Shown: one piece after another, positions 1-64,000 of the stretch
How positions within the stretch are numbered: position 1 is the first letter of the stretch
Layout: each line of letters begins with the position of its first letter
Assembly (NCBI GenBank): GCA_014695295.1
Contig: JACJNY010000063.1
Coordinates: 186,001-250,000 of the forward strand
Direction: 5' to 3'
DNA length: 64,000 nt
Source of the DNA: Microcoleus sp. FACHB-61
Lineage (GTDB): Bacteria; Cyanobacteriota; Cyanobacteriia; Cyanobacteriales; Microcoleaceae
Program-made: the position numbers and the translations under genes
Notes under the pieces: model-generated
Seen by the model: the letters and a program-made list of their open reading frames with translations, nothing else
Told to the model about the DNA's origin: nothing
Database searches by the model: none

Positions 1-90
1 TCCATTACATCCGTTACATCCGTTACAGAATCCGTTGCCGAACTTCCCTCTTCCTTTTGATGTGAAATTCCCTAATACTTAAAATTCGAT

Positions 91-3063
91 ATGAATCTGA
101 ACCTAAATCAGTTTCTTCGATTGCCTCAATCCCGAATTGGGCGATACTTCGCTCAAGTAGCTGTAGTTAGTGTCGCTTACGCCGTGGGGGCGAGGCTAGC
201 AATTTCAATTCAAGGTGTTAGTCCCTTCGCTTCCTCGGTGTGGCCACCCGCAGGAATTGCACAAGCTGGACTTTTATTGTTTGGGATAAAAGTCTGGCCT
301 GCCATAGTTTTAGGTACATTCCTGCTAAATATTGTTAACCCAAATGAACAGATATTCGTGGTTTGGGTGGGAGGAAACGCCGGGGCCATTCTGCAAGCTG
401 TTTTTGCAGTAACTGCCCTGGGCTGGATGGGGTTTCGTCCATCTCTTGCTCGCTTAAAAGATGTAGTTAATTTAATCTTGTTTGGCGGTCTAATTTCTAC
501 TCAAATCAGTTGCACTATTGGCGCGTTTTCCCTATATTTAGCGGGAAAAGTAGATTGGGCAGAATATTGGTCGGTTCGATGGGATTGGTGGTTGGGAGAC
601 ACAATGGGAGTTTTAATTTTAACTCCCTTAATCCTAATATTTTTTCGCCCTAAAGTAAGCGCCGATCGTTTAAAAAGACAAACAGACCGCCAGCAAAGAT
701 ATTTAATTTGGCGGGGAGTATGGTTAATATTATTAATTGGGGTGAGCTGGCTTGTTTTTGACTCGAAAAGTGAAGCTTCTATTTCTCGTTATCCTCTGGA
801 ATATTTGCCGTTTCCTTTCATAATTTGGTCGGCGCTCCAATTCGGTCAACGAGCCGCTGTCCTAGCATCGTTCATTGTCTCAAGCATCGCAATTATGGGC
901 AGTTCTCAGGGAGGGGGGCCGTTCATAGCCAAAGCCGACAATATCACTCAGGCTATCTTATTTTTGCAAGCTTTTATGGCTGTAGTTACCATTACCTCGC
1001 TGTTATTGGCAGCGACGGTAGCTGAACGCGCCGAGGCAGAAAATTCCCTGCGAGAAAGCGAAATTAAATATCGAGAATTGGTGGAAAATGCTAGCAGCAT
1101 TATTCTGAAGTTAGACGCTGACGGCAATATTACTTTTTTTAACGAATTTGCCGAAATATTCTTTGGCTACACTCAGGAAGAAATCATTGGTAAAAATGCA
1201 ATGGGAACAATTATTCCCCAGACAGACCTCGAAGGGAAGAACTTAGAGTTGGTTTATAATAAAATTTTACAAAATCCCGATCGCTTTACCAGCCATGAAA
1301 ATGAAAACCTCCGGCGCAGTGGCGATCGCGTTTGGGTATCTTGGGCAAATAAACCGCTGCTTGATTCAGGGGGAGAACTCCTGGGAATCCTCTGCATCGG
1401 CACAGATATCACCGATCGCCGAAAAGCTCAAATAGCGCTGCAAAAGCTGAATGAAAAGCTGGAAATCCGAGTTGAAGAGCGGACAAATGCCCTGAAACAC
1501 AGCGAACTTCAGCTACAGAAACAGAAATCGGCATTAATTGATTTAGCCAAAAATAAAGCGCTCAATCAAGGCGACTTAACCAAAGCGCTTCAAGAAATAA
1601 CTGAAACTGCTAGCCGTACTCTGGAAGTTGCCCGATCGAGCGTCTGGCTGTACGATCGCACTAAATCCAAGATGGAGTGCCTGGATTTGTTCGATCGCGC
1701 TCTCAACAAGCACTCACACGGTTTGGAATTAGCAGCAGCAGACTATCCTGTCTATTTTCAAGCACTGCGAGAAGAACGCGCAATTGCTGCCTTTGACGCG
1801 CAAAACGATTTTAGAACTAGAGAATTTCGGGAATCTTACCTAATTCCGTTGGGCATCACTTCCATGCTAGATACGCCGATTCAAATAGGCGGAGAAACAG
1901 CAGGAGTCCTCTGTTTAGAACACGTAGGAATGCCGCGCCCTTGGACGATTGAAGAACAAAGTTTCGCTGTTTCTCTAACAGACTCTGTAACTTTCGCAGT
2001 GGAAGCGCGAGAACGCCAGCGCGCTGAAGAAGCGCTGCGACAAGCTGAGGCCAAATACCGCAGCATTTTTGAAAATGCGATCGTAGGCATCTTTCAAACT
2101 ACTCCAGAGGGGGAATATCTCAGCGTCAACCCTGCTTTAATTCGTATTTACGGATACAGTTCCTTTGAAGAGTTGAAAGAGAATTTAACTAATATTAACC
2201 GCCAGCTATATGTATGCCCCAAACGCCGCGCCGAAGTCATTAAGTTAATGCGAAAAAACGGCAAAGTATCAGATTTTGAATCTCAAGTTTACCGCCAAGA
2301 TGGCAGTATAATTTGGATTGCGGAGAATGCTTATACTGTCTGCGACAGACATGGAAATTTGCTTTATTACGAAGGTACTGTTCAAGATATCACAACTCGC
2401 AAACAAGCTGAGGCAGCTTTGCGCTTAGAACAAGAAAAATCCGACCGTCTCCTGCTGAACGTTTTACCGCAAGCGATCGCCGACAGATTAAAACAAGACC
2501 AAAGCATCATCGCCGATACTTTTTCCGAAGTAACAGTATTGTTTGCAGATATAGTCGGTTTTACCAAAATTAGTTCGCAAATTTCTCCGCCGGAATTAGT
2601 TTCCTTGCTTAACGACATTTTTTCCACATTCGATCGCCTAGCAGAAAAGCACGGGTTAGAGAAAATTAAGACGATTGGCGACGCTTACATGGTAGTTGGA
2701 GGATTGCCAATGCCCCGCAGCGATCATGCAGAAGCGATCGCACAAATGGCTTTGGATATGCAGCAGGCAATTACTGACTTCAGCGATATCCACAAGCAAG
2801 ATTTTAGCATCAGAATCGGCATCAACAGCGGCCCGGTGGTCGCCGGAGTAATCGGCATTAAAAAATTTATTTACGATTTGTGGGGAGACACTGTTAACAC
2901 CGCTTCCCGCATGGAATCCCACGGCTTGCCGGGGTGCATTCACGTAACAGAGACAACTTATCAGCAATTGCGAGAAAAGTATTTATTTGAAAACCGCGGC
3001 GCGATCGAAGTCAAAGGCAAAGGCGAGATGAACACTTATTTTCTTACAGGTATCAAGTTATAG
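91..3063 (+). CDS. MASE1-PAS-GAF-PAS class III adenylate cyclase
   Basis: Membrane-bound cyclase that should make cAMP from ATP in response to an unknown signal. Domains in order: MASE1 integral-membrane sensor (about residues 20-310, several hydrophobic helices), PAS (325-445), coiled coil (450-500), GAF (500-640), PAS (655-780) and a class III cyclase domain (805-985). The catalytic domain looks intact: metal-binding Asp820 in LFADIVGFT and Asp864 in IKTIGDAYM. The Lys of IKTIG and Asp929 of YDLWGDTVN are the adenine-selecting pair, so ATP rather than GTP is the expected substrate, and the N and R of VNTASRM are present. The next gene is a shorter paralogue on the same strand 100 bp downstream. 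The signal sensed is not evident from sequence. Confidence 0.93.
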   Translation: MNLNLNQFLRLPQSRIGRYFAQVAVVSVAYAVGARLAISIQGVSPFASSVWPPAGIAQAGLLLFGIKVWPAIVLGTFLLNIVNPNEQIFVVWVGGNAGAILQAVFAVTALGWMGFRPSLARLKDVVNLILFGGLISTQISCTIGAFSLYLAGKVDWAEYWSVRWDWWLGDTMGVLILTPLILIFFRPKVSADRLKRQTDRQQRYLIWRGVWLILLIGVSWLVFDSKSEASISRYPLEYLPFPFIIWSALQFGQRAAVLASFIVSSIAIMGSSQGGGPFIAKADNITQAILFLQAFMAVVTITSLLLAATVAERAEAENSLRESEIKYRELVENASSIILKLDADGNITFFNEFAEIFFGYTQEEIIGKNAMGTIIPQTDLEGKNLELVYNKILQNPDRFTSHENENLRRSGDRVWVSWANKPLLDSGGELLGILCIGTDITDRRKAQIALQKLNEKLEIRVEERTNALKHSELQLQKQKSALIDLAKNKALNQGDLTKALQEITETASRTLEVARSSVWLYDRTKSKMECLDLFDRALNKHSHGLELAAADYPVYFQALREERAIAAFDAQNDFRTREFRESYLIPLGITSMLDTPIQIGGETAGVLCLEHVGMPRPWTIEEQSFAVSLTDSVTFAVEARERQRAEEALRQAEAKYRSIFENAIVGIFQTTPEGEYLSVNPALIRIYGYSSFEELKENLTNINRQLYVCPKRRAEVIKLMRKNGKVSDFESQVYRQDGSIIWIAENAYTVCDRHGNLLYYEGTVQDITTRKQAEAALRLEQEKSDRLLLNVLPQAIADRLKQDQSIIADTFSEVTVLFADIVGFTKISSQISPPELVSLLNDIFSTFDRLAEKHGLEKIKTIGDAYMVVGGLPMPRSDHAEAIAQMALDMQQAITDFSDIHKQDFSIRIGINSGPVVAGVIGIKKFIYDLWGDTVNTASRMESHGLPGCIHVTETTYQQLREKYLFENRGAIEVKGKGEMNTYFLTGIKL

Positions 3064-3163
3064 CCTAAGGAAGAAGCAATATAAGAAGTCATGTTTCAGC
3101 AATTAATAATTTCTCAATGTTGGGGCGCGGTTGCTATAGTTAGTTAAAAATATAACACTCAGT

Positions 3164-5230
3164 ATGAACTCCCAAAAAATTCAGTTTCTGCGATTTCATC
3201 AATCTAGAAATTGGCAATACTTAGCAAAAGTAGCTGTCCTTGCTTTTGCTTACGCTTTGACAGCAAAAATAGCAGTTTCAATCCCCGGCGTAAATAAATT
3301 AGCTACCTGCGTCTGGCCACCCGCAGGAATTGCACAAGCGGCAATTTTATTATTTGGTCGCCGCGTTTGGCCGGGAATAGCTTTAGGCGTATTTTTTTAC
3401 GAAACTATTAACCTTAAGGTGTCTTTAACACTTGCAACAATTAGTGCCTTTTGCGCTTGTTTACAAGCTTTGTGCGCATTTACTTTGCTGCAAAAGCTTA
3501 AGTTTCGCCCGTCACTATATCGGCTGATAGATGTAGTCAATTTAGTTTTTTGCGGTGCTGTAGTTGCCACTCAAATCAACTGCACTCTCGGCACGCTGCG
3601 CCTCTGTGTAACTGGTTTAGTTGACTGGAGCGAATATTGGCACATTCGATGGAATTGGTATCTCGGAGATACATTAGGAGTTTTAATTTTTACTCCCCTG
3701 CTGTTGATTATATACAACCACCAACAAGCACCAAGCCCTTCACCAGATACAGGTTTTCAAACAATTGCAAATCGCATCGGTGCCGGAATATGCCTGCTGT
3801 TATTAGTAACAGTCAGTTGGGTAGTCTACCACTCAAAAAGTGAAAGTGATCTCTCGGGTTATCCCCTCGAATACTTGCCATTTCCCTTGGTAATTTGGGC
3901 AACCATTCAATTCGGCCAGGGCGGGGCGGTTTTAGCATCTTTCATTGTATCCACTATCGCAATTTGGGGCGGTTCTCAGGGAGGTGGCCCCTTTATTGCC
4001 AAAGCGGAAAATATCAATCAGGCAATCTTATTTTTGCAGGCTTTTATGAGCGTAATTGTAGTTACATCGCTGCTGTTGGCCGCCACAGTAGCCGAACGCG
4101 CCTCAGCAGAGGATTCGCTGCGCCAAAGCGAAATTAAGTATCGGGAATTAGTGGAATATGCTAACAGCATTATTTTAAAACTAGATACGGAAGGAAATAT
4201 TACTTTTTTTAACGAATTTGCCCAGAAGTTTTTTGGTTACGATGAAAAAGAGATAATTGGCAAAAACGCAGTGGGAACAATCATTCCCCAGAGAGATACA
4301 GCAGGAAATGACTTGGCAGCAAAGTTGAGAGATATTTTGCAAAACCCAGAACAATATATGCGAAATGAAAATGAAAGTATCCGGCGCAGCGGCGAGAGGG
4401 TTTGGGTATCCTGGGCAAATAAACCGCTGTTTGACGCAGCAGGAAAGTTCGCGGGAATGCTGACTATCGGTACGGATATCACAGACCGCCGGCGGGCTGA
4501 AATGGCGCTTTACAAGCTCAATGAAGAGTTAGAATTTAGAGTGAAAGAACGAACTAATGCTCTGAATGATACTTTAAGTGCACTGCGAGTTCAACAGGAA
4601 CAATCAGAACGCTTGTTGTTGAATATTTTGCCTGAAGAAATAGCAAATCGGTTGAAGCGGGGAGACAGTACGATCGCAGACACCTTTGCTGACGTTACTG
4701 TCTTATTTGCGGACATAGTAGGCTTTACTCAGCTCAGTTCGCTAGTTTCTCCAACGCAATTAGTAGCCTTGCTGAATGACATCTTTTCGACATTTGACAA
4801 CCTAGCAGAAAGGCACGGTTTGGAAAAAATTAAGACGATTGGCGACGCTTACATGGTAGTAGGAGGGCTGCCAATTCCTCGCCAGGATCACGCAGAAGCG
4901 ATCGCGGAAATGGCCCTCGATATGCAGGAGGCAATTACTGACTTCAGCAATCTTCACAATCAAGATTTCAGCATCAGAATCGGCATCAACACTGGCCCGG
5001 TTGTTGCCGGAGTTATTGGAATTAAAAAATTTATTTACGATTTGTGGGGAGACACCGTTAACACCGCTTCCCGCATGGAATCTCACGGCTTGCCGGGGTG
5101 TATTCAGGTAACAGAGACAACTTATCAGCAGTTGCTAGAAAAGTATTCCTTTGAAAACCGCGGCGCGATCGAAGTTAAAGGCAAAGGCGAGATGACTACT
5201 TATTTACTCAAATGCAGAAAGTGGCTTTAG
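3164..5230 (+). CDS. MASE1-PAS class III adenylate cyclase
   Basis: Second adenylate cyclase, 688 residues, paralogous to the gene upstream. It has the MASE1 membrane sensor (about 20-310), one PAS domain (325-445), a short coiled coil and the cyclase domain (about 500-685). It lacks the GAF and second PAS domains of its neighbour, and the rest aligns nearly end to end. Catalytic features are complete: Asp517 in LFADIVGFT, the second Asp in IKTIGDAYM, and adenine-type Lys and Asp (YDLWGDTVN). The pair probably arose by tandem duplication followed by loss or gain of the GAF-PAS cassette. It may be cotranscribed with the first gene or use its own promoter in the 100 bp gap. Confidence 0.93.
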   Translation: MNSQKIQFLRFHQSRNWQYLAKVAVLAFAYALTAKIAVSIPGVNKLATCVWPPAGIAQAAILLFGRRVWPGIALGVFFYETINLKVSLTLATISAFCACLQALCAFTLLQKLKFRPSLYRLIDVVNLVFCGAVVATQINCTLGTLRLCVTGLVDWSEYWHIRWNWYLGDTLGVLIFTPLLLIIYNHQQAPSPSPDTGFQTIANRIGAGICLLLLVTVSWVVYHSKSESDLSGYPLEYLPFPLVIWATIQFGQGGAVLASFIVSTIAIWGGSQGGGPFIAKAENINQAILFLQAFMSVIVVTSLLLAATVAERASAEDSLRQSEIKYRELVEYANSIILKLDTEGNITFFNEFAQKFFGYDEKEIIGKNAVGTIIPQRDTAGNDLAAKLRDILQNPEQYMRNENESIRRSGERVWVSWANKPLFDAAGKFAGMLTIGTDITDRRRAEMALYKLNEELEFRVKERTNALNDTLSALRVQQEQSERLLLNILPEEIANRLKRGDSTIADTFADVTVLFADIVGFTQLSSLVSPTQLVALLNDIFSTFDNLAERHGLEKIKTIGDAYMVVGGLPIPRQDHAEAIAEMALDMQEAITDFSNLHNQDFSIRIGINTGPVVAGVIGIKKFIYDLWGDTVNTASRMESHGLPGCIQVTETTYQQLLEKYSFENRGAIEVKGKGEMTTYLLKCRKWL

Positions 5231-5244
5231 TAAAGGTTTTTCTC

Positions 5245-5294
5245 TAAAAGTAAGGGCGATCGCACAATTGAGAGTGCGATCGCCCTTACTTTTA
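5245..5294. terminator. Bidirectional hairpin terminator
   Basis: A perfect 21-bp inverted repeat (5245-5265 and 5274-5294) with an 8-nt loop lies between the convergent cyclase and rpmB genes. Each arm contains the HIP1-like GCGATCGC core and ends in an A/T run, so it can terminate transcription from both sides. Confidence 0.75.
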
Positions 5295-5309
5295 CATTAG
5301 CCAAGTTTT

Positions 5310-5546
5310 TTAAAGCTTGTACAGGTTAATTCCAGCTTCCTTCGCCATTATTTCTAAACCCTTGTGTTGCAAGGTTTTAATCGCCTTCGTAGAAAGGTGC
5401 AATTTTACCCAGCGCTTCTGTTGCGGCCACCAAATCCGCTTCCACTGCAAATTTGCGTCTTGCAATTTGTGAGTGCGGTGGTGCGAGTGAGAAACTGCAA
5501 AACCGTTATTCGCCTTCTTTCCCGTTAGCTGACATTTCCGTGACAT
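5310..5546 (-). CDS. rpmB: 50S ribosomal protein L28
   Basis: L28, a structural protein of the large ribosomal subunit, 78 residues. It starts [15 protein letters not shown], the standard bacterial L28 N terminus, and continues with the conserved SHSHHRTHK and [12 protein letters not shown] stretches. The open frame extends 17 codons upstream, but the start at 5546 is chosen because it matches the family and has a GGAGG Shine-Dalgarno just before it. The gene stands alone between a bidirectional terminator and a repeat-filled spacer behind htpG. Confidence 0.95.
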
Positions 5547-5604
5547 ACTTCCCTCCAGATTACCGTTTTTTGCGTGCAGCTTTTCATTATATAGCAACAG
5601 CGCA

Positions 5605-5717
5605 GAACCCCCCTAGCCCCCCTTGTTAAGGGGGGGACAAAAAACACCCGATCGCCGGCTCAGCAAGGGAAATAAACTCTTGCTCCCCCCCTTAGCAAGG
5701 GGGGGTTGGGGGGGGTA
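5605..5717. repeat. G/C-run dispersed hairpin repeat
   Basis: Two inverted C-run/G-run modules (around 5609-5638 and 5684-5716), each of the form CCCCCCTTnnnAAGGGGGG, fill the space between htpG and rpmB. The same type of module occurs inside the M28 peptidase gene near 46500-46570. It is a dispersed repeat rather than a dedicated regulatory site. Confidence 0.6.
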
Positions 5718-5718
5718 A

Positions 5719-7707
5719 TTACATTGCACGTTGCGTCAATTTTGTCAAGACTTGATTCGAGCGCTCGACAAAATCCTTCATGCCTTCAGCATCAAAACCC
5801 TTCTGGGCCATCAAAGCCAAGTCGTAAACGTGGTGACAAATCATGTTCGCCAACTCTGCAGACGGAGACTCGCCGCCGCCTTGAATAATCGCACCCTGAC
5901 TCAAACTCGCCAGATTTTGAATCAGCGGGTGAGACGTATTCACCAGCAAAACGTGTTCTTCGGGGAATTCGGCTGCTTGCTGCTGCAAAAGCGCCGTCAT
6001 GTCCCGCATCCGGCGCAAAGCTTCCGGCAAAAGTACGATCGCAGGTGGCGTTGCCTCCGCAGAGTCAGACTTCAAAGCTTCTGTGCGAATGTTCACTTTC
6101 GGCTTGTTGAGAGCTTTTTGGAACATTTCTTTAACTTGTTCGCTGCGAGTTTTATTCGTCGCCGGATCGACAATTTCCGCTTCTTTCTCTTTGTCAATTA
6201 GCGTTTCGTCGATGTCGGAATCAACCCGCGAGAATTTGACATCTGAGTATTCTCGTTCCAAGAAGCTGATAAAGTGCGTGTCGATGAAAGAATCCATAAA
6301 CAGCACTTCTAAACCTTGGCTTTTGTGCATTGCCACGTAAGTTGCTTGAGATGCCGGATCGGTGCAGTAAAAAACGCGATTTTCGTGACGTTTTTGATTG
6401 CGTTCCAAATACTCTTTCAGCGTGGTGTAAGGTTGCGTCGAAGTAGAAGTTTCCGACTTCGGAGTGACATCTTGCCACAAATCTCCTTCCTCAGTTTGCA
6501 CCTGAACCTCGGGCGTTACAGTTTCTGGCTTTTCCGCTGTTGGCTCGTAGGTGCTGCGGTAGATTAAAATATCTTCGACTTGCTTTTTGAACTTGTCATC
6601 GTTGAGAGTTCCAAACTTGACAAAAGTGCCGATATCTTGCCAGCAGCGGATGTATTCGTTGCGGTCGTCGCGGTAGAGTTCTTTCAGGCGATCGCCCACT
6701 TTTTTCGCAATATAATCAGCGATTCTCCGCACAGTGCGATTGCTTTGCAAAGAACTGCGAGAAACGTTCAGCGGAATGTCGGTACTGTCAATGACTCCCC
6801 GCAGCGGCATCAAGAATTTCGGGATAATTTCTTCGCAGTGGTCGCTGACAAAAACCTGATTGCAGAATAGCTTAATATTGCCTTGGGTAACATCGACATC
6901 CGGCCGCAGTTTCGGAAAGAAAAGAATTCCGTTAACAATGAAAGGATAATCTGTATTCAGATGTACCCACAGCAGAGGCTCGTCTTGGAACGGGTAAAGG
7001 TAGCGGTACAGTTCTAAATAATCTTCCTTCTGCAAGTTGCTGGCTGAGTCCCGCCAAATTGCTTTGTGCTTGTTGAGTTCCTCACCCTCAAATTTGATGG
7101 GAACCGGCATGAAATCGCAGTAGGTTTTGATTAACTGCTTGATGCGGCTGGGTTCTAGATATTCTTGTTCTTCATCTTGGAGTGTAAGAGTAATAGTAGT
7201 GCCGCGTTCGGTGCGGGAGGATTCTGATAGTTCAAAAGCGGGGGAACCGTCGCAAGACCAGTGTACTGCTTGGGAGCCTTCTTGGTAAGAAAGAGTATCA
7301 ATCTCTACTTTCTGAGCGACCATGAAAGAAGAGTAGAAACCGAGACCGAAGTGACCGATAATTGCGTCATCGCCGCTGCCTTGGTATTTTTGAATAAATT
7401 CTTCTGCGCTGGAGAAAGCGACTTGGTTGATGTATTTTTTTACCTCGTCAGGGGTCATGCCGATCCCGTTATCGGAAATTGAGAGGGTTTTGTTTTCTTG
7501 GTCAATAGCAATGTTGATTTGCGGTTCGCCAATGTCGCCGGTGTATTCGCCGGAACGGGAAACCATTTTGAGTTTGGCAATGGCATCGACGGCGTTAGAA
7601 ATTAGTTCCCGCAAGAAGACTTCGTGGTCGGTGTATAGCGACTTCTTGATAATCGGGAAAATATTCTCGGTATGGATGGAGATTGTTCCCTGTTCTAAAA
7701 CTGTCAT
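5719..7707 (-). CDS. htpG: Molecular chaperone HtpG (Hsp90)
   Basis: ATP-dependent Hsp90 chaperone, 662 residues, cytosolic. The N-terminal GHKL ATPase domain shows the Bergerat-fold motifs: ELISNAVDAI (with the Mg-coordinating Asn), DNGIGM and GHFGLGFYSSFMVA. The middle domain carries the conserved NVSRSSLQ segment, and a C-terminal dimerisation domain follows. An acidic, low-conservation stretch near 385-425 (EKPETVTPEVQVQTEEG) is typical of cyanobacterial HtpG. Length is normal for the bacterial family. No CIRCE element (TTAGCACTC-type inverted repeat) is visible upstream, so HrcA control is not indicated. Confidence 0.97.
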   Translation of the reverse strand: MTVLEQGTISIHTENIFPIIKKSLYTDHEVFLRELISNAVDAIAKLKMVSRSGEYTGDIGEPQINIAIDQENKTLSISDNGIGMTPDEVKKYINQVAFSSAEEFIQKYQGSGDDAIIGHFGLGFYSSFMVAQKVEIDTLSYQEGSQAVHWSCDGSPAFELSESSRTERGTTITLTLQDEEQEYLEPSRIKQLIKTYCDFMPVPIKFEGEELNKHKAIWRDSASNLQKEDYLELYRYLYPFQDEPLLWVHLNTDYPFIVNGILFFPKLRPDVDVTQGNIKLFCNQVFVSDHCEEIIPKFLMPLRGVIDSTDIPLNVSRSSLQSNRTVRRIADYIAKKVGDRLKELYRDDRNEYIRCWQDIGTFVKFGTLNDDKFKKQVEDILIYRSTYEPTAEKPETVTPEVQVQTEEGDLWQDVTPKSETSTSTQPYTTLKEYLERNQKRHENRVFYCTDPASQATYVAMHKSQGLEVLFMDSFIDTHFISFLEREYSDVKFSRVDSDIDETLIDKEKEAEIVDPATNKTRSEQVKEMFQKALNKPKVNIRTEALKSDSAEATPPAIVLLPEALRRMRDMTALLQQQAAEFPEEHVLLVNTSHPLIQNLASLSQGAIIQGGGESPSAELANMICHHVYDLALMAQKGFDAEGMKDFVERSNQVLTKLTQRAM

Positions 7708-7740
7708 AGCTTTTCTCTAGGTAATTTTTAGGAATTGTGA

Positions 7741-7877
7741 TTAGTCATTGGTCATTAATCATTAGTTATTAGTTGTTAGTTGTTAGCCACTCTTATTTCC
7801 CAGTTATAACTTGTTACTGCTAACTACTAACTACTGACTGCTGACTGCTGACTGCTGACTGCTGACTACTGACTATT
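7741..7877. repeat. Heptamer tandem repeats (STRR type)
   Basis: Upstream of htpG, degenerate 7-mers of the form TAGTTGT/TAGTTAT (7741-7790) face an array of TGACTGC/TGACTAC heptamers (7832-7875), giving a loosely self-complementary block. This resembles the short tandemly repeated repetitive sequences known from filamentous cyanobacteria. A similar block lies at 51020-51140. Confidence 0.7.
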
Positions 7878-7957
7878 TAATGATTTTGGGCGATCGCGCT
7901 CTCTTTTGCAAAAGGGATTACCCCAAATAGATGATTCGGTTTCCCTCACATAGTAGC

Positions 7958-9289
7958 TCACAAAGGCAACCGCAGCAGGAAAGTAGCGCCCTGCCCCAAT
8001 TCGCTGCGGGCGCTGAGGCTGCCGCCGTGTGCCCGGGCTATGGTTTGGGCGATCGCCAATCCCAGTCCCGAACCGCCGGTATGGCGCGATCGATCGCTGT
8101 TAACTCGGTAGAATCGATCGAATATTCGCTCTAAATCTGCCGCCGCTATCCCAATACCGGTATCTTGAACCTGAACGATCGCCTCCTGGTGGCTGCAATC
8201 TAAAATAACTGTTACTTTTCCCCCAGCCGGAGTGTATTGAATGGCATTAACAATTAAATTAGCAACTAGGCGATAAAGTCGATCGGCCTCGCCTACAACA
8301 TTCAATTGCTGCTGTACGCGCATTTCGGATGTTAGCGCTACCTTTGAGGCGATCGCCAAAGCTGCCAATTCCTCTACTAAATCGCTAACCAGGTCATTCA
8401 AGCAACAAAGCTGAGGGCGATTCGATATCGCTTGAGAGTCCATCCGCGCCAACAACAACAAATCAGCCACTAACTGAGTCAATCTGCGGTTTTGGCGCTC
8501 TACAGTTCGCAAAATTTCCCGCGCTTCTTTTTCATCCAATTCAGGCATCAAAAGCCCTGATTCTACTGTTGCTTGGGATGCCGCTAAAGGCGTCCGCAAT
8601 TCGTGGGCAGCATCCGCTGTAAACTGTTGTATTTGTCGGTAGGAAGAATAAATTGGTTTCATTGCCAATCCAGCCAGCCACCAACTAGAAAAGCCTACCA
8701 AAATTAACGCAGTCGGCAATCCCAACTTTAAAATTAATTTGACTGTACTGAGATAATCGTTGAAGTCTTGCAAGCTCCGCCCCACTTGAAAATATCCCCA
8801 ACTTTCCTGATTTTGGGTATGCAGCGATACAGAAATTTGGTGATAAATATTGCCTTTGCTGTCACTGATTGTTTGCCAGTGTTGTGAATTAAATGTCGGT
8901 GGCAATTCTTCGGGGTAAGCGCCTGCTGTAGCAATCAAATTTCCTGAATTATCAAATAAACGGATATAGTAATAGCTTTGGTTGATAGCGCTTAAAATAT
9001 GGCGGCTTGGCAACTGTTTTGTAAGACCGTTAACTCCAATTACGCGGAGGTTGGGCAAAAGTTCATTGACTATTGGTTCCAGGCGTCCGGGCTGCTGCAA
9101 TTTTGTTTCTAGGCTGTCGTGTAGCGTCCCAGCTACGGATTCTAATTCGCGGTCTATGGCTACCCAGTGAGCGTGGGCGATCGCCTCGTATACGCCCAAT
9201 CCCAGCAAGCTTAAAATCAAACCCATTACAGCCGCATAGGAAATAGCTAATTGCCAGCGAGTTCGGTTAAATAGTTTATTTTGATTCAC
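7958..9289 (-). CDS. rppB: Metal-responsive sensor histidine kinase, RppB/NrsS/CopS-like
   Basis: Sensor kinase, 443 residues, that should phosphorylate the response regulator encoded upstream on the same strand. Two membrane helices (about 15-36 and 187-206) flank a roughly 150-residue periplasmic domain, the expected sensing part. A short linker leads to HisKA, with phospho-acceptor His229 in DAAHELRTPL, then HATPase_c with N, G1 (DTGIGIA) and G2 (GGSGLGLAIA) boxes. Pairing with the regulator and the copper/iron gene cluster suggests metal sensing, but the ligand is inferred. Family resemblance is to RppB/NrsS (nickel or redox) and CopS (copper) of Synechocystis. A small unrelated gene sits between kinase and regulator. 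Confidence 0.85.
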   Translation of the reverse strand: MNQNKLFNRTRWQLAISYAAVMGLILSLLGLGVYEAIAHAHWVAIDRELESVAGTLHDSLETKLQQPGRLEPIVNELLPNLRVIGVNGLTKQLPSRHILSAINQSYYYIRLFDNSGNLIATAGAYPEELPPTFNSQHWQTISDSKGNIYHQISVSLHTQNQESWGYFQVGRSLQDFNDYLSTVKLILKLGLPTALILVGFSSWWLAGLAMKPIYSSYRQIQQFTADAAHELRTPLAASQATVESGLLMPELDEKEAREILRTVERQNRRLTQLVADLLLLARMDSQAISNRPQLCCLNDLVSDLVEELAALAIASKVALTSEMRVQQQLNVVGEADRLYRLVANLIVNAIQYTPAGGKVTVILDCSHQEAIVQVQDTGIGIAAADLERIFDRFYRVNSDRSRHTGGSGLGLAIAQTIARAHGGSLSARSELGQGATFLLRLPL

Positions 9290-9354
9290 ATTGAGCCGAG
9301 CGCTATTTTTTAAGGTAAATATCTTAAATAATACATTATTTTTTTACTCGTTCC

Positions 9355-9438
9355 CCGGCTCTACCTGGTAACGCATATCCGGAGGCTCGGCCTCCAATTT
9401 TCATGGAATCTCTTCGAGGCAGAGCCTCTGGAAACCAG
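9355..9438. repeat. Dispersed hairpin repeat (GGAGGCTCGGCCTCC family)
   Basis: The palindrome GGAGGCTCGGCCTCC (about 9379-9393) and the hairpin GAGGCAGAGCCTC (about 9415-9427) lie between the kinase and the small gene. The second hairpin also appears at the very end of the window (63984 onward), so this is a dispersed family. Confidence 0.6.
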
Positions 9439-9663
9439 TTAATTTTCATGTTTTAGGAGTTCTGCATATTCGCTCATTCCGAGTTCCGCAAGTTGTCGGT
9501 CTTCTTCGGCAAATTCGCTGTAGAGTGTGGCTAAGTTACTTTCATCTACTGCTAGATTAGTAACTAATCTGGCACGAAATTTCAGAAATGCAATAAATTC
9601 AAATACTTGTTTGAGTTGTTCGAGATCGAGCTTTTCTAACTCTTGTTGGATTAAATGTTTCAT
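9439..9663 (-). CDS. Small antitoxin-like protein
   Basis: A 74-residue acidic protein with the pattern of short cyanobacterial antitoxin-like proteins: an N-terminal helix LEKLDLEQLKQVFEFI, then AFLKFRAR, then a Glu-rich tail (FAEEDRQLAELGMSEYAELL). No toxin gene (PIN, RelE or MazF type) follows it. It sits between the regulator and the kinase of a two-component system on the same strand, so it is probably cotranscribed with them. A role in signalling is possible but nothing in the sequence shows it. Family membership is tentative. Confidence 0.6.
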   Translation of the reverse strand: MKHLIQQELEKLDLEQLKQVFEFIAFLKFRARLVTNLAVDESNLATLYSEFAEEDRQLAELGMSEYAELLKHEN

Positions 9664-9749
9664 GGCAGTTATTTTTTTATTCGAGTTTTCTATATTATAG
9701 CCAGATACTGGAAACGAGATATAATCCCCCCGCCGTTGCCCCTACAGCT

Positions 9750-10439
9750 TTAATTTCTCATGCGGTATCCGACGCCGTGTACAGTTTCAATTAAATTCGC
9801 GCAGCCAACTGATTCGAGTTTGCGCCGCAGCAAGCGCACTTGAGCGGCTACTACATTGCTAAAGGTATCTGCACTTGCTTCCCATATCTGATTCCGAATT
9901 TGGTCGGTGGTGACAATTTGGTTGGGATGTTTCATAAAATATTCTAACAGTTGAAATTCTTTGTTTGTCAGCGAAATTATCTGGTTTTTGCCGTTGCGAT
10001 CGAGATGACAAGCAGTGCGATTTCCGCAGTCGAGAACGAGATTCCCTACTTGTAGCTGTTGTGGCTGAATTTGGGGCGATCGCCTCTGCAATGCCCGCAA
10101 CCTTGCTAACAGTTCCGCCATCCCGAACGGCTTGACTAAATAATCATCAGCCCCGGCATCTAGTCCCGCAACTTTATCTTCCATTCGGTCTTTTGCTGTC
10201 AGCATCAATACGGGCAGTGCGCTATGTTTAGCACGCAATCTCCGCAGCAGTTCCAATCCTGACAATCCTGGTAGCAACCAGTCAAAAATAGCGAGGGTGT
10301 ATTGCGTCCACTGGCTGTCTAAATATTCCCAAGCTTCATTGCCATCTAGGGCCCAATCAACTATATATTTTTCCTGCTTTAAGGTTCGCTCGATCGCTTT
10401 TCCTAAATCTGGCTCGTCTTCAACTAGCAAAACTCTCAT
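9750..10439 (-). CDS. rppA: OmpR-family response regulator, RppA/NrsR/CopR-like
   Basis: Transcription factor of 229 residues: receiver domain (1-118) with acidic pocket E8/D9, phospho-acceptor Asp53 in IFDWLLPG, Thr81 and Lys103, then a winged-helix DNA-binding domain (about 125-227) ending in the family-typical ETVHGVGYRMR. The receiver strongly resembles cyanobacterial RppA (MEDKVAGLDAGADDYLVKPFG). A TTTCAT-N5-TTTCAT direct repeat lies 84 bp upstream of its own start. The same repeat precedes four copper-efflux genes in this window, so autoregulation and control of the copper regulon are likely. Transcription order is regulator, small protein, kinase. Confidence 0.88.
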   Translation of the reverse strand: MRVLLVEDEPDLGKAIERTLKQEKYIVDWALDGNEAWEYLDSQWTQYTLAIFDWLLPGLSGLELLRRLRAKHSALPVLMLTAKDRMEDKVAGLDAGADDYLVKPFGMAELLARLRALQRRSPQIQPQQLQVGNLVLDCGNRTACHLDRNGKNQIISLTNKEFQLLEYFMKHPNQIVTTDQIRNQIWEASADTFSNVVAAQVRLLRRKLESVGCANLIETVHGVGYRMRN

Positions 10440-10522
10440 AAGATTAATTTACAGCGGTCAATCTCTATACATTGTTAGCCGCCGACAGCGCCAACCCCCA
10501 ACATATAAGCTGACACACTTAG

Positions 10523-10540
10523 ATGAAATCAGCATGAAAT
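10523..10540 (-). promoter_or_regulatory. CopR-type direct-repeat operator, site A (regulator)
   Basis: On the minus strand this reads TTTCAT-GCTGA-TTTCAT: two identical hexamers 11 bp apart, one helical turn, as expected for a tandem OmpR/PhoB-type dimer. It is 84 bp upstream of the response regulator start, suggesting autoregulation. Confidence 0.7.
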
Positions 10541-10565
10541 TTTATGACCGAAACTAATTGGATCG

Positions 10566-10653
10566 CAAGCCCTCGGATTCATTCCAACGCGCTGGCTGAC
10601 TGACGGGAATAAATCTAAAATCTAAAATCTAAAATCGATTGACTGCGCAGAAA
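10566..10653. repeat. Dispersed element with AAAATCT heptamers
   Basis: CAAGCCCTCGGATTCATTCC followed by tandem AAAATCT units and TCGATTGAC. The same parts in the same order form the right arm of the large palindromic element at 59651-59949. Confidence 0.6.
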
Positions 10654-10673
10654 AAGATGATAGTTGACAATTA

Positions 10674-10702
10674 TTGACAACAAGCTGGTAATGTCTTATA
10701 AT
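10674..10702 (+). promoter_or_regulatory. Consensus sigma70-type promoter of the multicopper oxidase
   Basis: TTGACA (10674-10679), a 17-bp spacer and TATAAT (10697-10702): both boxes match the consensus exactly. The ATG follows 39 bp downstream. A second TTGACA at 10664-10669 makes a 10-bp direct repeat that a regulator could use. Confidence 0.8.
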
Positions 10703-10741
10703 CAAGCACGAATGAATATTTGATAAAAATTTTCAATAAGT

Positions 10742-11746
10742 ATGACAGATTTATCCGATCGTCCCGCCATCAAAAAGCCGGGGCGCTGGAGTCGCCGCCA
10801 ACTGCTACAGCTAGGAATAGCTGGTGCTGGGGTAGCGGGCAGCGCGATCGCATTGCAAAATTTGACCCAAAAACGATCGGCTGTGGCGAGAGTACCGCCA
10901 ATGCCCGCAGATGCAGTCACCGTCAGCAATATCAACCCGATGCAAATTGCGCGGGATTTTGATTACGGCACGGTGACGCGCGAAAACGGGCGCACGGTAC
11001 GCGAATTTCGCCTGGAAGCTAATACTTCGATCGTCCAACTTAACAGCGCGGTCACTTTCAACACCTGGAACGTCAACAATCGCGTGCCGGGGCCGACATT
11101 AAGGGCAACAGAGGGCGATCGTATCCGCGTCATTTTTTATAACAAAGCCGGAGATTCTCATTCGCTGCACTTTCACGGCGTTCATACCAGCGAAATGGAT
11201 GGCGTTAAACCAGTGAAACACGGTTCGGTATTTATTTATGAATTCGATGCCAATCCCTACGGAGTGCATCTATATCACTGCCATATTGAGCCCGTAACTC
11301 GCCATATAGGTAAAGGACTCTATGGAATGTTCATCATCGATCCGCCAAAACCCCGCCCTCCCGCCGATGAAATATTGTTAATCATGGGAGGATACGACGT
11401 AAACGACGACAAAAAAAACGAGCTTTACGCTTTTAACGGGTTGCCCAATTATTACATGAACAACCCGATACCTATTTACCGAAATCAGCTAATCCGGCTG
11501 TACGTTCTCAACCTAATTGAGTACGAAGCGGCAGTAACCTTCCACCTGCACGCCAACTTTTTTGACGTATATCGCACGGGAATGACTTTGACTCCCAGTG
11601 AAAGAACCGATGTAATTACAATGGGAGTAGCTGAAAGACATATCTTAGAATTTACCTACGGCTACGCCGGAAAATTTATGTTTCATCCCCATCAAGATGC
11701 GATCGCCGAAGCAGGCTGCATGGGGGTATTTGAAGTCATCACTTAA
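10742..11746 (+). CDS. Two-domain multicopper oxidase, Tat-exported
   Basis: Periplasmic copper oxidase, 334 residues. The N terminus carries a twin-arginine signal (SRRQLL at 17-22, then a hydrophobic stretch). Copper-ligand motifs: HSLHFHGVH and YHCHIEPVTRH in domain 1, VTFHLHANFF and FMFHPHQDAIAEAGCMG in domain 2. The Cys-containing HCH motif is in domain 1 while domain 2 has HPH, so the type 1 copper site should be in domain 1. It is short for a three-domain laccase and fits the two-domain class. Two genes downstream, in the same direction, are a lipoprotein and an Ftr1 permease, which suggests a ferroxidase role as in Fet3/Ftr1 iron uptake. Cuprous oxidase activity is the alternative. 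Confidence 0.87.
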   Translation: MTDLSDRPAIKKPGRWSRRQLLQLGIAGAGVAGSAIALQNLTQKRSAVARVPPMPADAVTVSNINPMQIARDFDYGTVTRENGRTVREFRLEANTSIVQLNSAVTFNTWNVNNRVPGPTLRATEGDRIRVIFYNKAGDSHSLHFHGVHTSEMDGVKPVKHGSVFIYEFDANPYGVHLYHCHIEPVTRHIGKGLYGMFIIDPPKPRPPADEILLIMGGYDVNDDKKNELYAFNGLPNYYMNNPIPIYRNQLIRLYVLNLIEYEAAVTFHLHANFFDVYRTGMTLTPSERTDVITMGVAERHILEFTYGYAGKFMFHPHQDAIAEAGCMGVFEVIT

Positions 11747-11906
11747 ACCACATCCTGCTACCACGGTGCGCCGATTCAAAGAAAGTATGAAATTATTTGA
11801 CAAGCTCGATCGCAAATAGGTAGAATGAATAGCTCGCAAATAATTGAGAATCTTTCTTAATAACTTGTGAGTCCAAATGCACATAACGTAAAAATTAGCA
11901 ACAGCC

Positions 11907-12938
11907 ATGTTACCATCCTTTCGCTTATTACCGACCGCCACGGCTACAGCCATCTTTGTTGCTCTGGCCGGTTGCGCTTCCACCCCCACAGCCACCAACA
12001 CCGACAGCACAGTCTCACCCGCTGCTACAGCCAGTCCCGCATCCACAAGCGGTCACAGCGGGAATCACGGTGGCAAAGGCGCCATAAACATCAATACTGC
12101 CATTCTTTCAGAGTTAGATAAACTCGAAGCCAAGTTAGGAGTACCGGCACTTTCTAACAAAATTCAAGCCAGCCGCCCTTACGGAAAAGTCGAAGAATTG
12201 GTTTCTAAAAAAGTCATTACTCAAGCCCAATTCGACCAAATCAAAGACTTGGTAACTATTGAAAATGTGGTGCTGACAGGCGAGCCCAAAGATGTAGATT
12301 ACATGACTAAACTTGGCTTGATGAAAGGGCATCTTATCGTAGCCAAAGAACTCTTGGATCAAGGCAAACCCGACCAAGCCGAACCGCACATCGGGCATCC
12401 AGTCGAAGAAATTTATGCCGATGTGGAAGATCAGCTAAACGAGCGTAAAATTCCCGAATTTAAGACTACTTTAATTAAATTGCAGGATTTAGTTAAAGCG
12501 GGTGCAAAAGATCCGGCTCAAGTGAATGCAGAATTTGACACATCAATGCAAGCAGTTGACGGAGCAATTGCCGCCCTTCCCGAAGCGCAGCGAAAAGATC
12601 CGAAGTTCGTGCTGCAAGTGATTAACGGCTTGCTAGATACAGCTAATTCCGAATACGGAGCGGCGGTTGCTAACGGCAAAATTTCCGCAATTATTGAATA
12701 CCAAGATTCGCGGGGTTTTGTCATGTACGCGGAAAACCTGTACAAAGATATCGCCGATCAAGTGGCTAAAACCAGCCCGGAAATTGACAAAGCAATTGTT
12801 GCCAACATGAATGAACTTAAGGCAAATTGGCCAACTGCGATCGCACCCCCCGCCCCCGTAAAAACAACCGAACAAGTCAACCAGCTAGTTAAAACGATCG
12901 AAAGCGACAGCCAAAAAGTTCTCAAACCCGCCTCTTAA
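11907..12938 (+). CDS. Lipoprotein with ComEA-like helix-hairpin-helix domain, iron-uptake associated
   Basis: Probable lipoprotein of 343 residues. A signal peptide ends in lipobox LAGC (Cys23), followed by a Thr/Ala/Ser-rich linker and a short His/Gly patch (GHSGNHGG). Residues about 60-115 form a ComEA-like helix-hairpin-helix unit (ININTAILSELDKLEAKLGV...YGKVEEL). The rest is helical with the motif GHLIVAKELLDQGKPDQAEPHIGHP, whose His and acidic residues could bind metal (inference). It lies between the multicopper oxidase and Ftr1 on the same strand, so it is probably the periplasmic partner passing iron from oxidase to permease. DNA uptake is unlikely from context. Confidence 0.75.
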   Translation: MLPSFRLLPTATATAIFVALAGCASTPTATNTDSTVSPAATASPASTSGHSGNHGGKGAININTAILSELDKLEAKLGVPALSNKIQASRPYGKVEELVSKKVITQAQFDQIKDLVTIENVVLTGEPKDVDYMTKLGLMKGHLIVAKELLDQGKPDQAEPHIGHPVEEIYADVEDQLNERKIPEFKTTLIKLQDLVKAGAKDPAQVNAEFDTSMQAVDGAIAALPEAQRKDPKFVLQVINGLLDTANSEYGAAVANGKISAIIEYQDSRGFVMYAENLYKDIADQVAKTSPEIDKAIVANMNELKANWPTAIAPPAPVKTTEQVNQLVKTIESDSQKVLKPAS

Positions 12939-13025
12939 AAGCATTACTCTCATTAACAGCGGTAATTGGTAAATAATCTGCCAATTACCTCGCTCCTTAA
13001 CCAGTCCCATTCCCACCATAAAAAA

Positions 13026-13970
13026 ATGAATTTTGGCGAAGCATTGCCCACCTTTGTAATTACTCTCCGCGAAGGAGTCGAAGCCGCCTTAGTTGTCGGA
13101 ATCGTTCTCGCTTGCCTCAAAAAATCAGGACAAAGTTATTTAAGTCCTTGGGTTTTCGGCGGTGTTGGCGTTGGACTTATTGCCAGCGCTTTGATAGGTG
13201 TACTGTTCGGCTGGACTATTCAAATTTTGTCCGCATCCAATCAGCCGTTTGCACCGATTATGGAATCGGTGCTAGAGGCAACCTTTGGGGTGATAGCAAT
13301 AGCAATGCTGAGCTGGATGCTGATTTGGATGACCAAGCAAGCGCGATTTATGAAAGCCGAAGTCGAAGGCGCTGTGAGTGCTGCCTTAACGCAAAACTCT
13401 CATGCCGGTTGGGGCGTATTTAGTTTAGTTTTTATTGCCGTTTTGCGCGAAGGGTTTGAAACTGTTTTGTTTGTCGTCGCCAAGTTTCAACAAGGCATTA
13501 TTCCAGCCCTCGGCGCTTTGGCGGGCATTCTCTCAGCCACCGGACTTGGTGTCCTGCTGTTTAAATGGGGAGTCAAAATTAATATCCGCCTGTTTTTTAA
13601 ATATATGGGCATTTTATTGCTCTTTATTGTAGCGGGTTTAGTGGTATCTACTTTGGGACTTTTTGACAGCGCGGTGAATATTTTATCGCAAGCAAATCGC
13701 GAGTCAGCAGGGCTGTGTTTCTATTACGAAAGATTTACTAAAATCCACTCTTGCATTCTCGGGCCACTGGTCTGGAATAACTCGAAACTGCTTCCAGAAG
13801 ACAAGTTTCCCGGTTTGCTGTTGAGTGCGTTGTTTGGCTACACGGATAAGCTCTATGTCGTGCAGGCCCTGGCTTATTTCGTATTTTTAATCACCGTCGG
13901 CGGCATCTACTTTCAAAGTTTGGCCGGTCGAGTGTTTTTCCCGTTCAAAAAAACTCAGGTAACGAAATAG
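13026..13970 (+). CDS. FTR1-family high-affinity iron permease
   Basis: Inner-membrane iron permease, 314 residues, about seven hydrophobic helices. Both diagnostic REGxE motifs are present: REGVE at 15-19 in the first helix and REGFE at 141-145 in the fourth, the iron-binding pair of Ftr1. A TTG-initiated extension of 20 codons is possible, but the ATG at 13026 puts LREGVEAALVVG at the family-typical position, so it is preferred. It is the third gene after the multicopper oxidase and HhH lipoprotein, a prokaryotic counterpart of Fet3/Ftr1: ferrous iron oxidised by the oxidase would be taken up through this permease. A hairpin terminator follows. Confidence 0.92.
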   Translation: MNFGEALPTFVITLREGVEAALVVGIVLACLKKSGQSYLSPWVFGGVGVGLIASALIGVLFGWTIQILSASNQPFAPIMESVLEATFGVIAIAMLSWMLIWMTKQARFMKAEVEGAVSAALTQNSHAGWGVFSLVFIAVLREGFETVLFVVAKFQQGIIPALGALAGILSATGLGVLLFKWGVKINIRLFFKYMGILLLFIVAGLVVSTLGLFDSAVNILSQANRESAGLCFYYERFTKIHSCILGPLVWNNSKLLPEDKFPGLLLSALFGYTDKLYVVQALAYFVFLITVGGIYFQSLAGRVFFPFKKTQVTK

Positions 13971-13981
13971 GGAATTAAGTG

Positions 13982-14005
13982 CGATCGAAATACGATCGGC
14001 TTTTT
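13982..14005 (+). terminator. Rho-independent terminator after ftr1
   Basis: Stem CGATCG / CGATCG (13982-13987 and 13993-13998) with a 5-nt loop, followed by GC and a run of five T, just downstream of the iron permease stop. Confidence 0.6.
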
Positions 14006-14043
14006 AGTGGAAATGCAGGAGGCAGTTGTTTGTTGCTAATAAT

Positions 14044-14071
14044 TAATGCGCCCATAAGTTAGAGCGCATTA
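14044..14071 (-). terminator. Hairpin downstream of the YtkA-like lipoprotein
   Basis: Perfect 8-bp inverted repeat TAATGCGC / GCGCATTA with a 12-nt loop, 14 bp beyond the stop of the minus-strand lipoprotein gene. It probably ends the cusA-lipoprotein transcript. Confidence 0.5.
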
Positions 14072-14084
14072 GGAAATCAGCTAT

Positions 14085-14564
14085 TTATTGACTGAAGGTA
14101 AAACGACCGTCAACTTTTTCGCCGTTGATATCCGCAGTCACTTTCACTGGATACTGACCGGGTTCTTTGCCGGGAAACACCACAGCGTAATGTTTGCCCT
14201 CAGCATCATACTTGAGAGCTAGGGTTTGCTGCTTTCCATTCGGCAACTGCACTTGAGCCGTCACTTTCGCGTTAGGAACAGGTTCCTTTTTATCCCCTTT
14301 TTGCAAATACAAATCTAAATGAGTTCCGGTAGCTTCTTTTTCAGTTACAAACTCTAAATGGTAAGCTCCAGACTCCACAACTTGCCCCCCTTGAGTTGCT
14401 TTTGCAGAAGCAGCGGCGGGAGCCGAAGACGCAGGTTGAGAGGCAACAGGAGAGGAGGCTGGACTGCTATTTGTATCGCTTGCTTGGTCGCCTTTACTGC
14501 AAGCTCCCAAAAACAGCAATCCAACACTACCTAGAACAATTAAATTTGACTTAAGCGATTTCAT
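14085..14564 (-). CDS. Small envelope lipoprotein linked to RND metal efflux
   Basis: Predicted lipoprotein, 159 residues: signal peptide with lipobox FLGAC (Cys22), a Ser/Ala/Pro-rich tether (about 30-60) and a C-terminal beta-rich domain (about 65-157: HLEFVTEK... KVTADINGEKVDGRFTF). The domain looks like the YtkA/FixH-type immunoglobulin-like fold found near copper proteins; that assignment is by pattern only. The gene starts 39 bp after the cusA-like stop on the same strand, so the two are likely cotranscribed. It probably acts in the periplasm with the pump, perhaps as a metal chaperone analogous to CusF, though no CusF signature is seen. Confidence 0.7.
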   Translation of the reverse strand: MKSLKSNLIVLGSVGLLFLGACSKGDQASDTNSSPASSPVASQPASSAPAAASAKATQGGQVVESGAYHLEFVTEKEATGTHLDLYLQKGDKKEPVPNAKVTAQVQLPNGKQQTLALKYDAEGKHYAVVFPGKEPGQYPVKVTADINGEKVDGRFTFSQ

Positions 14565-14603
14565 TTGTTTGACTCCTTGCTGACTGACAATAATTGGAAA
14601 ATA

Positions 14604-17600
14604 TCACACATTAACTACCTTTCCGTCTTCAATAACTGGCTGAAGTTGTTGAGGTCGTAAAAAATGCCCAAATTGAGCATACAAAGCTGGCAAAACTAAC
14701 AGAGTTAAGGCTGTAGAAGTAAATAACCCTCCTAAAACTACGACTGACAGCGGTTGCAAAATTTCCTTGCCCGCCCCACCTTCAAAGACTAAAGGTGCTA
14801 AACCCAAAGCTGAAGTTAAAGCGGTCATTAGGATGGCGTTGAGCCGTTCCATGGAGCCTTTAACAATAGCTTCCTTAAAAGCCATTCCCTCGGCAAATTT
14901 AGTGTTGTAGTTGTCTACTAAAAGCAAGCCGTTGCGGGTGGCAACGCCAAATAAAGTGACAAAGCCAACTAAAGAAGCTACAGAGATGATGCCGCCCGTC
15001 AAAGCTACCGCAATTACTCCTCCCACTAATCCGATCGGCAAATTAATCATAATCATAGCAGTTGAAGCGATAGACTTCACGGACAAGTACATCAATACTG
15101 TAATTACCAAAAAGGCGATCGCGCTAAATATCATAATATTTTGCGAAGCTCTTTGTTCTGCTTCAAATTGACCGCCGTACTGGATAAAATAGCCAAAAGG
15201 CAACTGCACCTCTCGTTTGACTTTAGCTTGAATTTCATTCACAACCGATCGCAAATCCCTACCTTTAGCATTAGCCGCTGCCACAATCAAGCGAGAAACA
15301 TTCTCGCGGTTAATAGTATTGGGCCCCGTACCGTATTTAACAGTCGCAACTTGGGCGAGGGGAATCTTGTTGCCGCTTGGAGTATCAACCAACAAATTCT
15401 GAATAGTTTCTAGGTTTTTTCGGGCTTCAGGCTGCAACCAAACAACTAAGTCAAAAGTTTGTTGCACTTCCAAAACTTGAGAAACAACTTTCCCGTTTAA
15501 AGCTGTCTCAATTATTTCAGAAAGCTCTCCGATTTTCAAACCGTATCTACCCGCAGCTTGGCGGTCAAACTTAATTTGAATTTGTTGCACTGGCACCTGC
15601 GGTTCGAGCTGCAAATCCACAATTCCCTCAACTGTTTTCATTTGCTCTTCAACTTTTGCACCGATGCTGCGAAGCTGATCCAAATCCGGCCCAAAGATTT
15701 TGACAGCAATCTGACTTCTGACACCAGATAAAACCTCATCCATCCGGTGAGAAATAAAACCGCCGATATTTGGTGCAACTCCCGGCAATTTAGCAAATTC
15801 CTGCCGCAGCGACTCCAAAGTTTTCGGTCTGTTTTTCATCCCTACCTCGCTCAAACCGATATCAATGTGAGCTAAATTGACTCCCGCAGCATCAGCATCT
15901 CCCGGAGCTCTGCCCGATCGCACTTGCACGTATTCAAACCTGGTATCATCCTTAAGTGCATCTTCAATAGCAAAAGCCGCGCTATCTGTTGTCTCCAAAG
16001 ACACCCCCGGATAAAGCATAATAGTATTCACCAAAGTTTGCTCCTGAAACTCCGGCAAAAACACCCGTCCAAAGGAAGGCAAAATAATTAATGCAGCCAC
16101 CATGCTAGCAGCAGCTAAAGCTAAAATAATCCCCGAATAGCGCATTGACAGTTGTATAAAAAAATGATAGACTTTCTTGCAAAATCTCGGCAGCCAAGGT
16201 TCCGCAGCACTCATACGTTTGGTAGGCAACAAGAGAGCGCAAAGGGCCGGAGATATTAACAGCGACTCCAGACTAGAAATCACAACAACTACCAGATAAG
16301 TAATTCCCATAGGCGTAAAAATTCGACCTTCTACACCGGGCAAAGTAAAAATTGGCGAAAACACCACAATCCCAATAACAGTCGCTCCAATTAACGAATC
16401 GCGCACCTCCTGACTGCCATCAAAAATCACATCCATTACCGGGCGCGGATGCAGAGAAGACGTATTTTCTCTCAAATTGCGGTAGGTATTTTCGGCATAA
16501 ACGATCGCATCGTCGATCGCAGTGCCGATCGCCACCGACAAACCCCCCAAAGTCATCGTATTCAGCCCCAGCCCCAGCCAATACATCGCCAGCAGCGCCA
16601 ACAGCCAAGTCAAAAAGAAATCTAGCAAAACAACCGCCAGAGTGCGCCAATTCATCAAAAACGGGATGAGAATAAGGGTGACGATAATACTGCCTTCAAC
16701 TAAAGCCGATCGCACATTCTCCACCGAGGAATTAATATATTCTTCCTGTCGAAAAGTCACAGTAACTTTAATATCTTTTGGCAGAGCTTCCTGCACCTCA
16801 GCCATTGCTGCCTCAACCGCTTTCGTTACTGTCGGAGTATCAGCAACTGGCTGTCTGTTTACCATCACAATCACAGCTTTTTTGCCGTTAAAGCTGCCGT
16901 CGCCCCGCTTGATAGCAGCACCAACCTTGACATCAGCGACATCACCAATTCTGACGACTGTTCCTTGCCGAGATGCGATCGCAGATTGCTGCAAATCTTC
17001 CACAGACTCAATCCGCCCCACCCCCCGGATTAAAGTTTCTCGATCCGGCGTAATTAAATACCCCCCCGGCGCGTTAACATTCGCAGCCGCCGCCGCTTCG
17101 GCAACTTGCTGCAACGACACATTAAAAGCTTTCAACTTTGCAGGTTCTACTAATACTTGATACTGCCTTTCTTCGCCGCCGTAAGCCACGACTTGAGCAA
17201 CCCCAGTCACTGCCAAAAGCCGATTTGTGACTTGCCAGTCAACCAGACGGCGCACTTCCATCAAAGGAGTAGTTTCTGATGTAAAAGCATAGGTAATAAC
17301 AGTACCGACAGGTGAAGTCGTGGGAGAAATTTGCGGTGTTTCTACTCCGGCGGGGAGTTTGCTTTGCGCTTGCTGCAACCGTTCTGTTATCAACTGCCGC
17401 GCTTGATAAATTTCAGTTCCCCAATCAAAGATTACCTTAACCGCAGAAAGGCCCACAGCCGAAGACGATCGCACTGCTGTCACCCCAGGAGTTCCATTAA
17501 TTGCACTTTCAATTGGCAGTGTTACTAAAGACTCGATTTCTTCCGGCGCGAGCCCTGGTGCTTCGGTTTGAATTTCGACTTGCGGGGGTGCAAAAGGAGG

Positions 17601-17717
17601 GAAGACATCAAGCGACATTTGGGGGATGATAGAAAATGTCCACAGACTAACAATAATGGTGGCGACAACGACTAGCCAGCGACGGTTAATTACCCATCTG
17701 AGAATTGTGCTGAACAT
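14604..17717 (-). CDS. CusA/CzcA-family heavy-metal RND efflux permease
   Basis: Inner-membrane pump, 1037 residues, driven by the proton gradient. It has the full RND architecture: TM1 near the N terminus, a large periplasmic domain, a central TM2-6 block containing GGLSVAIGTAIDDAIVYAEN (the acidic residues of the proton relay), a second periplasmic loop, and TM8-12 near the end (LVGFVTLFGVATRNGLLLVDNYN). HME-type sequence features (SLDVFPPFAPPQVEIQTEAPGLAPEEIE) place it with Cus/Czc pumps rather than drug pumps. A TTTCAT-N5-TTTCAT repeat lies 87 bp upstream. The adaptor gene, usually adjacent, is separated by an unrelated three-gene operon. No outer-membrane CusC-type gene is in the window. 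Copper is the likeliest substrate from context. Confidence 0.93.
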   Translation of the reverse strand: MFSTILRWVINRRWLVVVATIIVSLWTFSIIPQMSLDVFPPFAPPQVEIQTEAPGLAPEEIESLVTLPIESAINGTPGVTAVRSSSAVGLSAVKVIFDWGTEIYQARQLITERLQQAQSKLPAGVETPQISPTTSPVGTVITYAFTSETTPLMEVRRLVDWQVTNRLLAVTGVAQVVAYGGEERQYQVLVEPAKLKAFNVSLQQVAEAAAAANVNAPGGYLITPDRETLIRGVGRIESVEDLQQSAIASRQGTVVRIGDVADVKVGAAIKRGDGSFNGKKAVIVMVNRQPVADTPTVTKAVEAAMAEVQEALPKDIKVTVTFRQEEYINSSVENVRSALVEGSIIVTLILIPFLMNWRTLAVVLLDFFLTWLLALLAMYWLGLGLNTMTLGGLSVAIGTAIDDAIVYAENTYRNLRENTSSLHPRPVMDVIFDGSQEVRDSLIGATVIGIVVFSPIFTLPGVEGRIFTPMGITYLVVVVISSLESLLISPALCALLLPTKRMSAAEPWLPRFCKKVYHFFIQLSMRYSGIILALAAASMVAALIILPSFGRVFLPEFQEQTLVNTIMLYPGVSLETTDSAAFAIEDALKDDTRFEYVQVRSGRAPGDADAAGVNLAHIDIGLSEVGMKNRPKTLESLRQEFAKLPGVAPNIGGFISHRMDEVLSGVRSQIAVKIFGPDLDQLRSIGAKVEEQMKTVEGIVDLQLEPQVPVQQIQIKFDRQAAGRYGLKIGELSEIIETALNGKVVSQVLEVQQTFDLVVWLQPEARKNLETIQNLLVDTPSGNKIPLAQVATVKYGTGPNTINRENVSRLIVAAANAKGRDLRSVVNEIQAKVKREVQLPFGYFIQYGGQFEAEQRASQNIMIFSAIAFLVITVLMYLSVKSIASTAMIMINLPIGLVGGVIAVALTGGIISVASLVGFVTLFGVATRNGLLLVDNYNTKFAEGMAFKEAIVKGSMERLNAILMTALTSALGLAPLVFEGGAGKEILQPLSVVVLGGLFTSTALTLLVLPALYAQFGHFLRPQQLQPVIEDGKVVNV

Positions 17718-17803
17718 TTTATGATTTTATAGAGGTAATGACTACCAGCCACCGTTGGGCGATCGACGTTAAATAGCTATTCAATTTACGTTGACACCCA
17801 AAA

Positions 17804-17821
17804 ATGAAATTAGGATGAAAT
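17804..17821 (-). promoter_or_regulatory. CopR-type direct-repeat operator, site B (cusA)
   Basis: On the minus strand: TTTCAT-CCTAA-TTTCAT, 87 bp upstream of the RND permease start. Same spacing and orientation relative to the gene as the other four sites. Confidence 0.72.
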
Positions 17822-17923
17822 CTTTTAACTTCCAACCTTGATTAATAAGTCATCTAAAATTTCAAATCTCAAATGATATAACCTGTCTTGCTATTTTTGA
17901 CAATGCAGCTTACAATAGTTATT

Positions 17924-18661
17924 ATGCAAGCACCAAAACACTACTCGCACGCCCCAATCACCGAAGCCTTGATTGATATACAAGTTAAACTTCCACCCGA
18001 AGTTAAACTTGACAATTTGGCGCAGGTGTACTCCAGCATTCAGGCTGAGTATCCTCAGCGTGAAGAGGTGTTACTTTTTCAGGGACAAATGATGGCAGGT
18101 GCTAGTGTTGGGGCAACAGCCAGCCAATCTCCAATTGGCTATATAGCCTCCCGCGGCGACCAAAAACAAATTCTTCAACTGCGTTTAGATGCTTTCGCAT
18201 TCAGTCGGCTTGCCCCTTACGACTGTTGGGAAAATTTTCGGGATGAAGCAAAGCGACTGTGGAATATCTATCAGTCGGTGACACATCCAGAAGCAATAGT
18301 TCGTTTAGCACTCAGGTATATTAACAGGCTAGATATTCCTTTACCGATTGGCGATCTCAAAGAGTATTTGAGGACATTTCCGGAAGTTTCCCCTGACTTG
18401 CCACAAGGATTAAGTGGCTACTTTATGCAGCTACAAATTCCGCAAGAAAACTTGGGAACAATGCTGGTTATTAATCAAGCAATAGTTCCACCTCCCACCC
18501 CTGATTTTGTTTCTATAATATTGGATTTAGACCTCTTTTTGGAAGGGTATATTCCTCATGAGGAAATAGGGCTTTGGCACATTTTAGAACAAATGCACGA
18601 ACAAAAAAACATAGCTTTTGAAGCTTGCATTACAGAACGCATAAGGGAGTCGATTAACTGA
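17924..18661 (+). CDS. TIGR04255-family protein
   Basis: A 245-residue protein of the sporadically distributed TIGR04255 family, recognised by the N-terminal signature SHAPITEALIDIQVKLP and the later LALRYINRLDIP. Function unknown; no catalytic motif is apparent. The ATG at 17924 is chosen because the signature begins soon after; upstream TTG/ATG codons would add up to 12 residues. It is the first of three overlapping genes (stop overlaps the next start as TGATG), so the three proteins are probably made together. The operon runs against, and lies between, the cusA-like and cusB-like genes, which suggests later insertion. TIGR04255 genes are patchily distributed among bacteria, compatible with a defence or stress role (inference). 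Confidence 0.8.
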   Translation: MQAPKHYSHAPITEALIDIQVKLPPEVKLDNLAQVYSSIQAEYPQREEVLLFQGQMMAGASVGATASQSPIGYIASRGDQKQILQLRLDAFAFSRLAPYDCWENFRDEAKRLWNIYQSVTHPEAIVRLALRYINRLDIPLPIGDLKEYLRTFPEVSPDLPQGLSGYFMQLQIPQENLGTMLVINQAIVPPPTPDFVSIILDLDLFLEGYIPHEEIGLWHILEQMHEQKNIAFEACITERIRESIN

Positions 18662-18954
18662 TGGCTACAATTACCCCCCTACGTCCTAAGGGCGTTTCAC
18701 CATCACCAAAATTGCTGGTGTTAGAGCCAAAAGCCACAGCTCAATTACAAAGTCCTGAAGGCCGAAAACTTGCAGCACTAGCTGATGAAGTGTTGCGGAA
18801 TTTAACAGTTGTCAAACAATACTTACAAACTCTAGAAAGCATTGGCGAAATAGACTGGCAGCCAGTACCGCCAAAGCGTTCGGAACGAGTAATCATGCGC
18901 GCTCAGTTCAAAGGGCGTAAAAAACCTCTGCCCTATATTTTCGATGAAGAATGA
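18661..18954 (+). CDS. Small uncharacterised protein of the TIGR04255 operon
   Basis: A 97-residue protein of unknown function. The N terminus is Pro/Lys-rich and disordered in appearance (TPLRPKGVSPSPKLLVLEPK), the centre is one helical stretch (GRKLAALADEVLRNLTVVKQYL), and the C terminus is basic then acidic (FKGRKKPLPYIFDEE). The start overlaps the previous stop (TGATG) and its stop overlaps the next start (ATGA), so translation is coupled to both neighbours. Such a small middle gene could be a bridging or regulatory subunit; that is inference only. Confidence 0.7.
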   Translation: MATITPLRPKGVSPSPKLLVLEPKATAQLQSPEGRKLAALADEVLRNLTVVKQYLQTLESIGEIDWQPVPPKRSERVIMRAQFKGRKKPLPYIFDEE

Positions 18955-19487
18955 TCGTAGAGCCTTTCTGGGTGCAGGTAAATGAATCCACTCTCAGGCA
19001 AGGTGATTACCTACCTGGGTGTCTGGTACCAATACCAGTATTTGACCCAACAAGTTTTGGCAAAAATAGTGAAATTCAAGACGTACAAATAGAAATTAAT
19101 GAAGTAGATTTAATTATTCTCACCCAAAGCTGCGATTTGGATAATAAAAAAGTAGCTCAGGTAGTGCTGTGTGCAATTTACCATATTTCAGAATTTGAGG
19201 AAAATAACGAAGCATTTAAGAAAAAAGGAAAATGGAATGAAGTTTTAAGAGGGAGAACAGAAGGTTTGCACCTGCTGGCATCACCAACGAACCCAGATAA
19301 TAACAAAGAAGCACTGGTTGTAAATTTTAGAGATATCCAAACCTTGCCTTACGAATATGTGTTGAAAGACGCTAGTAATTTAAACGAACGCTGGCGATTA
19401 AAATCTCCTTATTTAGAACACTTTTCTCAGGCATTTGCACGTTTATTTATGCGAGTTGGTTTACCATCGGCTATTCCGCCTTTTTAA
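18951..19487 (+). CDS. Uncharacterised LTQSCDL protein of the TIGR04255 operon
   Basis: A 178-residue protein of unknown function. Recognisable blocks: LRQGDYLPGCLVP near the N terminus, VDLIILTQSCDLDNKKV in the middle (a Cys-Asp pair), GRTEGLHLL, and a C-terminal RWRLKSPYLEHFSQAFARL with FMRVGLP. The blocks look like a defined family with conserved polar residues, but no enzyme motif I can name. It overlaps the previous gene by 4 bp (ATGA) and ends 42 bp from the convergent cusB-like gene. Its position as the last of a tightly coupled operon suggests work with the TIGR04255 protein. Confidence 0.72.
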   Translation: MIVEPFWVQVNESTLRQGDYLPGCLVPIPVFDPTSFGKNSEIQDVQIEINEVDLIILTQSCDLDNKKVAQVVLCAIYHISEFEENNEAFKKKGKWNEVLRGRTEGLHLLASPTNPDNNKEALVVNFRDIQTLPYEYVLKDASNLNERWRLKSPYLEHFSQAFARLFMRVGLPSAIPPF

Positions 19488-19529
19488 GTCATTTTATGTA
19501 GGTTATAATTGCTAGATTAAACAAAATTT

Positions 19530-21476
19530 TTAGTTCAAGCTCTTGGCTTCTGTCTCCTGACTTTTAACGCGGTGGTGGTCATCATGGGGCGGCAATTCAT
19601 CTAATGTAATCGCGTTTAATGTCGGTGCAGAGACAGAAAAATTATTGTTTCCAGAATCCGCTGCTATTGCTGGCAATTTGCGCCGATTTCCCCACAACAC
19701 GCCGGCTGTGAAAGTCAGGGATGCGATCGCAACTCCTCCCCCTATTCCCGCCCACCATAAAGACACGGGTAAATTATTAAAATTAACCTCTGTTAGCTTG
19801 GGAGAAGTCTCTTTCTTTTCCTCGTCTTTTGAGGGCTTGCTGCCGCCCCGCAAAGATTGTGCGTAAAGTTGAGGTGCTCGCTGCGTTACTATCAAATCTC
19901 CCTCGAATAAACCCCTCTTCACTTCAACTAAATCTCCGGCAGTTTGACCGAGTTCAATTTCAACAGCTTGATAAGCATTGCCATTTTGGATGTAAACAGT
20001 TTTTTGACCGCTAACATCCACTACCGCCGCAGTCGGAATTGCTAAAATATTTGTTGCAGTTTTGTCTGTTAAAATCTCCAACTCCGCAAACAGTCCGGGC
20101 TTTAATTCGCCGTTAATATTATCTAGTTCTGCTTTCACCGGCACAACCCGCGTTTCTCCTTCCACGGATGACCCCATTAAGGCGATTTTTCCCTTGAAAG
20201 TGCGATCGGGTAAATTAGCGACTTTTACCCTGACTTCCTGACCCTGTTTTACTTGATTCAGGTCTTTTTCGTAAATATTGGCTGTGGCAAAAACGCGGCT
20301 GTCATTTAACAGACTCATCAACGGTTTTTCAGCGTTTACTGACTCTCCTGGAGTGATTTCGCGATCGGCTACCGTCCCGGAAATCGGAGCAACTACGGTA
20401 ACGAGTCCTCGATCGTTGGCAGCAGTTCCTAATTGTTGGAGCCGCGCTTGATAGGCTGCGTCAGCCAAGCGAATGCGCGACTGAGCGACTTCGACGGCAG
20501 TTTTGCCGCGTTTGACTTGGTTCTCGGCTTCTAGGACTTCCCGGCGGCTCAGAGCTCTGGTAAGTTGAGCTTTTGCTTCTGCTACTCTGCCTTGAGATTC
20601 CCGCAATTCCCGCATTGGGAGGTCTACTTCGGCTTGTTTAATTTCGGTTTGGGCTTTGATAACTTCAGGACGGCTTTTTGCCTTAGCAACAGCGGCTTGT
20701 GCTTCGGCGAAGTGGGCTTGCGATTCCAGCATTGTGCGCCGCGCGATCGCTCCTGCAGCCACCAATTCTCGATCGCGATCGAACTGTTCTTTAGCCACAG
20801 TCAGTTCTGTTTCGGCTCTGGCGATCTCAGCTTGCGATATTTCAATCTGACGCTGATAATTTTCTTTAGCAACTTTGACAACAGAGCGCTTATTTACTAA
20901 TTCTTGCTCTTTTTCGTACTGTTGGGTAGTTGCTGCTAATTGAGTTCGCGCCTGTGCTATTTCAGCTTCAGCTATTTTCACCAGGCGATCGTAATTTTCT
21001 CGTGCTAGTTCTAGATCCCCTTCTGCTTGCTGCAAATCCGCCTCAGCTTCGGCCTGTTTCGAGAGAGATTCAACCCGCAATTGTCCTAATTCTGAACTCG
21101 ATAAAACAGCAAGGGCTTGACCTTTTGATACTTTGTCCCCAGGCTTAACCAGCAACTCTACTACTTTCCCAGTAACAGGAGCCGTAACTTCTACTTTTTC
21201 GTTGGGTAAAGTTTCAATTTGTCCTGTGGTTTTGATGCCGATCTCTAGTCGCTGGCGAGCGGCAGGAGAGACTTTAATTCCTAATCGTTTTGCTGTTTCG
21301 GCATCGACAGAAATAGCAGCAGGAGTTTGAGGTGTTTCGCCGCTTTGGTGAAATTCATCTCCGTGTCCCGCGTGGGCAAAAACGGGGGTGGACTCGATGA
21401 ATAACAAAAGACTCAGGAGTATTCCCGAAAAGTGAACTATTGGTGCTGGGGAGCGGACACGGCGGTAGTATTGCAT
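19530..21476 (-). CDS. CusB/HlyD-family RND efflux periplasmic adaptor
   Basis: Membrane-fusion protein of a heavy-metal RND pump, 648 residues. After a signal-like N terminus and a His-containing segment (HAGHGDEFHQSG) come a lipoyl half (VTAPVTGKVVELLVKPGDKV), a very long Glu/Ala/Arg coiled coil (about 140-345), the second lipoyl half (VTVVAPISGTVADREITPGESV), beta-barrel and membrane-proximal domains. Unusually, there is a C-terminal hydrophobic helix (about 575-597) and a His-rich tail (PPHDDHHR). Family adaptors are usually 350-520 residues, so the hairpin and tail account for the extra length. It should link the CusA-like permease to an outer-membrane channel encoded elsewhere. A CopR-type repeat lies 50 bp upstream of the start. 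Confidence 0.9.
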   Translation of the reverse strand: MQYYRRVRSPAPIVHFSGILLSLLLFIESTPVFAHAGHGDEFHQSGETPQTPAAISVDAETAKRLGIKVSPAARQRLEIGIKTTGQIETLPNEKVEVTAPVTGKVVELLVKPGDKVSKGQALAVLSSSELGQLRVESLSKQAEAEADLQQAEGDLELARENYDRLVKIAEAEIAQARTQLAATTQQYEKEQELVNKRSVVKVAKENYQRQIEISQAEIARAETELTVAKEQFDRDRELVAAGAIARRTMLESQAHFAEAQAAVAKAKSRPEVIKAQTEIKQAEVDLPMRELRESQGRVAEAKAQLTRALSRREVLEAENQVKRGKTAVEVAQSRIRLADAAYQARLQQLGTAANDRGLVTVVAPISGTVADREITPGESVNAEKPLMSLLNDSRVFATANIYEKDLNQVKQGQEVRVKVANLPDRTFKGKIALMGSSVEGETRVVPVKAELDNINGELKPGLFAELEILTDKTATNILAIPTAAVVDVSGQKTVYIQNGNAYQAVEIELGQTAGDLVEVKRGLFEGDLIVTQRAPQLYAQSLRGGSKPSKDEEKKETSPKLTEVNFNNLPVSLWWAGIGGGVAIASLTFTAGVLWGNRRKLPAIAADSGNNNFSVSAPTLNAITLDELPPHDDHHRVKSQETEAKSLN

Positions 21477-21525
21477 GATTGAGTAGGAGCGAATCTGAAC
21501 TCACATATCAGTTTTGCAGATAAAA

Positions 21526-21543
21526 ATGAAATCCGGATGAAAT
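21526..21543 (-). promoter_or_regulatory. CopR-type direct-repeat operator, site C (cusB)
   Basis: On the minus strand: TTTCAT-CCGGA-TTTCAT, 50 bp upstream of the adaptor start. The hexamers are perfect; only the spacer differs. Confidence 0.72.
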
Positions 21544-21549
21544 ATGGTA

Positions 21550-22278
21550 TTACTGTTTGTACCAAGCTTGCCGCCACTGTTTCATTTGCTCGATTTCTTG
21601 CTTTTGCGAAGTCAGAATTTCTTGAGCTAATTTCTTCATTTCCGGTCGTTTCGACTTCTTCAAAGCATCTTCAGCCATCACTAAAGCTCCTTCGTGGTGG
21701 GGAATCATCGCATTGATAAATCGCAAGTCAAATTGGTCGTCAGCCGCTCCTAAATCCATGCTCATCATCATGCTTTGCATTTGTTCGGGAGTCATGGCCA
21801 TCATGTGACCCATTTGAGCGTGATAAGCCATTGGCGTACTGCTGGCTTTGGCATACCAAGCTTTTCGCCACTCTTTCATTTGATTGATTTCGCGGTTCTG
21901 AGCAGCAATTATATCAGTGGCAAGTTTTTTCATTTCCGGGCGTTTGGATTGTTTAAGCACATCTTGAGCCATGTTTACAGCACCTTGATGGTGTACTGTC
22001 ATGCCATCAATAAATCGCAAATCGTAGTCGGCATCAGCAGGGCCTAAATCCATTGACATATTGTGATTCATGCCATGATTCATGCCATGATTCATGCCAC
22101 CCATGCCGCCTTGTGCCGCGTCTTGCTTGTTGTTTGCTTCGGTTGCAGCCGTAACATTTGGGGCTTGAGTTTCGCTGGAAGGGGCTTTTGAACAAGCAGC
22201 TAGCACTCCGCCGGTTAAAGCGGCTGTGGCGGTCAATATCAGCGCTGCAAAGCCTGTTTTTAATGAAATTGGTTTCAT
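21550..22278 (-). CDS. copM: CopM-like copper-binding lipoprotein with two DUF305 domains
   Basis: Periplasmic copper-binding protein, 242 residues from the chosen start. The lipobox-type signal (GGVLAACSK) fits only if translation begins at the ATG at 22278; an upstream extension would put the operator inside the gene. Two DUF305 repeats follow, each with a DLRFI.. M..HH.GA..MA signature: FIDGMTVHHQGAVNMA and FINAMIPHHEGALVMA. A Met/His-rich linker before them (GGMNHGMNHGMNHNMSMD) and another between them (MMAMTPEQMQSMMMSMD) are typical copper-binding stretches. From memory, CopM of Synechocystis has the same two-domain plan and belongs to the CopRS regulon. A TTTCAT-N5-TTTCAT site lies 51 bp upstream. 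Confidence 0.88.
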   Translation of the reverse strand: MKPISLKTGFAALILTATAALTGGVLAACSKAPSSETQAPNVTAATEANNKQDAAQGGMGGMNHGMNHGMNHNMSMDLGPADADYDLRFIDGMTVHHQGAVNMAQDVLKQSKRPEMKKLATDIIAAQNREINQMKEWRKAWYAKASSTPMAYHAQMGHMMAMTPEQMQSMMMSMDLGAADDQFDLRFINAMIPHHEGALVMAEDALKKSKRPEMKKLAQEILTSQKQEIEQMKQWRQAWYKQ

Positions 22279-22328
22279 CGATTTTATATCCTTAAAACTG
22301 CCATTTATCTTCAGCTTTCCACATAGAA

Positions 22329-22346
22329 ATGAAATTAGGATGAAAT
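22329..22346 (-). promoter_or_regulatory. CopR-type direct-repeat operator, site D (copM)
   Basis: On the minus strand: TTTCAT-CCTAA-TTTCAT, identical to the cusA site and 51 bp upstream of the chosen copM start. Confidence 0.73.
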
Positions 22347-22516
22347 TTTTGAGTGGGAATTGTAAAGAATTATTGCTGTGCCGTCGATCGAACTCAAATT
22401 TAAGATTTACAGGACTCACAACCTAATTATGTAGGGTACACAGTGCGCGCCTTACCCCTATGGGTAGCGTGTCAAACCACTTTTTTCAGAATTCCTGATT
22501 TATTTCACAATTCCCC

Positions 22517-22548
22517 TTGACTCTCCTGTGAACTGGAGACTTTACAAT
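22517..22548 (+). promoter_or_regulatory. MerR-family (CueR-like) promoter of copZ
   Basis: TTGACT (22517-22522) and TACAAT (22543-22548) are separated by 20 bp, longer than the usual 17. The spacer holds an imperfect dyad, CTCTCC...GGAGAC. Long spacer plus dyad is the hallmark of promoters activated by MerR-family metal regulators. The -10 box overlaps an upstream ATG, so translation must begin further down, at 22598. Confidence 0.7.
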
Positions 22549-22597
22549 GGAGTTAATTCATTTATTGAGCAGAGTAGTTTCTGCTGAGGTTCAAACT

Positions 22598-22792
22598 ATG
22601 ACTTTACAGCTAAAAGTTCCCAAGATGGCTTGTTCTGCTTGTGCGAATACAATAACAAATGCAGTCCAAGCAATTGACTCAGCCGCTGCTGTTGAGGCGG
22701 ATACCAAGACAAAATTGGTCACGATTCAAACCGCTAAGTCGGAAAGTGAAGTTAGGAAAGCGATCGCATCTGCTGGCTACCCAGTCGATTAA
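22598..22792 (+). CDS. CopZ-like copper chaperone (HMA domain)
   Basis: A single heavy-metal-associated domain of 64 residues with the copper-binding MxCxxC loop (MACSAC) and the ferredoxin-like pattern ending SAGYPVD. It should carry Cu(I) in the cytosol and deliver it to the CopA-type ATPase encoded 215 bp downstream on the same strand. The start at 22598 is chosen because GAGG precedes it by 8 nt and an in-frame ATG 17 codons upstream lies inside the promoter -10 box. Cyanobacterial Atx1-type chaperones have the same size and role. Confidence 0.9.
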   Translation: MTLQLKVPKMACSACANTITNAVQAIDSAAAVEADTKTKLVTIQTAKSESEVRKAIASAGYPVD

Positions 22793-22835
22793 TGTTAAGG
22801 TCAACGCCAGCGGTTTATAACTTTAGGAATACAGC

Positions 22836-22853
22836 AATTTCATCCTAATTTCA
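22836..22853 (+). promoter_or_regulatory. CopR-type direct-repeat operator, site E (copA)
   Basis: On the plus strand: an ATTTCAT-CCTAA-TTTCA repeat (hexamers TTTCAT at 22838-22843 and 22849-22854), about 155 bp upstream of the copper ATPase. Orientation relative to the gene is the same as at the four minus-strand sites. Confidence 0.7.
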
Positions 22854-23007
22854 TCTTAGGGTGAAATGCTGAACCTTACAACCGCAGCGTCCAGCAACTG
22901 CACGACTCATCTCGATCGCAATTCTCCTCTGTAATTGGGCAACTCGGTTATGCCAATTACTAAATACCTTGGCAACCTGCGCTCTTATTTAGTTTAGGAG
23001 TACCCCT

Positions 23008-25263
23008 ATGGACAATCTCACACTTAAATTGCGGGGCATGAGTTGTGCTTCTTGTGCTTCCTCTATCGAACAAGCAATTCAATCTGTTCCCGGCGTACTT
23101 GAGTGTTATGTAAATTTTGGGATGGAACAAGCAACCATCCAATACGACTCCAAGCACACTAACTTAGAAACAATTCAATCGGCTGTTGATGCTGCGGGAT
23201 ACCAAGCTTTGCCGCTTCAAGAAATGGCGGCGCCAGAGGATGATTCCGAACAAGCCGATCGCAAATCGGAATCTCAAAACTTGCAGCGCAAACTCTGGAC
23301 GGCAGGTATCATAAGCATCCTGCTAGTTGTGGGCGCTATTCCAGCGATGACTGGCTTGCATCTGCCATTTATTCCCGCATGGCTGCACAATTTTTGGCTG
23401 CAATTAGTCCTGACATCCCCCGTACAATTCTGGTGCGGAAAATCGTTTTATGTGGGAGCTTGGAAATCGCTAAAACGGCGCGTAGCAACAATGGATACCC
23501 TGATTGCTTTGGGTACGAGTGCTGCTTACTTTTATTCTGTATTTGTGACCTTTTTTCCCGGTTTTTTCACGGCCCAAGGTTTGACTCCTAGCGTTTACTA
23601 CGAAGTAGCCGCTAGCGTTATCGCCTTAATTTTGTTGGGGAAAACCCTAGAAAATCGGGCCAAGGGAGAGACTTCCGAGGCCATTCGCAAACTCATGGGT
23701 TTGCAAGCAAAAACTGCTAGGATAATTCGCAACGGGGAAGAGTTGGAAGTGCCGATCGCCCAAGTGGAAATTGGCGACATCGTGCAGGTGCGGCCGGGAG
23801 AGCAAATCCCCGTAGATGGAGATGTTATTGAAGGCTCTTCCACAGTAGACGAAGCAATGGTTACGGGAGAAAGTTTGCCCGTCAAAAAGCAGCTTGGCGA
23901 CGAAGTGATCGGAGCCACAATTAATAAAACTGGCAGTTTCAAGTTTCGGGCGACAAGAGTTGGCAACGATACATTTTTAGCTCAAATTGTCAAGATGGTG
24001 CAGGACGCACAGGGTTCAAAAGCACCGATTCAAAAGTTAGCCGACCAAGTAACTGGTTGGTTCGTTCCCGCAGTAATTGCCGTCGCTTTAGCTACTTTTA
24101 TTATCTGGTTTAACGCAACGGGAAACATCACTCTCGCCACGGTGACAATGGTGGAAGTGCTGATTATTGCCTGTCCCTGCGCTTTGGGTTTGGCGACTCC
24201 GACTGCTGTGATGGTGGGAACTGGTAAAGGTGCAGAAAACGGGATTTTAATTAAAGGAGCCGAGAGTTTAGAATTAGCTCACCAAATCCAAATTATTGTG
24301 TTAGATAAAACTGGAACTCTCACAGAAGGCAAGCCGACTGTAACTGATTTTGTGACCATTAAAGGAACGGCGAACAGCAATGAGTTAAAGTTGCTGCAAT
24401 TGGCGGCGTCTGTAGAGCGAAATTCGGAGCATCCTTTGGGGGAAGCTGTTGTGAGGTACGCTCAATCTCAAGAGGTTAATTTGACGGATGTTAAGGATTT
24501 TGAGGCGATCGCGGGAAGTGGTGTTCGAGGGGTTGTAGGCGGAAAGTCGATCGCCCTGGGAACGCTGAGGTGGATGCAGGAACTAGGCTGCGATACTGAA
24601 TATCTGGAACTGCGCGGCAGAGCTTTGGAAGCTGCGAGCAAAACGGTTGTTTGGATGGCGGTAGAGGGCAAAATAGAGGCAATTCTGGGCATTGCGGATG
24701 CCCTCAAACCATCGTCAGCGCAGGCGGTGAAAGCACTTCAAAAACTCGGTTTGGAGGTGGCGATGCTGACTGGGGATAATCGCGCGACTGCGGAGTCGAT
24801 CGCCCAATCCGTGGGCATTACTCGCGTTTTTGCCGAAGTTAGACCCCACCAAAAAGCAGCTCAAATCCAAGCCCTGCAAGGAGAAGGAAAAATTGTCGCG
24901 ATGGTGGGAGACGGAATTAACGACGCACCGGCTTTGGCCTTAGCAGACGTGGGAATTGCGATCGGCACCGGCACCGATGTGGCGATCGCAGCCAGCGACA
25001 TTACCTTAATTTCAGGAGATTTGCAAGGCATAGTTACAGCAATTAAACTTTCCCGCGCCACCATGCGGAACATCCGCGAAAATCTGTTTTTTGCGTTTAT
25101 TTATAACATCGCTGGAATACCGATCGCGGCGGGCATTTTATTCCCCATTTTTGGCTGGCTGCTAAATCCAATTATCGCCGGTGCAGCAATGGCTTTCAGT
25201 TCAGTCTCTGTAGTTAGTAATGCTTTGCGATTGCGGAATTTTCAACCCAAATCTATTGCCTAA
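23008..25263 (+). CDS. copA: CopA/PacS-type Cu(I) P1B-ATPase
   Basis: Copper-transporting P-type ATPase, 751 residues. One N-terminal HMA domain with MSCASC (Cys13, Cys16), eight predicted membrane helices, the actuator motif VTGESLPV, the intramembrane copper site CPC at 389-391 ([11 protein letters not shown]), the phosphorylation loop DKTGTLTEG with Asp433, SEHPLG in the nucleotide domain, [10 protein letters not shown] in the hinge, and a C-terminal helix with [15 protein letters not shown], all typical of Cu(I) exporters. TTAGGAG precedes the ATG. With CopZ upstream and a CopR-type repeat in the leader it belongs to the copper regulon. Whether it sits in the plasma membrane (efflux) or thylakoid (PacS-like supply to plastocyanin) cannot be told from sequence. 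Confidence 0.95.
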
Positions 25264-25389
25264 ATTAGGAGTTTTTCAATAATCTATGGTGCGCCACCCT
25301 ACCTGCACACAGATATAAGGTGCGCCATACGCACCATCCCCCGATTTATCAACGAAAATCTCTTGCATAAACTAGGAGAAATTTAAAAA

Positions 25390-25626
25390 ATGTTGAACCA
25401 ACGCCAAATCTTAGGAAGCCTCGGCAGTTTAGGAATTATGCTCGGAATTGCATCGGGAGTTCGAGCCAATCAAATATCAATCCCTCCTGCAAAATCAACC
25501 GCTGAATTTCGGCATATCGAACAGCCGTTCAGTTTAAAAATTGGCGTAACAGCAGGCGGATTGACATTAATTGGTTTAGAACTGTGGTGGTTTTTGTTCA
25601 GTAAAAAGCAAGCTAAAACCAGGTAA
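25390..25626 (+). CDS. Small membrane protein downstream of copA
   Basis: A 78-residue protein of unknown function: an N-terminal hydrophobic segment that could be a signal peptide (LGSLGSLGIMLGIASGVRA), a short exported-looking loop (FRHIEQPF) and a C-terminal membrane helix (about 50-71, ending WWFLFSKKQ). AGGAG precedes the ATG by about 10 nt. It follows copA by 126 bp on the same strand and may be cotranscribed. No metal motif is apparent apart from one His. Confidence 0.72.
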   Translation: MLNQRQILGSLGSLGIMLGIASGVRANQISIPPAKSTAEFRHIEQPFSLKIGVTAGGLTLIGLELWWFLFSKKQAKTR

Positions 25627-25700
25627 ACTTTGCCGGCGCGGTTTTTTCCAGCGAGATCTAGCTAAAATTGAGGAAGCTTAAAAAATTTGGAGTGAGCTAA

Positions 25701-26129
25701 ATGCAACTACTACACACGATGCTCCGAGTCGGCAACCTGGAAGACTCCCTCAAATTTTACACCGAGGTTCTGGGCATGAAATTGCTGCGGAAAAAGGACT
25801 ATCCAGACGGTAAATTTACTCTGGCTTTTGTTGGCTACGGCGACGAATCAGACACGACAGTTTTGGAATTAACATACAACTGGGGCGTCACAGAGTACAA
25901 TTTGGGAGATGCTTACGGTCATATTGCGATCGGCGTTGACGACATTTACGGTACTTGCGAAGAAATTAAAGCTCGCGGTGGTAAAGTTACTCGGGAACCG
26001 GGCCCGATGAAGCACGGTTCAACTGTCATCGCTTTTGTGCAAGACCCAGATGGATATAAAGTTGAATTAATTCAACTGCAAAATCAAGGTAGCAACACCC
26101 AGAAAGTAAGTGCGGCAACCGCATCCTAG
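25701..26129 (+). CDS. gloA: Lactoylglutathione lyase (glyoxalase I)
   Basis: Glyoxalase I of 142 residues, converting the hemithioacetal of methylglyoxal and glutathione to S-lactoylglutathione in the cytosol. The two beta-alpha-beta-beta-beta halves are evident: [22 protein letters not shown] at the N terminus and [20 protein letters not shown] at the middle. Metal ligands His5, a Glu in TVLELTYN, His in GHIAIGV and a Glu in YKVELIQ are in the expected places. Length and order match bacterial GloA. It is unconnected to the copper genes except by direction. Confidence 0.95.
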
Positions 26130-26241
26130 AGTTCGTCATGCTAGTCCTGGTATGGTGCGCCAGAAACCAACTTTTTGAGTTAGGTTGAAACTCTTCCTCT
26201 GACGCACCGTACTGAGGGGATTTAGGGGGCTTTTAACACTT

Positions 26242-28011
26242 TTAGTTCGATCGCACCGACGGTACAAACTGCTGCAAATAACTCTTTTGCCACAAAACAG
26301 AAAAACTGCTGCCTATTTGGCTTAAGCTATCAAATTGAGGAATTAATTTAGATTCTCGGCGCTGGTCTAAAGCAGCGAGCGCCGAAAAGAATACAGCTAA
26401 TACTAACAAAAATACCACCATCACACTAAATAAAAGAATCCAATAAACTAGAAATTCGCTTGCGTAGCTGACCCCGAATATCCAGTTAATCAGTAAATCC
26501 GATAAATACAAAAACAGCCCTACTGAGAACCCCACCGCGAACAATAGCCACGTCCACCTAAACATATCTGTTGCAGTCTTGCTATTTTTGGACGCAGAAA
26601 GTTCTAACTCTCTAATTTGGCTGTTAATATTTGATGTGACTTCATACAAAGTATACTGCAAACAATCTCTGATATAATTGAGTTCATTGTCGAGGTTTAT
26701 GCACTGCTCGGAGGTGCTTTTGTCAAAGCTCAGGTTTTGGAGTTGTTTGCGGTGCGCATCCAGTTTATTGTCTAGGGTGTAATCCCATTTTTCCAGCCGA
26801 TCTACAGTCAAATACAAAAGTTCCCTATTAGCATCTAACAAGCTCTGGCAATCTACGATTGATTTAACTAACTTGCTGAGATTGTTGATCTTCTCCTCTA
26901 GAGTATTTTGGTATTTCCTTTGTTTAGTTGACAAGAAACTTGCGAGTTCGACATCCCGATCGCCGCACAGCGACAAAGCCTCAGAATACAAGTCATCAAC
27001 TTCCATTTTACCGAAACACAGTGACGCTTTGCACTCCTCAATTTCGGGAAGAGTCAGACATTCTAAGGGCGGATATTTTACATTAAATTTATATACGAGC
27101 GCTGCCATAATCGGCGCAGATTTTCGGTCTAGCTGGTCTTTGTAAGGTTCTAAAATAATTGTAGCTAGATTTTTAACTCTCGCTTCCGGGTGGTGCAGGA
27201 ACTCAAAAATTTTGGCAAGTATTTTGGAGAATTCCAAGTCATTAAACTTATTTTCCACAACTTCCAAAAAGTTCGTTACCGCTGCATCGTTTTCGGCACT
27301 CAATTTGTATGGGCCCGTAAGTGCGATCGCAGCAAATACTCGATCGATCCAAAACAGATATTCCTCGCAATCCATTGGCAGGCTCGGCAGCAGCCAGCTC
27401 GGGCCGTACACCCAAAAATCGAGACAATTCTCATATTCCTTACTGCTGTCATTTCTGCTGCTGTCGTCCAAAGCAAATTTGTTGATTGCTAACAGTTTAA
27501 TTTGTTCTTCTACAACCCGCCGCTCAATTTCCTCTGCATTGATTGTGACATTTACAGCACCTTCCTTGCCTGGCCCTGCTTCATTCAACCAAATTGACTT
27601 AATACTAACAGCCGCAGACCACCGAATTAAAGGAGTCGCTCCCCCTCGCGCTTCCACTTCTAACGCCGCCAGCAGATTTTTGCTGAAATCGCTTGCTCTA
27701 GCCGCTCTCTCACTTGAGATCAGCCCCTCTCCCACCTTCCCAAATGCCTGAATTGCCAAAGCGCGAAACAGCAAATTCGGATGCGGTTTTCTGACGGATT
27801 GCGGTATATTTCCCCTTAATATTCCGCTTTTCGGTAGGCCCAAAACTTCAGCAAAAGGATCGCTCCCGCACTGTCGCAGGATTCCTTCAACAGTGTTTAT
27901 TCTTTGCCAAGGTTGAGTATATTTAGTGAGAGAGAAGATTAGCGCTGTGCCGCTGCACTCAATTGATTCAGGGATGCTGTTGCGATCGAGTTTCCACAGA
28001 TTGCTCGTCAT
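26242..28011 (-). CDS. Uncharacterised large membrane-anchored protein
   Basis: A 589-residue protein I do not recognise. The first 350 residues are helical and soluble-looking with repeat-like helices (HHPEARVKNLATIILEPYK suggests a HEAT-type solenoid); residues about 360-480 look like coiled coil (LEEKINNLSKLVKSIVD, LRELELSASK region); and two strong membrane helices follow near 490-515 and 525-555. A short C-terminal tail remains. The ATG at 28011 is preferred over a TTG six codons upstream; neither has a clear Shine-Dalgarno. No enzyme motif is visible. A scaffold or membrane-tethered adaptor is possible, but that is inference. Confidence 0.7.
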   Translation of the reverse strand: MTSNLWKLDRNSIPESIECSGTALIFSLTKYTQPWQRINTVEGILRQCGSDPFAEVLGLPKSGILRGNIPQSVRKPHPNLLFRALAIQAFGKVGEGLISSERAARASDFSKNLLAALEVEARGGATPLIRWSAAVSIKSIWLNEAGPGKEGAVNVTINAEEIERRVVEEQIKLLAINKFALDDSSRNDSSKEYENCLDFWVYGPSWLLPSLPMDCEEYLFWIDRVFAAIALTGPYKLSAENDAAVTNFLEVVENKFNDLEFSKILAKIFEFLHHPEARVKNLATIILEPYKDQLDRKSAPIMAALVYKFNVKYPPLECLTLPEIEECKASLCFGKMEVDDLYSEALSLCGDRDVELASFLSTKQRKYQNTLEEKINNLSKLVKSIVDCQSLLDANRELLYLTVDRLEKWDYTLDNKLDAHRKQLQNLSFDKSTSEQCINLDNELNYIRDCLQYTLYEVTSNINSQIRELELSASKNSKTATDMFRWTWLLFAVGFSVGLFLYLSDLLINWIFGVSYASEFLVYWILLFSVMVVFLLVLAVFFSALAALDQRRESKLIPQFDSLSQIGSSFSVLWQKSYLQQFVPSVRSN

Positions 28012-28304
28012 AATTTGTCGGCATGACAATTGCTAGATCTTGACGCCATTGTTTGATGCTGAATTCAATTTTACATCTACTGCTGCTTTTTGTCAATATT
28101 AGTCCTCGACGCATAGGGAGCTAGAAACCCGGTTTCCCAAGTAGATTTCTCATTACTAAGTTAATCAGTATTTAAATTGCATTTAAACCAATAATTAAAC
28201 TTTTGTGGCTGCTCGAAGCAACGCCCGAAATATGCTCCGAAATATCCAATTTAAATAGCCAACAGCTTAGGTAGGGTTGGGTCACGAAACCCAACGTACT
28301 ATAG

Positions 28305-29294
28305 TCATTTCTTTGTCGGAGCTTTTAAGATTTTGTCGCTCACCATTTGGTCAACGAGTAAGTCGCTGATAATTTGAGCTCCGTGGGAGGTAAAGTGCAA
28401 GCCGTCATTATTTTTTACATAGCCTCGCTTACCCGATTTATTAGCAACTACTGGAACAAATCTTCCTGCTTGTCCAAAAGTGTCCCAAGTAGAAATAAAT
28501 TCAATCTTGGCTGAAGATTTGCTGGCATTTTTATAAATATCGTTCATGATGGGAAAAGCTTTGAGATACGAAGATTTGTTAGGGATCGATTGACCGACCC
28601 AATACACTTTTCTCACGGATGACGAATCCAGTAAATTGGCATATCTTTCAACTCTTTCTTGATAAGCTTTTTGCCATTCTTTGGTCAGAACAGCCCGGCC
28701 TTTTCCTTGAGAATCAATGATATTTTGACGGTCATTGGCTCCGAACAAAACTATCACTACATCCGGCTGGTAATTATTAAGAATTTGGCTAGTTCTGGCA
28801 TACCAATCATAATAATCTATCCGATTTAATCCGGTCGAGACCTTGTAGTCAATTTTCGTATCGGCGATATTGTATTTTTTCTTAAGAGTGTACTGGAGTT
28901 GAATTCCTAAGTCGAACATTACGGAATCTCCAATAAATAAAAATCTGCGATAAGGTCTGGTCAGTTTAGGTTTAGCTGGGGTGGGTTTTTTAGCTGGGGT
29001 GGGTTTTTTAGCATTAGCAGGCTTTGGGGGTTCAACGGCCGCTTTTGTTTCGGTTTTGACAGGAGGAATTTCTGGTTCTTTGGGGAGGCTATCGAAGTTA
29101 ATATCTTTAATTTTGCTCCAAAAATCTTGTTCGGATTTTCGGAAACCGTCTATTTCGATCTGGCCCACGGCTTGTTTAATTTCTGCACTGGCGAAAGGAG
29201 TTGAAGCAAAGCTTTTTAGAAATAATGATAAGTTTGAAAATATTAAAGTGAGAATTACAGAAGTAACAATCAGCAAAAATTCCCGGTCTTTCAT
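28305..29294 (-). CDS. SGNH-family hydrolase (DUF459-like), partner of MBOAT
   Basis: Envelope-anchored SGNH hydrolase of 329 residues. One N-terminal membrane anchor (about 7-30), a Pro/Lys linker with KKPTPA repeats (about 80-112), then the catalytic domain with block I FIGDSV (Ser124), block III FGAND and block V DGLHFTSHG, which supplies the Asp-His dyad. It follows the MBOAT acyltransferase by 5 bp on the same strand. Such pairs O-acetylate or deacetylate extracellular polysaccharide: MBOAT moves acetyl groups across the membrane and the SGNH protein transfers or removes them. The target glycan is unknown, since no polysaccharide synthesis genes flank it. Confidence 0.87.
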   Translation of the reverse strand: MKDREFLLIVTSVILTLIFSNLSLFLKSFASTPFASAEIKQAVGQIEIDGFRKSEQDFWSKIKDINFDSLPKEPEIPPVKTETKAAVEPPKPANAKKPTPAKKPTPAKPKLTRPYRRFLFIGDSVMFDLGIQLQYTLKKKYNIADTKIDYKVSTGLNRIDYYDWYARTSQILNNYQPDVVIVLFGANDRQNIIDSQGKGRAVLTKEWQKAYQERVERYANLLDSSSVRKVYWVGQSIPNKSSYLKAFPIMNDIYKNASKSSAKIEFISTWDTFGQAGRFVPVVANKSGKRGYVKNNDGLHFTSHGAQIISDLLVDQMVSDKILKAPTKK

Positions 29295-29299
29295 ATTTC

Positions 29300-30715
29300 T
29301 TAGAAATTAAAGTAAATAAAAGGCGGCATGGTACTCGGCCCCAACATCAAGATAGCATACACGAGCAGCGAAACTAAGACAACCCGAAAGAAAATGTTTT
29401 TTAATGACAATACGGTTTGCAAGAGTTTCGCGATGCGATCGCCCCACAAGTTGATCGCGCCAATGACTGCAATTACTAAATACAATTGCCAAAAGTTAAA
29501 TTGAAAAGTTGCGACTGCAGGATGGACAATTCCTTGAAAAAAACTCACCGCAGTTTCCCAGTTGGGAGTGCCGAAAAATACCCAGCTACAAGTAACAAAA
29601 GTAAATGTTAGCAGCCAACTGCAAAATTTAGCAAATCTGGGAAAGGCATAGTCTAATTTAAAGTGGATAGCTTGGGGGATATCTTTACATAAATGGTTGA
29701 CAATTAATCCTAAACCGTGAATTGCTCCCCAGAAAATAAAGTTTAAACCTGCGCCGTGCCAAAATCCGCCGATCGCCATTGTTAAAAATAGATTTAGGTA
29801 CTTCCTCAACTTGCCGTATTTGTTGCCGCCCAAAGGAAAATAAACGTAATCCCTCAGCCACTCGGAAAGACTGATGTGCCACCTTTTCCAAAATTCTTGC
29901 AGGCTGAGCGATCGGTATGGCATATTAAAGTTGGCAATGGGTTTGAAACCCAGCAAACAGGAGATGCCGTTGGCTAAATCCGAGTAGCCGCTGAAATCTA
30001 CGTAAATTAAGCAGGAATAGGAAATTGCCGCGAGGATTAAATCGATGCTGCTGTACTGCTGGGGGGCTTTGAAGGGCAATTCAGTGAAGTTAAACAAAAA
30101 GCTCGATAAAGTATATTTTTTGAATAGTCCCGACAAAATTAAAACTATAACTTCTTCAATTTGATAGTCGTATTTTTTTTGTGAATTTAGCTGCGAGTAA
30201 AATTCGCCAGCTCGCGAGATTGGCCCGGAGGCAATTTGGGGAAAGTAGGTAATGTAGGCGGCATAGTCTACAAATTTCGGACAGGGGATTTTTTGCTGGT
30301 AGCAGTCGATTAAATGGGAAATCATTCTAAAAGTGTAGAACGACACACCGACGGGGGCGATTATTTGCACAACTTCAAAGTTAGCTGGAATTTGTAGCTG
30401 GTTCAGTACCTCAAATAAAGAAGTTACAAAAAAGTTGCAATATTTAAAAATGCCGAGAGCGGCAATGTTGAAAATTAAACCAGAGATTAAAGCAAGTTTT
30501 CTATATTTGCCGTGGCAGGCACCCCGGAGAATGATATAATTGTACGCTGTACATACAACGAGGATCAATAGAAAGTCGAAACTCCAAAAGGAATAAAATA
30601 ATAAACTGGAAATTAACAAGACAATTTTATACAAATCGACTTGGGGTTTCACAGAGACGATCGCGCTAAAAATTATTAAGAAAAATACTAGAAATTGGTA
30701 AGTGGGAAATAGCAT
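29300..30715 (-). CDS. MBOAT-family membrane O-acyltransferase (AlgI-like)
   Basis: Membrane-bound O-acyltransferase, 471 residues with about ten hydrophobic helices. The start at 30715 gives MLFPTYQFLVFF, the typical AlgI/PatA N terminus; a TTG 24 codons upstream is less likely. Signature segments: LQEFWKRWHISLSEWLRDYVYFPLGG and GFWHGAGLNFIFWG, which contains the catalytic His. It should transfer acetyl groups from the cytoplasm to an exported glycan. The SGNH hydrolase downstream forms the rest of the two-gene unit. Confidence 0.93.
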   Translation of the reverse strand: MLFPTYQFLVFFLIIFSAIVSVKPQVDLYKIVLLISSLLFYSFWSFDFLLILVVCTAYNYIILRGACHGKYRKLALISGLIFNIAALGIFKYCNFFVTSLFEVLNQLQIPANFEVVQIIAPVGVSFYTFRMISHLIDCYQQKIPCPKFVDYAAYITYFPQIASGPISRAGEFYSQLNSQKKYDYQIEEVIVLILSGLFKKYTLSSFLFNFTELPFKAPQQYSSIDLILAAISYSCLIYVDFSGYSDLANGISCLLGFKPIANFNMPYRSLSLQEFWKRWHISLSEWLRDYVYFPLGGNKYGKLRKYLNLFLTMAIGGFWHGAGLNFIFWGAIHGLGLIVNHLCKDIPQAIHFKLDYAFPRFAKFCSWLLTFTFVTCSWVFFGTPNWETAVSFFQGIVHPAVATFQFNFWQLYLVIAVIGAINLWGDRIAKLLQTVLSLKNIFFRVVLVSLLVYAILMLGPSTMPPFIYFNF

Positions 30716-30991
30716 AAATCTCACCAGACAAAAGAAAATGTTTCTGGGAATATTTTCATAAGTACGCGCGAGCGAAGCTATCCCCAATGGAATCGCCCGC
30801 TTCGGTCAGACCGCACCAAATTTCGGGGTGGATTGCGGACTGTAAGCTTTTGCAAGAGGTCAATTATGTCACAACTTCCGCCCTAGTTAACCGCACTCAG
30901 AAATTCATAATCCTGTTTAAAGATTATGATGGTTATGAGACGATGTATTAACGGATAACAACAGGAATCCCCTTGATTGCGAGGAACCAAC

Positions 30992-33943
30992 GTGCAGCCA
31001 ACAGACCCTAGCAAATTTACAGATCAAGCCTGGGAAGCCATTGTCAAATCCCAGGATGTAGCCCGCCGCTTTGCCAATCAGCAGCTAGAGGTTGAACATT
31101 TAGCCATCGCCCTTCTCGAACAGCAAGGCCAGGCAAACAGCATTCTCAGCAAAGCTGGAGTCGATGCCCCCCGCTTGGCGCAGCAGTTAGATGCTTTTGC
31201 CAAACGACAGCCCAGAGTTGCCAACGCTGACCAACTATACCTCGGCCGCGGCTTAGAAGTGATGTTAGATGTTGCTGAGGCCACTAGAGCGACTTGGCAA
31301 GATAATTTTATCGCCGTTGAACATTTATTAATTGGCTTAGTAGAAGACGAACGAGTCGGTCGCAGGTTGCTGACAAAAGGCGACGGCCCGCCGGGCCGCC
31401 CCGGTTACGATCGCAAACCCCCAGCCGGTACGCTCGATCGACCAAAACTCGAAGAAGCGATCAAATCTGTCCGCGCCACTACTAAAGCCCAAGAAAAAAA
31501 TTCCGAAACCGGGAAAGGCAGCCGCAGCAACGCTAAAGCCCCAGATCAAGATGGGGAAGCTAACTCCGACGCCCTCAACAAGTACGGCCGCGATTTGACA
31601 GAAGCCGCCAAAGCCGGCAAACTCGACCCAGTAATCGGCCGCGACGAGGAAATCCGCCGCGTGGTACAAGTTCTTTCCCGTCGCCAAAAAAACAATCCGG
31701 TGTTAATTGGCGATCCCGGAGTCGGAAAAACTGCGATCGCCGAAGGTTTAGCCCAACGAATTGTCAACGGCGACGTGCCGGAATCTTTGAAAAATCGCCA
31801 GCTATTTAGCCTCGACATGGGCAGTTTAATTGCTGGGGCAAAATTCCGGGGCGAATTTGAAGAACGATTGCGGTCTGTTCTGCGGGAAGTCATCGATTCC
31901 GACGGGCAAATTGTCCTATTTATTGACGAATTGCACACCGTTGTCGGCACTGGCGGCGGCGGCAGTTCCGGTTCGGGAATGGATGCGGGAAATTTGTTAA
32001 AACCAATGCTGGCGAGAGGCGAATTGCGCTGCATCGGCGCTACAACTCTCGACGAATTCCGCAAGCATATCGAAAAAGATCCTGCCTTGGAACGTCGGTT
32101 TCAACAAGTATTTGTCGGCGAGCCCAGCGTTGAAGATACTGTTTCGATTTTGCGCGGATTGAAAGACCGTTACGAACGCCACCACGGGGTAAAAATTACT
32201 GATTCGGCCCTGGTAGCTGCTGCAACTCTGTCTTTTCGCTATATTTCCGATCGATTTTTGCCGGACAAGGCGATCGACCTCGTAGATGAAGCGGCCGCCC
32301 ACTTGAAAATGGAGATTACCTCTAAACCCGTGGAATTGGAAGGAATCGACCGCCGGGTGATGCAGTTGGAAATGGAAAAATTGTCGATCGAAGGTGAAGG
32401 AAAAGGCGCTCAAGCCCCTGGGCTCGGCTTCCGCGTCGAACGCATCACATCTGAGATTGACATCTTAAAAGCTAAGCAAGAAAAATTGTCCTCTCAGTGG
32501 TTGGGCGAAAAGCAGTTGTTGGATGCAATCAATAAATTGAAAGCAGAAGAAGACCAACTGCGAGTGCAAATCGAACAAGCAGAAAGGGCTTACGATTTGA
32601 ATAAAGCCGCACAGTTAAAGTACGGTAAGTTGGAAACTGCGGTGCGCGATCGCGAAGCGAAAGAAGCGGAACTTTTGAAACAGCAAGCTCAAGGTTCTTC
32701 CCTGCTGCGCGAAAAAGTTACTGAGGGCGATATTGCGGAAATTGTCGCTAAATGGACGGGCATTCCGGTTAATCGGTTGTTAGAATCCGAACGCCAAAAA
32801 TTGCTGCAATTGGAAAAACACTTGCACCAAAAAGTCATCGGTCAAGAGGAAGCTGTAACAGCCGTGGCAGCGGCAATTCGGCGCGCTCGGGCGGGAATGA
32901 AAGACCCCGGCAGACCGATCGGCTCTTTCTTGTTTATGGGCCCCACAGGCGTCGGAAAAACTGAGTTAGCGCGGGCGCTGGCGGAGTTTTTGTTTGACAG
33001 CGATGATGCGATCATCCGCATCGATATGTCGGAATACATGGAGAAGCAAAACGTCTCTCGGTTAGTAGGAGCTCCCCCGGGATACGTCGGTTACGACGAA
33101 GGCGGACAACTTTCCGAAGCAGTGCGGAGACGCCCTTATTCGGTGGTGCTATTTGACGAAGTGGAAAAGGCACACCCGGATATATTTAACATTTTGTTGC
33201 AAGTGTTGGATGACGGCAGAATTACCGATTCTCAAGGTCGAGTGGTTGACTTTAAAAATACCGTAATTGTGATGACCAGCAATATCGGCAGCGACCACAT
33301 TTTAGACGTGTTTACTAAGAAGGAAAAAACCGCTAAAAAACCTGCTAGTCGCAAGCAGGAAACGAAAGATTTGTCAAGCCAAAAGACAGATTATAAAGTG
33401 GCTGCCGACGGTACTGTTGAGGTATCGGCCGAGCGAGTTGATGCTGATACTGTAACCAAGAGTGAAAACAAGAGTGAAAACAAGAGTGAAAATGAAAATT
33501 TATTGACTCAAGAACGGGAGACAGATCAAGAGTACGAACAGATGTTAAAACGGGTGATGACAGCGCTGCGATCGCACTTCCGGCCCGAATTTCTCAATCG
33601 GGTGGACGAGATAATTTTGTTCCACACTTTGAGCAAGATCGAATTGCGGCAAATAGTCAGCATTCAAGTGAAGCGGATCGAGCGTTTGTTGGCAGAGCAA
33701 AAAATCACTTTGGAACTGTCGGATGCGGCGAAAAACCATATCACAGATGTCGGTTACGACCCGGTTTACGGCGCTCGTCCTTTGAAACGCGCCATCCAGC
33801 GGGAGCTGGAAAACCCGCTGGCAAACAAGATTCTGGAAAATGCGTTTGTCGAGGGCGATACAATTGCGATCGACTGTGAAAATAACTCTTTGCAATTTCG
33901 CAAAAAAGAATTTCGCCCAGCGCTAGCAGGTAAGAGTTTGTAG
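30992..33943 (+). CDS. clpB: ClpB disaggregase with two unusual insertions
   Basis: Hsp100 protein disaggregase, 983 residues; it rescues aggregated proteins with DnaK. GTG at 30992 is chosen since GAGGA ends 6 nt before it and the family N terminus ([16 protein letters not shown]) follows. Order: N domain with two ClpN repeats, NBD1 with Walker A GDPGVGKT and Walker B LFIDELHT, coiled-coil M domain (about 435-555), NBD2 with GPTGVGKT and [12 protein letters not shown], sensor and arginine-finger region [11 protein letters not shown], and the C-terminal D2 domain. It is about 110 residues longer than typical ClpB (about 870). A charged linker of about 40 extra residues precedes NBD1, and about 70 extra residues (about 773-850, with [11 protein letters not shown]) lie inside NBD2. 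Confidence 0.95.
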
Positions 33944-33967
33944 TTGTGTTAAGAACAGGCTTTCTAG

Positions 33968-34168
33968 CCTGTTCCACAAACAATCAATTTTCCAGTGCCA
34001 AAGGTCAGAAAGCCTGTTATTGAAAATAGTGCATCCTGTTCCCCAAACAATTAATTCTCTAGTGGCCAAAGCCAGAAAGCTTGTGATTAAAAATGCTGCA
34101 TCCTGTTCCACAAACAATCAATTTTGTAGTGAAACAGGGCAGAAAGCCTGTTATTGAAAATAGTGAAG
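33968..34168. repeat. Three tandem copies of a 67-bp repeat
   Basis: Units begin at 33968, 34035 and 34102, each starting CCTGTTCC and running through AGAAAGCCTGTTATTGAAAA. They fill almost the whole gap between clpB and the next gene. CCTGTTCCACAAA also occurs in the hairpins at 49981-50102, so the unit belongs to a dispersed family. Confidence 0.85.
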
Positions 34169-34182
34169 CGTCTTACTTAATA

Positions 34183-34413
34183 TTACTCATTGGACATGGT
34201 GCGGCTCGCATAGGCATCCATGCTGTAGGCAGGAACGCGAACGCTGTAATCAATTTCTGTTCCCGTCACTGATTTTGCCAGTTGTTCAAAAGACTCATCG
34301 TTCCAATTCCGCTCGTGGATGGGCTTTGACTGTTCGCCCAGGAAATATGCTTGAGTACCAATCACTGAGGCCGCTACCCAACCGATGATTAAAAGAGCGA
34401 TTACAATTGTCAT
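34183..34413 (-). CDS. Small single-helix membrane protein, conserved-looking
   Basis: A 76-residue protein: a strong N-terminal membrane helix (MTIVIALLIIGWVAASVIGT, residues 1-20), then a soluble tail with QAYFLGEQSKPIHERNW and a Tyr/Ser-rich end. The start at 34413 is chosen because AAGGA precedes it and the upstream open frame looks noncoding (Arg/Tyr-rich, no helix). The pattern resembles small cyanobacterial thylakoid or photosystem-associated proteins, but I cannot name it. It stands alone, facing away from treS. Confidence 0.72.
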   Translation of the reverse strand: MTIVIALLIIGWVAASVIGTQAYFLGEQSKPIHERNWNDESFEQLAKSVTGTEIDYSVRVPAYSMDAYASRTMSNE

Positions 34414-34839
34414 TTTTGCTTTTTCCTTAACTTTTGTTGCTTTATGTAAACTAATGTAACGATACCTAGCCCTTAACGTCAAGGTAGTGTACTGTCGTGG
34501 CAACCGTCCGGGAGGTAGTAAATACCGCCCCTGGTACTTCGTCTCTAGGGTGCGCACCGCGCGTCGGTATGTAGGGTGCGCCCCAATAGGTAGGCTGTGC
34601 AGCGCGCATCGGTATCCGGATTGTGAACTGTATCCGAAATAGCAAAACAGATTGTTGAGGTTTTATAGTTAAGAAGTTATAAGTTTTGCGTTAATAAATT
34701 ACGATTAAAACTCTGACGCTCGCATGAGCAATCGCGGTCAAATTATGAGTTATGATTTATCAGTTTGGATTTGAACTAACAAATCCCAATTACCAAATTC
34801 CAAGTACCAATTACCAATTACCAATCAACCATAAAAATT
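34414..34839. other. Repeat-rich intergenic region before treS
   Basis: A 426-bp gap. It holds two imperfect copies of a dispersed GTGCGC...GCGC.TCGGTAT unit (about 34550-34570 and 34596-34616) and, just before treS, an array of ACCAATT/ACCAAATT heptamers (34788-34830). I see no gene or convincing promoter in it. Confidence 0.6.
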
Positions 34840-37800
34840 ATGCCCAACTCAATGTTAAATAACGACCCCTTGTGGTTCAAAGACGCGATTATTTACGAAG
34901 TACCAGTTCGCGCTTTTGCAGACAGCAATGCAGACGGCATCGGCGACTTTCGAGGACTGACCGAAAAACTGGATTACCTGCAAAACTTAGGAGTAACAGC
35001 AATTTGGGTACTACCATTTTTTCCCTCGCCGCTCCGAGACGACGGCTACGATACATCTCACTATACTACCGTCAACCCGATTTACGGCACATTAGAGGAT
35101 TTTAAAGACCTTTTAGAAGCAGCGCACCAGCGGGGAATTCGGGTCATTATTGAGTTAATTGTTAACCACACTTCCGACCAGCACGCTTGGTTTCAGCGAT
35201 CGCGCCGCGCCCCAAAAGGCAGTAACGAAAGAGATTTTTATGTGTGGAGCGACACGCCGGAAAAATATCAAGAGGCTCGGATTATTTTCCAAGATTTTGA
35301 AACTTCTAATTGGGCTTGGGATTCGGTAGCCAAAGCTTATTACTGGCACCGTTTTTATTCCCACCAACCCGATTTGAATTACGACAATCCCGCCGTCCGC
35401 CAAGCCATCTTAGATGTGGTAGATTTCTGGTTGGCACTGGGAGTAGACGGACTCCGCATGGATGCCGTGCCTTACCTGTACGAGCGCGAAGGTACTAACT
35501 GCGAAAACCTGCCAGAAACTCACGTATTCCTGAAGCAATTGCGGCAGCACGTAGATGAGAAATTTCCCAACCGGATGCTGCTTGCTGAGGCGAATCAGTG
35601 GCCGGAGGATGCGGTTGAATATTACGCTGCTGGGGATGAATGTCACATGAACTTTCATTTTCCGCTGATGCCGCGTTTATTTATGGCTTTGCACATGGAA
35701 GATAGCTTTCCAATTAGTGATATTCTCCAGCAAACTCCCCATATTCCTAATAACTGTCAGTGGGCTTTATTTTTGCGGAACCACGATGAATTGACGCTGG
35801 AAATGGTGAGTGATGAAGACCGAGATTATATGTATCGGGTTTACGCTCAAGACACTCAGGCGAGAATTAATTTGGGCATCCGCCGCCGCTTGGCTCCTTT
35901 GATGGGAAATAACCGTCGCCGCATCGAGTTGATGAATGCTTTGCTGCTGTCTCTTCCGGGTACGCCGGTGCTTTACTACGGCGATGAAATTGGTATGGGA
36001 GACAATATCTATTTGGGCGATCGCAACGGGGTGAGAACTCCGATGCAGTGGAGCGGCGATCGCAATGCCGGTTTCAGCCGTGCTAACCCGCAGCGGCTTT
36101 ACGCGCCGCCAATTGTTGACCCTGAATATCACTACGAATCTATTAACGTGGACGCGCAGCGGGCGAATCCGAGTTCTCTTTGGTGGTGGATGAAACGCCT
36201 AATTGCAATTCGGCAGCGCTTCCAAGCATTCGGCCGCGGAACTTGCGAGTTTCTGTACCCGGAAAACCGCAAAGTTTTAGCTTTTGTGCGCACTTATCAA
36301 GACGAACACATCCTCGTAGTGGCTAATTTGTCGCGCTTCGTGCAGACGGCAGAATTAGACCTTTCGCCCTTTAAAGGTGCTGTTCCAGAGGAGATTTTCG
36401 GCCGCACTGAGTTTCCGGCGGTTGGGGAATCCCCTTACTTCTTGAGCTTGAGCCCTCACACGTTTTACTGGTTTACTCTTCGTGCTAAACACGAAGATTT
36501 TTCGCGGAACGGTTTTCACACAGAATTGCCGAGTTTGGCGGTCATAGGTACTTGGAAAACTGCTTTTGCTACAAGTCAGTTAAGCGATATGCTGCTCAAT
36601 CTTTTGCCGGAATACTTGCGGCGCAATCGCTGGTATAGCGGTACAGACAGGACAATTCAATCATTAGAAATAAGTGAGGTTGTACCTGTTGACTGTAAAG
36701 ATAGTGCCGGGGAAGAATCTAAAGTTTACATTCTGTTTTTGCAGTTGAATTATACTGAAGGTATGCCGGAAACTTACGTTTTGCCTTTAGGTTGGGAAGA
36801 GATGAAAGGCGATGTAGACGAGCGGGCGATCGCGCGCCTGCACTTCCCAGAAACCAACAGCGAAGTCGGGGTACTATTTGATGCTGCTGGGGAGAAAGGT
36901 TTTCTGAGCGCGCTGCTGGGGGCGATCGGCAGTTCTCGCACTTACAGAGGTGTTGCAGGTCAACTGGTAGGAATGGCCGACAGTGCATTCAGCTCAGAAC
37001 AAGATTTATCGCACCTCGACCCTCACCTGTTCAAAAAAGAACAAAGCAATACATCCGCAGGTTACGGCGACCGCTTCGTCCTCAAAATATTGCGAAAAGT
37101 AGAGGAAGGAATCAACCCCGAATTAGAAATCGGGCGCTTTTTAACCGAGCGCAACTCGATCCAACACTACGCTCCAATTGCCGGAGCCTTGGAATATCAC
37201 ACGCCAGGAAAACAAGTCGTTACAGTCGGAATACTACAAAATTTAATCCCCGACAGCGTAGACGCTTGGTCTTATACATTAGACACACTGCGCGACTATT
37301 TCGAGCAAGTAATGACAGTAGAAGCAAAGCATTCCGGCGAAAATTTATCTACTTCCCCCGAAAATTATTTACCGAACGCTTTGACCGGACAAACGCAGCG
37401 GCAGCAAAACTCGCTAGTAGCCGATTTATCCCTAGAAATTCCGCCATTAGCTCGCGAACTCATCGGCTCTTACTTAGCATCAGCCGAACTTTTAGGTAAG
37501 CGGACAGCCGAACTTCACCTCGCTTTAGCTTCTGACATAGAAAACCCCGCTTTTGCCCCAGAAAGCTTTACCTCGTTTTACCAGCGTTCCATCTATCAAT
37601 ACATGAGAAATGTGGCAGGAAGAACTTTGCTGGAGCTTAAAAAACGGCTGTCAAAACTGCCGCCAGAAATACAAAAATCGGCGCAAAAGCTGCTTAACCG
37701 CGAAGATTTGCTCATGGAACGTTTCAAGTCTATTTTGAACTTGAGAATCACGGCCGATAGAATTCGCTGTCACGGGGACTTCCATTTCGGGCAAGTTCTT

Positions 37801-38223
37801 TATACAGGCAAAGACTTCGTAATTATTGATTTCGGAGGAGAACGCGATCGACCCTTAAGCGAGCGGCGGATGAAGAGGTCGCCCCTGCGAGATGTTGCGG
37901 GAATGCTGCAATCTTTGAGTTACGCTGTTACTTTGGCACTCCGCAATGAAGTAGAAAGCGGCATGATTCGCCCTGAAAATCTCCCGGAGATGCAGCAGTG
38001 GGCCAACGTTTGGCACCGCTGGGTCAGCCTCACTTTTGTTAAGAGCTATTTGGCAACAGCAGCCGATGCAAGCTTCTTGCCCAAATCTATACCGGAACTA
38101 CAAGTTTTGCTGGATGCTTACATTTTGGAAAAAGCGGTTGGCGAGCTAGCCTACGAACTTAATTACCGCTTGGATTGGGCGCACATTCCGCTGAAGCGGA
38201 TTGTAGAATTGCTGAATTTATAA
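34840..38223 (+). CDS. treS: Trehalose synthase-maltokinase fusion (TreS-Mak)
   Basis: Bifunctional enzyme of 1127 residues. The N-terminal GH13 domain (about 10-545) isomerises maltose and trehalose: nucleophile Asp208 in DGLRMDAVPYLYE, acid/base Glu250 in LLAEANQW and Asp316 in LRNHDELT. The C-terminal half (about 570-1125) is a maltokinase with an aminoglycoside-phosphotransferase-like fold: CHGDFHFGQVL and VIIDFGGERDRPLSERR are its catalytic and metal motifs. Together they convert trehalose to maltose 1-phosphate, the donor used by GlgE for alpha-glucan synthesis. No glgE, glgB or treY/treZ lies nearby, so the rest of the pathway must be elsewhere. Transcription probably starts within the repeat-rich gap upstream. 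Confidence 0.95.
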   Translation: MPNSMLNNDPLWFKDAIIYEVPVRAFADSNADGIGDFRGLTEKLDYLQNLGVTAIWVLPFFPSPLRDDGYDTSHYTTVNPIYGTLEDFKDLLEAAHQRGIRVIIELIVNHTSDQHAWFQRSRRAPKGSNERDFYVWSDTPEKYQEARIIFQDFETSNWAWDSVAKAYYWHRFYSHQPDLNYDNPAVRQAILDVVDFWLALGVDGLRMDAVPYLYEREGTNCENLPETHVFLKQLRQHVDEKFPNRMLLAEANQWPEDAVEYYAAGDECHMNFHFPLMPRLFMALHMEDSFPISDILQQTPHIPNNCQWALFLRNHDELTLEMVSDEDRDYMYRVYAQDTQARINLGIRRRLAPLMGNNRRRIELMNALLLSLPGTPVLYYGDEIGMGDNIYLGDRNGVRTPMQWSGDRNAGFSRANPQRLYAPPIVDPEYHYESINVDAQRANPSSLWWWMKRLIAIRQRFQAFGRGTCEFLYPENRKVLAFVRTYQDEHILVVANLSRFVQTAELDLSPFKGAVPEEIFGRTEFPAVGESPYFLSLSPHTFYWFTLRAKHEDFSRNGFHTELPSLAVIGTWKTAFATSQLSDMLLNLLPEYLRRNRWYSGTDRTIQSLEISEVVPVDCKDSAGEESKVYILFLQLNYTEGMPETYVLPLGWEEMKGDVDERAIARLHFPETNSEVGVLFDAAGEKGFLSALLGAIGSSRTYRGVAGQLVGMADSAFSSEQDLSHLDPHLFKKEQSNTSAGYGDRFVLKILRKVEEGINPELEIGRFLTERNSIQHYAPIAGALEYHTPGKQVVTVGILQNLIPDSVDAWSYTLDTLRDYFEQVMTVEAKHSGENLSTSPENYLPNALTGQTQRQQNSLVADLSLEIPPLARELIGSYLASAELLGKRTAELHLALASDIENPAFAPESFTSFYQRSIYQYMRNVAGRTLLELKKRLSKLPPEIQKSAQKLLNREDLLMERFKSILNLRITADRIRCHGDFHFGQVLYTGKDFVIIDFGGERDRPLSERRMKRSPLRDVAGMLQSLSYAVTLALRNEVESGMIRPENLPEMQQWANVWHRWVSLTFVKSYLATAADASFLPKSIPELQVLLDAYILEKAVGELAYELNYRLDWAHIPLKRIVELLNL

Positions 38224-38248
38224 GGGCGGGTTTATCTATACTCATTAG

Positions 38249-38304
38249 GGTGCGTGACTTTTTAGTTACTCAATTAACAGCGAGATGCTGGAGAGTCACG
38301 CACC
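38249..38304. repeat. Long-loop inverted repeat GGTGCGTGACT
   Basis: Perfect 11-bp arms (38249-38259 and 38294-38304) with a 34-nt loop, 25 bp after treS. It could end treS transcription but has no T-run directly after the stem; it resembles the dispersed GGTGCG families seen elsewhere in the window. Confidence 0.5.
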
Positions 38305-38424
38305 TTACATGACACCAAATCTGCTTTGATAAACAATTTATCTGGGAGCAGAATTTGCTTTTATACAAACTTCCGTCCCTCTCTAAGAGACTAGAAAAAA
38401 AGATAGTTGAAAACCGATTTGGTA

Positions 38425-38745
38425 TTACTTAAAATAAAGAGCAGCTTGATACAAAACTTGTTCTTGATGGGTTAACAAAGTGCAGTCCGAAAGCGGGTAA
38501 GCTACACAAGTAACAGCGTAGCCAGCTTGCAATTCTGACGGCTTCAAAAACTTTTGTTCGCTTTGGTCGATTTCACCGCTCAGCAGTTTGACAACGCAAG
38601 CAGAACACTCTCCTTGCTTGCATCCATTCGGCAAGCGGATGCCGGCATCTTCTGCCATATCTAAGATATACTGGTCGTCTGGTACTGCGATCGTGCGATC
38701 GAGCGCGAGAGCCTCATTCACCAACCGAACTTGATAAATTGCCAT
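38425..38745 (-). CDS. [2Fe-2S] plant-type ferredoxin
   Basis: Cytosolic electron carrier of 106 residues. The cluster ligands are in CKQGECSAC (three Cys) and a later Cys in YAVTCVAYPLSDC, the CX4CX2C...C arrangement of plant-type ferredoxins (a further Cys follows). ATG at 38745 has GAGGTGG just upstream and is preferred over a GTG two codons earlier. It differs from photosynthetic PetF (which has CRAGACSTC and a shorter tail), so it is likely a low-abundance specialised ferredoxin. It shares no operon with its neighbours. Confidence 0.88.
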   Translation of the reverse strand: MAIYQVRLVNEALALDRTIAVPDDQYILDMAEDAGIRLPNGCKQGECSACVVKLLSGEIDQSEQKFLKPSELQAGYAVTCVAYPLSDCTLLTHQEQVLYQAALYFK

Positions 38746-38858
38746 TTCCACCTCTTATATTTGGATTGCTTGTATTCAACTAAAATAGATGATTACAACT
38801 TACACAAAACATCGAAATCTAGGCTACGCAGGGAACACTTTCCCTATAGATAATAGCT

Positions 38859-38893
38859 AAAAAAACCCGATATTTTCAAACTACCGGGTTTTT
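38859..38893 (-). terminator. Rho-independent terminator of the sigma-like gene
   Basis: AAAAACCCG (38861-38869) and CGGGTTTTT (38885-38893) form a stem with a 15-nt loop. Read on the minus strand it ends in a T-run, 37 bp beyond the stop of the sigma-like gene. The same CCGGGTTTTT motif recurs in several dispersed hairpins here. Confidence 0.6.
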
Positions 38894-38929
38894 GAGAAGC
38901 CACAAACTCGGCGCGATTGTATGGGATCT

Positions 38930-39577
38930 CTAGGCAAGTTCTTCTTGATAATCGAGATTCTCATCGAGATAAATAGCCCGAATATCCTCCGGCAAACTTG
39001 ATTCTAAAGTTTGATATCCTTTTTGCAGCAAAGCCTTTACCTGAGCGGGCGAAATAGCTTCGCCTTCAGCTTGCAAATAAGCTGCTATTCGAGTTTCGCT
39101 CCAGCGGAAAGTCTGAGCCATCAACACGACTAAACGCGGCAGCGGCGCTAACAATTCTAAGGCTTGTTTGACGTAACACCAGAGGGGAGGCGAAGCCGAT
39201 TGCAAAGAGTAGTGAATCGACTCAACAGGGGGCAATTCGGCTTGATTGATGCAGATAGCCGTGACATTAATCAGCCAGTTTTGGAGACTGAGATTTTCGC
39301 CATCAGACTCTTGGATTTCGCGGCGCAAATCGAGGCCTCGGAGTTCGTGATAGATGTGCAGCCAAGTGTGGGCAAACAGGTAATCGCCTTGTACGGGCGA
39401 TCGCACGGAATGGCGAATCAGGGAGTGGACAATTTGAGCGTAGCGGCAAAAAATCGCCGTGAAGAACCTACCTTGATCGGGATGGTTTTGAAACAGAGTC
39501 AATAATTCCTGATCGCTGTGGTGAAACAGGGATTTGACCACAGGATGGTTGAATTCGGAAAAATTAGGTGTTTGCAC
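38930..39577 (-). CDS. Sigma-70-like (ECF-type) regulatory protein
   Basis: A 215-residue protein that looks like a divergent ECF sigma factor. The N-terminal half resembles region 2 (FFTAIFCRYAQIVHSLIRHSV, AHTWLHIYHELRGLDL); the C-terminal part resembles region 4 (LPRLVVLMAQTFRWSETRIAAYLQAEG...SPAQVKALLQKGYQTLESSLP), with a helix-turn-helix. The DNA-contact residues are not canonical and the segment between is short. It may bind RNA polymerase core as a minor sigma factor; function as an anti-sigma or regulator cannot be excluded. No anti-sigma gene lies beside it. Confidence 0.65.
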   Translation of the reverse strand: MQTPNFSEFNHPVVKSLFHHSDQELLTLFQNHPDQGRFFTAIFCRYAQIVHSLIRHSVRSPVQGDYLFAHTWLHIYHELRGLDLRREIQESDGENLSLQNWLINVTAICINQAELPPVESIHYSLQSASPPLWCYVKQALELLAPLPRLVVLMAQTFRWSETRIAAYLQAEGEAISPAQVKALLQKGYQTLESSLPEDIRAIYLDENLDYQEELA

Positions 39578-39794
39578 AATTGTTCTGTAACGGTTTTGGT
39601 AATAAATGCTGGTGCAGCCCGATTCTACAACACGATATACATTTGATGCAAGTGCTTAAAAAATATGTTGATAATAAAGTCAAAGTTATTATATAATTAA
39701 GTTGTAGATGACGGTGAATAAACCTCAATTAGTAGAGTGAATCTTATTGGTTCAGTGTCACCTACAAATGTTATTTAAATGGTAATTTTTTTGT

Positions 39795-40523
39795 ATGTCT
39801 AGCATTAATACTGGTATCGAATGGACCGACAGAACATGGAATCCAACGACTGGCTGCGATAAAGTCAGTCCAGGTTGTACGCATTGTTATGCTGAAGCAT
39901 TAACAAAACGGTTTCATACTAATTTTCCTAACGGTTTTGATTTAACGGAATACCCAAAACGTTTGAATGAGCCTAAAAGGTGGCGAAAGCCGAGTCGCAT
40001 TTTTGTTAACTCAATGAGTGATTTGTTCCATGAAGATGTTTCTCTGGAATTTCTGAAACAAGTTTTTGATGTAATGCGTGAAACTCCTCACCACATTTAT
40101 CAAATTCTTACGAAGCGACATCAGCGTTTAGCAGACTTAGCCCCTCAACTTGATTGGTCTGATAATATTTGGATGGGGGTGTCAGTTGAAAATCAAAACT
40201 ATGTTCATCGTGTGGATCATTTGCGACAAGTCAATGCAAAGATACGCTTTTTATCCTGCGAACCACTTTTAGGGCCTTTGCAACTTGATCTAAGAGATAT
40301 TCACTGGGTAATAGTTGGGGGAGAATCTGGACAAAAACACCGTCCGATGCGGGAAGAATGGGCACAAAGTATTCGGGATCAGTGTCAGGATGCTGAAGTC
40401 GCGTTTTTCTTCAAGCAATGGGGAGGTAGAACACCTAAAGCTGCTGGGAGACGGTTGGATGGGAAAATCTGGGATGAAATGCCTGAAACGTGGAAGAAAC
40501 ATCAAAAAAGATGGCTAAAATAA
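39795..40523 (+). CDS. DUF5131 (phage Gp37/Gp68-like) three-Cys protein
   Basis: A 242-residue protein of the DUF5131/Gp37-Gp68 family. The diagnostic three-Cys motif is CDKVSPGCTHCYAE (Cys21, Cys28, Cys31; CX6CX2C), preceded by IEWTDRTWNPTTG. Other family blocks: RIFVNSMSDLFHED, QILTKRHQRL, NIWMGVSVENQNYV, RFLSCEPLLGPL, WVIVGGESG and FFKQWGG. The fold resembles a radical-SAM-like barrel with an altered Cys pattern, by general resemblance only. It converges with TcmP, 65 bp away. The two families are known to co-occur, which gave TcmP its name. Activity unknown. Confidence 0.88.
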   Translation: MSSINTGIEWTDRTWNPTTGCDKVSPGCTHCYAEALTKRFHTNFPNGFDLTEYPKRLNEPKRWRKPSRIFVNSMSDLFHEDVSLEFLKQVFDVMRETPHHIYQILTKRHQRLADLAPQLDWSDNIWMGVSVENQNYVHRVDHLRQVNAKIRFLSCEPLLGPLQLDLRDIHWVIVGGESGQKHRPMREEWAQSIRDQCQDAEVAFFFKQWGGRTPKAAGRRLDGKIWDEMPETWKKHQKRWLK

Positions 40524-40588
40524 CTACCCTTAATTCCTGTTGAGTAAAAAACTCTAAATTTTCTTACATATACGGTTTGATATTCGTA

Positions 40589-41878
40589 TCATTTTTTAAG
40601 CCTAAAGTGGCTTTTTAATGTGTAAGGCTTTTTCTGTTTAGAAGGATGTTTGATTTCTATCAATTGTTCTGTGTACAGCCAATCTAAAACATCATTATTG
40701 TAATGAGTTCGCTTTAAACGTCCTATGTCATTCATTTCTAATATTAAATGAGTAATTGCATCCTCAAAAGATATCCAATCATTAAGCTTACCAAAAGTTT
40801 GGATAGCCTGAGTTTTTATTTCAGCTAATCTTTTCTGCTGCTCTGAATTCCATTCTTTTTCTAAAAATTTTTTAATTCCTGTGTGGCTGTCCTTAAAAAA
40901 TAACAATCTTTCCTCCTCCCAAACGAAATCGTTCAAGAAACTTCCAAAAGCTTTTTTGGGGTGATTGCTACCTACTACAATACTATATTTGGGTCTGGGA
41001 TCGCTGTAGCTTTCTTTAATTTCAAAACTGGTTGCTCCTCTAAACCCTGCTTCTATTTTCATTCTTTTCTTAAAATATTCAAGGGCCCATTTTTCAAATT
41101 GTTGAGGTTGATCTTTAAGTTCTAGCCACTTTGGTTTCCAATCTTGGTCTGAATTGATACCTAGGAGTTTAGTCAAGTTCTCTATATAAGTTTCAGCAGT
41201 CTTTTGCTCTTTTATACTATCATATACGGTTTTATAATGCCCCGCATGGCGAGCTACTGCACTGTTGTGAAATAGTATAAATAGCTCTCCTTTGTTCTGA
41301 CGGACATAATTTCCTATTTCACAGATATGCTCAAAAGTAACTCCTTTGACCGCAAAAGTGTCAAGAAAAAATAACGTAGGATAGCGATTCAAGTCCTTCA
41401 TTACACCTGGAAAAGCGGACTCAAATTTTTGACTTTCATAAACTTTGTAAAACAAATCTTTACCCAGAAAGCGACAGTTTTCCTTAAGCTGTTGATTAGA
41501 CTCCGCTTCAGCCTCTACAAAAAAACATCTTAAGTTGACTCGTCTTTCTTGATTAAAGAGGTTAGCACATTTTAGAGCTATTAAGGGTGAGCCATCGGTA
41601 TTTTCAAAATTATGTTGATACTTGGCCCAAAAATTAGAATTGTTTACAAAATCTTCAATTCCAATTCCTTCTTTATATTTCCCAGTACCGGCAAAACCAT
41701 CAACATAGTTGATATGATCGGATTGATAGTTTCCATCACCTCCAAGATTATAGCAAAATGCTTGTAGGTATTTAAGCAGTATCCTATGTTTAGATGCTGA
41801 CCAGTCTCGTTTGCGTTCAAAAAAGTTTTCGGAATTTTCTGGTTCTTCTGAAAATAGAGATAATTGCTTGCCTTCCAT
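40589..41878 (-). CDS. tcmP: Three-Cys-motif partner protein TcmP
   Basis: A 429-residue protein recognised as TcmP from its N-terminal blocks (KHRILLKYLQAF, YVDGFAGTGKYKEG, SPLIALKCA) and its place beside a DUF5131 gene. GFAGTGKY with the downstream acidic FFVEAEAE and FLDTFAVKGV suggests a methyltransferase-like Rossmann core (inference from pattern). The C-terminal 130 residues form a winged-helix-like region (IGRLKRTHYNNDVLDWLYTEQLIEIKHP). Convergent with its partner, so the two must be expressed from separate promoters. Possibly a defence or RNA/DNA-modification module; unproven. Confidence 0.85.
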   Translation of the reverse strand: MEGKQLSLFSEEPENSENFFERKRDWSASKHRILLKYLQAFCYNLGGDGNYQSDHINYVDGFAGTGKYKEGIGIEDFVNNSNFWAKYQHNFENTDGSPLIALKCANLFNQERRVNLRCFFVEAEAESNQQLKENCRFLGKDLFYKVYESQKFESAFPGVMKDLNRYPTLFFLDTFAVKGVTFEHICEIGNYVRQNKGELFILFHNSAVARHAGHYKTVYDSIKEQKTAETYIENLTKLLGINSDQDWKPKWLELKDQPQQFEKWALEYFKKRMKIEAGFRGATSFEIKESYSDPRPKYSIVVGSNHPKKAFGSFLNDFVWEEERLLFFKDSHTGIKKFLEKEWNSEQQKRLAEIKTQAIQTFGKLNDWISFEDAITHLILEMNDIGRLKRTHYNNDVLDWLYTEQLIEIKHPSKQKKPYTLKSHFRLKK

Positions 41879-41971
41879 TTTTTATATCCCTAGGTAAAAT
41901 GCTATATTGAGCATTAATGTAACATAAAAGTTACGACATGAAAATAGTTAGAGCAAAGTTATGTTTTACTC

Positions 41972-44900
41972 TTACACTCCAAACCCCCCACCTCCGGGGG
42001 TTTCAATCACAAAAACATCACCGCCATCCATATCCACAACCGCCGTACTTCCCAAAGCTTCCACAGTTCCATTTTCCCGCACAACATAATTTTTACCAAG
42101 AGAACCGGCCCCCGCACCATTCAAACCGCAAGGAGAAATCACCCGCCGCCCCGATAAAATTCCCGCCGTCATCGCCTCCCGAAAGCGCACTCGCCGCACG
42201 ACTCCATTACCGCCGCGATGAGATCCATTCCCCCCACTATTAGCCAGAATTTCAAAATTTTCTAACAACACCGGGAACCGCCATTCTAATACTTCAGGAT
42301 CGGTTAAACGCGAATTAGTCATGTGAGTTTGAACCGCATCAGTACCGTCAAAATCTGCACCAGCACCCGAACCGCCGCAAATAGTTTCATAATATTGATA
42401 GCGCTGATTTCCAAAGGTAAAATTATTCATAGTTCCCTGAGAAGCCGCCATCACTCCCAACGCACAATACAAAGCATCGGTAATATTCTGCGATGTTTCC
42501 ACATTTCCGGCCACTACCGCCGCTGGATAGCGAGGATTCAGCATACAGCCTTCGGGATTGATGATTTCCAGAGGTTTCAAACAGCCCGCATTTAGAGGAA
42601 TATCGTCATCTACCAAGGTGCGGAAAACATACAAAACAGCGGCTTTGCACACGGCTGCGGGAGCATTAAAATTGTTGGATTGTTGAGCAGAAGTGCCAGT
42701 AAAATCTATTTTTGCACTGCGCGCAGATTTGTCAATTGTAATCGCTACTTTAATTTGTCCGCCACTATCCATCGAATAAGTAAATTCCCCATCACTCAAA
42801 ACCTCAATTACCCGCCGTACCGACTCTTCCGCATTGTCTTGTACGAACCCCATATAAGCTTGCACAGTCTCTAATCCATAATGTTCTACCATCTTGATCA
42901 GCTCTTCTGCGCCTCGCTTGTTAGCAGCAATTTGTGCTTGCAAATCGGCTATATTTTGAGCAGAATTGCGAACAGGAAAACTCCCCGCTGTCAGAAGTTC
43001 TAGTAATTGTTCTTGTCTAAAATTGCCCTCGCTTACTAACAGGAAGTTGTCGAGCAATACACCTTCTTCAGTTACTGTTGTACTGTTAGGAGGCATGGAA
43101 CCGGGAGTGATGCCGCCGATGTCGGCGTGGTGTCCCCGCGAGGCAACATAAAACAAAGGAAGGGAGGAATCATAATTAAATACTGGAGTAATAACGGTGA
43201 TATCTGGCAAGTGTGTGCCGCCGTTGTAGGGATTGTTAGAAACATAAACATCGCCCGGTTGAATCGCATTGCCTTGTGCTAAAATTAAAGCTTCAACGCT
43301 TTCGCTCATAGAACCTAAATGTACAGGAATGTGGGGCGCGTTGGCAACTAATTGCCCGTTTTTGTCGAAAATTGCACAGGAAAAGTCGAGGCGTTCTTTG
43401 ATGTTGACTGAGGAACTTGTGTTTTGCAATGTGACGCCCATTTGTTCCGCGATCGCCCGAAACAAATTATTAAAAATTTCCAGCAAAACCGGATCTGATT
43501 TAGCCGCAGATAAACGCGAATGAACGCCGATATTATCTGCGTCCATCTGCGTGCATCTGCGGTTCAAAATTAGATCGTTATTTTCGGTGATTTCCGCTTC
43601 CCAGCCCGGTTCTATGATATTAGTTCCCGTAGCTTCAACAATCATAGCAGGGCCTTCTATGCAGTCGCCCGATCGCAAATCGTCTCTCTGATAAACAGGC
43701 GTTTCCCGCCACCCGCCAGCAACATAGGTTTGCACCGTTGAAATTGGTGGCACGGGCATCTTGCCCGTGCCACCAGAGGGGGAAATTGTGGATGCTTCCG
43801 GCACATCCATTCTTTCTACAACTTCCACCGAAACCGCTTCCACAATCAGCGGTTTTTCTGGCATAATAAAACTGTAACGCTGTCGGTGGGCTGCTTCAAA
43901 TTCAGCCTGCATCGCCTCAATATTGTCAGCAAAATTTACCGCCAAAACCGAGTCACTTCCCTGATATTTTAAGCGCAACTTGCTAACAACTAAAACCTCG
44001 GACTCCTTCTCTGTGTTCTCTGCGCCTCTGCGGTTCAATTCCCTCTTTCCATCTACCTCCAATTCGGTTAAAATATGATGCAAATTAGCTAATAATTCTG
44101 CATTTAATTGTTGCTCGATCGCCCTTTCGCGAATAGCCCGCACATCAGCCAAACCCATACCGTAAGCGGACAACACACCCGCATAAGGGTGAATAAATAC
44201 CCGTTTCATCCCCAAAGCATCGGCGATCGCACAAGCGTGTTGGCCGCCCGCACCGCCGAAACAGCACAATGTATACTCCGAAACATCGTAACCGCGCTGA
44301 AGCGAGATTTTTTTGACAGCATTTGCCATCTTTTCCACCGCGATCGCCAAAAAACCCTCCGCCACCTCTTCGGCCGTCCTCTCGCCCCCAATTTCCCCCG
44401 CTAATTGCCCAAATTTTTGCTTTACTACGTCAGGGGCGATCGGCAAATCTCCATTCAATCCAAATACTTTCGGAAAAAAATCCGGTTGAATTTTCCCCAA
44501 CATTACATTGCAATCAGTCACCGTCAAGGGGCCACCTTTGCGATAGCAAGCGGGCCCAGGATTGGCCCCTGCAGACTCCGGCCCGACGCGGTAGCGAGCC
44601 CCGTCAAAAAAGACAATTGAACCGCCGCCGGCTGCTACAGTGTGAATTGCCATCACGAGCGATCGCAATCTCACCCCAGCAATTTCCGTCTCAAATTCGC
44701 GTTCGTATTCGCCGTTAAAATGGGCAACATCTGTCGAAGTTCCGCCCATATCAAAGGTAATAATTTTATCAAAACCTGCCTTTTTGCTGGTTTGAACAGC
44801 ACCGACAATTCCCCCAGCAGGGCCGGATAAAATACTGTTTTTTCCTTGGAATTGTGCGGCGTCCACTAAGCCGCCATTCGATTGCATGAACATTAATTTT

Positions 44901-45682
44901 GGTAGGCGCGAAGCGGGCGGGCACGGGGAGGGCGGAGACGGGGAGGGCGGGCACGGGGGCACCGCCCCTACAGGAGATAATTCACTGGTTACTTGTTCGA
45001 CGTATCGACGTAAAATCGGAGATAAATAAGCATCGACAACCGCAGTATCTCCCCGCGAAACCAGTTTCATCAGCGGGCTAACTTCGTGAGATACTGAAAT
45101 TTGAGTAAAGCCAATTTCTTTCGCTATTTTAGCAACTTGTTTTTCGTGTTCCGAGTAGCGGTAGCCGTGCATGAATACGATCGCACAACTGCGAATTCCC
45201 TCATCGTATGCTTGCTGCAAAGACGGGATAAACTCGGGATTGACAGCAGTTAACTCCTCACCTTGAGCGCTGTAGCGTTCTGCAACTTCAATAACTCGAT
45301 CGTACAGCATCTCCGGCAAAACAATGTGACGCGCGAAAATATTGGGGCGGTTTTGATAGCCAATTCTCAGCGCATCGCGGAAACCTTTAGTAATTAACAG
45401 AATTGTGCGATCGCCCTTTCGTTCCAGCAAAGCATTTGTCGCTACCGTCGTCCCCATTTTAATCGCTTCAATTTCGGCGGCGGGTATAGCTGCGTCGGCG
45501 GGAATTCTCAAAATATCGCGAATTCCTTGAACTGCGGCGTCGGTGTAGCGTTCTGGGTTTTCCGACAGCAGCTTGTGAATGACTAATTTACCGTCGGGGC
45601 TGTTGGCGACAATATCAGTAAAAGTGCCACCGCGATCGATCCAAAATTGCCAGCGAGTGCGATCGGAATAAGTATGATTCAT
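41972..45682 (-). CDS. 5-oxoprolinase / hydantoinase A+B fusion with four in-frame repeat insertions
   Basis: ATP-dependent enzyme of the 5-oxoprolinase type (5-oxoproline to glutamate), 1236 residues. The N-terminal HyuA part (about 1-690) has [22 protein letters not shown] and [16 protein letters not shown]; the C-terminal HyuB part (about 720-1230) has [10 protein letters not shown] and GGGGFG at the end. Four stretches are dispersed repeats translated in frame: a Pro/Ser segment (about 44905-44970), [10 protein letters not shown] (about 44005-44035), GGTGKMPVP (about 43750-43782) and [10 protein letters not shown] (about 43520-43565). Despite this the frame is open throughout, so the enzyme is probably active. 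No transporter or glutathione genes lie beside it. Confidence 0.9.
43515..43567. repeat. In-frame dispersed repeat (GCAGATGCACGCAGATG family)
   Basis: On the minus strand this reads as spaced GCAGAT units, encoding [10 protein letters not shown] at the junction between the HyuA and HyuB halves. Confidence 0.6.
43748..43776. repeat. In-frame palindromic repeat
   Basis: GGTGGCACGGGCA and TGCCCGTGCCACC flank a short CTT centre: a near-perfect palindrome translated as [10 protein letters not shown] within the 5-oxoprolinase. The ATCTTGCC core is shared with the hairpins upstream of sppA. Confidence 0.65.
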
Positions 45683-45827
45683 ATCTCTTTCTTTTAAAAT
45701 TTTTGCTTGACTAATTTACAAGTATTCACTAAATTTCTGTTTGAGTCAATTCATAAAATTCATGACTTCAGCTCATAAAAGTCATAATTTCTGGTCAATC
45801 AAACTAACAGGCGCTCGATCGTGTTAA

Positions 45828-46754
45828 TTATATATATCGAATAGCCTCAACCAATCCCTGACAAACACCAGCCAGAAAATCCAAATCCAAAGTCTCAATC
45901 CTATCACTTTCTCGATGATAATGCGGATTTCGCATATTAGCAGTATCAGTCACCATGATAGCCGGATAACCATTATCCCAAAAAGGAACATGATCGCTGC
46001 GGCGAGTATCGGGGACAATTAAACCTCGATTCGGCACCGGCAGCCACTCGCAGGGCTGACCAGATTTGCGAATTTTGCCACTCAAATTAATCAAATCGGG
46101 AACCGTCCGCAAAGTGCCAATTAAAGCAATAAAATTACCACTATTTGGATAAAAATATTTCAAGCCAGCGGGATAGCTTTGAGAATTAGGATTATGGTTG
46201 CAATAACCCAACATTTCCAAAGAAATCATTAACCGGATTGACTCTTGCTGTTGCTTGTATTTAGCTGCATGATGACTGCTTCCCAAATAACCGTATTCTT
46301 CCATATCGAAGGCGACTAATTGCACTGGATATTTGAGCGGCGCAGATGCGATATCCCTTGCGAGTTCCAGCAAAACAGCAACACCAGTAGCATTATCATC
46401 GGCCCCAGGCGATCCGGGTGCAGTATCGTAATGAGCACCAATTACGATCGGCGGCAACCGCTTCTTAATCTGCTTTTCAAGACCCAGATTGTCTTGCTTC
46501 CCCCCCGAAGCAAGGGGTGATTCTTCTTGCTTCCCCCCCGAAGCAAGGGGGGGACTGAGGGGGGGTAAATCCAAAATCAAATTGTGATGAATTCGCCCGC
46601 GCACGGAAAAATCGTCAATTTCTACAGTTCCCCACTGTGCCAACTGGTCGCGGATGTATTGCTGAGCATAAAAATGCCCTTCGGATGCGAGGTATGGATT
46701 GCGATCGCGTACAATTTGAATCAGATGGCTGTGCAAGCGTTCTTTGAGATTCAT
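45828..46754 (-). CDS. M28-family zinc aminopeptidase
   Basis: Zinc peptidase of 308 residues. Metal ligands typical of M28: His and Asp in IGAHYDTAPGSPGADDNATG, Glu pair in DMEEYGYLGS, and later Asp/His in RSDHVPFWDNGYPAIMVTDTA, with RNPHYHRESDR near the end. No signal peptide is seen, so it may be cytosolic. Between the first beta strands and the metal site lies a repeat-derived insertion (about residues 65-95: SPPLASGGKQEESPLASGGK) from two copies of a C/G-run hairpin element. It is divergent from the AAA gene, 47 bp apart. Confidence 0.9.
   Translation of the reverse strand: MNLKERLHSHLIQIVRDRNPYLASEGHFYAQQYIRDQLAQWGTVEIDDFSVRGRIHHNLILDLPPLSPPLASGGKQEESPLASGGKQDNLGLEKQIKKRLPPIVIGAHYDTAPGSPGADDNATGVAVLLELARDIASAPLKYPVQLVAFDMEEYGYLGSSHHAAKYKQQQESIRLMISLEMLGYCNHNPNSQSYPAGLKYFYPNSGNFIALIGTLRTVPDLINLSGKIRKSGQPCEWLPVPNRGLIVPDTRRSDHVPFWDNGYPAIMVTDTANMRNPHYHRESDRIETLDLDFLAGVCQGLVEAIRYI
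46493..46570. repeat. In-frame double C/G-run hairpin repeat
   Basis: Two copies of CTTGCTTCCCCCCCGAAGCA-type hairpins inside the M28 peptidase gene, translated as repeated PLASGGKQ. Related to the element behind htpG (5605-5717). Confidence 0.65.
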
Positions 46755-46801
46755 GCGATCGGAGATACAATGAGTACACTAAGATTATATGGGATTGAAT
46801 T

Positions 46802-47941
46802 ATGATTGGAGAAGTCAGAATCGAAAATTATAAGTCCATTCAAAAGCTGAAGCTAGAATTAGGACGAGTAACTGTATTGATCGGTGAAAATGGCTGCGGC
46901 AAAAGCAATATCCTAGAGGCGATCGCCCTTGCTTCTGCTGCGGCTGATGACAAGCTGGATAACGAGTTTTTAGCTTCTCGGGGCATCAGAGTTACAGAAC
47001 CTCAATTTATGCGATCGGCTTTTGAAAAGGAAAATTTAGATAAAGATATCAGCATTGAAATTAGAGGAAATAATGACACAATAAAAATAAGGTTTATTTT
47101 AAATAACGATAATACACCCTATGCTCGATGGAGAAATCATTTTTACTATGGAATTTCAGAAGAAGAACGGAATTTAGAAAGAGCCTATAGGCCGCTTGCT
47201 GCTTGGGAATATAATAGTTTTTTAGACAGCCGAGATCGACAATATCAATTTATCCGCAAAACAAATATCAAAACACTTAAAATACAGGAATTTATCATTT
47301 ACTCTCCTGAAAATATCGCCTTACGTACTTTTGAAAAAGAAGGGCAAATTCAACCATTAGGGATTAATGGAGAAGGCTTGTTTAAACTATTAAAAGTTTT
47401 GAATTCAGATAACCAGGAGCAGCTTAATGAAATCAATAAAAAACTGCAATTGATAGATTGGTTTCAAGATTTTGAAGCTCCTCCCAATTTATCAAGTATT
47501 CAAAACTCTCTCCAAATTAAAGATAGATACTTAGATCCAGATTTAGCTTACTTCGATCAAAGAAGTTCTAATGAAGGCTTTTTATTCTTGCTTTTTTACT
47601 TCGCTTTATTTATTAGCGATATCACGCCTAAATTTTTTGCAATAGATAACATTGACGCTTCTCTCAACCCCAGATTATGCCGCCGATTAATCCAAGAATT
47701 AGTCGAATTAGCAAAAAAACATGACAAACAAGTCATTTTTACAACTCACAACCCGGCAATTTTGGACGGTTTGGATTTAGATGATGACGAACAGCGACTG
47801 TTTGTGATTTCCCGCAATCAATTAGGTTACACTAAAGCTAGACGCATTCTCAAACCTAAACCTTTGGAGGGACAAGAACCTGTGAAATTATCAGAGGCGT
47901 TTTTGAGGGGCTATATCGGCGGACTTCCTAAAAATTTTTAA
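46802..47941 (+). CDS. AAA ATPase (ABC/RecF-like) of a two-gene module
   Basis: An ABC/SMC-type ATPase of 379 residues. Walker A GENGCGKSN (28-36), then a variable central region and Walker B FFAIDNIDASLNP, followed by an H-loop region VIFTTHNPAIL. At Walker B the usual Asp-Glu is Asp282-Asn283; loss of the Glu may slow hydrolysis or be compensated by Asp285. Proteins of this type (OLD-like, RloA/AriA-like) occur in anti-phage modules. The next gene starts 1 bp after its stop and encodes a TOPRIM-like protein, so the two surely act together. Confidence 0.85.
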   Translation: MIGEVRIENYKSIQKLKLELGRVTVLIGENGCGKSNILEAIALASAAADDKLDNEFLASRGIRVTEPQFMRSAFEKENLDKDISIEIRGNNDTIKIRFILNNDNTPYARWRNHFYYGISEEERNLERAYRPLAAWEYNSFLDSRDRQYQFIRKTNIKTLKIQEFIIYSPENIALRTFEKEGQIQPLGINGEGLFKLLKVLNSDNQEQLNEINKKLQLIDWFQDFEAPPNLSSIQNSLQIKDRYLDPDLAYFDQRSSNEGFLFLLFYFALFISDITPKFFAIDNIDASLNPRLCRRLIQELVELAKKHDKQVIFTTHNPAILDGLDLDDDEQRLFVISRNQLGYTKARRILKPKPLEGQEPVKLSEAFLRGYIGGLPKNF

Positions 47942-47942
47942 T

Positions 47943-48635
47943 ATGATTAGTTTTGGATTGATTACAGAGGGATATACTGACCAAATTGTAATTGAGAATA
48001 TTTTAGCTGGATATTTCAATAGTCGAGATTTAGATATCAGACCACTTCAACCAGAAAGAGATAAAGACAATGAGAATAAATCCACATACGGCGGCTGGAC
48101 TCTAGTTTTTGATTATTGTAAGTCAAGCGATTTTAAACAAGCCTTCCAATATAATGACTATATCATTATCCAAATAGATACAGATGTTTTGCTGGATTCC
48201 CAAAATTCTAATTATAATATTCCCAAGCGAGATGAAAATGGTAATGAATTTACTCCTCAGCAGTCGATCAAAAAAGTTATTGAAAAATTCAGAGATACGA
48301 TTGGTGAGGATTTTTATGATAAACATCAACAGCGGATCGTGTTTGCAATTTCTGTTGACTCTATTGAGTGTTGGCTCCTCCCACTGTATTATACAGACAG
48401 TAGAAAAGCTAAAATTACACACTGTCTCGACACGTTAAATCGGGAACTTCCGAAAAAACACAATTTTACGATCGACGCTAAGGCTAAAAATCCTACATAT
48501 TATCAAGAAATTTCAGAACCATATCGCAAGCATAAAGTTTTGATGAAGCATTACGCAGAAAATCCAAGTTTAAAAACTTTCATAGAAGAGATTCAAAGCA
48601 GAGACATTAAGATTGGTGATGAAGAGGATTGGTAA
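47943..48635 (+). CDS. TOPRIM-like protein paired with an AAA ATPase
   Basis: A 230-residue protein with TOPRIM-like signposts: an N-terminal LITEGYTDQ (Glu9) and, after a strand, IIIQIDTDVLL (Asp79, Asp81), then FAISVDSIECWLLP. The Glu plus DxD arrangement is that of TOPRIM/OLD nuclease domains and DUF4276/DUF4435-type proteins. The start is 1 bp past the ATPase stop. In known systems such as OLD, Gabija or PARIS, the TOPRIM partner is the nuclease triggered by the ATPase; whether that holds here is inference. Confidence 0.72.
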   Translation: MISFGLITEGYTDQIVIENILAGYFNSRDLDIRPLQPERDKDNENKSTYGGWTLVFDYCKSSDFKQAFQYNDYIIIQIDTDVLLDSQNSNYNIPKRDENGNEFTPQQSIKKVIEKFRDTIGEDFYDKHQQRIVFAISVDSIECWLLPLYYTDSRKAKITHCLDTLNRELPKKHNFTIDAKAKNPTYYQEISEPYRKHKVLMKHYAENPSLKTFIEEIQSRDIKIGDEEDW

Positions 48636-48686
48636 TGAAGTAAGTTATTATGTCATATAATAGAAACATAGTTATCGGAGATTACC

Positions 48687-48728
48687 GTGGAAGCATACAA
48701 ACTTAGAGGTAAAATCGATGTATTGTAA
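48687..48728 (+). pseudogene. Truncated antitoxin-like remnant
   Basis: A GTG-started frame of 13 codons, MEAYKLRGKIDVL, followed by a stop, with GGAG just upstream. MEAYKLRGKID resembles the N terminus of short cyanobacterial antitoxin-like proteins (from memory of the pattern). It looks like the leftover of a toxin-antitoxin or similar gene cut off early. Confidence 0.4.
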
Positions 48729-48733
48729 CTCCA

Positions 48734-48761
48734 AATCAGTTAATTCTTGAATTAACTGATT
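48734..48761. terminator. Bidirectional hairpin between convergent genes
   Basis: Perfect palindrome-like inverted repeat AATCAGTTAATTC / GAATTAACTGATT with a 2-nt centre, between the TOPRIM-like gene (plus) and the DMT transporter (minus). Weak T-run; plausible terminator for both. Confidence 0.5.
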
Positions 48762-48782
48762 CTCCCTAAATTTCTCAAAGCG

Positions 48783-49856
48783 CTAAAGTTCTGATTCCAA
48801 TTCGCTAACCCGCAACTGCACGGGTAATTCTACAGAATTCAACTCAGACGACTCTAACAATCCTGTTGCTTCAACTTCTGCACTCGCTTCACCGTGCCGC
48901 ACTTTTCGCAATTTATCAGCCAAAGTATCCCGCTGGTTGATCAAATAAATACTCACCAAAGTCAGCCCAACTCCCATCGATTGCAGCGGATTGAGCACTT
49001 CGCCCAAGAACAAATTGCCGAATAGCAAAGCAAATACAGGCGTAAGAAAGGTAAGAGAACTTAAACTGGTTAGACTGCCACTCGAAGCAAAATAAAAGAA
49101 TAAACCGTAGGCGATCGCACTTCCGAACACAGTAGAATAACCTAACGCCATCCAGCCGGAAAAATCGATATTCACAAACTGCTCAGACTCAGTTGCAGCC
49201 GAAATTGCCAACAGCGGCAAACCGCCCAAAATCATGTGCCAACCAGTCGCCACCACCGGGTCAACATAACGGCAAACCCAGCGCACCAAAACCGTACCCA
49301 CAGCCATCGACAAAGCCGCCAACAGCATCAACCATTCTCCACCCTGAAACAACTGTTCGATACCCCCAGAAACCTGCCTGTTTTCAGGATGAAAAAGCCC
49401 CAAAATCCAGCCATCCGGCAACCCGATCAAACTGATGCCCGCAACGCCAATAACTAATCCCAACCAGCCCCAAAAACCTATTTTTTCTTGAAACAGCCAC
49501 AAACACAAAATCGCCACCGCTAGCGGTTGAGAATCAATCATCACCGAACCCAAACCCGCACCGGTTCTCGCCAAACCTTCGGCTAAAAAGCCTTGAAACA
49601 AAGTAGCGTCAACCAAAGCAAACAGCGAAATCCACAGCCAAGCTTTCCAACCCTGCGGCTGCGGTTTTCCCATGAATGCCGCCGCCAGCAGCACCAACGC
49701 ACCCGCAGGTATCAAACGCACGACAGCCACAAACAGCGGGGTTGTGTGCGGCATCACCCCCTTCATCGCTACCATCGCGGTTCCCCACAGGAAAAACGGC
49801 GCAATTAGCAACAGCGGGGCAAAAGGCAGTTTTGAATCGGTAAGCTTTAGCTGCAT
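48783..49856 (-). CDS. EamA/DMT-family transporter
   Basis: Inner-membrane drug/metabolite transporter of 357 residues with ten hydrophobic helices in two EamA halves (helix 1: APLLLIAPFFLWGTAMVAMKG; second half from about residue 180). The ATG at 49856 is selected because the preceding 49 codons look like repeat and intergenic sequence (Cys/His/Asn-rich) and the family starts near LLLIAPFFLWG. The cytosolic C-terminal tail (about 310-357) is acidic. Substrate unknown. Confidence 0.88.
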   Translation of the reverse strand: MQLKLTDSKLPFAPLLLIAPFFLWGTAMVAMKGVMPHTTPLFVAVVRLIPAGALVLLAAAFMGKPQPQGWKAWLWISLFALVDATLFQGFLAEGLARTGAGLGSVMIDSQPLAVAILCLWLFQEKIGFWGWLGLVIGVAGISLIGLPDGWILGLFHPENRQVSGGIEQLFQGGEWLMLLAALSMAVGTVLVRWVCRYVDPVVATGWHMILGGLPLLAISAATESEQFVNIDFSGWMALGYSTVFGSAIAYGLFFYFASSGSLTSLSSLTFLTPVFALLFGNLFLGEVLNPLQSMGVGLTLVSIYLINQRDTLADKLRKVRHGEASAEVEATGLLESSELNSVELPVQLRVSELESEL

Positions 49857-49980
49857 GGCGGAGACTCCAGATAATTGATGAGATTGATTCTCGTGGGGAT
49901 GATGTAGTTTTGTTAAGCAATTTTTACAATTATATATTGAACGTGGGTTAAGTGCGATCGCACAAATCTCGGCCATTATC

Positions 49981-50102
49981 AACGGGCAAGATGCCTGTTC
50001 CACAAAATCAAGGTGGAACAGGCATCTTGCCTGTTGTCGCCATTATGAACAGGCAAGATGCCTGTTCCACAAAATCAAGGTGGAACAGGCATCTTGCCTG
50101 TT
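49981..50102. repeat. Two 23-bp-arm hairpins, 67 bp apart
   Basis: Arms 49981-50003/50013-50035 (22 of 23 paired) and 50048-50070/50080-50102 (23 of 23), each with the 9-nt loop AAAATCAAG. They sit between the divergent transporter and sppA. CCTGTTCCACAAA links them with the 67-bp tandem repeats behind clpB, and the spacing is again 67 bp. Confidence 0.85.
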
Positions 50103-50192
50103 GCGAACACAGGCACAACATCTACCCCGATGAATAAGGCACACTATAAGAAGTTAGCTACAAAAATCCGTAACATTGCCTGTACACTGCCC

Positions 50193-51011
50193 ATGATTTG
50201 GCCATTCAAGCCCCGCTACCGCAAACAAATCGCCCGTATCGAAATCACCGGAGCCATTGCCGGAGAAACCCGTAAACGAGTCCTAGAAGCTCTCAAAACC
50301 GTTGAAGAACGCAAATTTCCCGCCTTGCTGCTGCGGATAGACAGCCCCGGCGGCACTGTCGGCGATTCCCAGGAAATTTATAGCGCGCTCAAGCGTTTGC
50401 GCGAAAAAGTCAAAATAGTTGCCAGTTTCGGCAATATTTCAGCTTCTGGCGGAGTTTACATCGGCATGGGAGCCGAGCATATCGTTGCTAATCCCGGTAC
50501 AATTACTGGCAGCATTGGCGTGATTATCCGGGGCAACAATCTAGAACGGCTGTTAGAAAAAGTAGGCGTTTCTTTTCAGGTGATTAAATCGGGGCCGTAT
50601 AAAGATATCTTGGCATTCGATCGCGAATTGACCGATCCTGAACAGCAAATTCTGCAAGACTTGATCGACACCAGCTACCAGCAATTCGTGGGAACCGTTG
50701 CTGAAGCCCGGAAATTGGCCGTTGAAAACGTGAAAAGTTTTGCCGACGGTCGCGTTTTCACCGGTCAGCAAGCCTTAGAATTGGGTTTGGTCGATCGACT
50801 GGGAACAGAAGAGGACGCTCGCCGCCTTGCCGCCGAACTCGCAGGCCTCGACCCGGAAAAAACCGAGTGCTGCACGCTAGAAAAACAAAAACCTTTCCTA
50901 AATCGCGTCTTGGGGAGTAGTCTGGATACATCCGGGCTTTCAGCTTACAAGAATTTGCTCGAATTCGAGCTTTCTACTAGCGGTTTGCCGCTGTGGATGT
51001 ATCGCCCGTGA
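50193..51011 (+). CDS. sppA: Signal peptide peptidase SppA (S49)
   Basis: Membrane-associated serine peptidase, 272 residues, short SppA type. Conserved blocks: RIEITGAI, LLRIDSPGGTVGDSQEIY, SFGNISASGGVYIGMGAEHIVANPGTITGSIGVI (catalytic Ser in SASGG), and FTGQQALELGLVDRLG. The Lys of the Ser-Lys dyad is expected in the VIKSGPYKD region. The start at 50193 (MIWPFKPRYRKQIARI) matches the family. Upstream frames with no stop reach back into the hairpin repeats and would add repeat-derived residues ([16 protein letters not shown]), so they are not adopted. Confidence 0.88.
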   Translation: MIWPFKPRYRKQIARIEITGAIAGETRKRVLEALKTVEERKFPALLLRIDSPGGTVGDSQEIYSALKRLREKVKIVASFGNISASGGVYIGMGAEHIVANPGTITGSIGVIIRGNNLERLLEKVGVSFQVIKSGPYKDILAFDRELTDPEQQILQDLIDTSYQQFVGTVAEARKLAVENVKSFADGRVFTGQQALELGLVDRLGTEEDARRLAAELAGLDPEKTECCTLEKQKPFLNRVLGSSLDTSGLSAYKNLLEFELSTSGLPLWMYRP

Positions 51012-51019
51012 TTAAATAG

Positions 51020-51140
51020 TCAGTTGGCAGTTGGCAGTAGTCTGTTGGCAGTGGTAATTGGTAATTAGTAATTGGTAATTGCAACTAGCAACTGACAACT
51101 AGCAACTGACAACTAACAACTGACAACTGAACAACTGACT
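51020..51140. repeat. Heptamer tandem repeats (STRR type)
   Basis: GTTGGCA units, then GGTAATT and AACTGAC/AACTAGC heptamers, between sppA and the chorismate mutase gene. Same type as at 7741-7877. Confidence 0.65.
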
Positions 51141-51158
51141 AAAATGGAGGAAATTTGC

Positions 51159-51551
51159 GTGGAGTGGCAAGTGCGGGGGATTCGTGGGGCTACTACTGCT
51201 AGCGAGAATTCGGTGGCAGCAATTCGAGAAGCGGTGAGAGAATTATTAGATGAATTAGAAGCAAAAAATGATATAAATCCAGATTTAATTATTAGTGCTA
51301 CGTTTTCTGCTACTCGTGATTTAGATGCTGTGTTTCCGGCTGCGATCGCCCGCGAACGTCCTCACTGGTGTAATGTTCCTTTGTTGGACGTACAGCAAAT
51401 GCACGTTGAGGGTGCTTTGGAACGCTGCATCCGGTTTTTAATTCACGTTAACTGGCCGGCACATACTGAAATTTATCATCCTTATTTGCGGGGAGCTCAA
51501 AATTTGCGCCCCGATAGGAATTTAGCGGTGGCGGTGGCTGGGGAAAAGTAG
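51159..51551 (+). CDS. aroH: Chorismate mutase (AroH type)
   Basis: Monofunctional AroH-class chorismate mutase (chorismate to prephenate, phenylalanine and tyrosine pathway), 130 residues. Family landmarks: WQVRGIRGATTASENS at the N terminus, ISATFSATRDLDAVFPAAIAR, PLLDVQQMHVEGALERCIRFLIH and YHPYLRGAQNLRPD, which include the active-site Arg, Glu and Tyr-Arg residues. GTG at 51159 is preferred over an ATG five codons earlier, because the ATG lies directly on GGAGG, the natural ribosome-binding site of the GTG, and the family begins at MEW. Confidence 0.93.
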   Translation: MEWQVRGIRGATTASENSVAAIREAVRELLDELEAKNDINPDLIISATFSATRDLDAVFPAAIARERPHWCNVPLLDVQQMHVEGALERCIRFLIHVNWPAHTEIYHPYLRGAQNLRPDRNLAVAVAGEK

Positions 51552-52067
51552 ACTTCGCGATTGTGAAAGTCGATCGCCCCGACAACTCAAAAAGTCAAAC
51601 ACTCCTAGACTCACGGGCCCCGAGAAACCGGGTTTTTTCCTCAGAAGACGCCATGCAGCCGACGGAAACCGCAAAAACCAGGTTTCTGGGATTTTGTCGA
51701 TCGCCCCGACAACTCAAAAAAGGATCTCGTCGGATTTGACTCTCATTCTTGTTGACAAGTTGCAGGTTAAGGTGTATGGTGAGTTTGCGAGTTGCAAAGC
51801 TCGATCGCTCCAGAACGTTGAAAATTGCATAGTTTTTTTTTGTATCTGCGGCTAGTTTCAGTGTCGCAGATGGGCAATCGACGCACCTCGGGCGATCGGC
51901 AAAACCCTGATTTTCTCGTTGGGGTGCGTCGATTACTCTGATACCAAGGGTTACGGCTTGCAAGCAACTGAGCTTATTGCAGGTTTTAGGGTCTTATTGA
52001 CAGGTAAAAAATGGTGCGTCGATTTGAGGCTTGAAACCCTTTCTGGGTAAGGCTCCCTGGCCGAAGA
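51552..52067. other. CRISPR-upstream region with dispersed repeats (putative leader)
   Basis: This 516-bp gap has no gene. It holds two copies of a 23-bp CGATCGCCCCGACAACTCAA unit (51571 and 51698) around an AAACCGGGTTTTT-type hairpin (about 51623-51690), an AT-rich stretch (51826-51845), and three copies of GGTGCGTCGATT (51876-51887 inverted, 51923-51934 and 52013-52024). The last 150 bp before the first CRISPR repeat is the likely leader. Confidence 0.6.
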
Positions 52068-53156
52068 GTCTCCTTTACCACTTCCCCGAGAGGGGATTGA
52101 AACGCCGCAAGCTAGAACGTCGAGTTTCATATAAGGAATCTCAGTCTCCTTTACCACTTCCCCGAGAGGGGATTGAAACCATTGTCCACCATGAGATATA
52201 AACAAAGTGGGTCTCCTTTACCACTTCCCCGAGAGGGGATTGAAACATTGTGCAAAGGGAAAAGCAGAGACTAAGCCAGCTGAAGGTCTCCTTTACCACT
52301 TCCCCGAGAGGGGATTGAAACTAGGGAGGGGAGTAATCGGATTACTCAAGAATTTATTAAGTCTCCTTTACCACTTCCCCGAGAGGGGATTGAAACACCT
52401 TTTCAACCCCCTTTATAAAACCTTTTTGCTGATCTTGTCTCCTTTACCACTTCCCCGAGAGGGGATTGAAACAATCCTTGACCATCTACTTCTAATACAA
52501 ACACGTCGGCCCCGTCTCCTTTACCACTTCCCCGAGAGGGGATTGAAACCTATAACTAAGCTATTAGCTAAGTCTAGAGAGAAGGTCTCCTTTACCACTT
52601 CCCCGAGAGGGGATTGAAACGTTGGTGTCGGCATTATATCCATCGTTGGACATAAAGTCTCCTTTACCACTTCCCCGAGAGGGGATTGAAACGTTTACTG
52701 GATGATTTCCAGGAGGAGTCACCTGTCCGCCGCGTCTCCTTTACCACTTCCCCGCGAGGGGATTAAAACGTTTAGCTTAGTCGTTGAAAGCTTTCAAAAT
52801 CAGTCTCCTTTACCACTTCCCCGCGAGGGGATTGAAACACCAACGTCCTGATACAAATACTTTATTCTCATAGAGTCTCCTTTACCACTTCCCCGCGAGG
52901 GGATTGAAACGTTTGTTGTTTACCACTCTTATCCACATAACGTTTAGTCTCCTTTACCACTTCCCCGAGAGGGGATTGAAACTACATCTGCTGGAAATTT
53001 TTCCATTTCTTTGCAACGCCAGAATTTATGCACTCCGACCAAAGAAACCGGGTTTTTTACCGAATCTGTGGACTACAACCAAATATTTTCGTAAAAAACC
53101 CGGTTTCTGGGCCCCTACTTAGCTTCTTTACCACTTCCCCCAGAGGGGATTGATAT
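52068..53156 (+). CRISPR. CRISPR array: 13 repeats, 12 spacers, plus one degenerate repeat
   Basis: Thirteen 36-bp repeats start at 52068, 52144, 52211, 52286, 52361, 52437, 52514, 52585, 52657, 52734, 52803, 52875 and 52947. Each begins GTCTCCTTTACC and ends GGGGATTGAAAC. Spacers are 31-41 nt (40, 31, 39, 39, 40, 41, 35, 36, 41, 33, 36, 36). Repeats 10-12 carry CCCGCGAGG instead of CCCGAGAGG, and repeat 10 also ends ATTAAAAC. A degenerate repeat at 53121-53156 follows 138 bp beyond repeat 13. Decay at that end and the ATTGAAAC 3' end place the leader on the left. No cas gene is found in the window, so effector type cannot be stated. Confidence 0.97.
53043..53108. repeat. Hairpin repeat inserted in the CRISPR tail
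   Basis: Perfect 18-bp arms AGAAACCGGGTTTTTTAC (53043-53060) and its complement (53091-53108) with a 30-nt loop, between CRISPR repeat 13 and the degenerate repeat. Similar CCGGGTTTTT hairpins occur at 51620, 53621 and 38861. Confidence 0.8.
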
Positions 53157-53199
53157 CAAATCCCGTGGCATCGGAATTAATCTTACCCACAGTCATGAG

Positions 53200-53562
53200 A
53201 CGGCAGTACCTTTCGTGGTGTCAACTTAAGGTAAAACCGATAGTCCGTCAGGGGTTGAAACCCCTGCCTCAAAGTGAAAGTCCTCTAAAAGAGGACTAAT
53301 GAGTTCTTCAGTCCTCTTTGAGAGGACTTTAGCTATGAGACAGAGAATTCATATCAATTCCGGTTGCACCGAAATGATATAGAGGACACGGCATTGCCGT
53401 GTCCCTACCGAAAATAATATTGTAGGGACACGGCACTGCCGTGTCCTAATTTTGGCTAATAATTCCGATGCTACCGGAAACGATATCATTCCCTGGCGGA
53501 CTGCCGGGTGGGAGGACTGGCGGACTAAAAGCTTAAGTTGACACCACCAAAGGCTGTACCGT
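53200..53562. mobile_element. MITE-like element with 31-bp imperfect terminal inverted repeats
   Basis: The ends 53200-53230 and 53532-53562 are inverted repeats (26 of 31 positions match; shared core GTGGTGTCAACTTAAG). The interior has no open frame but contains internal hairpins: AAAGTCCTCT.../...AGAGGACTTT (about 53278-53331) and two GGACACGGCA..TGCCGTGTCC palindromes (about 53383-53403 and 53427-53446). It fits a non-autonomous, transposase-less element or an internally deleted IS; no clear target-site duplication was identified. Confidence 0.6.
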
Positions 53563-53620
53563 TTCCCTACTCAAACCATTACCCCGAATTGCATTTGCCT
53601 TCTTCCTTCTGCCATACAAA

Positions 53621-53653
53621 AAAAACCCGGCCTCTCAAAGAAACCGGGTTTTT
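53621..53653 (-). terminator. Terminator of crtR
   Basis: AAAAACCCGG (53621-53630) and CCGGGTTTTT (53644-53653) form a GC stem; on the minus strand it is followed by a T-run, right after the crtR stop. Confidence 0.7.
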
Positions 53654-53655
53654 TA

Positions 53656-54546
53656 TCAATCAGACGCTTTCTTGTGATGCAGCCTAATCCCTAAAAAAAT
53701 GTCATATATAAAACTCCAAAAGTCCTTTTTCCCTTCCAATATTCCCAAAGTTTGAGGGGAACCTTTCTCATCCAACAGCGGCTTCACAGCTTCGTAAGCA
53801 GGCTTGTAATTGTACCAAGGAATAGAAGGCCACAAGTGATGAATCAGATGATAATTCTGCCCCAAAATCAAGATATTTAGAAGAGGACTAGGATATACTC
53901 TGGCATTTTTCCAACGATCGCGATCGTGAAACGGACGGTGCGGCAAATAATCAAAAAATAACCCTAAGGCCAATCCCACCACCATAGCAGGACAAAACCA
54001 AAAATTCAGCACGTAACCTAAATGGTCGTACGGAATCGAGATATACACGATCGCGATCACAAACAAACGGCTGAAAAACCATTCCAATAATTCGTATTTC
54101 CGCCACAGTTTGCGCTTAAAAAAGAAAACCTCGTGGTAAAGAAACCTCGCAGCAATCAACCACAAAGGCCCGCCGGTAGAAACATAATGGTCTGGATCGT
54201 TATCTGGGTCATTAACGTGGGCGTGATGCTGCATATGTACCCGCGTAAACACCGGAAATGCAAAACCCAACATCAGCGCGCTACCGTGTCCCAAAATAGC
54301 ATTGATCGTGCGATCGCGATGGGCTGCATTATGAGACGCATCGTGAATCACAGTTCCAGCCATGTGCAAAGCCAACACGTTCAGCGAAAAACAGCACCAC
54401 TGCGGCCATCCCCAACACCAGAAACCCAAGTTAGAAATCACGATAATCGCTACTGCACTCAAAAACAGCAGCAGTGTCGGATTGAAGTCACCGGGAGGAC
54501 TCAGAAACTCTTTCGGCACTGTCAGCGGCCGTCCTGCCTCCGACAT
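53656..54546 (-). CDS. crtR: Beta-carotene hydroxylase CrtR
   Basis: Membrane di-iron hydroxylase of 296 residues that adds 3-hydroxyl groups to beta-ionone rings, giving zeaxanthin and, in some cyanobacteria, myxol glycosides. His-box motifs of the fatty acid desaturase-like family: HDASH (68-72), HMQHH (104-108), LPHRPFH (His203, His207) and HLIHH (233-237). Two to four membrane helices surround them. The sequence agrees with cyanobacterial CrtR rather than CrtW ketolase or DesC-type desaturase, judged from IHDASHNAAHRDR and the WPSIPWYNY tail. Divergent from pyk. Confidence 0.9.
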   Translation of the reverse strand: MSEAGRPLTVPKEFLSPPGDFNPTLLLFLSAVAIIVISNLGFWCWGWPQWCCFSLNVLALHMAGTVIHDASHNAAHRDRTINAILGHGSALMLGFAFPVFTRVHMQHHAHVNDPDNDPDHYVSTGGPLWLIAARFLYHEVFFFKRKLWRKYELLEWFFSRLFVIAIVYISIPYDHLGYVLNFWFCPAMVVGLALGLFFDYLPHRPFHDRDRWKNARVYPSPLLNILILGQNYHLIHHLWPSIPWYNYKPAYEAVKPLLDEKGSPQTLGILEGKKDFWSFIYDIFLGIRLHHKKASD

Positions 54547-54978
54547 CTTTGTTAAGACTCCTTAATATTTCACACTTGCGTAGTATAAGATACAAGCCGG
54601 ACAATAGTAAAGTTTTATGAAAGAACTGAGTTCGATCGCCAGACACTAGCGTCTGCACAAACAGGAAAGTATTGCTGTTGTGCAAGGATACCAGTGCTAG
54701 ATTAGCCAAAAAAGCTGAGCAGACCAAAGAAAATAAATGGGTATGTCTGTATTTATGTCAAGCCTGAGAGCGGAAAAAATTGCAAAAAAGAGTGCTCTCC
54801 AAGAAAAAATTACCGATCGGTAAAAAGTCAGATATTCTATATATTGTTCAATACCTGCTGTTTTGACGACTATCAAAATTTTTAAGACTTGAGACTAGCG
54901 TCATTGCTTGTAGTGCAAAGATGAAACGTTAGCCGAAATTTAAACAAGAAATCCACCTGCCTCCCCAGAACACCGCTG
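54547..54978. other. Divergent intergenic region crtR / pyk
   Basis: A 432-bp gap with no gene. It is AT-rich and contains a perfect 14-bp palindrome TTACCGATCGGTAA (54810-54823), which looks like a TetR-type operator, about 160 bp before pyk and 260 bp before crtR. Confidence 0.55.
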
Positions 54979-56766
54979 ATGCAATTGCCAAAAGCCCTAC
55001 GCCGGACTAAAATCGTCGCCACCATTGGCCCAGCAACTTCAGACCCACAAGTGCTGCGCCAGCTCATAGAAGCCGGTGCGACAACTTTGCGACTCAACTT
55101 TTCGCACGGAACAGAAGAAGACCACCAGCGCAGCATTCGCTTAATCCGGCAAACATCCTTTGAACTCAACCAGCCGGTCGCCATCCTCCAAGACCTCCAA
55201 GGCCCGAAAATTCGTTTAGGGCGCTTTGAAACAGGGTCTATTGTTGTCAAAAACGGCGATCCTTTCATTCTCACCAGCCGCCAGGTTCCCGGCACCGAAC
55301 TCATTTCTTCCGTCACCTACGACCCCCTAGCAGACGAAGTTCCAGAGGGAGCACTGATCCTGCTCGACGACGGGAAAGTGGAAATGCGGGTCGAAAAAGT
55401 AGACCGCGCGGCGCGGGAATTGTACTGCCGCGTGGTAGTCGGTGGGCCGCTTTCCAACAACAAAGGCGTGAATTTTCCGGGAGTTTACCTGTCAATTAAG
55501 GCGCTGACTGATAAAGACCGCAAAGATTTAATGTTCGGCCTCGACCAAGGTGTCGATTGGGTGGCCCTGAGCTTTGTGCGGAATCCCCAGGATATGCTCG
55601 AAATTAAAGAGCTGATTGCCAGTGCGGGCAAGCAAGTACCGGTGATTGCCAAGATCGAAAAGCACGAGGCGATCGAACAAATGGAAGCAATTCTGGCCCT
55701 TTGCAACGGCGTGATGGTCGCCCGTGGCGATTTGGGAGTGGAACTGCCGGCCGAAGATGTGCCGATTTTGCAAAAGCGCTTGATTGCTACTTCCAACCGC
55801 ATGGGGATTCCCGTAATTACCGCTACCCAGATGCTCGACAGCATGGTAGGTAATCCCCGTCCCACCCGCGCGGAAATTTCCGACGTGGCCAACGCGATTC
55901 TCGACGGAACTGATGCGGTGATGCTCTCGAATGAAACCGCTGTCGGCAAGTTCCCCGTCGAAGCGGTAGCGACGATGGCGAGAATTGCGGTGCGGATGGA
56001 GAGGGAAGGAATTAGGGGCAATATTAGGAATGTAGAAGATATCGGTCGATCGATCCCCAACGGCATCAGCCAAGCAGTCAGCCAAATCTCCGAACAGTTG
56101 AACGCGGCGGCCATCATGACGCTGACCAAAACCGGCGCTACAGCCCGAAATGTCTCGAAATTCCGACCGAAAACTCCGATTTTGGCAATTACTCCTCACG
56201 TAGACGTAGCCCGACAACTGCAATTAGTATGGGGAGTCAAACCTTTGCTGGTGCTGGATTTGCCCTCCACCGGCCAGACTTTTCAATCTGCGATGACTGT
56301 CGCCCAGGAAAAAGAGTTAGTGTGCGACGGAGATTTAGTGGTGATGACCGCCGGTACTCTGCAAGGGGTTGCCGGATCGACAGATTTGATCAAAGTTGAG
56401 GTAGTGACAGCGGTTTTAGGCAAAGGCACCGGTGTCGGTTTGGGCTCGGTGAGCGGCATGGCCAGGGTTGCTCGCACTGCTGCGGATGTAGGCAATTTCC
56501 ACGCTGGAGAAATTTTGGTAGTGGAGCACACCAGCGTCGCTTTTGTGGAGATGATTCGGAAAGCCGCAGGCGTGGTGACGGAGGAGGACAGTTTGACTTC
56601 TCACGCCGCGATTATCGGTTTGCGTTTGGGCGTGCCGGTGATGGTAGGTGTCAAGAATGCCACGCGGGTAATTCGGGACGGAACTATGCTGACGCTGGAT
56701 ATGCAGCGGGGTTTGGTTTATTCCGGGGCCCGAGGTGGCTCAACTGACGGGGAACTGGCCGTTTAA
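54979..56766 (+). CDS. pyk: Pyruvate kinase with C-terminal PEP-utiliser domain
   Basis: Pyruvate kinase (PEP + ADP to pyruvate + ATP), last step of glycolysis, 595 residues. The catalytic part has TKIVATIGPAT, LRLNFSHG, QDLQGPKIRLG, VIAKIEKHEA, MVARGDLGVELP, ATQMLDSM and TRAEISDVANAILDGTDAVMLSNETA (substrate and Mg/K binding). Beyond the usual C domain (to about 475) a PEP-utilising mobile domain follows (about 515-585, with EEDSLTSHAAIIGLRLGVPV), which lengthens the enzyme as in other cyanobacterial and Bacillus pyruvate kinases. ATG at 54979 matches the family start. Confidence 0.97.
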   Translation: MQLPKALRRTKIVATIGPATSDPQVLRQLIEAGATTLRLNFSHGTEEDHQRSIRLIRQTSFELNQPVAILQDLQGPKIRLGRFETGSIVVKNGDPFILTSRQVPGTELISSVTYDPLADEVPEGALILLDDGKVEMRVEKVDRAARELYCRVVVGGPLSNNKGVNFPGVYLSIKALTDKDRKDLMFGLDQGVDWVALSFVRNPQDMLEIKELIASAGKQVPVIAKIEKHEAIEQMEAILALCNGVMVARGDLGVELPAEDVPILQKRLIATSNRMGIPVITATQMLDSMVGNPRPTRAEISDVANAILDGTDAVMLSNETAVGKFPVEAVATMARIAVRMEREGIRGNIRNVEDIGRSIPNGISQAVSQISEQLNAAAIMTLTKTGATARNVSKFRPKTPILAITPHVDVARQLQLVWGVKPLLVLDLPSTGQTFQSAMTVAQEKELVCDGDLVVMTAGTLQGVAGSTDLIKVEVVTAVLGKGTGVGLGSVSGMARVARTAADVGNFHAGEILVVEHTSVAFVEMIRKAAGVVTEEDSLTSHAAIIGLRLGVPVMVGVKNATRVIRDGTMLTLDMQRGLVYSGARGGSTDGELAV

Positions 56767-56860
56767 CAAGTTCTGAGTTAGGAGTTGTAGAGTTTTGAAT
56801 TAAATTCTACAACTCATTGCTTTTTTCGCTTAGCTTGTGCTAAAATTCAAAATTGTCTGT

Positions 56861-56932
56861 GCCGATGTAGCTCAGGGGTAGAGTATTCGATTCGTAATCG
56901 AACGGTCGTGGGTTCAAATCCCACCATCGGCT
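56861..56932 (+). tRNA. tRNA-Thr, anticodon CGU
   Basis: Complete cloverleaf of 72 nt without encoded CCA. Acceptor arms GCCGATG/CATCGGC, D arm GCTC...GAGT, anticodon stem TTCGA/TCGAA with loop TTCGTAA (anticodon CGT, read CGU, for ACG threonine), 5-nt variable loop, T arm GTGGG-TTCAAAT-CCCAC. The discriminator base is T. Confidence 0.95.
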
Positions 56933-57009
56933 TTGGGTTTCAGCCATTTTTGCCTATAACGAGTCTATGACTCGGATCAAACGGCGCTCAAAACGCAGTT
57001 TAACTGCTC

Positions 57010-57047
57010 AAAAATGCTCTCGGCCAAGTCGGCGAGGGCATTTTTAT
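57010..57047 (+). terminator. Terminator-like hairpin after tRNA-Thr
   Basis: AAATGCTCTCGGCC and GGCGAGGGCATTT form an imperfect GC-rich stem followed by TTTTATTTA, about 80 bp downstream of the tRNA. Confidence 0.5.
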
Positions 57048-57197
57048 TTATTGTCAATCTTTGGTGGTGGATAGGGTTGATTTTTTAAATCAAAAGTAAA
57101 ATGCAAAAAAGGTAGTAGATATGTGCATTCATCAGTATCAATCTGGCGATGTTGCATAATATCTATTAGCCGTAAGCAATGAGGGTTAAAACGCTCA

Positions 57198-58403
57198 ATG
57201 TCCGCTCAAGGGTTTTATCGTCGTTCACTCCCCGATTCTGCTATTGCCTTTTCCTCAGTAGAAGGAAGGCAAATTTTTCGAGAAGCGTTGGCATTGGGAG
57301 AGATGGAAGGGTATTTTGCTCTAGCTGAACAGTTTCATACTCAAGCAGAACCAGCTTTTTGTGGATTGGGTAGTTTAGTTGTTGTTCTTAATGCTTTATC
57401 CATCGATCCGGGTCGCATTTGGAAAGGGGTGTGGAGATGGTATGGAGAGGAATTTTTAGACTGTTGCTTACCTCTTTCAGTCATTAAAGAAAACGGTATC
57501 ACCTTTGATGAGTTTGCCTGTATCGCACGTTGCAACGGTGCTGTTGTAAAACCTAACCGTTACAACCAAAGCAGCTTGGAAAACTTTCGGCAAGCAGTTG
57601 AGCAGGTGACTACTGCGCCAGGTGATATTCATCTAGTTGTTTCCTACAGCCGAAAGGTATTGGGACAAACCGGTGATGGTCACTTCTCACCAATTGGTGG
57701 CTATCATCGACAGCGGGATCTAGTTCTTCTGCTAGATGTTGCCCGTTTCAAATATCCACCTCACTGGGTTCCTCTGCCTTTGTTATGGAAAGCGTTTGAG
57801 CCTGTCGATCCCGTCACTAATCAATGTCGAGGTTATATTTTATTGCAGAAAAGTGAAAGATTGCCAGAAACCTTCTTTCATGTTGCTTTTGATTTACATC
57901 AGTGGCGCAGTATTGCTCCTTACTTTGCAGAAATACTGCCAGATATTCTCAAAAAAGAGCAACCTGATTCAATAGCTTCATTTGTCAGTACCATCCTGCA
58001 CAATTGGCCTGTTGAGTTCACCACTATGCTGGATACCTCCTCAGAGACGGCAGAGACACTTGAGAAATTACGAGCAGCTATGGAGTTAAATTCACTGTTT
58101 GATATTGTTCACCAATACTTGTCAAGCGATGACGGGGATGCAATGTCTGTTGTAGGGAAGTGGCGAGCGCAACAGCCATTCGTAGCAGAGACAATAACAG
58201 CAATATTACTATCCTGCCCCGAAACGCTCTCTGCAACTCTCAAACCTGATTTACGAATGTGGTTGAGTGAGGTTCGCTACCTTGATAAACTACTTTCTCC
58301 CTTGGATATAGAGATATCTAGATTGAGAGAACAAATGTCAGCACTCCAGGATTTTTACACTTTATATTCCAAGGGACATCTGTGCAATATCCATCAGAGT
58401 TAG
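57198..58403 (+). CDS. Phytochelatin synthase (full-length, with C-terminal extension)
   Basis: Gamma-glutamylcysteine dipeptidyl transpeptidase of the C83 family, 401 residues. It should make phytochelatins from glutathione, or hydrolyse glutathione, for metal binding and detoxification. The papain-like catalytic triad is intact: Cys55 in FCGLGSL, His162 in GDGHFSPIGGY and Asp180 in LLLDVARFKYPPHW, with His-Asp spacing equal to that of plant enzymes. Residues about 215-401 form an additional C-terminal region that the short cyanobacterial homologues (around 240 residues) lack. Some Cys residues there (CRGYI, CPETLS, CNIHQ) might bind metal. It is not near the copper island, 32 kb away. Confidence 0.87.
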   Translation: MSAQGFYRRSLPDSAIAFSSVEGRQIFREALALGEMEGYFALAEQFHTQAEPAFCGLGSLVVVLNALSIDPGRIWKGVWRWYGEEFLDCCLPLSVIKENGITFDEFACIARCNGAVVKPNRYNQSSLENFRQAVEQVTTAPGDIHLVVSYSRKVLGQTGDGHFSPIGGYHRQRDLVLLLDVARFKYPPHWVPLPLLWKAFEPVDPVTNQCRGYILLQKSERLPETFFHVAFDLHQWRSIAPYFAEILPDILKKEQPDSIASFVSTILHNWPVEFTTMLDTSSETAETLEKLRAAMELNSLFDIVHQYLSSDDGDAMSVVGKWRAQQPFVAETITAILLSCPETLSATLKPDLRMWLSEVRYLDKLLSPLDIEISRLREQMSALQDFYTLYSKGHLCNIHQS

Positions 58404-58523
58404 CATTTACCGCCTTTTGAACTCTCCCAACCTCGACTAACTACAAAAGTGAAAATTTAATCTCTAATTTCTTGGTATAGATGGGCTAACTTTCTTAAGC
58501 GCTTGCCCTACCGCTAAATAGTA

Positions 58524-59582
58524 TTAGTTTGGGGGGCGGGGGAGGCGAAAACTCAGGGGACTGAGGATTTGATTGAGAGTTCGCAGTTGTTCAGCCGTGC
58601 CCAAACAAATCAGCATATCTCCTCCTTCGATCGCAGTTTCTCCGGTAGGCCCCACAATCAAAGTCCCGCCAGCGCGCCGCACTGCTAAAACCAAGGCCCC
58701 CGATTGCGATCGCAACTTGGCATCTCTCAAAGTTTGCCCGACGTAGACACAACTATTGGGATCGACCAAAAATTCCTCCATGTAAAAAGAACTGTCGGTG
58801 CCCGTCAAAACACCGTCTAAAAAATCCATAACTTGAGGCCGCAAAGCCGCCGCCGCCATGCGTTTTCCCCCGGTAATGTAGGGGGATACGACGGCATCGG
58901 CGCCGCCCCGCTGCAACTTCTTTAGGGCTTCTTCTGTGGTGGCGCGGGCGATCGCCCGTACCTTCGGATTCAGAGTTTTCGCTGACATGACAGTGTATAA
59001 ATTCTCGGCATCCGAAGGCAAAGCTGCTACTATGCAAATTGCGCGATCGATCCCCACATTCACCAAAGTTTCGTCCAGAGTCGCGTCTCCTTGCACAGCC
59101 GTGTACCCCAGCGCCAAAGCTGCCTCAACCGACGGCACCGACGAATCTATCACCACAAAAGGAATATTTTCTGCCTGAAACTCCAAAGCAATCTGACGCC
59201 CAGTGCGCCCAAAACCGCAGAGAATGTAATGCCCGATCAAAGAATCTACCAATCGTCGCTGCTGCCTAATTCTTGCTCCTTCTTGAAAATATCCTTCAAT
59301 TAGCGCTTCTGTAAAGCGGTTGACGATGAAACCAATCACAATCACGCCCATCAAAATCAGGCATATGGTAAACATTCGCCCGCGTTTGCCGAGGGGGTGA
59401 AGTTCACCGTAACCCACAGTTGCTAGGGTAAAGACTGTCATGTAAGCGGCATCGAGCAAAGGCCATTTTTCCATCTGCCAATACCAGAGAGTACCCGTGC
59501 ATACAATGCCCCCAAGGGCGATGACTCCGTTTCTTAAGTCTTTTTGCAGGCGCTGGTACTTTTGTTCTAGAGTTGAATACAC
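58524..59582 (-). CDS. Potassium channel with TrkA-N (RCK) domain
   Basis: Two-helix potassium channel of 352 residues with a cytosolic regulator domain. N-terminal helix (about 17-37), selectivity filter TVGYGE (55-60), second helix (about 70-90), then an RCK domain with dinucleotide-binding CGFGRTGRQIA and conserved VQGDATLDETL, and a C-terminal TrkA-C lobe (PTGETAIEGGDMLICLG). Its architecture fits MthK/Kch-type channels gated by ligands such as Ca2+ or nucleotides. Likely role: potassium homeostasis or membrane potential. Alone on its strand. Confidence 0.94.
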   Translation of the reverse strand: MYSTLEQKYQRLQKDLRNGVIALGGIVCTGTLWYWQMEKWPLLDAAYMTVFTLATVGYGELHPLGKRGRMFTICLILMGVIVIGFIVNRFTEALIEGYFQEGARIRQQRRLVDSLIGHYILCGFGRTGRQIALEFQAENIPFVVIDSSVPSVEAALALGYTAVQGDATLDETLVNVGIDRAICIVAALPSDAENLYTVMSAKTLNPKVRAIARATTEEALKKLQRGGADAVVSPYITGGKRMAAAALRPQVMDFLDGVLTGTDSSFYMEEFLVDPNSCVYVGQTLRDAKLRSQSGALVLAVRRAGGTLIVGPTGETAIEGGDMLICLGTAEQLRTLNQILSPLSFRLPRPPN

Positions 59583-59952
59583 CGATCGGGCTGACCTATT
59601 ACCTATTAGCTGCTACCAAATTAAACCATATCAGCCCTAGACGCAGGGGCGGTCAATCGATTTTAGATTTTAGATTTTAGATTTTAGATTGACCCCACGG
59701 ATAAATGCGGGGGCTTGAGGATTTTCGATTTTCGATTTTCGATTGATTCCACGGATAAATCCGGGGGCTTGTACCATCAAGAAATTCTTGGTCAAAAAGC
59801 CAGTTTCTGCCTACATACTTTGCTGGCAAACTCAACATTTTGACCGAAAGCATCCAGGATACAAGCCCCCGGATTCATCCGTGGGGTCAATGCTTCAATT
59901 CTTTAATCTAAAATCTAAAATCTAAAATCTAAAATCTAAAATCGATTGACTC
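59583..59952. repeat. Large palindromic repeat element
   Basis: Most of this 370-bp gap is one inverted-repeat element (59651-59949). Outer arms are GGTCAATCGATTTTAG-type with tandem GATTTTA heptamers on the left (59651-59690) and AAAATCT heptamers on the right (59905-59949). Inner arms 59689-59717 and 59862-59890 match at 27 of 29 positions around GGATnAATnCGGGGGCTTG. A short internal frame is not coding. A partial copy lies at 10566-10653. Confidence 0.75.
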
Positions 59953-62766
59953 TTAACCCGGTTTTTTTTGCGTGAGTTCCGACTGAGTTCCAATCCCATC
60001 GCAGAGGTGGCGATTGTTGTGATTTGCGATCGGATTTGTCTGAAAATAATTGCGGGCTCCATCGCAACCCTGCCGCAACAAATCGTCTAGATTAAAATTC
60101 CACAGCATCACCGTACCGTCAGCACTAGCACTAGCGATCGCCTTGCCGTCTGGACTAAAACTCGCACTCCACACAGCATCCTTGTTACCTTTTAAAGTTT
60201 TGAGCAATGTACCGTCAATGTTCCACAGCCTCAGCATTTTGTCTGTGCTTGCAGATAGCAACATTTGACTGTCGGGACTAAAGCTGATATTTGTCAATCC
60301 ACTTGTATGCTTTAAAATACTTAGCGGTGTGCCGTCTTTGCTCCAAATTCTCGCAGTTCCCCCAGCACTTGCAGCCGCCAGCATTGCTCCGTCGGGACTG
60401 AAAGTAATACTCATAATTTTATCACTTTCCATCTGTAAAGTTCGGAGCAATTTGATATCGTTGCTTGCTTCGATTGACTGCTGCTTTTGCAACTTTTCCA
60501 CAATCTTTCTCAAACTCCAAAGTTTAACAGTGCCATCAGTGCCAGCCCCAGCAATTATCTGACCGTCTGGGCTAAAACTCGCGCTGGTTATCCAACCTCG
60601 CTCCACTTTTAAACTTGACAATTCTTCACCGTTTATTTTCCATAGCTTAACTGTTCCATCGGCACTTGCTGAAGCAATGATTTTACCATCTGGACTAAAA
60701 GAGACGCTTGTTATTTCACCGCTGTGTCCTTTTATATCATGAATTAACTTGCCATCTTTTTGCCAAATTTTGAGAGTTTGGTCGTTGCTTGCAGAGACAA
60801 TCATCTGACCGCTAGGACTGAAAATAGCCCTTATAATTTTATCAGTATGCCCTGTCAATGTTGCTTGCAAAGTTCCATTATTTTGCCAAAGCTTGATATA
60901 ATTATCATCGGTAGCAGTCACAATCGTTTGACTGTCGGGACTGAAACTCGCGAAAGCAAGGGTACTGGCTTGAGTCTGCAAGCGGCGGCGTTCCCGAAAG
61001 TTGTAAACTGCCTGTTCCAGGGCTATCGCCACTCGCATCTGAATATCTGAACTCACTCCGAGCGATCGTTTCATTTCTGTAACAGCTCTGATGCTTTCTA
61101 GCAAAGCTTCTTCTTTTTTATCTGCGGCAAATAGCGTTTCTGAGAGCAAACTGAGAGTGAGAATTTTGTTGTTTCTTTCTTCGATTGACGGTTTTACCCA
61201 AAAAGCTACTATCAGGATTGATATTAATATGACTGCGGCTCCTGTAACTGTTTGCACTCTCAGTTGTTGCTCGCGCCAAAGTTTAACTGCAATCAATTTT
61301 TTCTGCTTTTGTGCTTCGCTTAGTTCCTCTAGTAACTTTTTTTCGCGGCGCAGTTGTTCCATTTCAGCTTGAGTTTGTTTTTCGCGATCGCGCAATTTGG
61401 CAAATTCCGCTTCTTGACTCGCACCTAAAAATTGATAATCTTGGGTGTTCAAGCTTTTATTTGCCGCCCACTGTCGGGCATCTTCTAGTGCTTGACCCCG
61501 CAACAAGCGAGATTCATCTTGACAATGTGTAGCTATCCATGCTGTTAGAGATTCAGCATAGGGGCGCAAGTCGCCGAGCGCTTTTTCTACCCAGTTTGGG
61601 TTGAATATAGCTGCGTAAATGCGGTTGGATACGGTTAATTTTCCGGCTCGTTTTACTACTAATCCGCTCAGCCGCAATTCTGTTTGTTCGGGAGTATCAT
61701 CCGCCCAGATTCCCCCTACCAGGGCGGGCACGGGGGCACCGCCCCTACAATCGGGGGGTTCTGAAAGTGGCAATATTTTTTGGTATAGTCCTAATAACCT
61801 ACTGGCGCGGTGCTGACTTCTGAGAAGGCGATCGCGAATTGTTTTGATGTGTACCGGTTCATCGGATGATTCCCAATTATCAATAATATGAGATTGCACG
61901 ATCTCGCTAATTAATAATTGATTTGTAGTAAAATTTTCAGTTTTGCTTTCATCCGTTGAGTCTGATATAATAGAAGCCGAAGCTAAGCTTTTTAAATGGT
62001 GCAGAATCAGCTTGCAAAGCTTTTGAGTCAGAAATGGCTGCCCTCCAGTCCAGTCCAAAATCTCTTTTAAAACCTCTTGAGGATTCTCTACTTTTCCCTC
62101 AAATCCCTTTGCTAAAGGCAGAGCTTCTTGTAAGTTAAAACCGTGCAATTCAATAGGTAAACCGATATTAAAGGGCGTGCGAGTTGCATCGCTAATTAAA
62201 TCTGAGGGCGTAGCTACTCCCAGCAAAGCAAATGTAATGCGCTGGTATTCTGAATTGTGAGCGCGTTTATTGTAGCAACATCTAATTAATGCAAAGAAAT
62301 CGTCTAGCGGTTCTTGGAAACTCAGAACGCTATCAATTTCATCAATAAAAATGACCAGGTTTTGAGAAATTTTGACCAGCAGCAACTCTTCAATTAACTC
62401 TCCTAAGCGCTGCACTGGCGGCATCAACTCTCTCTCCCGCCACCAAGCCATAAACTCGACTGGGTTAAACAGGTTGAAACTGCACAATAGCTTGTAAGCG
62501 ACGCCGCCGTACCACTTATCTAGAGAGACTTGCTGGTTGCCAATGTCCGAAAGGTCGATCGTAGCACAGGCAATGCCATCAGCCGAGAGTTTTTGTACAG
62601 TTCGCACCAGCAAACTGGATTTGCCCATTTGTCGGGAATTGAGCACGTAACAAAACTCTCCGGCTTTGAGGGCTTGATAAAGTTCTGAGTCAGCTTGTCG
62701 CACTACATAAGTAGGTGCATTTTGCGGGAGACTGCCGCCGATTTGATAGTGGTAATCGACTGTCAT
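59953..62766 (-). CDS. AAA-like ATPase with WD40 repeats
   Basis: A 937-residue signalling-type protein. The N-terminal AAA-like (AAA_35) domain has Walker A SRQMGKSS (44-51), Walker [12 protein letters not shown] and the [14 protein letters not shown] signature. It is followed by an EAD-like or helical region, a coiled coil (about 475-520) and one membrane helix (about 525-545, [18 protein letters not shown]). A C-terminal WD40 propeller with seven recognisable repeats (about 600-905, units ending [11 protein letters not shown] and the like) completes it. Near residue 345-365 it carries a repeat-derived insertion ([14 protein letters not shown]). Proteins of this plan are common in filamentous cyanobacteria; the target is unknown. 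Confidence 0.9.
61718..61752. repeat. In-frame GGGGGCACCGCCCC repeat
   Basis: GGGCGGGCACGGGGGCACC followed by GCCCCTACA inside the AAA/WD40 gene, translated as [11 protein letters not shown]. The same unit occurs within the 5-oxoprolinase gene near 44946-44973. Confidence 0.7.
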
Positions 62767-62776
62767 TATATTGCCT

Positions 62777-63304
62777 CTATTGATAACTTTGTCTCAGTTC
62801 TATGGTGCCTGTAGCACAAGCAATTTTACCATTTTGATAAGTGGGTTCTGGTGGTTTAATTGTACCAGCAGAATCAGCTCCGCACAATATAGATGTGGTC
62901 GTTATTTTATTTTTAGAAGCATTTGACTCAACTTTTGTAGGAGGAATTACAAAAACTCCACCGACAACGCTTTTAAGATCTTTATGCTTTGAGACTCCAT
63001 AATTAAATGTTGCTTTTTTTGTTGTGTGGTGGGAATATTTGTAATTTTCTGTCTCGGTTTTAATAATGCGAATTCCTAAAGCCTTAACAGAAGTGCTAAA
63101 AGCACTTTTTTCGGCAAAATAGGCTTGCTGACGTTTGTTGATTAAGCTAATATAATCTCTGGGTTCCCATTGCTTGTTGTTCCTAAGCTTAACCAGAAAG
63201 GATGGCACAGGTACCGAAGCCAATACTCCCATCACCATTAAACTCACTAACCATCGACAACCATTAGATTCAATGATAGCTGATTTAGAACTTTGTTGAC
63301 TCAT
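62777..63304 (-). CDS. Type IV pilin-like G/H family protein
   Basis: A 175-residue exported protein resembling the cyanobacterial pilin-like G/H family. An N-terminal hydrophobic segment (about 21-37) lacks the classic GFTLIE prepilin motif. Then come [28 protein letters not shown], typical of the family, and a C-terminal disulphide-like Cys pair ([18 protein letters not shown]). Paralogous to the next gene upstream (63412-63939). It follows that paralogue on the same strand, and the AAA/WD40 gene follows it by 10 bp, so the three may be one operon. Confidence 0.78.
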
Positions 63305-63411
63305 AGTTTTTTATCCTCTCTGTTTGTAGTAAAGACTTTAGTCCGGTAAATCTCAATTGAAGGCAGATTTGATATTAGTAATCGACTGTCATTATCTTGC
63401 GTATAGTTAGA

Positions 63412-63939
63412 TTATCTGGTCACTTGTGTTGTGCCTTTACCACAAGCAATTTTACCATTTTCATAGGTGGGTTCCGCTGGTTTAATTGTACCGGGAGAAT
63501 CAGTTTCGCACAATATGGACGTTGTAGTTATTTCCTCTTTAGCAGCATTTGGATCAAAGTTTTTAGCAGGCACCAGAAAAACACCACCGACATAGCTTTT
63601 AAGGTCTTTTTGCTTTGAGACTGCATAATTAAATGCTGCTTTCTTAGTGGCACGAATTGAATACTTGAAATGTGGTGTCTCTGTTTTAATGCCAAGTCCC
63701 AAAGCATTAACAGAAGTGTCAAAAGCACTTTTTTCTATAAATACGGCTTGCTGGGCTTTGTTCATTGAGCCAACATACTGTTTCGCTTCCCTTGTCTTAG
63801 ATTTACATCCCTGGCAACCACTCACCAGAAATGATGGCAGAGCGATCGCGCCAATTACTACAAGGCCCATTAAAAGCAATAAGCATCCGCAACCTTTAGA
63901 AGCTGAATTGCTAATACTTGATTCTTGATATTTAGTCAT
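63412..63939 (-). CDS. Type IV pilin-like G/H family protein, paralogue
   Basis: Also 175 residues, first gene of the pair. N-terminal Cys-rich hydrophobic segment (GCGCLLLLMGLVVIGAIALP, about 17-36) and a Cys cluster (GCQGC), then YVGSMNKAQQAVFIEKSAFDTSVNALGLGI and VGGVFLVPAKNFDPNAAK. A C-terminal Cys pair in SILCETDSPG and GKIACGKG matches the paralogue. The duplicate is clear over the whole length. A role as a minor pilin or as an exported protein related to it is inferred from family resemblance. GGAGA lies just upstream of the ATG. Confidence 0.78.
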   Translation of the reverse strand: MTKYQESSISNSASKGCGCLLLLMGLVVIGAIALPSFLVSGCQGCKSKTREAKQYVGSMNKAQQAVFIEKSAFDTSVNALGLGIKTETPHFKYSIRATKKAAFNYAVSKQKDLKSYVGGVFLVPAKNFDPNAAKEEITTTSILCETDSPGTIKPAEPTYENGKIACGKGTTQVTR

Positions 63940-64000
63940 GGTATTTTCTCCTTAAATGGTATATACAAGGCGAATTAACGTCGCCGAGGCAGAGCCTCTG

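Follow-up and report, generated by a model that had tools for sequence, protein, structure and literature searches.

The copper gene cluster

The window, a 64-kb stretch of DNA analysed at its full length, contains a cluster of copper-related genes around an adjoining response regulator gene and sensor kinase gene, both of which score above their family cut-offs (NF041734 and NF041735). Among the linked genes that carry the promoter box described below, those for CopM and the HME-RND pump likewise exceed theirs (NF049983 and TIGR00914). The features of the cluster are as follows.

7958..9289, minus strand: copS, rppB-type sensor histidine kinase (NF041735, 712.9 bits, cut-off 400; HisKA and HATPase_c)
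9750..10439, minus strand: copR, rppA-type OmpR-family response regulator (NF041734, 413.2 bits, cut-off 250)
10507..10539, minus strand: putative CopR promoter of copR (box 10523-10539, TG 10515-10514, -10 hexamer 10512-10507)
14085..14564, minus strand: ORF for a small protein in the copC position, 3' of cusA
14604..17717, minus strand: cusA, CusA-type HME-RND pump, called copA in the Synechocystis copBAC naming (TIGR00914, 771.7 bits, cut-off 701)
17788..17820, minus strand: putative CopR promoter of cusA (box 17804-17820, -10 hexamer 17793-17788)
17888..19487, plus strand: three-gene module between cusB and cusA, with a TIGR04255 family protein (148 bits, cut-off 30) and two unknowns
19530..21476, minus strand: cusB, CusB-type RND adaptor (TIGR01730, 160.5 bits, cut-off 94.9)
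21510..21542, minus strand: putative CopR promoter of cusB (box 21526-21542, -10 hexamer 21515-21510)
21550..22278, minus strand: copM, DUF305 copper-binding protein (NF049983 CopM, 133.9 bits, cut-off 90; DUF305)
22313..22345, minus strand: putative CopR promoter of copM (box 22329-22345, -10 hexamer 22318-22313)
22517..22548, plus strand: MerR-type promoter of the HMA gene (TTGACT, 20-base spacer with dyad, TACAAT)
22547..22792, plus strand: small HMA-domain (CopZ-like) gene (PF00403)
22838..22870, plus strand: putative CopR promoter of copA (box 22838-22854, -10 hexamer 22865-22870)
23008..25263, plus strand: copA, copper-translocating P-type ATPase with one HMA domain (TIGR01511, 653.8 bits, cut-off 397; HMA and E1-E2 ATPase)

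The copR product shares 95% identity with a plasmid protein of Oscillatoria nigro-viridis PCC 7112 and 66% with that of Synechocystis pSYSX. A Pfam search assigned no family to the small protein in the copC position; in several relatives a CopR box stands directly upstream of the gene at this position. A known defence function for the three genes inserted between cusB and cusA was rejected, as they gave no match in PADLOC or Pfam.

A fixed promoter architecture upstream of five genes

The 17-base sequence TTTCAT-N5-TTTCAT, a direct repeat with half-sites 11 bp apart, has five exact matches in the window, at 10523-10539, 17804-17820, 21526-21542 and 22329-22345 on the minus strand and at 22838-22854 on the plus strand, all inside 12.4 kb around copRS. 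The chance expectation was 0.01 per window, and none of 100 dinucleotide shuffles gave five; at up to two mismatches the core had 19 window matches vs. 14.5 expected. The five exact repeats listed by the first-pass annotation therefore exist, with coordinates that were off by 1-2 bases (four sites end one base too far, and the fifth starts two bases early). Every box lies on the strand of the gene downstream, and the distance from box to start codon is 83 bases for copR, 86 for cusA, 49 for cusB, 50 for copM (measured to the internal ATG at 22278, not the GTG at 22419) and 153 for copA, in line with the 50-160 bp and constant orientation described earlier.

At each of the five sites an extended -10 (TG-N2-A-N3-T) begins exactly 7 bases past the second TTTCAT, which defines the full promoter pattern TTTCAT-N5-TTTCAT-N7-TG-N2-A-N3-T. 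The original reading of the sites as operators is retained; what it had overlooked is the fixed promoter with its extended -10. This architecture resembles that of PhoB pho-box promoters, in which an 11-bp direct repeat bound by an activator of the OmpR/PhoB family replaces the -35 and precedes the -10 by about 10 bp. Repeat length, -35 replacement, the distance of about 10 bp and the activator family are common to both; the half-site and the signal differ, and the extended TG belongs to the window promoters.

In the 6.6-Mb genome the exact core occurs 11 times, five times in the window and six times elsewhere (C41:57021; C41:88921 and 88932; C60:251388; C60:287172; C65:145252). None of these six has the full -10, and they were discarded as promoters; C60:287172 and C65:145252 lie in long open frames (522 and 273 codons), and the other four lie outside such frames. 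With up to one mismatch the core matched 69 times genome-wide, and the reversed pattern 60 times; most one-mismatch copies are therefore background, and they were rejected as additional targets. The full pattern matched perfectly five times, always within the copper cluster. Its sole match with one mismatch (C73:76340) falls under a 514-codon open frame that by eye resembles a response-regulator/kinase protein, and was judged a chance hit. A motif scattered over many unrelated loci would have contradicted the first-pass annotation, by its own account; this is not what the genome scan returned once the -10 was included.

Conservation of the promoter across cyanobacteria

A search of 292 genomes of the phylum yielded 105 matches to the full pattern, in 53 genomes, vs. 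a single match to the reversed pattern. The spacing was equally constrained in the 46 core sites found in the window and in eight plasmid stretches chosen by CopR/CopM homology: TG stands at exactly +24 in 37 of them, 36 of which also have the A and T of the -10, and every other offset between 17 and 41 has 10 sites or fewer. With the window left out, 31 of the 41 core sites in the plasmid stretches have the full -10. The same genes carry the box upstream in related genomes; for cusA a scripted count gave 8/8, and a ninth box (G308, L203) was read by eye. Oscillatoria nigro-viridis PCC 7112, which its plasmid coordinates suggest is G294, has boxes at copM, cusB, cusA and copR. That the five boxes are chance repeats in AT-rich intergenic DNA, as the six further exact core copies (two inside long open frames) might suggest, has a negligible probability given 0.01 expected in the window, no perfect full promoter elsewhere in the genome, the promoter before the same genes in relatives, and 105 matches vs. 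1 among the 292 genomes.

Eighty-seven of the 105 sites lie no more than 470 bp from a gene of the listed classes, and 18 are unclassified. For 73 of the 87 that gene is copM, cusB, cusA, a copper P-ATPase, a multicopper oxidase or a regulator of the CopR/RppA type. The classification is circular for the rarer classes, which were drawn from plasmid genes adjoining boxes. Six of the seven multicopper-oxidase assignments are at 26-27% identity, and the two of these that were scanned both have multicopper-oxidase domains. A gene for an SbnA-like PLP enzyme is found at eight of the 105 sites, followed in 8/8 by relatives of one membrane protein.

Box and regulator also co-occur. Both are present in 46 of the 292 genomes, the box only in 7, CopR only in 21 and neither in 218 (CopR scored at E<=1e-60; Fisher p 1e-29, with kinship not corrected for). 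A perfect promoter match is absent from 21 of the 67 genomes with CopR, and three of the seven box genomes lacking CopR at the cut-off are small genomes in which the match looks like chance. The predicted CopR switch is widespread in cyanobacteria.

Comparison with CopRS of Synechocystis

On pSYSX, the distance from an exact box to the annotated start is 50 bp for copM and 101 bp for copB, and each box is followed by the extended -10, as in the architecture of the window promoters. A literature search found no match to the exact motif strings; Giner-Lamia et al. 2012, a study said to report the repeats, lay outside that search. Binding of CopR to the Synechocystis copM and copB operon promoters is reported in PMC4284471. 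PMC4890671 describes a copM promoter of 72 nt with ‘two direct repeats’, credited to Giner-Lamia et al. 2012, and places its start site 26 nt upstream of the start codon. Placed on pSYSX, this published start falls 8 nt from the predicted -10, a figure that assumes the annotated start codon and a published copM copy like the one on pSYSX.

The window system and CopRS of Synechocystis PCC 6803 share the regulator family, the box with its extended -10 and the kinds of target (copM, RND pump and regulator). They differ in layout: the Synechocystis genes form two operons, copM-copR-copS and copB-copA-copC, whereas copR, copM, cusB and cusA of the window each have a box. They also differ in extent, since PMC4182526 places ctaA, pacS and atx1, that is, the P-type ATPases and Atx1, outside CopRS control, whereas the window copA has a perfect box and -10. 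The ATPase gene inside the window regulon is thus a difference in extent and not a defining feature of the CopRS system.

Identity of the cognate regulator

Sequence alignment of nine regulators, paralogs included, shows that 13 of the 15 positions of the segment SNVVAAQxRLxRRKL, which we take to be the DNA-recognition helix, are identical in all nine, and that SNVVAAQVRLLRRKL is the same in the window and pSYSX regulators. The window protein receives the NCBIfam name RppA, which spans several regulators. It shares this name with Synechocystis RppA/NrsR (sll0797), for which PMC13421787 gives the motif AAMAWCTCYYWCCCC and nickel and pigment targets, unlike the window boxes (motifs compared by eye). 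Because the name covers several regulators and the sll0797 motif differs, CopR is preferred to the designation RppA/CopR-like used in the first-pass annotation.

Two more RppA-family regulators score above the cut-off in this genome (C24 and C58, making three in total), so the cognate regulator was assigned by linkage. One of them could in principle own the boxes, with CopR only a target, and related regulators could read the same box, since three paralogous RppA-type plasmid regulators (from Oscillatoria, Gloeocapsa and Anabaena) also keep the helix segment. We regard this as very unlikely: all five boxes cluster around copRS, box and CopR co-occur across genomes, and G195, of the same genus, lacks both a CopR reaching the cut-off and a perfect box. 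The box is also found in the Synechocystis promoters reported to be CopR-bound, and the motif given for sll0797 is a different one.

The sites look like CopR operators, as judged from the box shared with Synechocystis copM and copB, the helix segment (13/15 in 9/9) and the co-occurrence in 46/292 genomes, which supports the autoregulated regulon proposed at the outset. We consider it highly probable that all five sites belong to a single autoregulated copper regulon with CopR-dependent, PhoB-like promoters. The analysis shows the sequence, position, uniqueness and conservation of the sites and their co-occurrence with CopR, from which binding, activation, the copper signal and dual control are inferred.

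Predicted promoters of the HMA gene and copA

The copA box lies inside the 215-bp gap (22793-23007) between the HMA gene and copA. It is held by 7 of 24 orthologs in the genus, G203, G304 and G305 among the strains with it, and absent in 17, G303 and G099 among the strains without it; the two nearest orthologs also lack it and have a gap of 36 bp. The segments of the seven holders differ by 5-18%, and the full pattern is perfect in five; the second half-site reads TTTCAC in G311 and G312. On a copA tree of 26 rows (a second G299 copy and partial G292 and G296 copies were left out), the holders are not one clade: a single-clade constraint gave p-AU 6e-52, for a group named after the distribution had been seen. 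The box requires at least four changes on the tree, and only 5 of 500 shuffles were equally low, so the label is clustered. Rejection of the one-clade grouping speaks against a recent single gain, and the promoter segments group as the copA genes do, a distribution expected if the gain was older and the box was lost several times. The copA box thus looks like an older, repeatedly lost promoter more than a recent gain, and the earlier claim that the regulator ‘has gained copA’ holds only in part.

In MerR-type promoters, the -35 and -10 are separated by a dyad-holding spacer of 19-20 bp. The HMA-gene promoter, TTGACT-N20-TACAAT with a dyad, fits this rule and is the only genome match to the pattern at up to three mismatches. 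Of the 28 copA loci in the genus, 24 retain it when the -10 pattern is relaxed by eye. Because it overlaps the first ATG, the true start of the HMA gene is probably the ATG at 22598. The genome has two MerR-family homologs on other contigs, with 50% and 41% identity to a plasmid relative; the former scores below the CueR, ZntR, MerR and CadR cut-offs.

With this additional promoter, copA may be under both a cytosolic sensor and CopRS. Alternatively, the copA box could be a non-functional relic, with copA expressed only from the MerR-type promoter, as the 17 orthologs without a box, the TTTCAC half-sites and the retention of the MerR-type promoter in 24/28 loci would allow. We think this unlikely, given that half-sites, spacing and -10 are all perfect at the window copA and that five of seven holders keep the perfect pattern despite 5-18% divergence of the segment. 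The layout recalls enterobacteria, where the MerR-type CueR controls copA and the two-component CusRS controls cusCFBA. As there, the predicted promoter serving the cytosolic pump is of MerR type, and the RND pump is assigned to a two-component system; the window differs in having a two-component box also directly before copA, between it and the HMA gene.

Proposed model and implications

In the proposed mechanism, CopS would sense excess copper at the outer side of the membrane and phosphorylate CopR. Two CopR molecules, arranged head to tail, would then occupy the TTTCAT half-sites, which are 11 bp apart. Bound CopR would replace the -35 and bring RNA polymerase to the extended -10, much as PhoB does. 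The genes thereby turned on would be copR, in positive autoregulation; copM, whose product would bind copper outside the cytoplasm; cusB, and cusA with the small gene downstream of it, for RND efflux; and the P-type ATPase gene copA, possibly read out from both the cytosolic sensor and CopRS.

The CopRS copper regulon is of a known kind, and its predicted wiring to copA is what varies. We see it as an even call that copA in this genus is dually wired, through the MerR-type promoter and an old, repeatedly lost CopRS promoter, and that the phylum-wide CopR regulon is larger than that of Synechocystis. As part of that same evenly balanced reading, the wider regulon would include multicopper oxidases, a Csp-like protein and the SbnA-like PLP enzyme pair; the SbnA-like enzyme and its membrane protein might synthesise and secrete a small molecule that binds copper.

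The CopR system has so far been worked out mainly in Synechocystis. The promoter signature, with its very low background and a layout rule of one box per transcription unit, would make likely CopR targets readable from sequence across cyanobacteria. If the internal promoter of copA is old and repeatedly lost, close relatives would differ in how the cytosolic pump responds to envelope copper, and those with and without the copA box may serve as a natural set for the value of coupling a cytosolic pump to an envelope sensor.

Results

Five TTTCAT-N5-TTTCAT repeats in the window had been taken as operators of a copper regulon. All five are exact, against 0.01 expected, and each lies upstream of a gene on that gene's strand (distances from the window ORFs):

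10523-10539, minus strand, exact repeat, 83 bp upstream of copR
17804-17820, minus strand, exact repeat, 86 bp upstream of cusA
21526-21542, minus strand, exact repeat, 49 bp upstream of cusB
22329-22345, minus strand, exact repeat, 50 bp upstream of copM
22838-22854, plus strand, exact repeat, 153 bp upstream of copA

The gene identities proposed in the first-pass annotation were borne out, with CopR/RppA, CopS/RppB, CusA, the RND adaptor and CopM exceeding their NCBIfam cut-offs and copA exceeding that for a copper P-ATPase. The copR-copS gap is 460 bp (9290-9749; similar in G303, a relative), whereas these genes overlap on Synechocystis pSYSX. Divergent from copR, 10742-13970 encodes a multicopper oxidase, an HHH-motif protein and an FTR1/EfeU-like permease, an iron-uptake-like set lacking its own CopR box; many of the related loci inspected also have it adjoining copR.

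The repeats are real, but the first reading missed an extended -10 downstream: at 5/5 sites TG lies 7 bases past the second TTTCAT, and positions two and six of the -10 hexamer are A and T. Judged by this arrangement, the sites are putative extended -10 promoters with the direct repeat at the usual -35 place. Across the window and eight stretches from seven plasmids of cyanobacteria, these stretches chosen by CopR or CopM homology, TG occurs at offset 24 in 37 of 46 exact cores (A and T too in 36) and at other offsets from 17 to 41 in at most 10 cores each; without the window, the full -10 is present at 31/41 core sites. The consensus of the 37 sites with TG is A-TTTCAT-CYTRA-TTTCAT-TTT-N4-TG-N-C-A-N3-T.

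Within the window's genome the full pattern (TTTCAT-N5-TTTCAT-N7-TG-N2-A-N3-T) is perfect only at the five window sites and not at many unrelated loci; the next-best match, a single one with one mismatch, overlaps a long open frame. Exact matches to the bare core number 11, and this count alone would have made the regulon look partly unspecific. A triple TTTCAT in 11-bp register without a -10 (G000:C41:88916-88948; stretches L002, L003) lies outside the copper cluster and is not covered by an open frame of >86 codons. Across 292 phylum genomes the full pattern gave 105 matches in 53 genomes and the reversed pattern gave 1. When up to one mismatch is allowed, the full pattern is found in 28/29 genus genomes; in G195 the sole match carries a mismatch, and no CopR was detected at the cut-off.

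Box and CopR (E<=1e-60) occur together in 46 of the 292 genomes, box only in 7, CopR only in 21 and neither in 218, kinship being left in. On Synechocystis pSYSX the box precedes copM by 50 bp and copB by 101 bp, with a -10 at both; passages of two reviews state that CopR binds and activates both operons (PMC4284471, PMC13421787). A passage of PMC4890671 describes a copM promoter of 72 nt that carries two direct repeats, with transcription starting 26 nt ahead of the start codon; applied to pSYSX, this puts 8 nt between the predicted -10 and the start of transcription. The segment SNVVAAQxRLxRRKL is identical at 13/15 positions across 9/9 aligned regulators, including three paralogs (Oscillatoria, Gloeocapsa and Anabaena plasmids); because these keep the same segment, the conserved helix alone is compatible with cross-talk. 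The window's genome has two further RppA-type regulators besides CopR. Contig C5 of genome G294 agrees with pOSC7112.01 (NC_019763.1; L031, L032) in box coordinates, which suggests that G294 is PCC 7112; it would then have one CopR cluster on the chromosome and a second on a plasmid typed as conjugative.

Genes downstream of the 105 phylum sites, all read with their surroundings
copM: 25
cusB: 24 (one assigned at <30% identity)
SbnA-like PLP enzyme: 8
cusA: 7
CopR/RppA-type regulator: 7
multicopper oxidase: 7 (6 assigned at <30% identity)
copper P-ATPase: 3, including the window's own
DUF2808: 2
copC-position gene: 2
Csp-like: 1
cupredoxin: 1
unclassified: 18, several of which lie in small genomes or at the end of a contig

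Assignment to the rarer classes is in part circular, because the reference genes came from the window and plasmids, many beside boxes. Both weak-identity oxidases scanned have multicopper-oxidase domains. SbnA-like loci lie at L036:12044-14514 and on L115, L127, L129, L130, L131, L138, L140 and L141; SbnA is the best NCBIfam match of the L036 enzyme, the protein scanned (291.8 bits, short of the 350-bit cut-off). SbnA acts in 2,3-diaminopropionate synthesis. A 435-449 aa protein follows the enzyme on three plasmids, and 8/8 boxed SbnA-like loci also have a relative of this protein, with 58-68% identity to the version from L031 or L036. Of the three plasmid proteins, two score above the ANKH (PF07260) cut-off and one gave no Pfam match. 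The pair may point to a copper-induced chelator together with its exporter. By eye, DUF2808 genes, many boxed, flank copR on several plasmids (L031, L032, L034, L036, L037, L038), and in genus DUF2808 boxes AG often replaces TG.

The layout is one box per transcription unit. Among cusB-cusA loci, nearly all fetched for holding boxes so that counts cover box-bearing loci, an intervening box is present in 0/15 with gaps <=338 bp and 8/8 with gaps >=534 bp (a ninth, L203, by eye), leaving out L204 and L209, where the cusA start is missing; in L209 a box follows cusB at a contig end. The window's gap holds three opposite-strand genes (17888-19487), a TIGR04255 protein and two unknowns. G294 has the same three genes, and its cusA box and -10 are identical. 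In G294, G305 and G306 the module occupies the same position; three other loci retain a remnant of its second gene.

The copA box sits in the 215-bp gap separating copA from a small CopZ-like (HMA) gene. It is present at 7/24 full genus orthologs, five exact and two (G311, G312) with TTTCAC, and was not found at the other 17, including G303 and G099 (CopA 97% identical, HMA-copA gap 36 bp). A single clade of box holders was rejected on the copA tree, where the seven need at least 4 changes. The first-pass annotation held that copA had been gained as a target; the box at copA stands, but a recent gain fits less well, as promoter segments group in the way the genes do (G203/G304/G305; G311/G312/G313; window apart). 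The shared grouping points to an older promoter that was lost on several occasions, though exchange between strains may have played a part. Beyond the genus, a box precedes the HMA-copA pair in G123 and a copper-type P-ATPase on a Gloeocapsa plasmid.

Upstream of the HMA gene stands TTGACT-N20-TACAAT with a dyad, a MerR-type promoter kept in 24/28 loci and occurring once in the window's genome. By eye, a similar sequence lies upstream of two HMA genes and a MerR-family gene on a PCC 7112 plasmid. We infer that copA may be under dual MerR-type and CopRS control, a reading kept tentative because neither of the genome's two MerR homologs is linked to the copA locus. In Synechocystis, ctaA, pacS and atx1 are not under CopRS control, according to a passage of PMC4182526.

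Discussion

The box before copR itself and the shared promoter signature support the proposed autoregulated copper regulon around a two-component system. From sequence, the window probably carries a CopRS regulon of an already known kind, to which our analysis supports two additions: a sharper promoter signature, and copA as a probable lineage-variable extra target.
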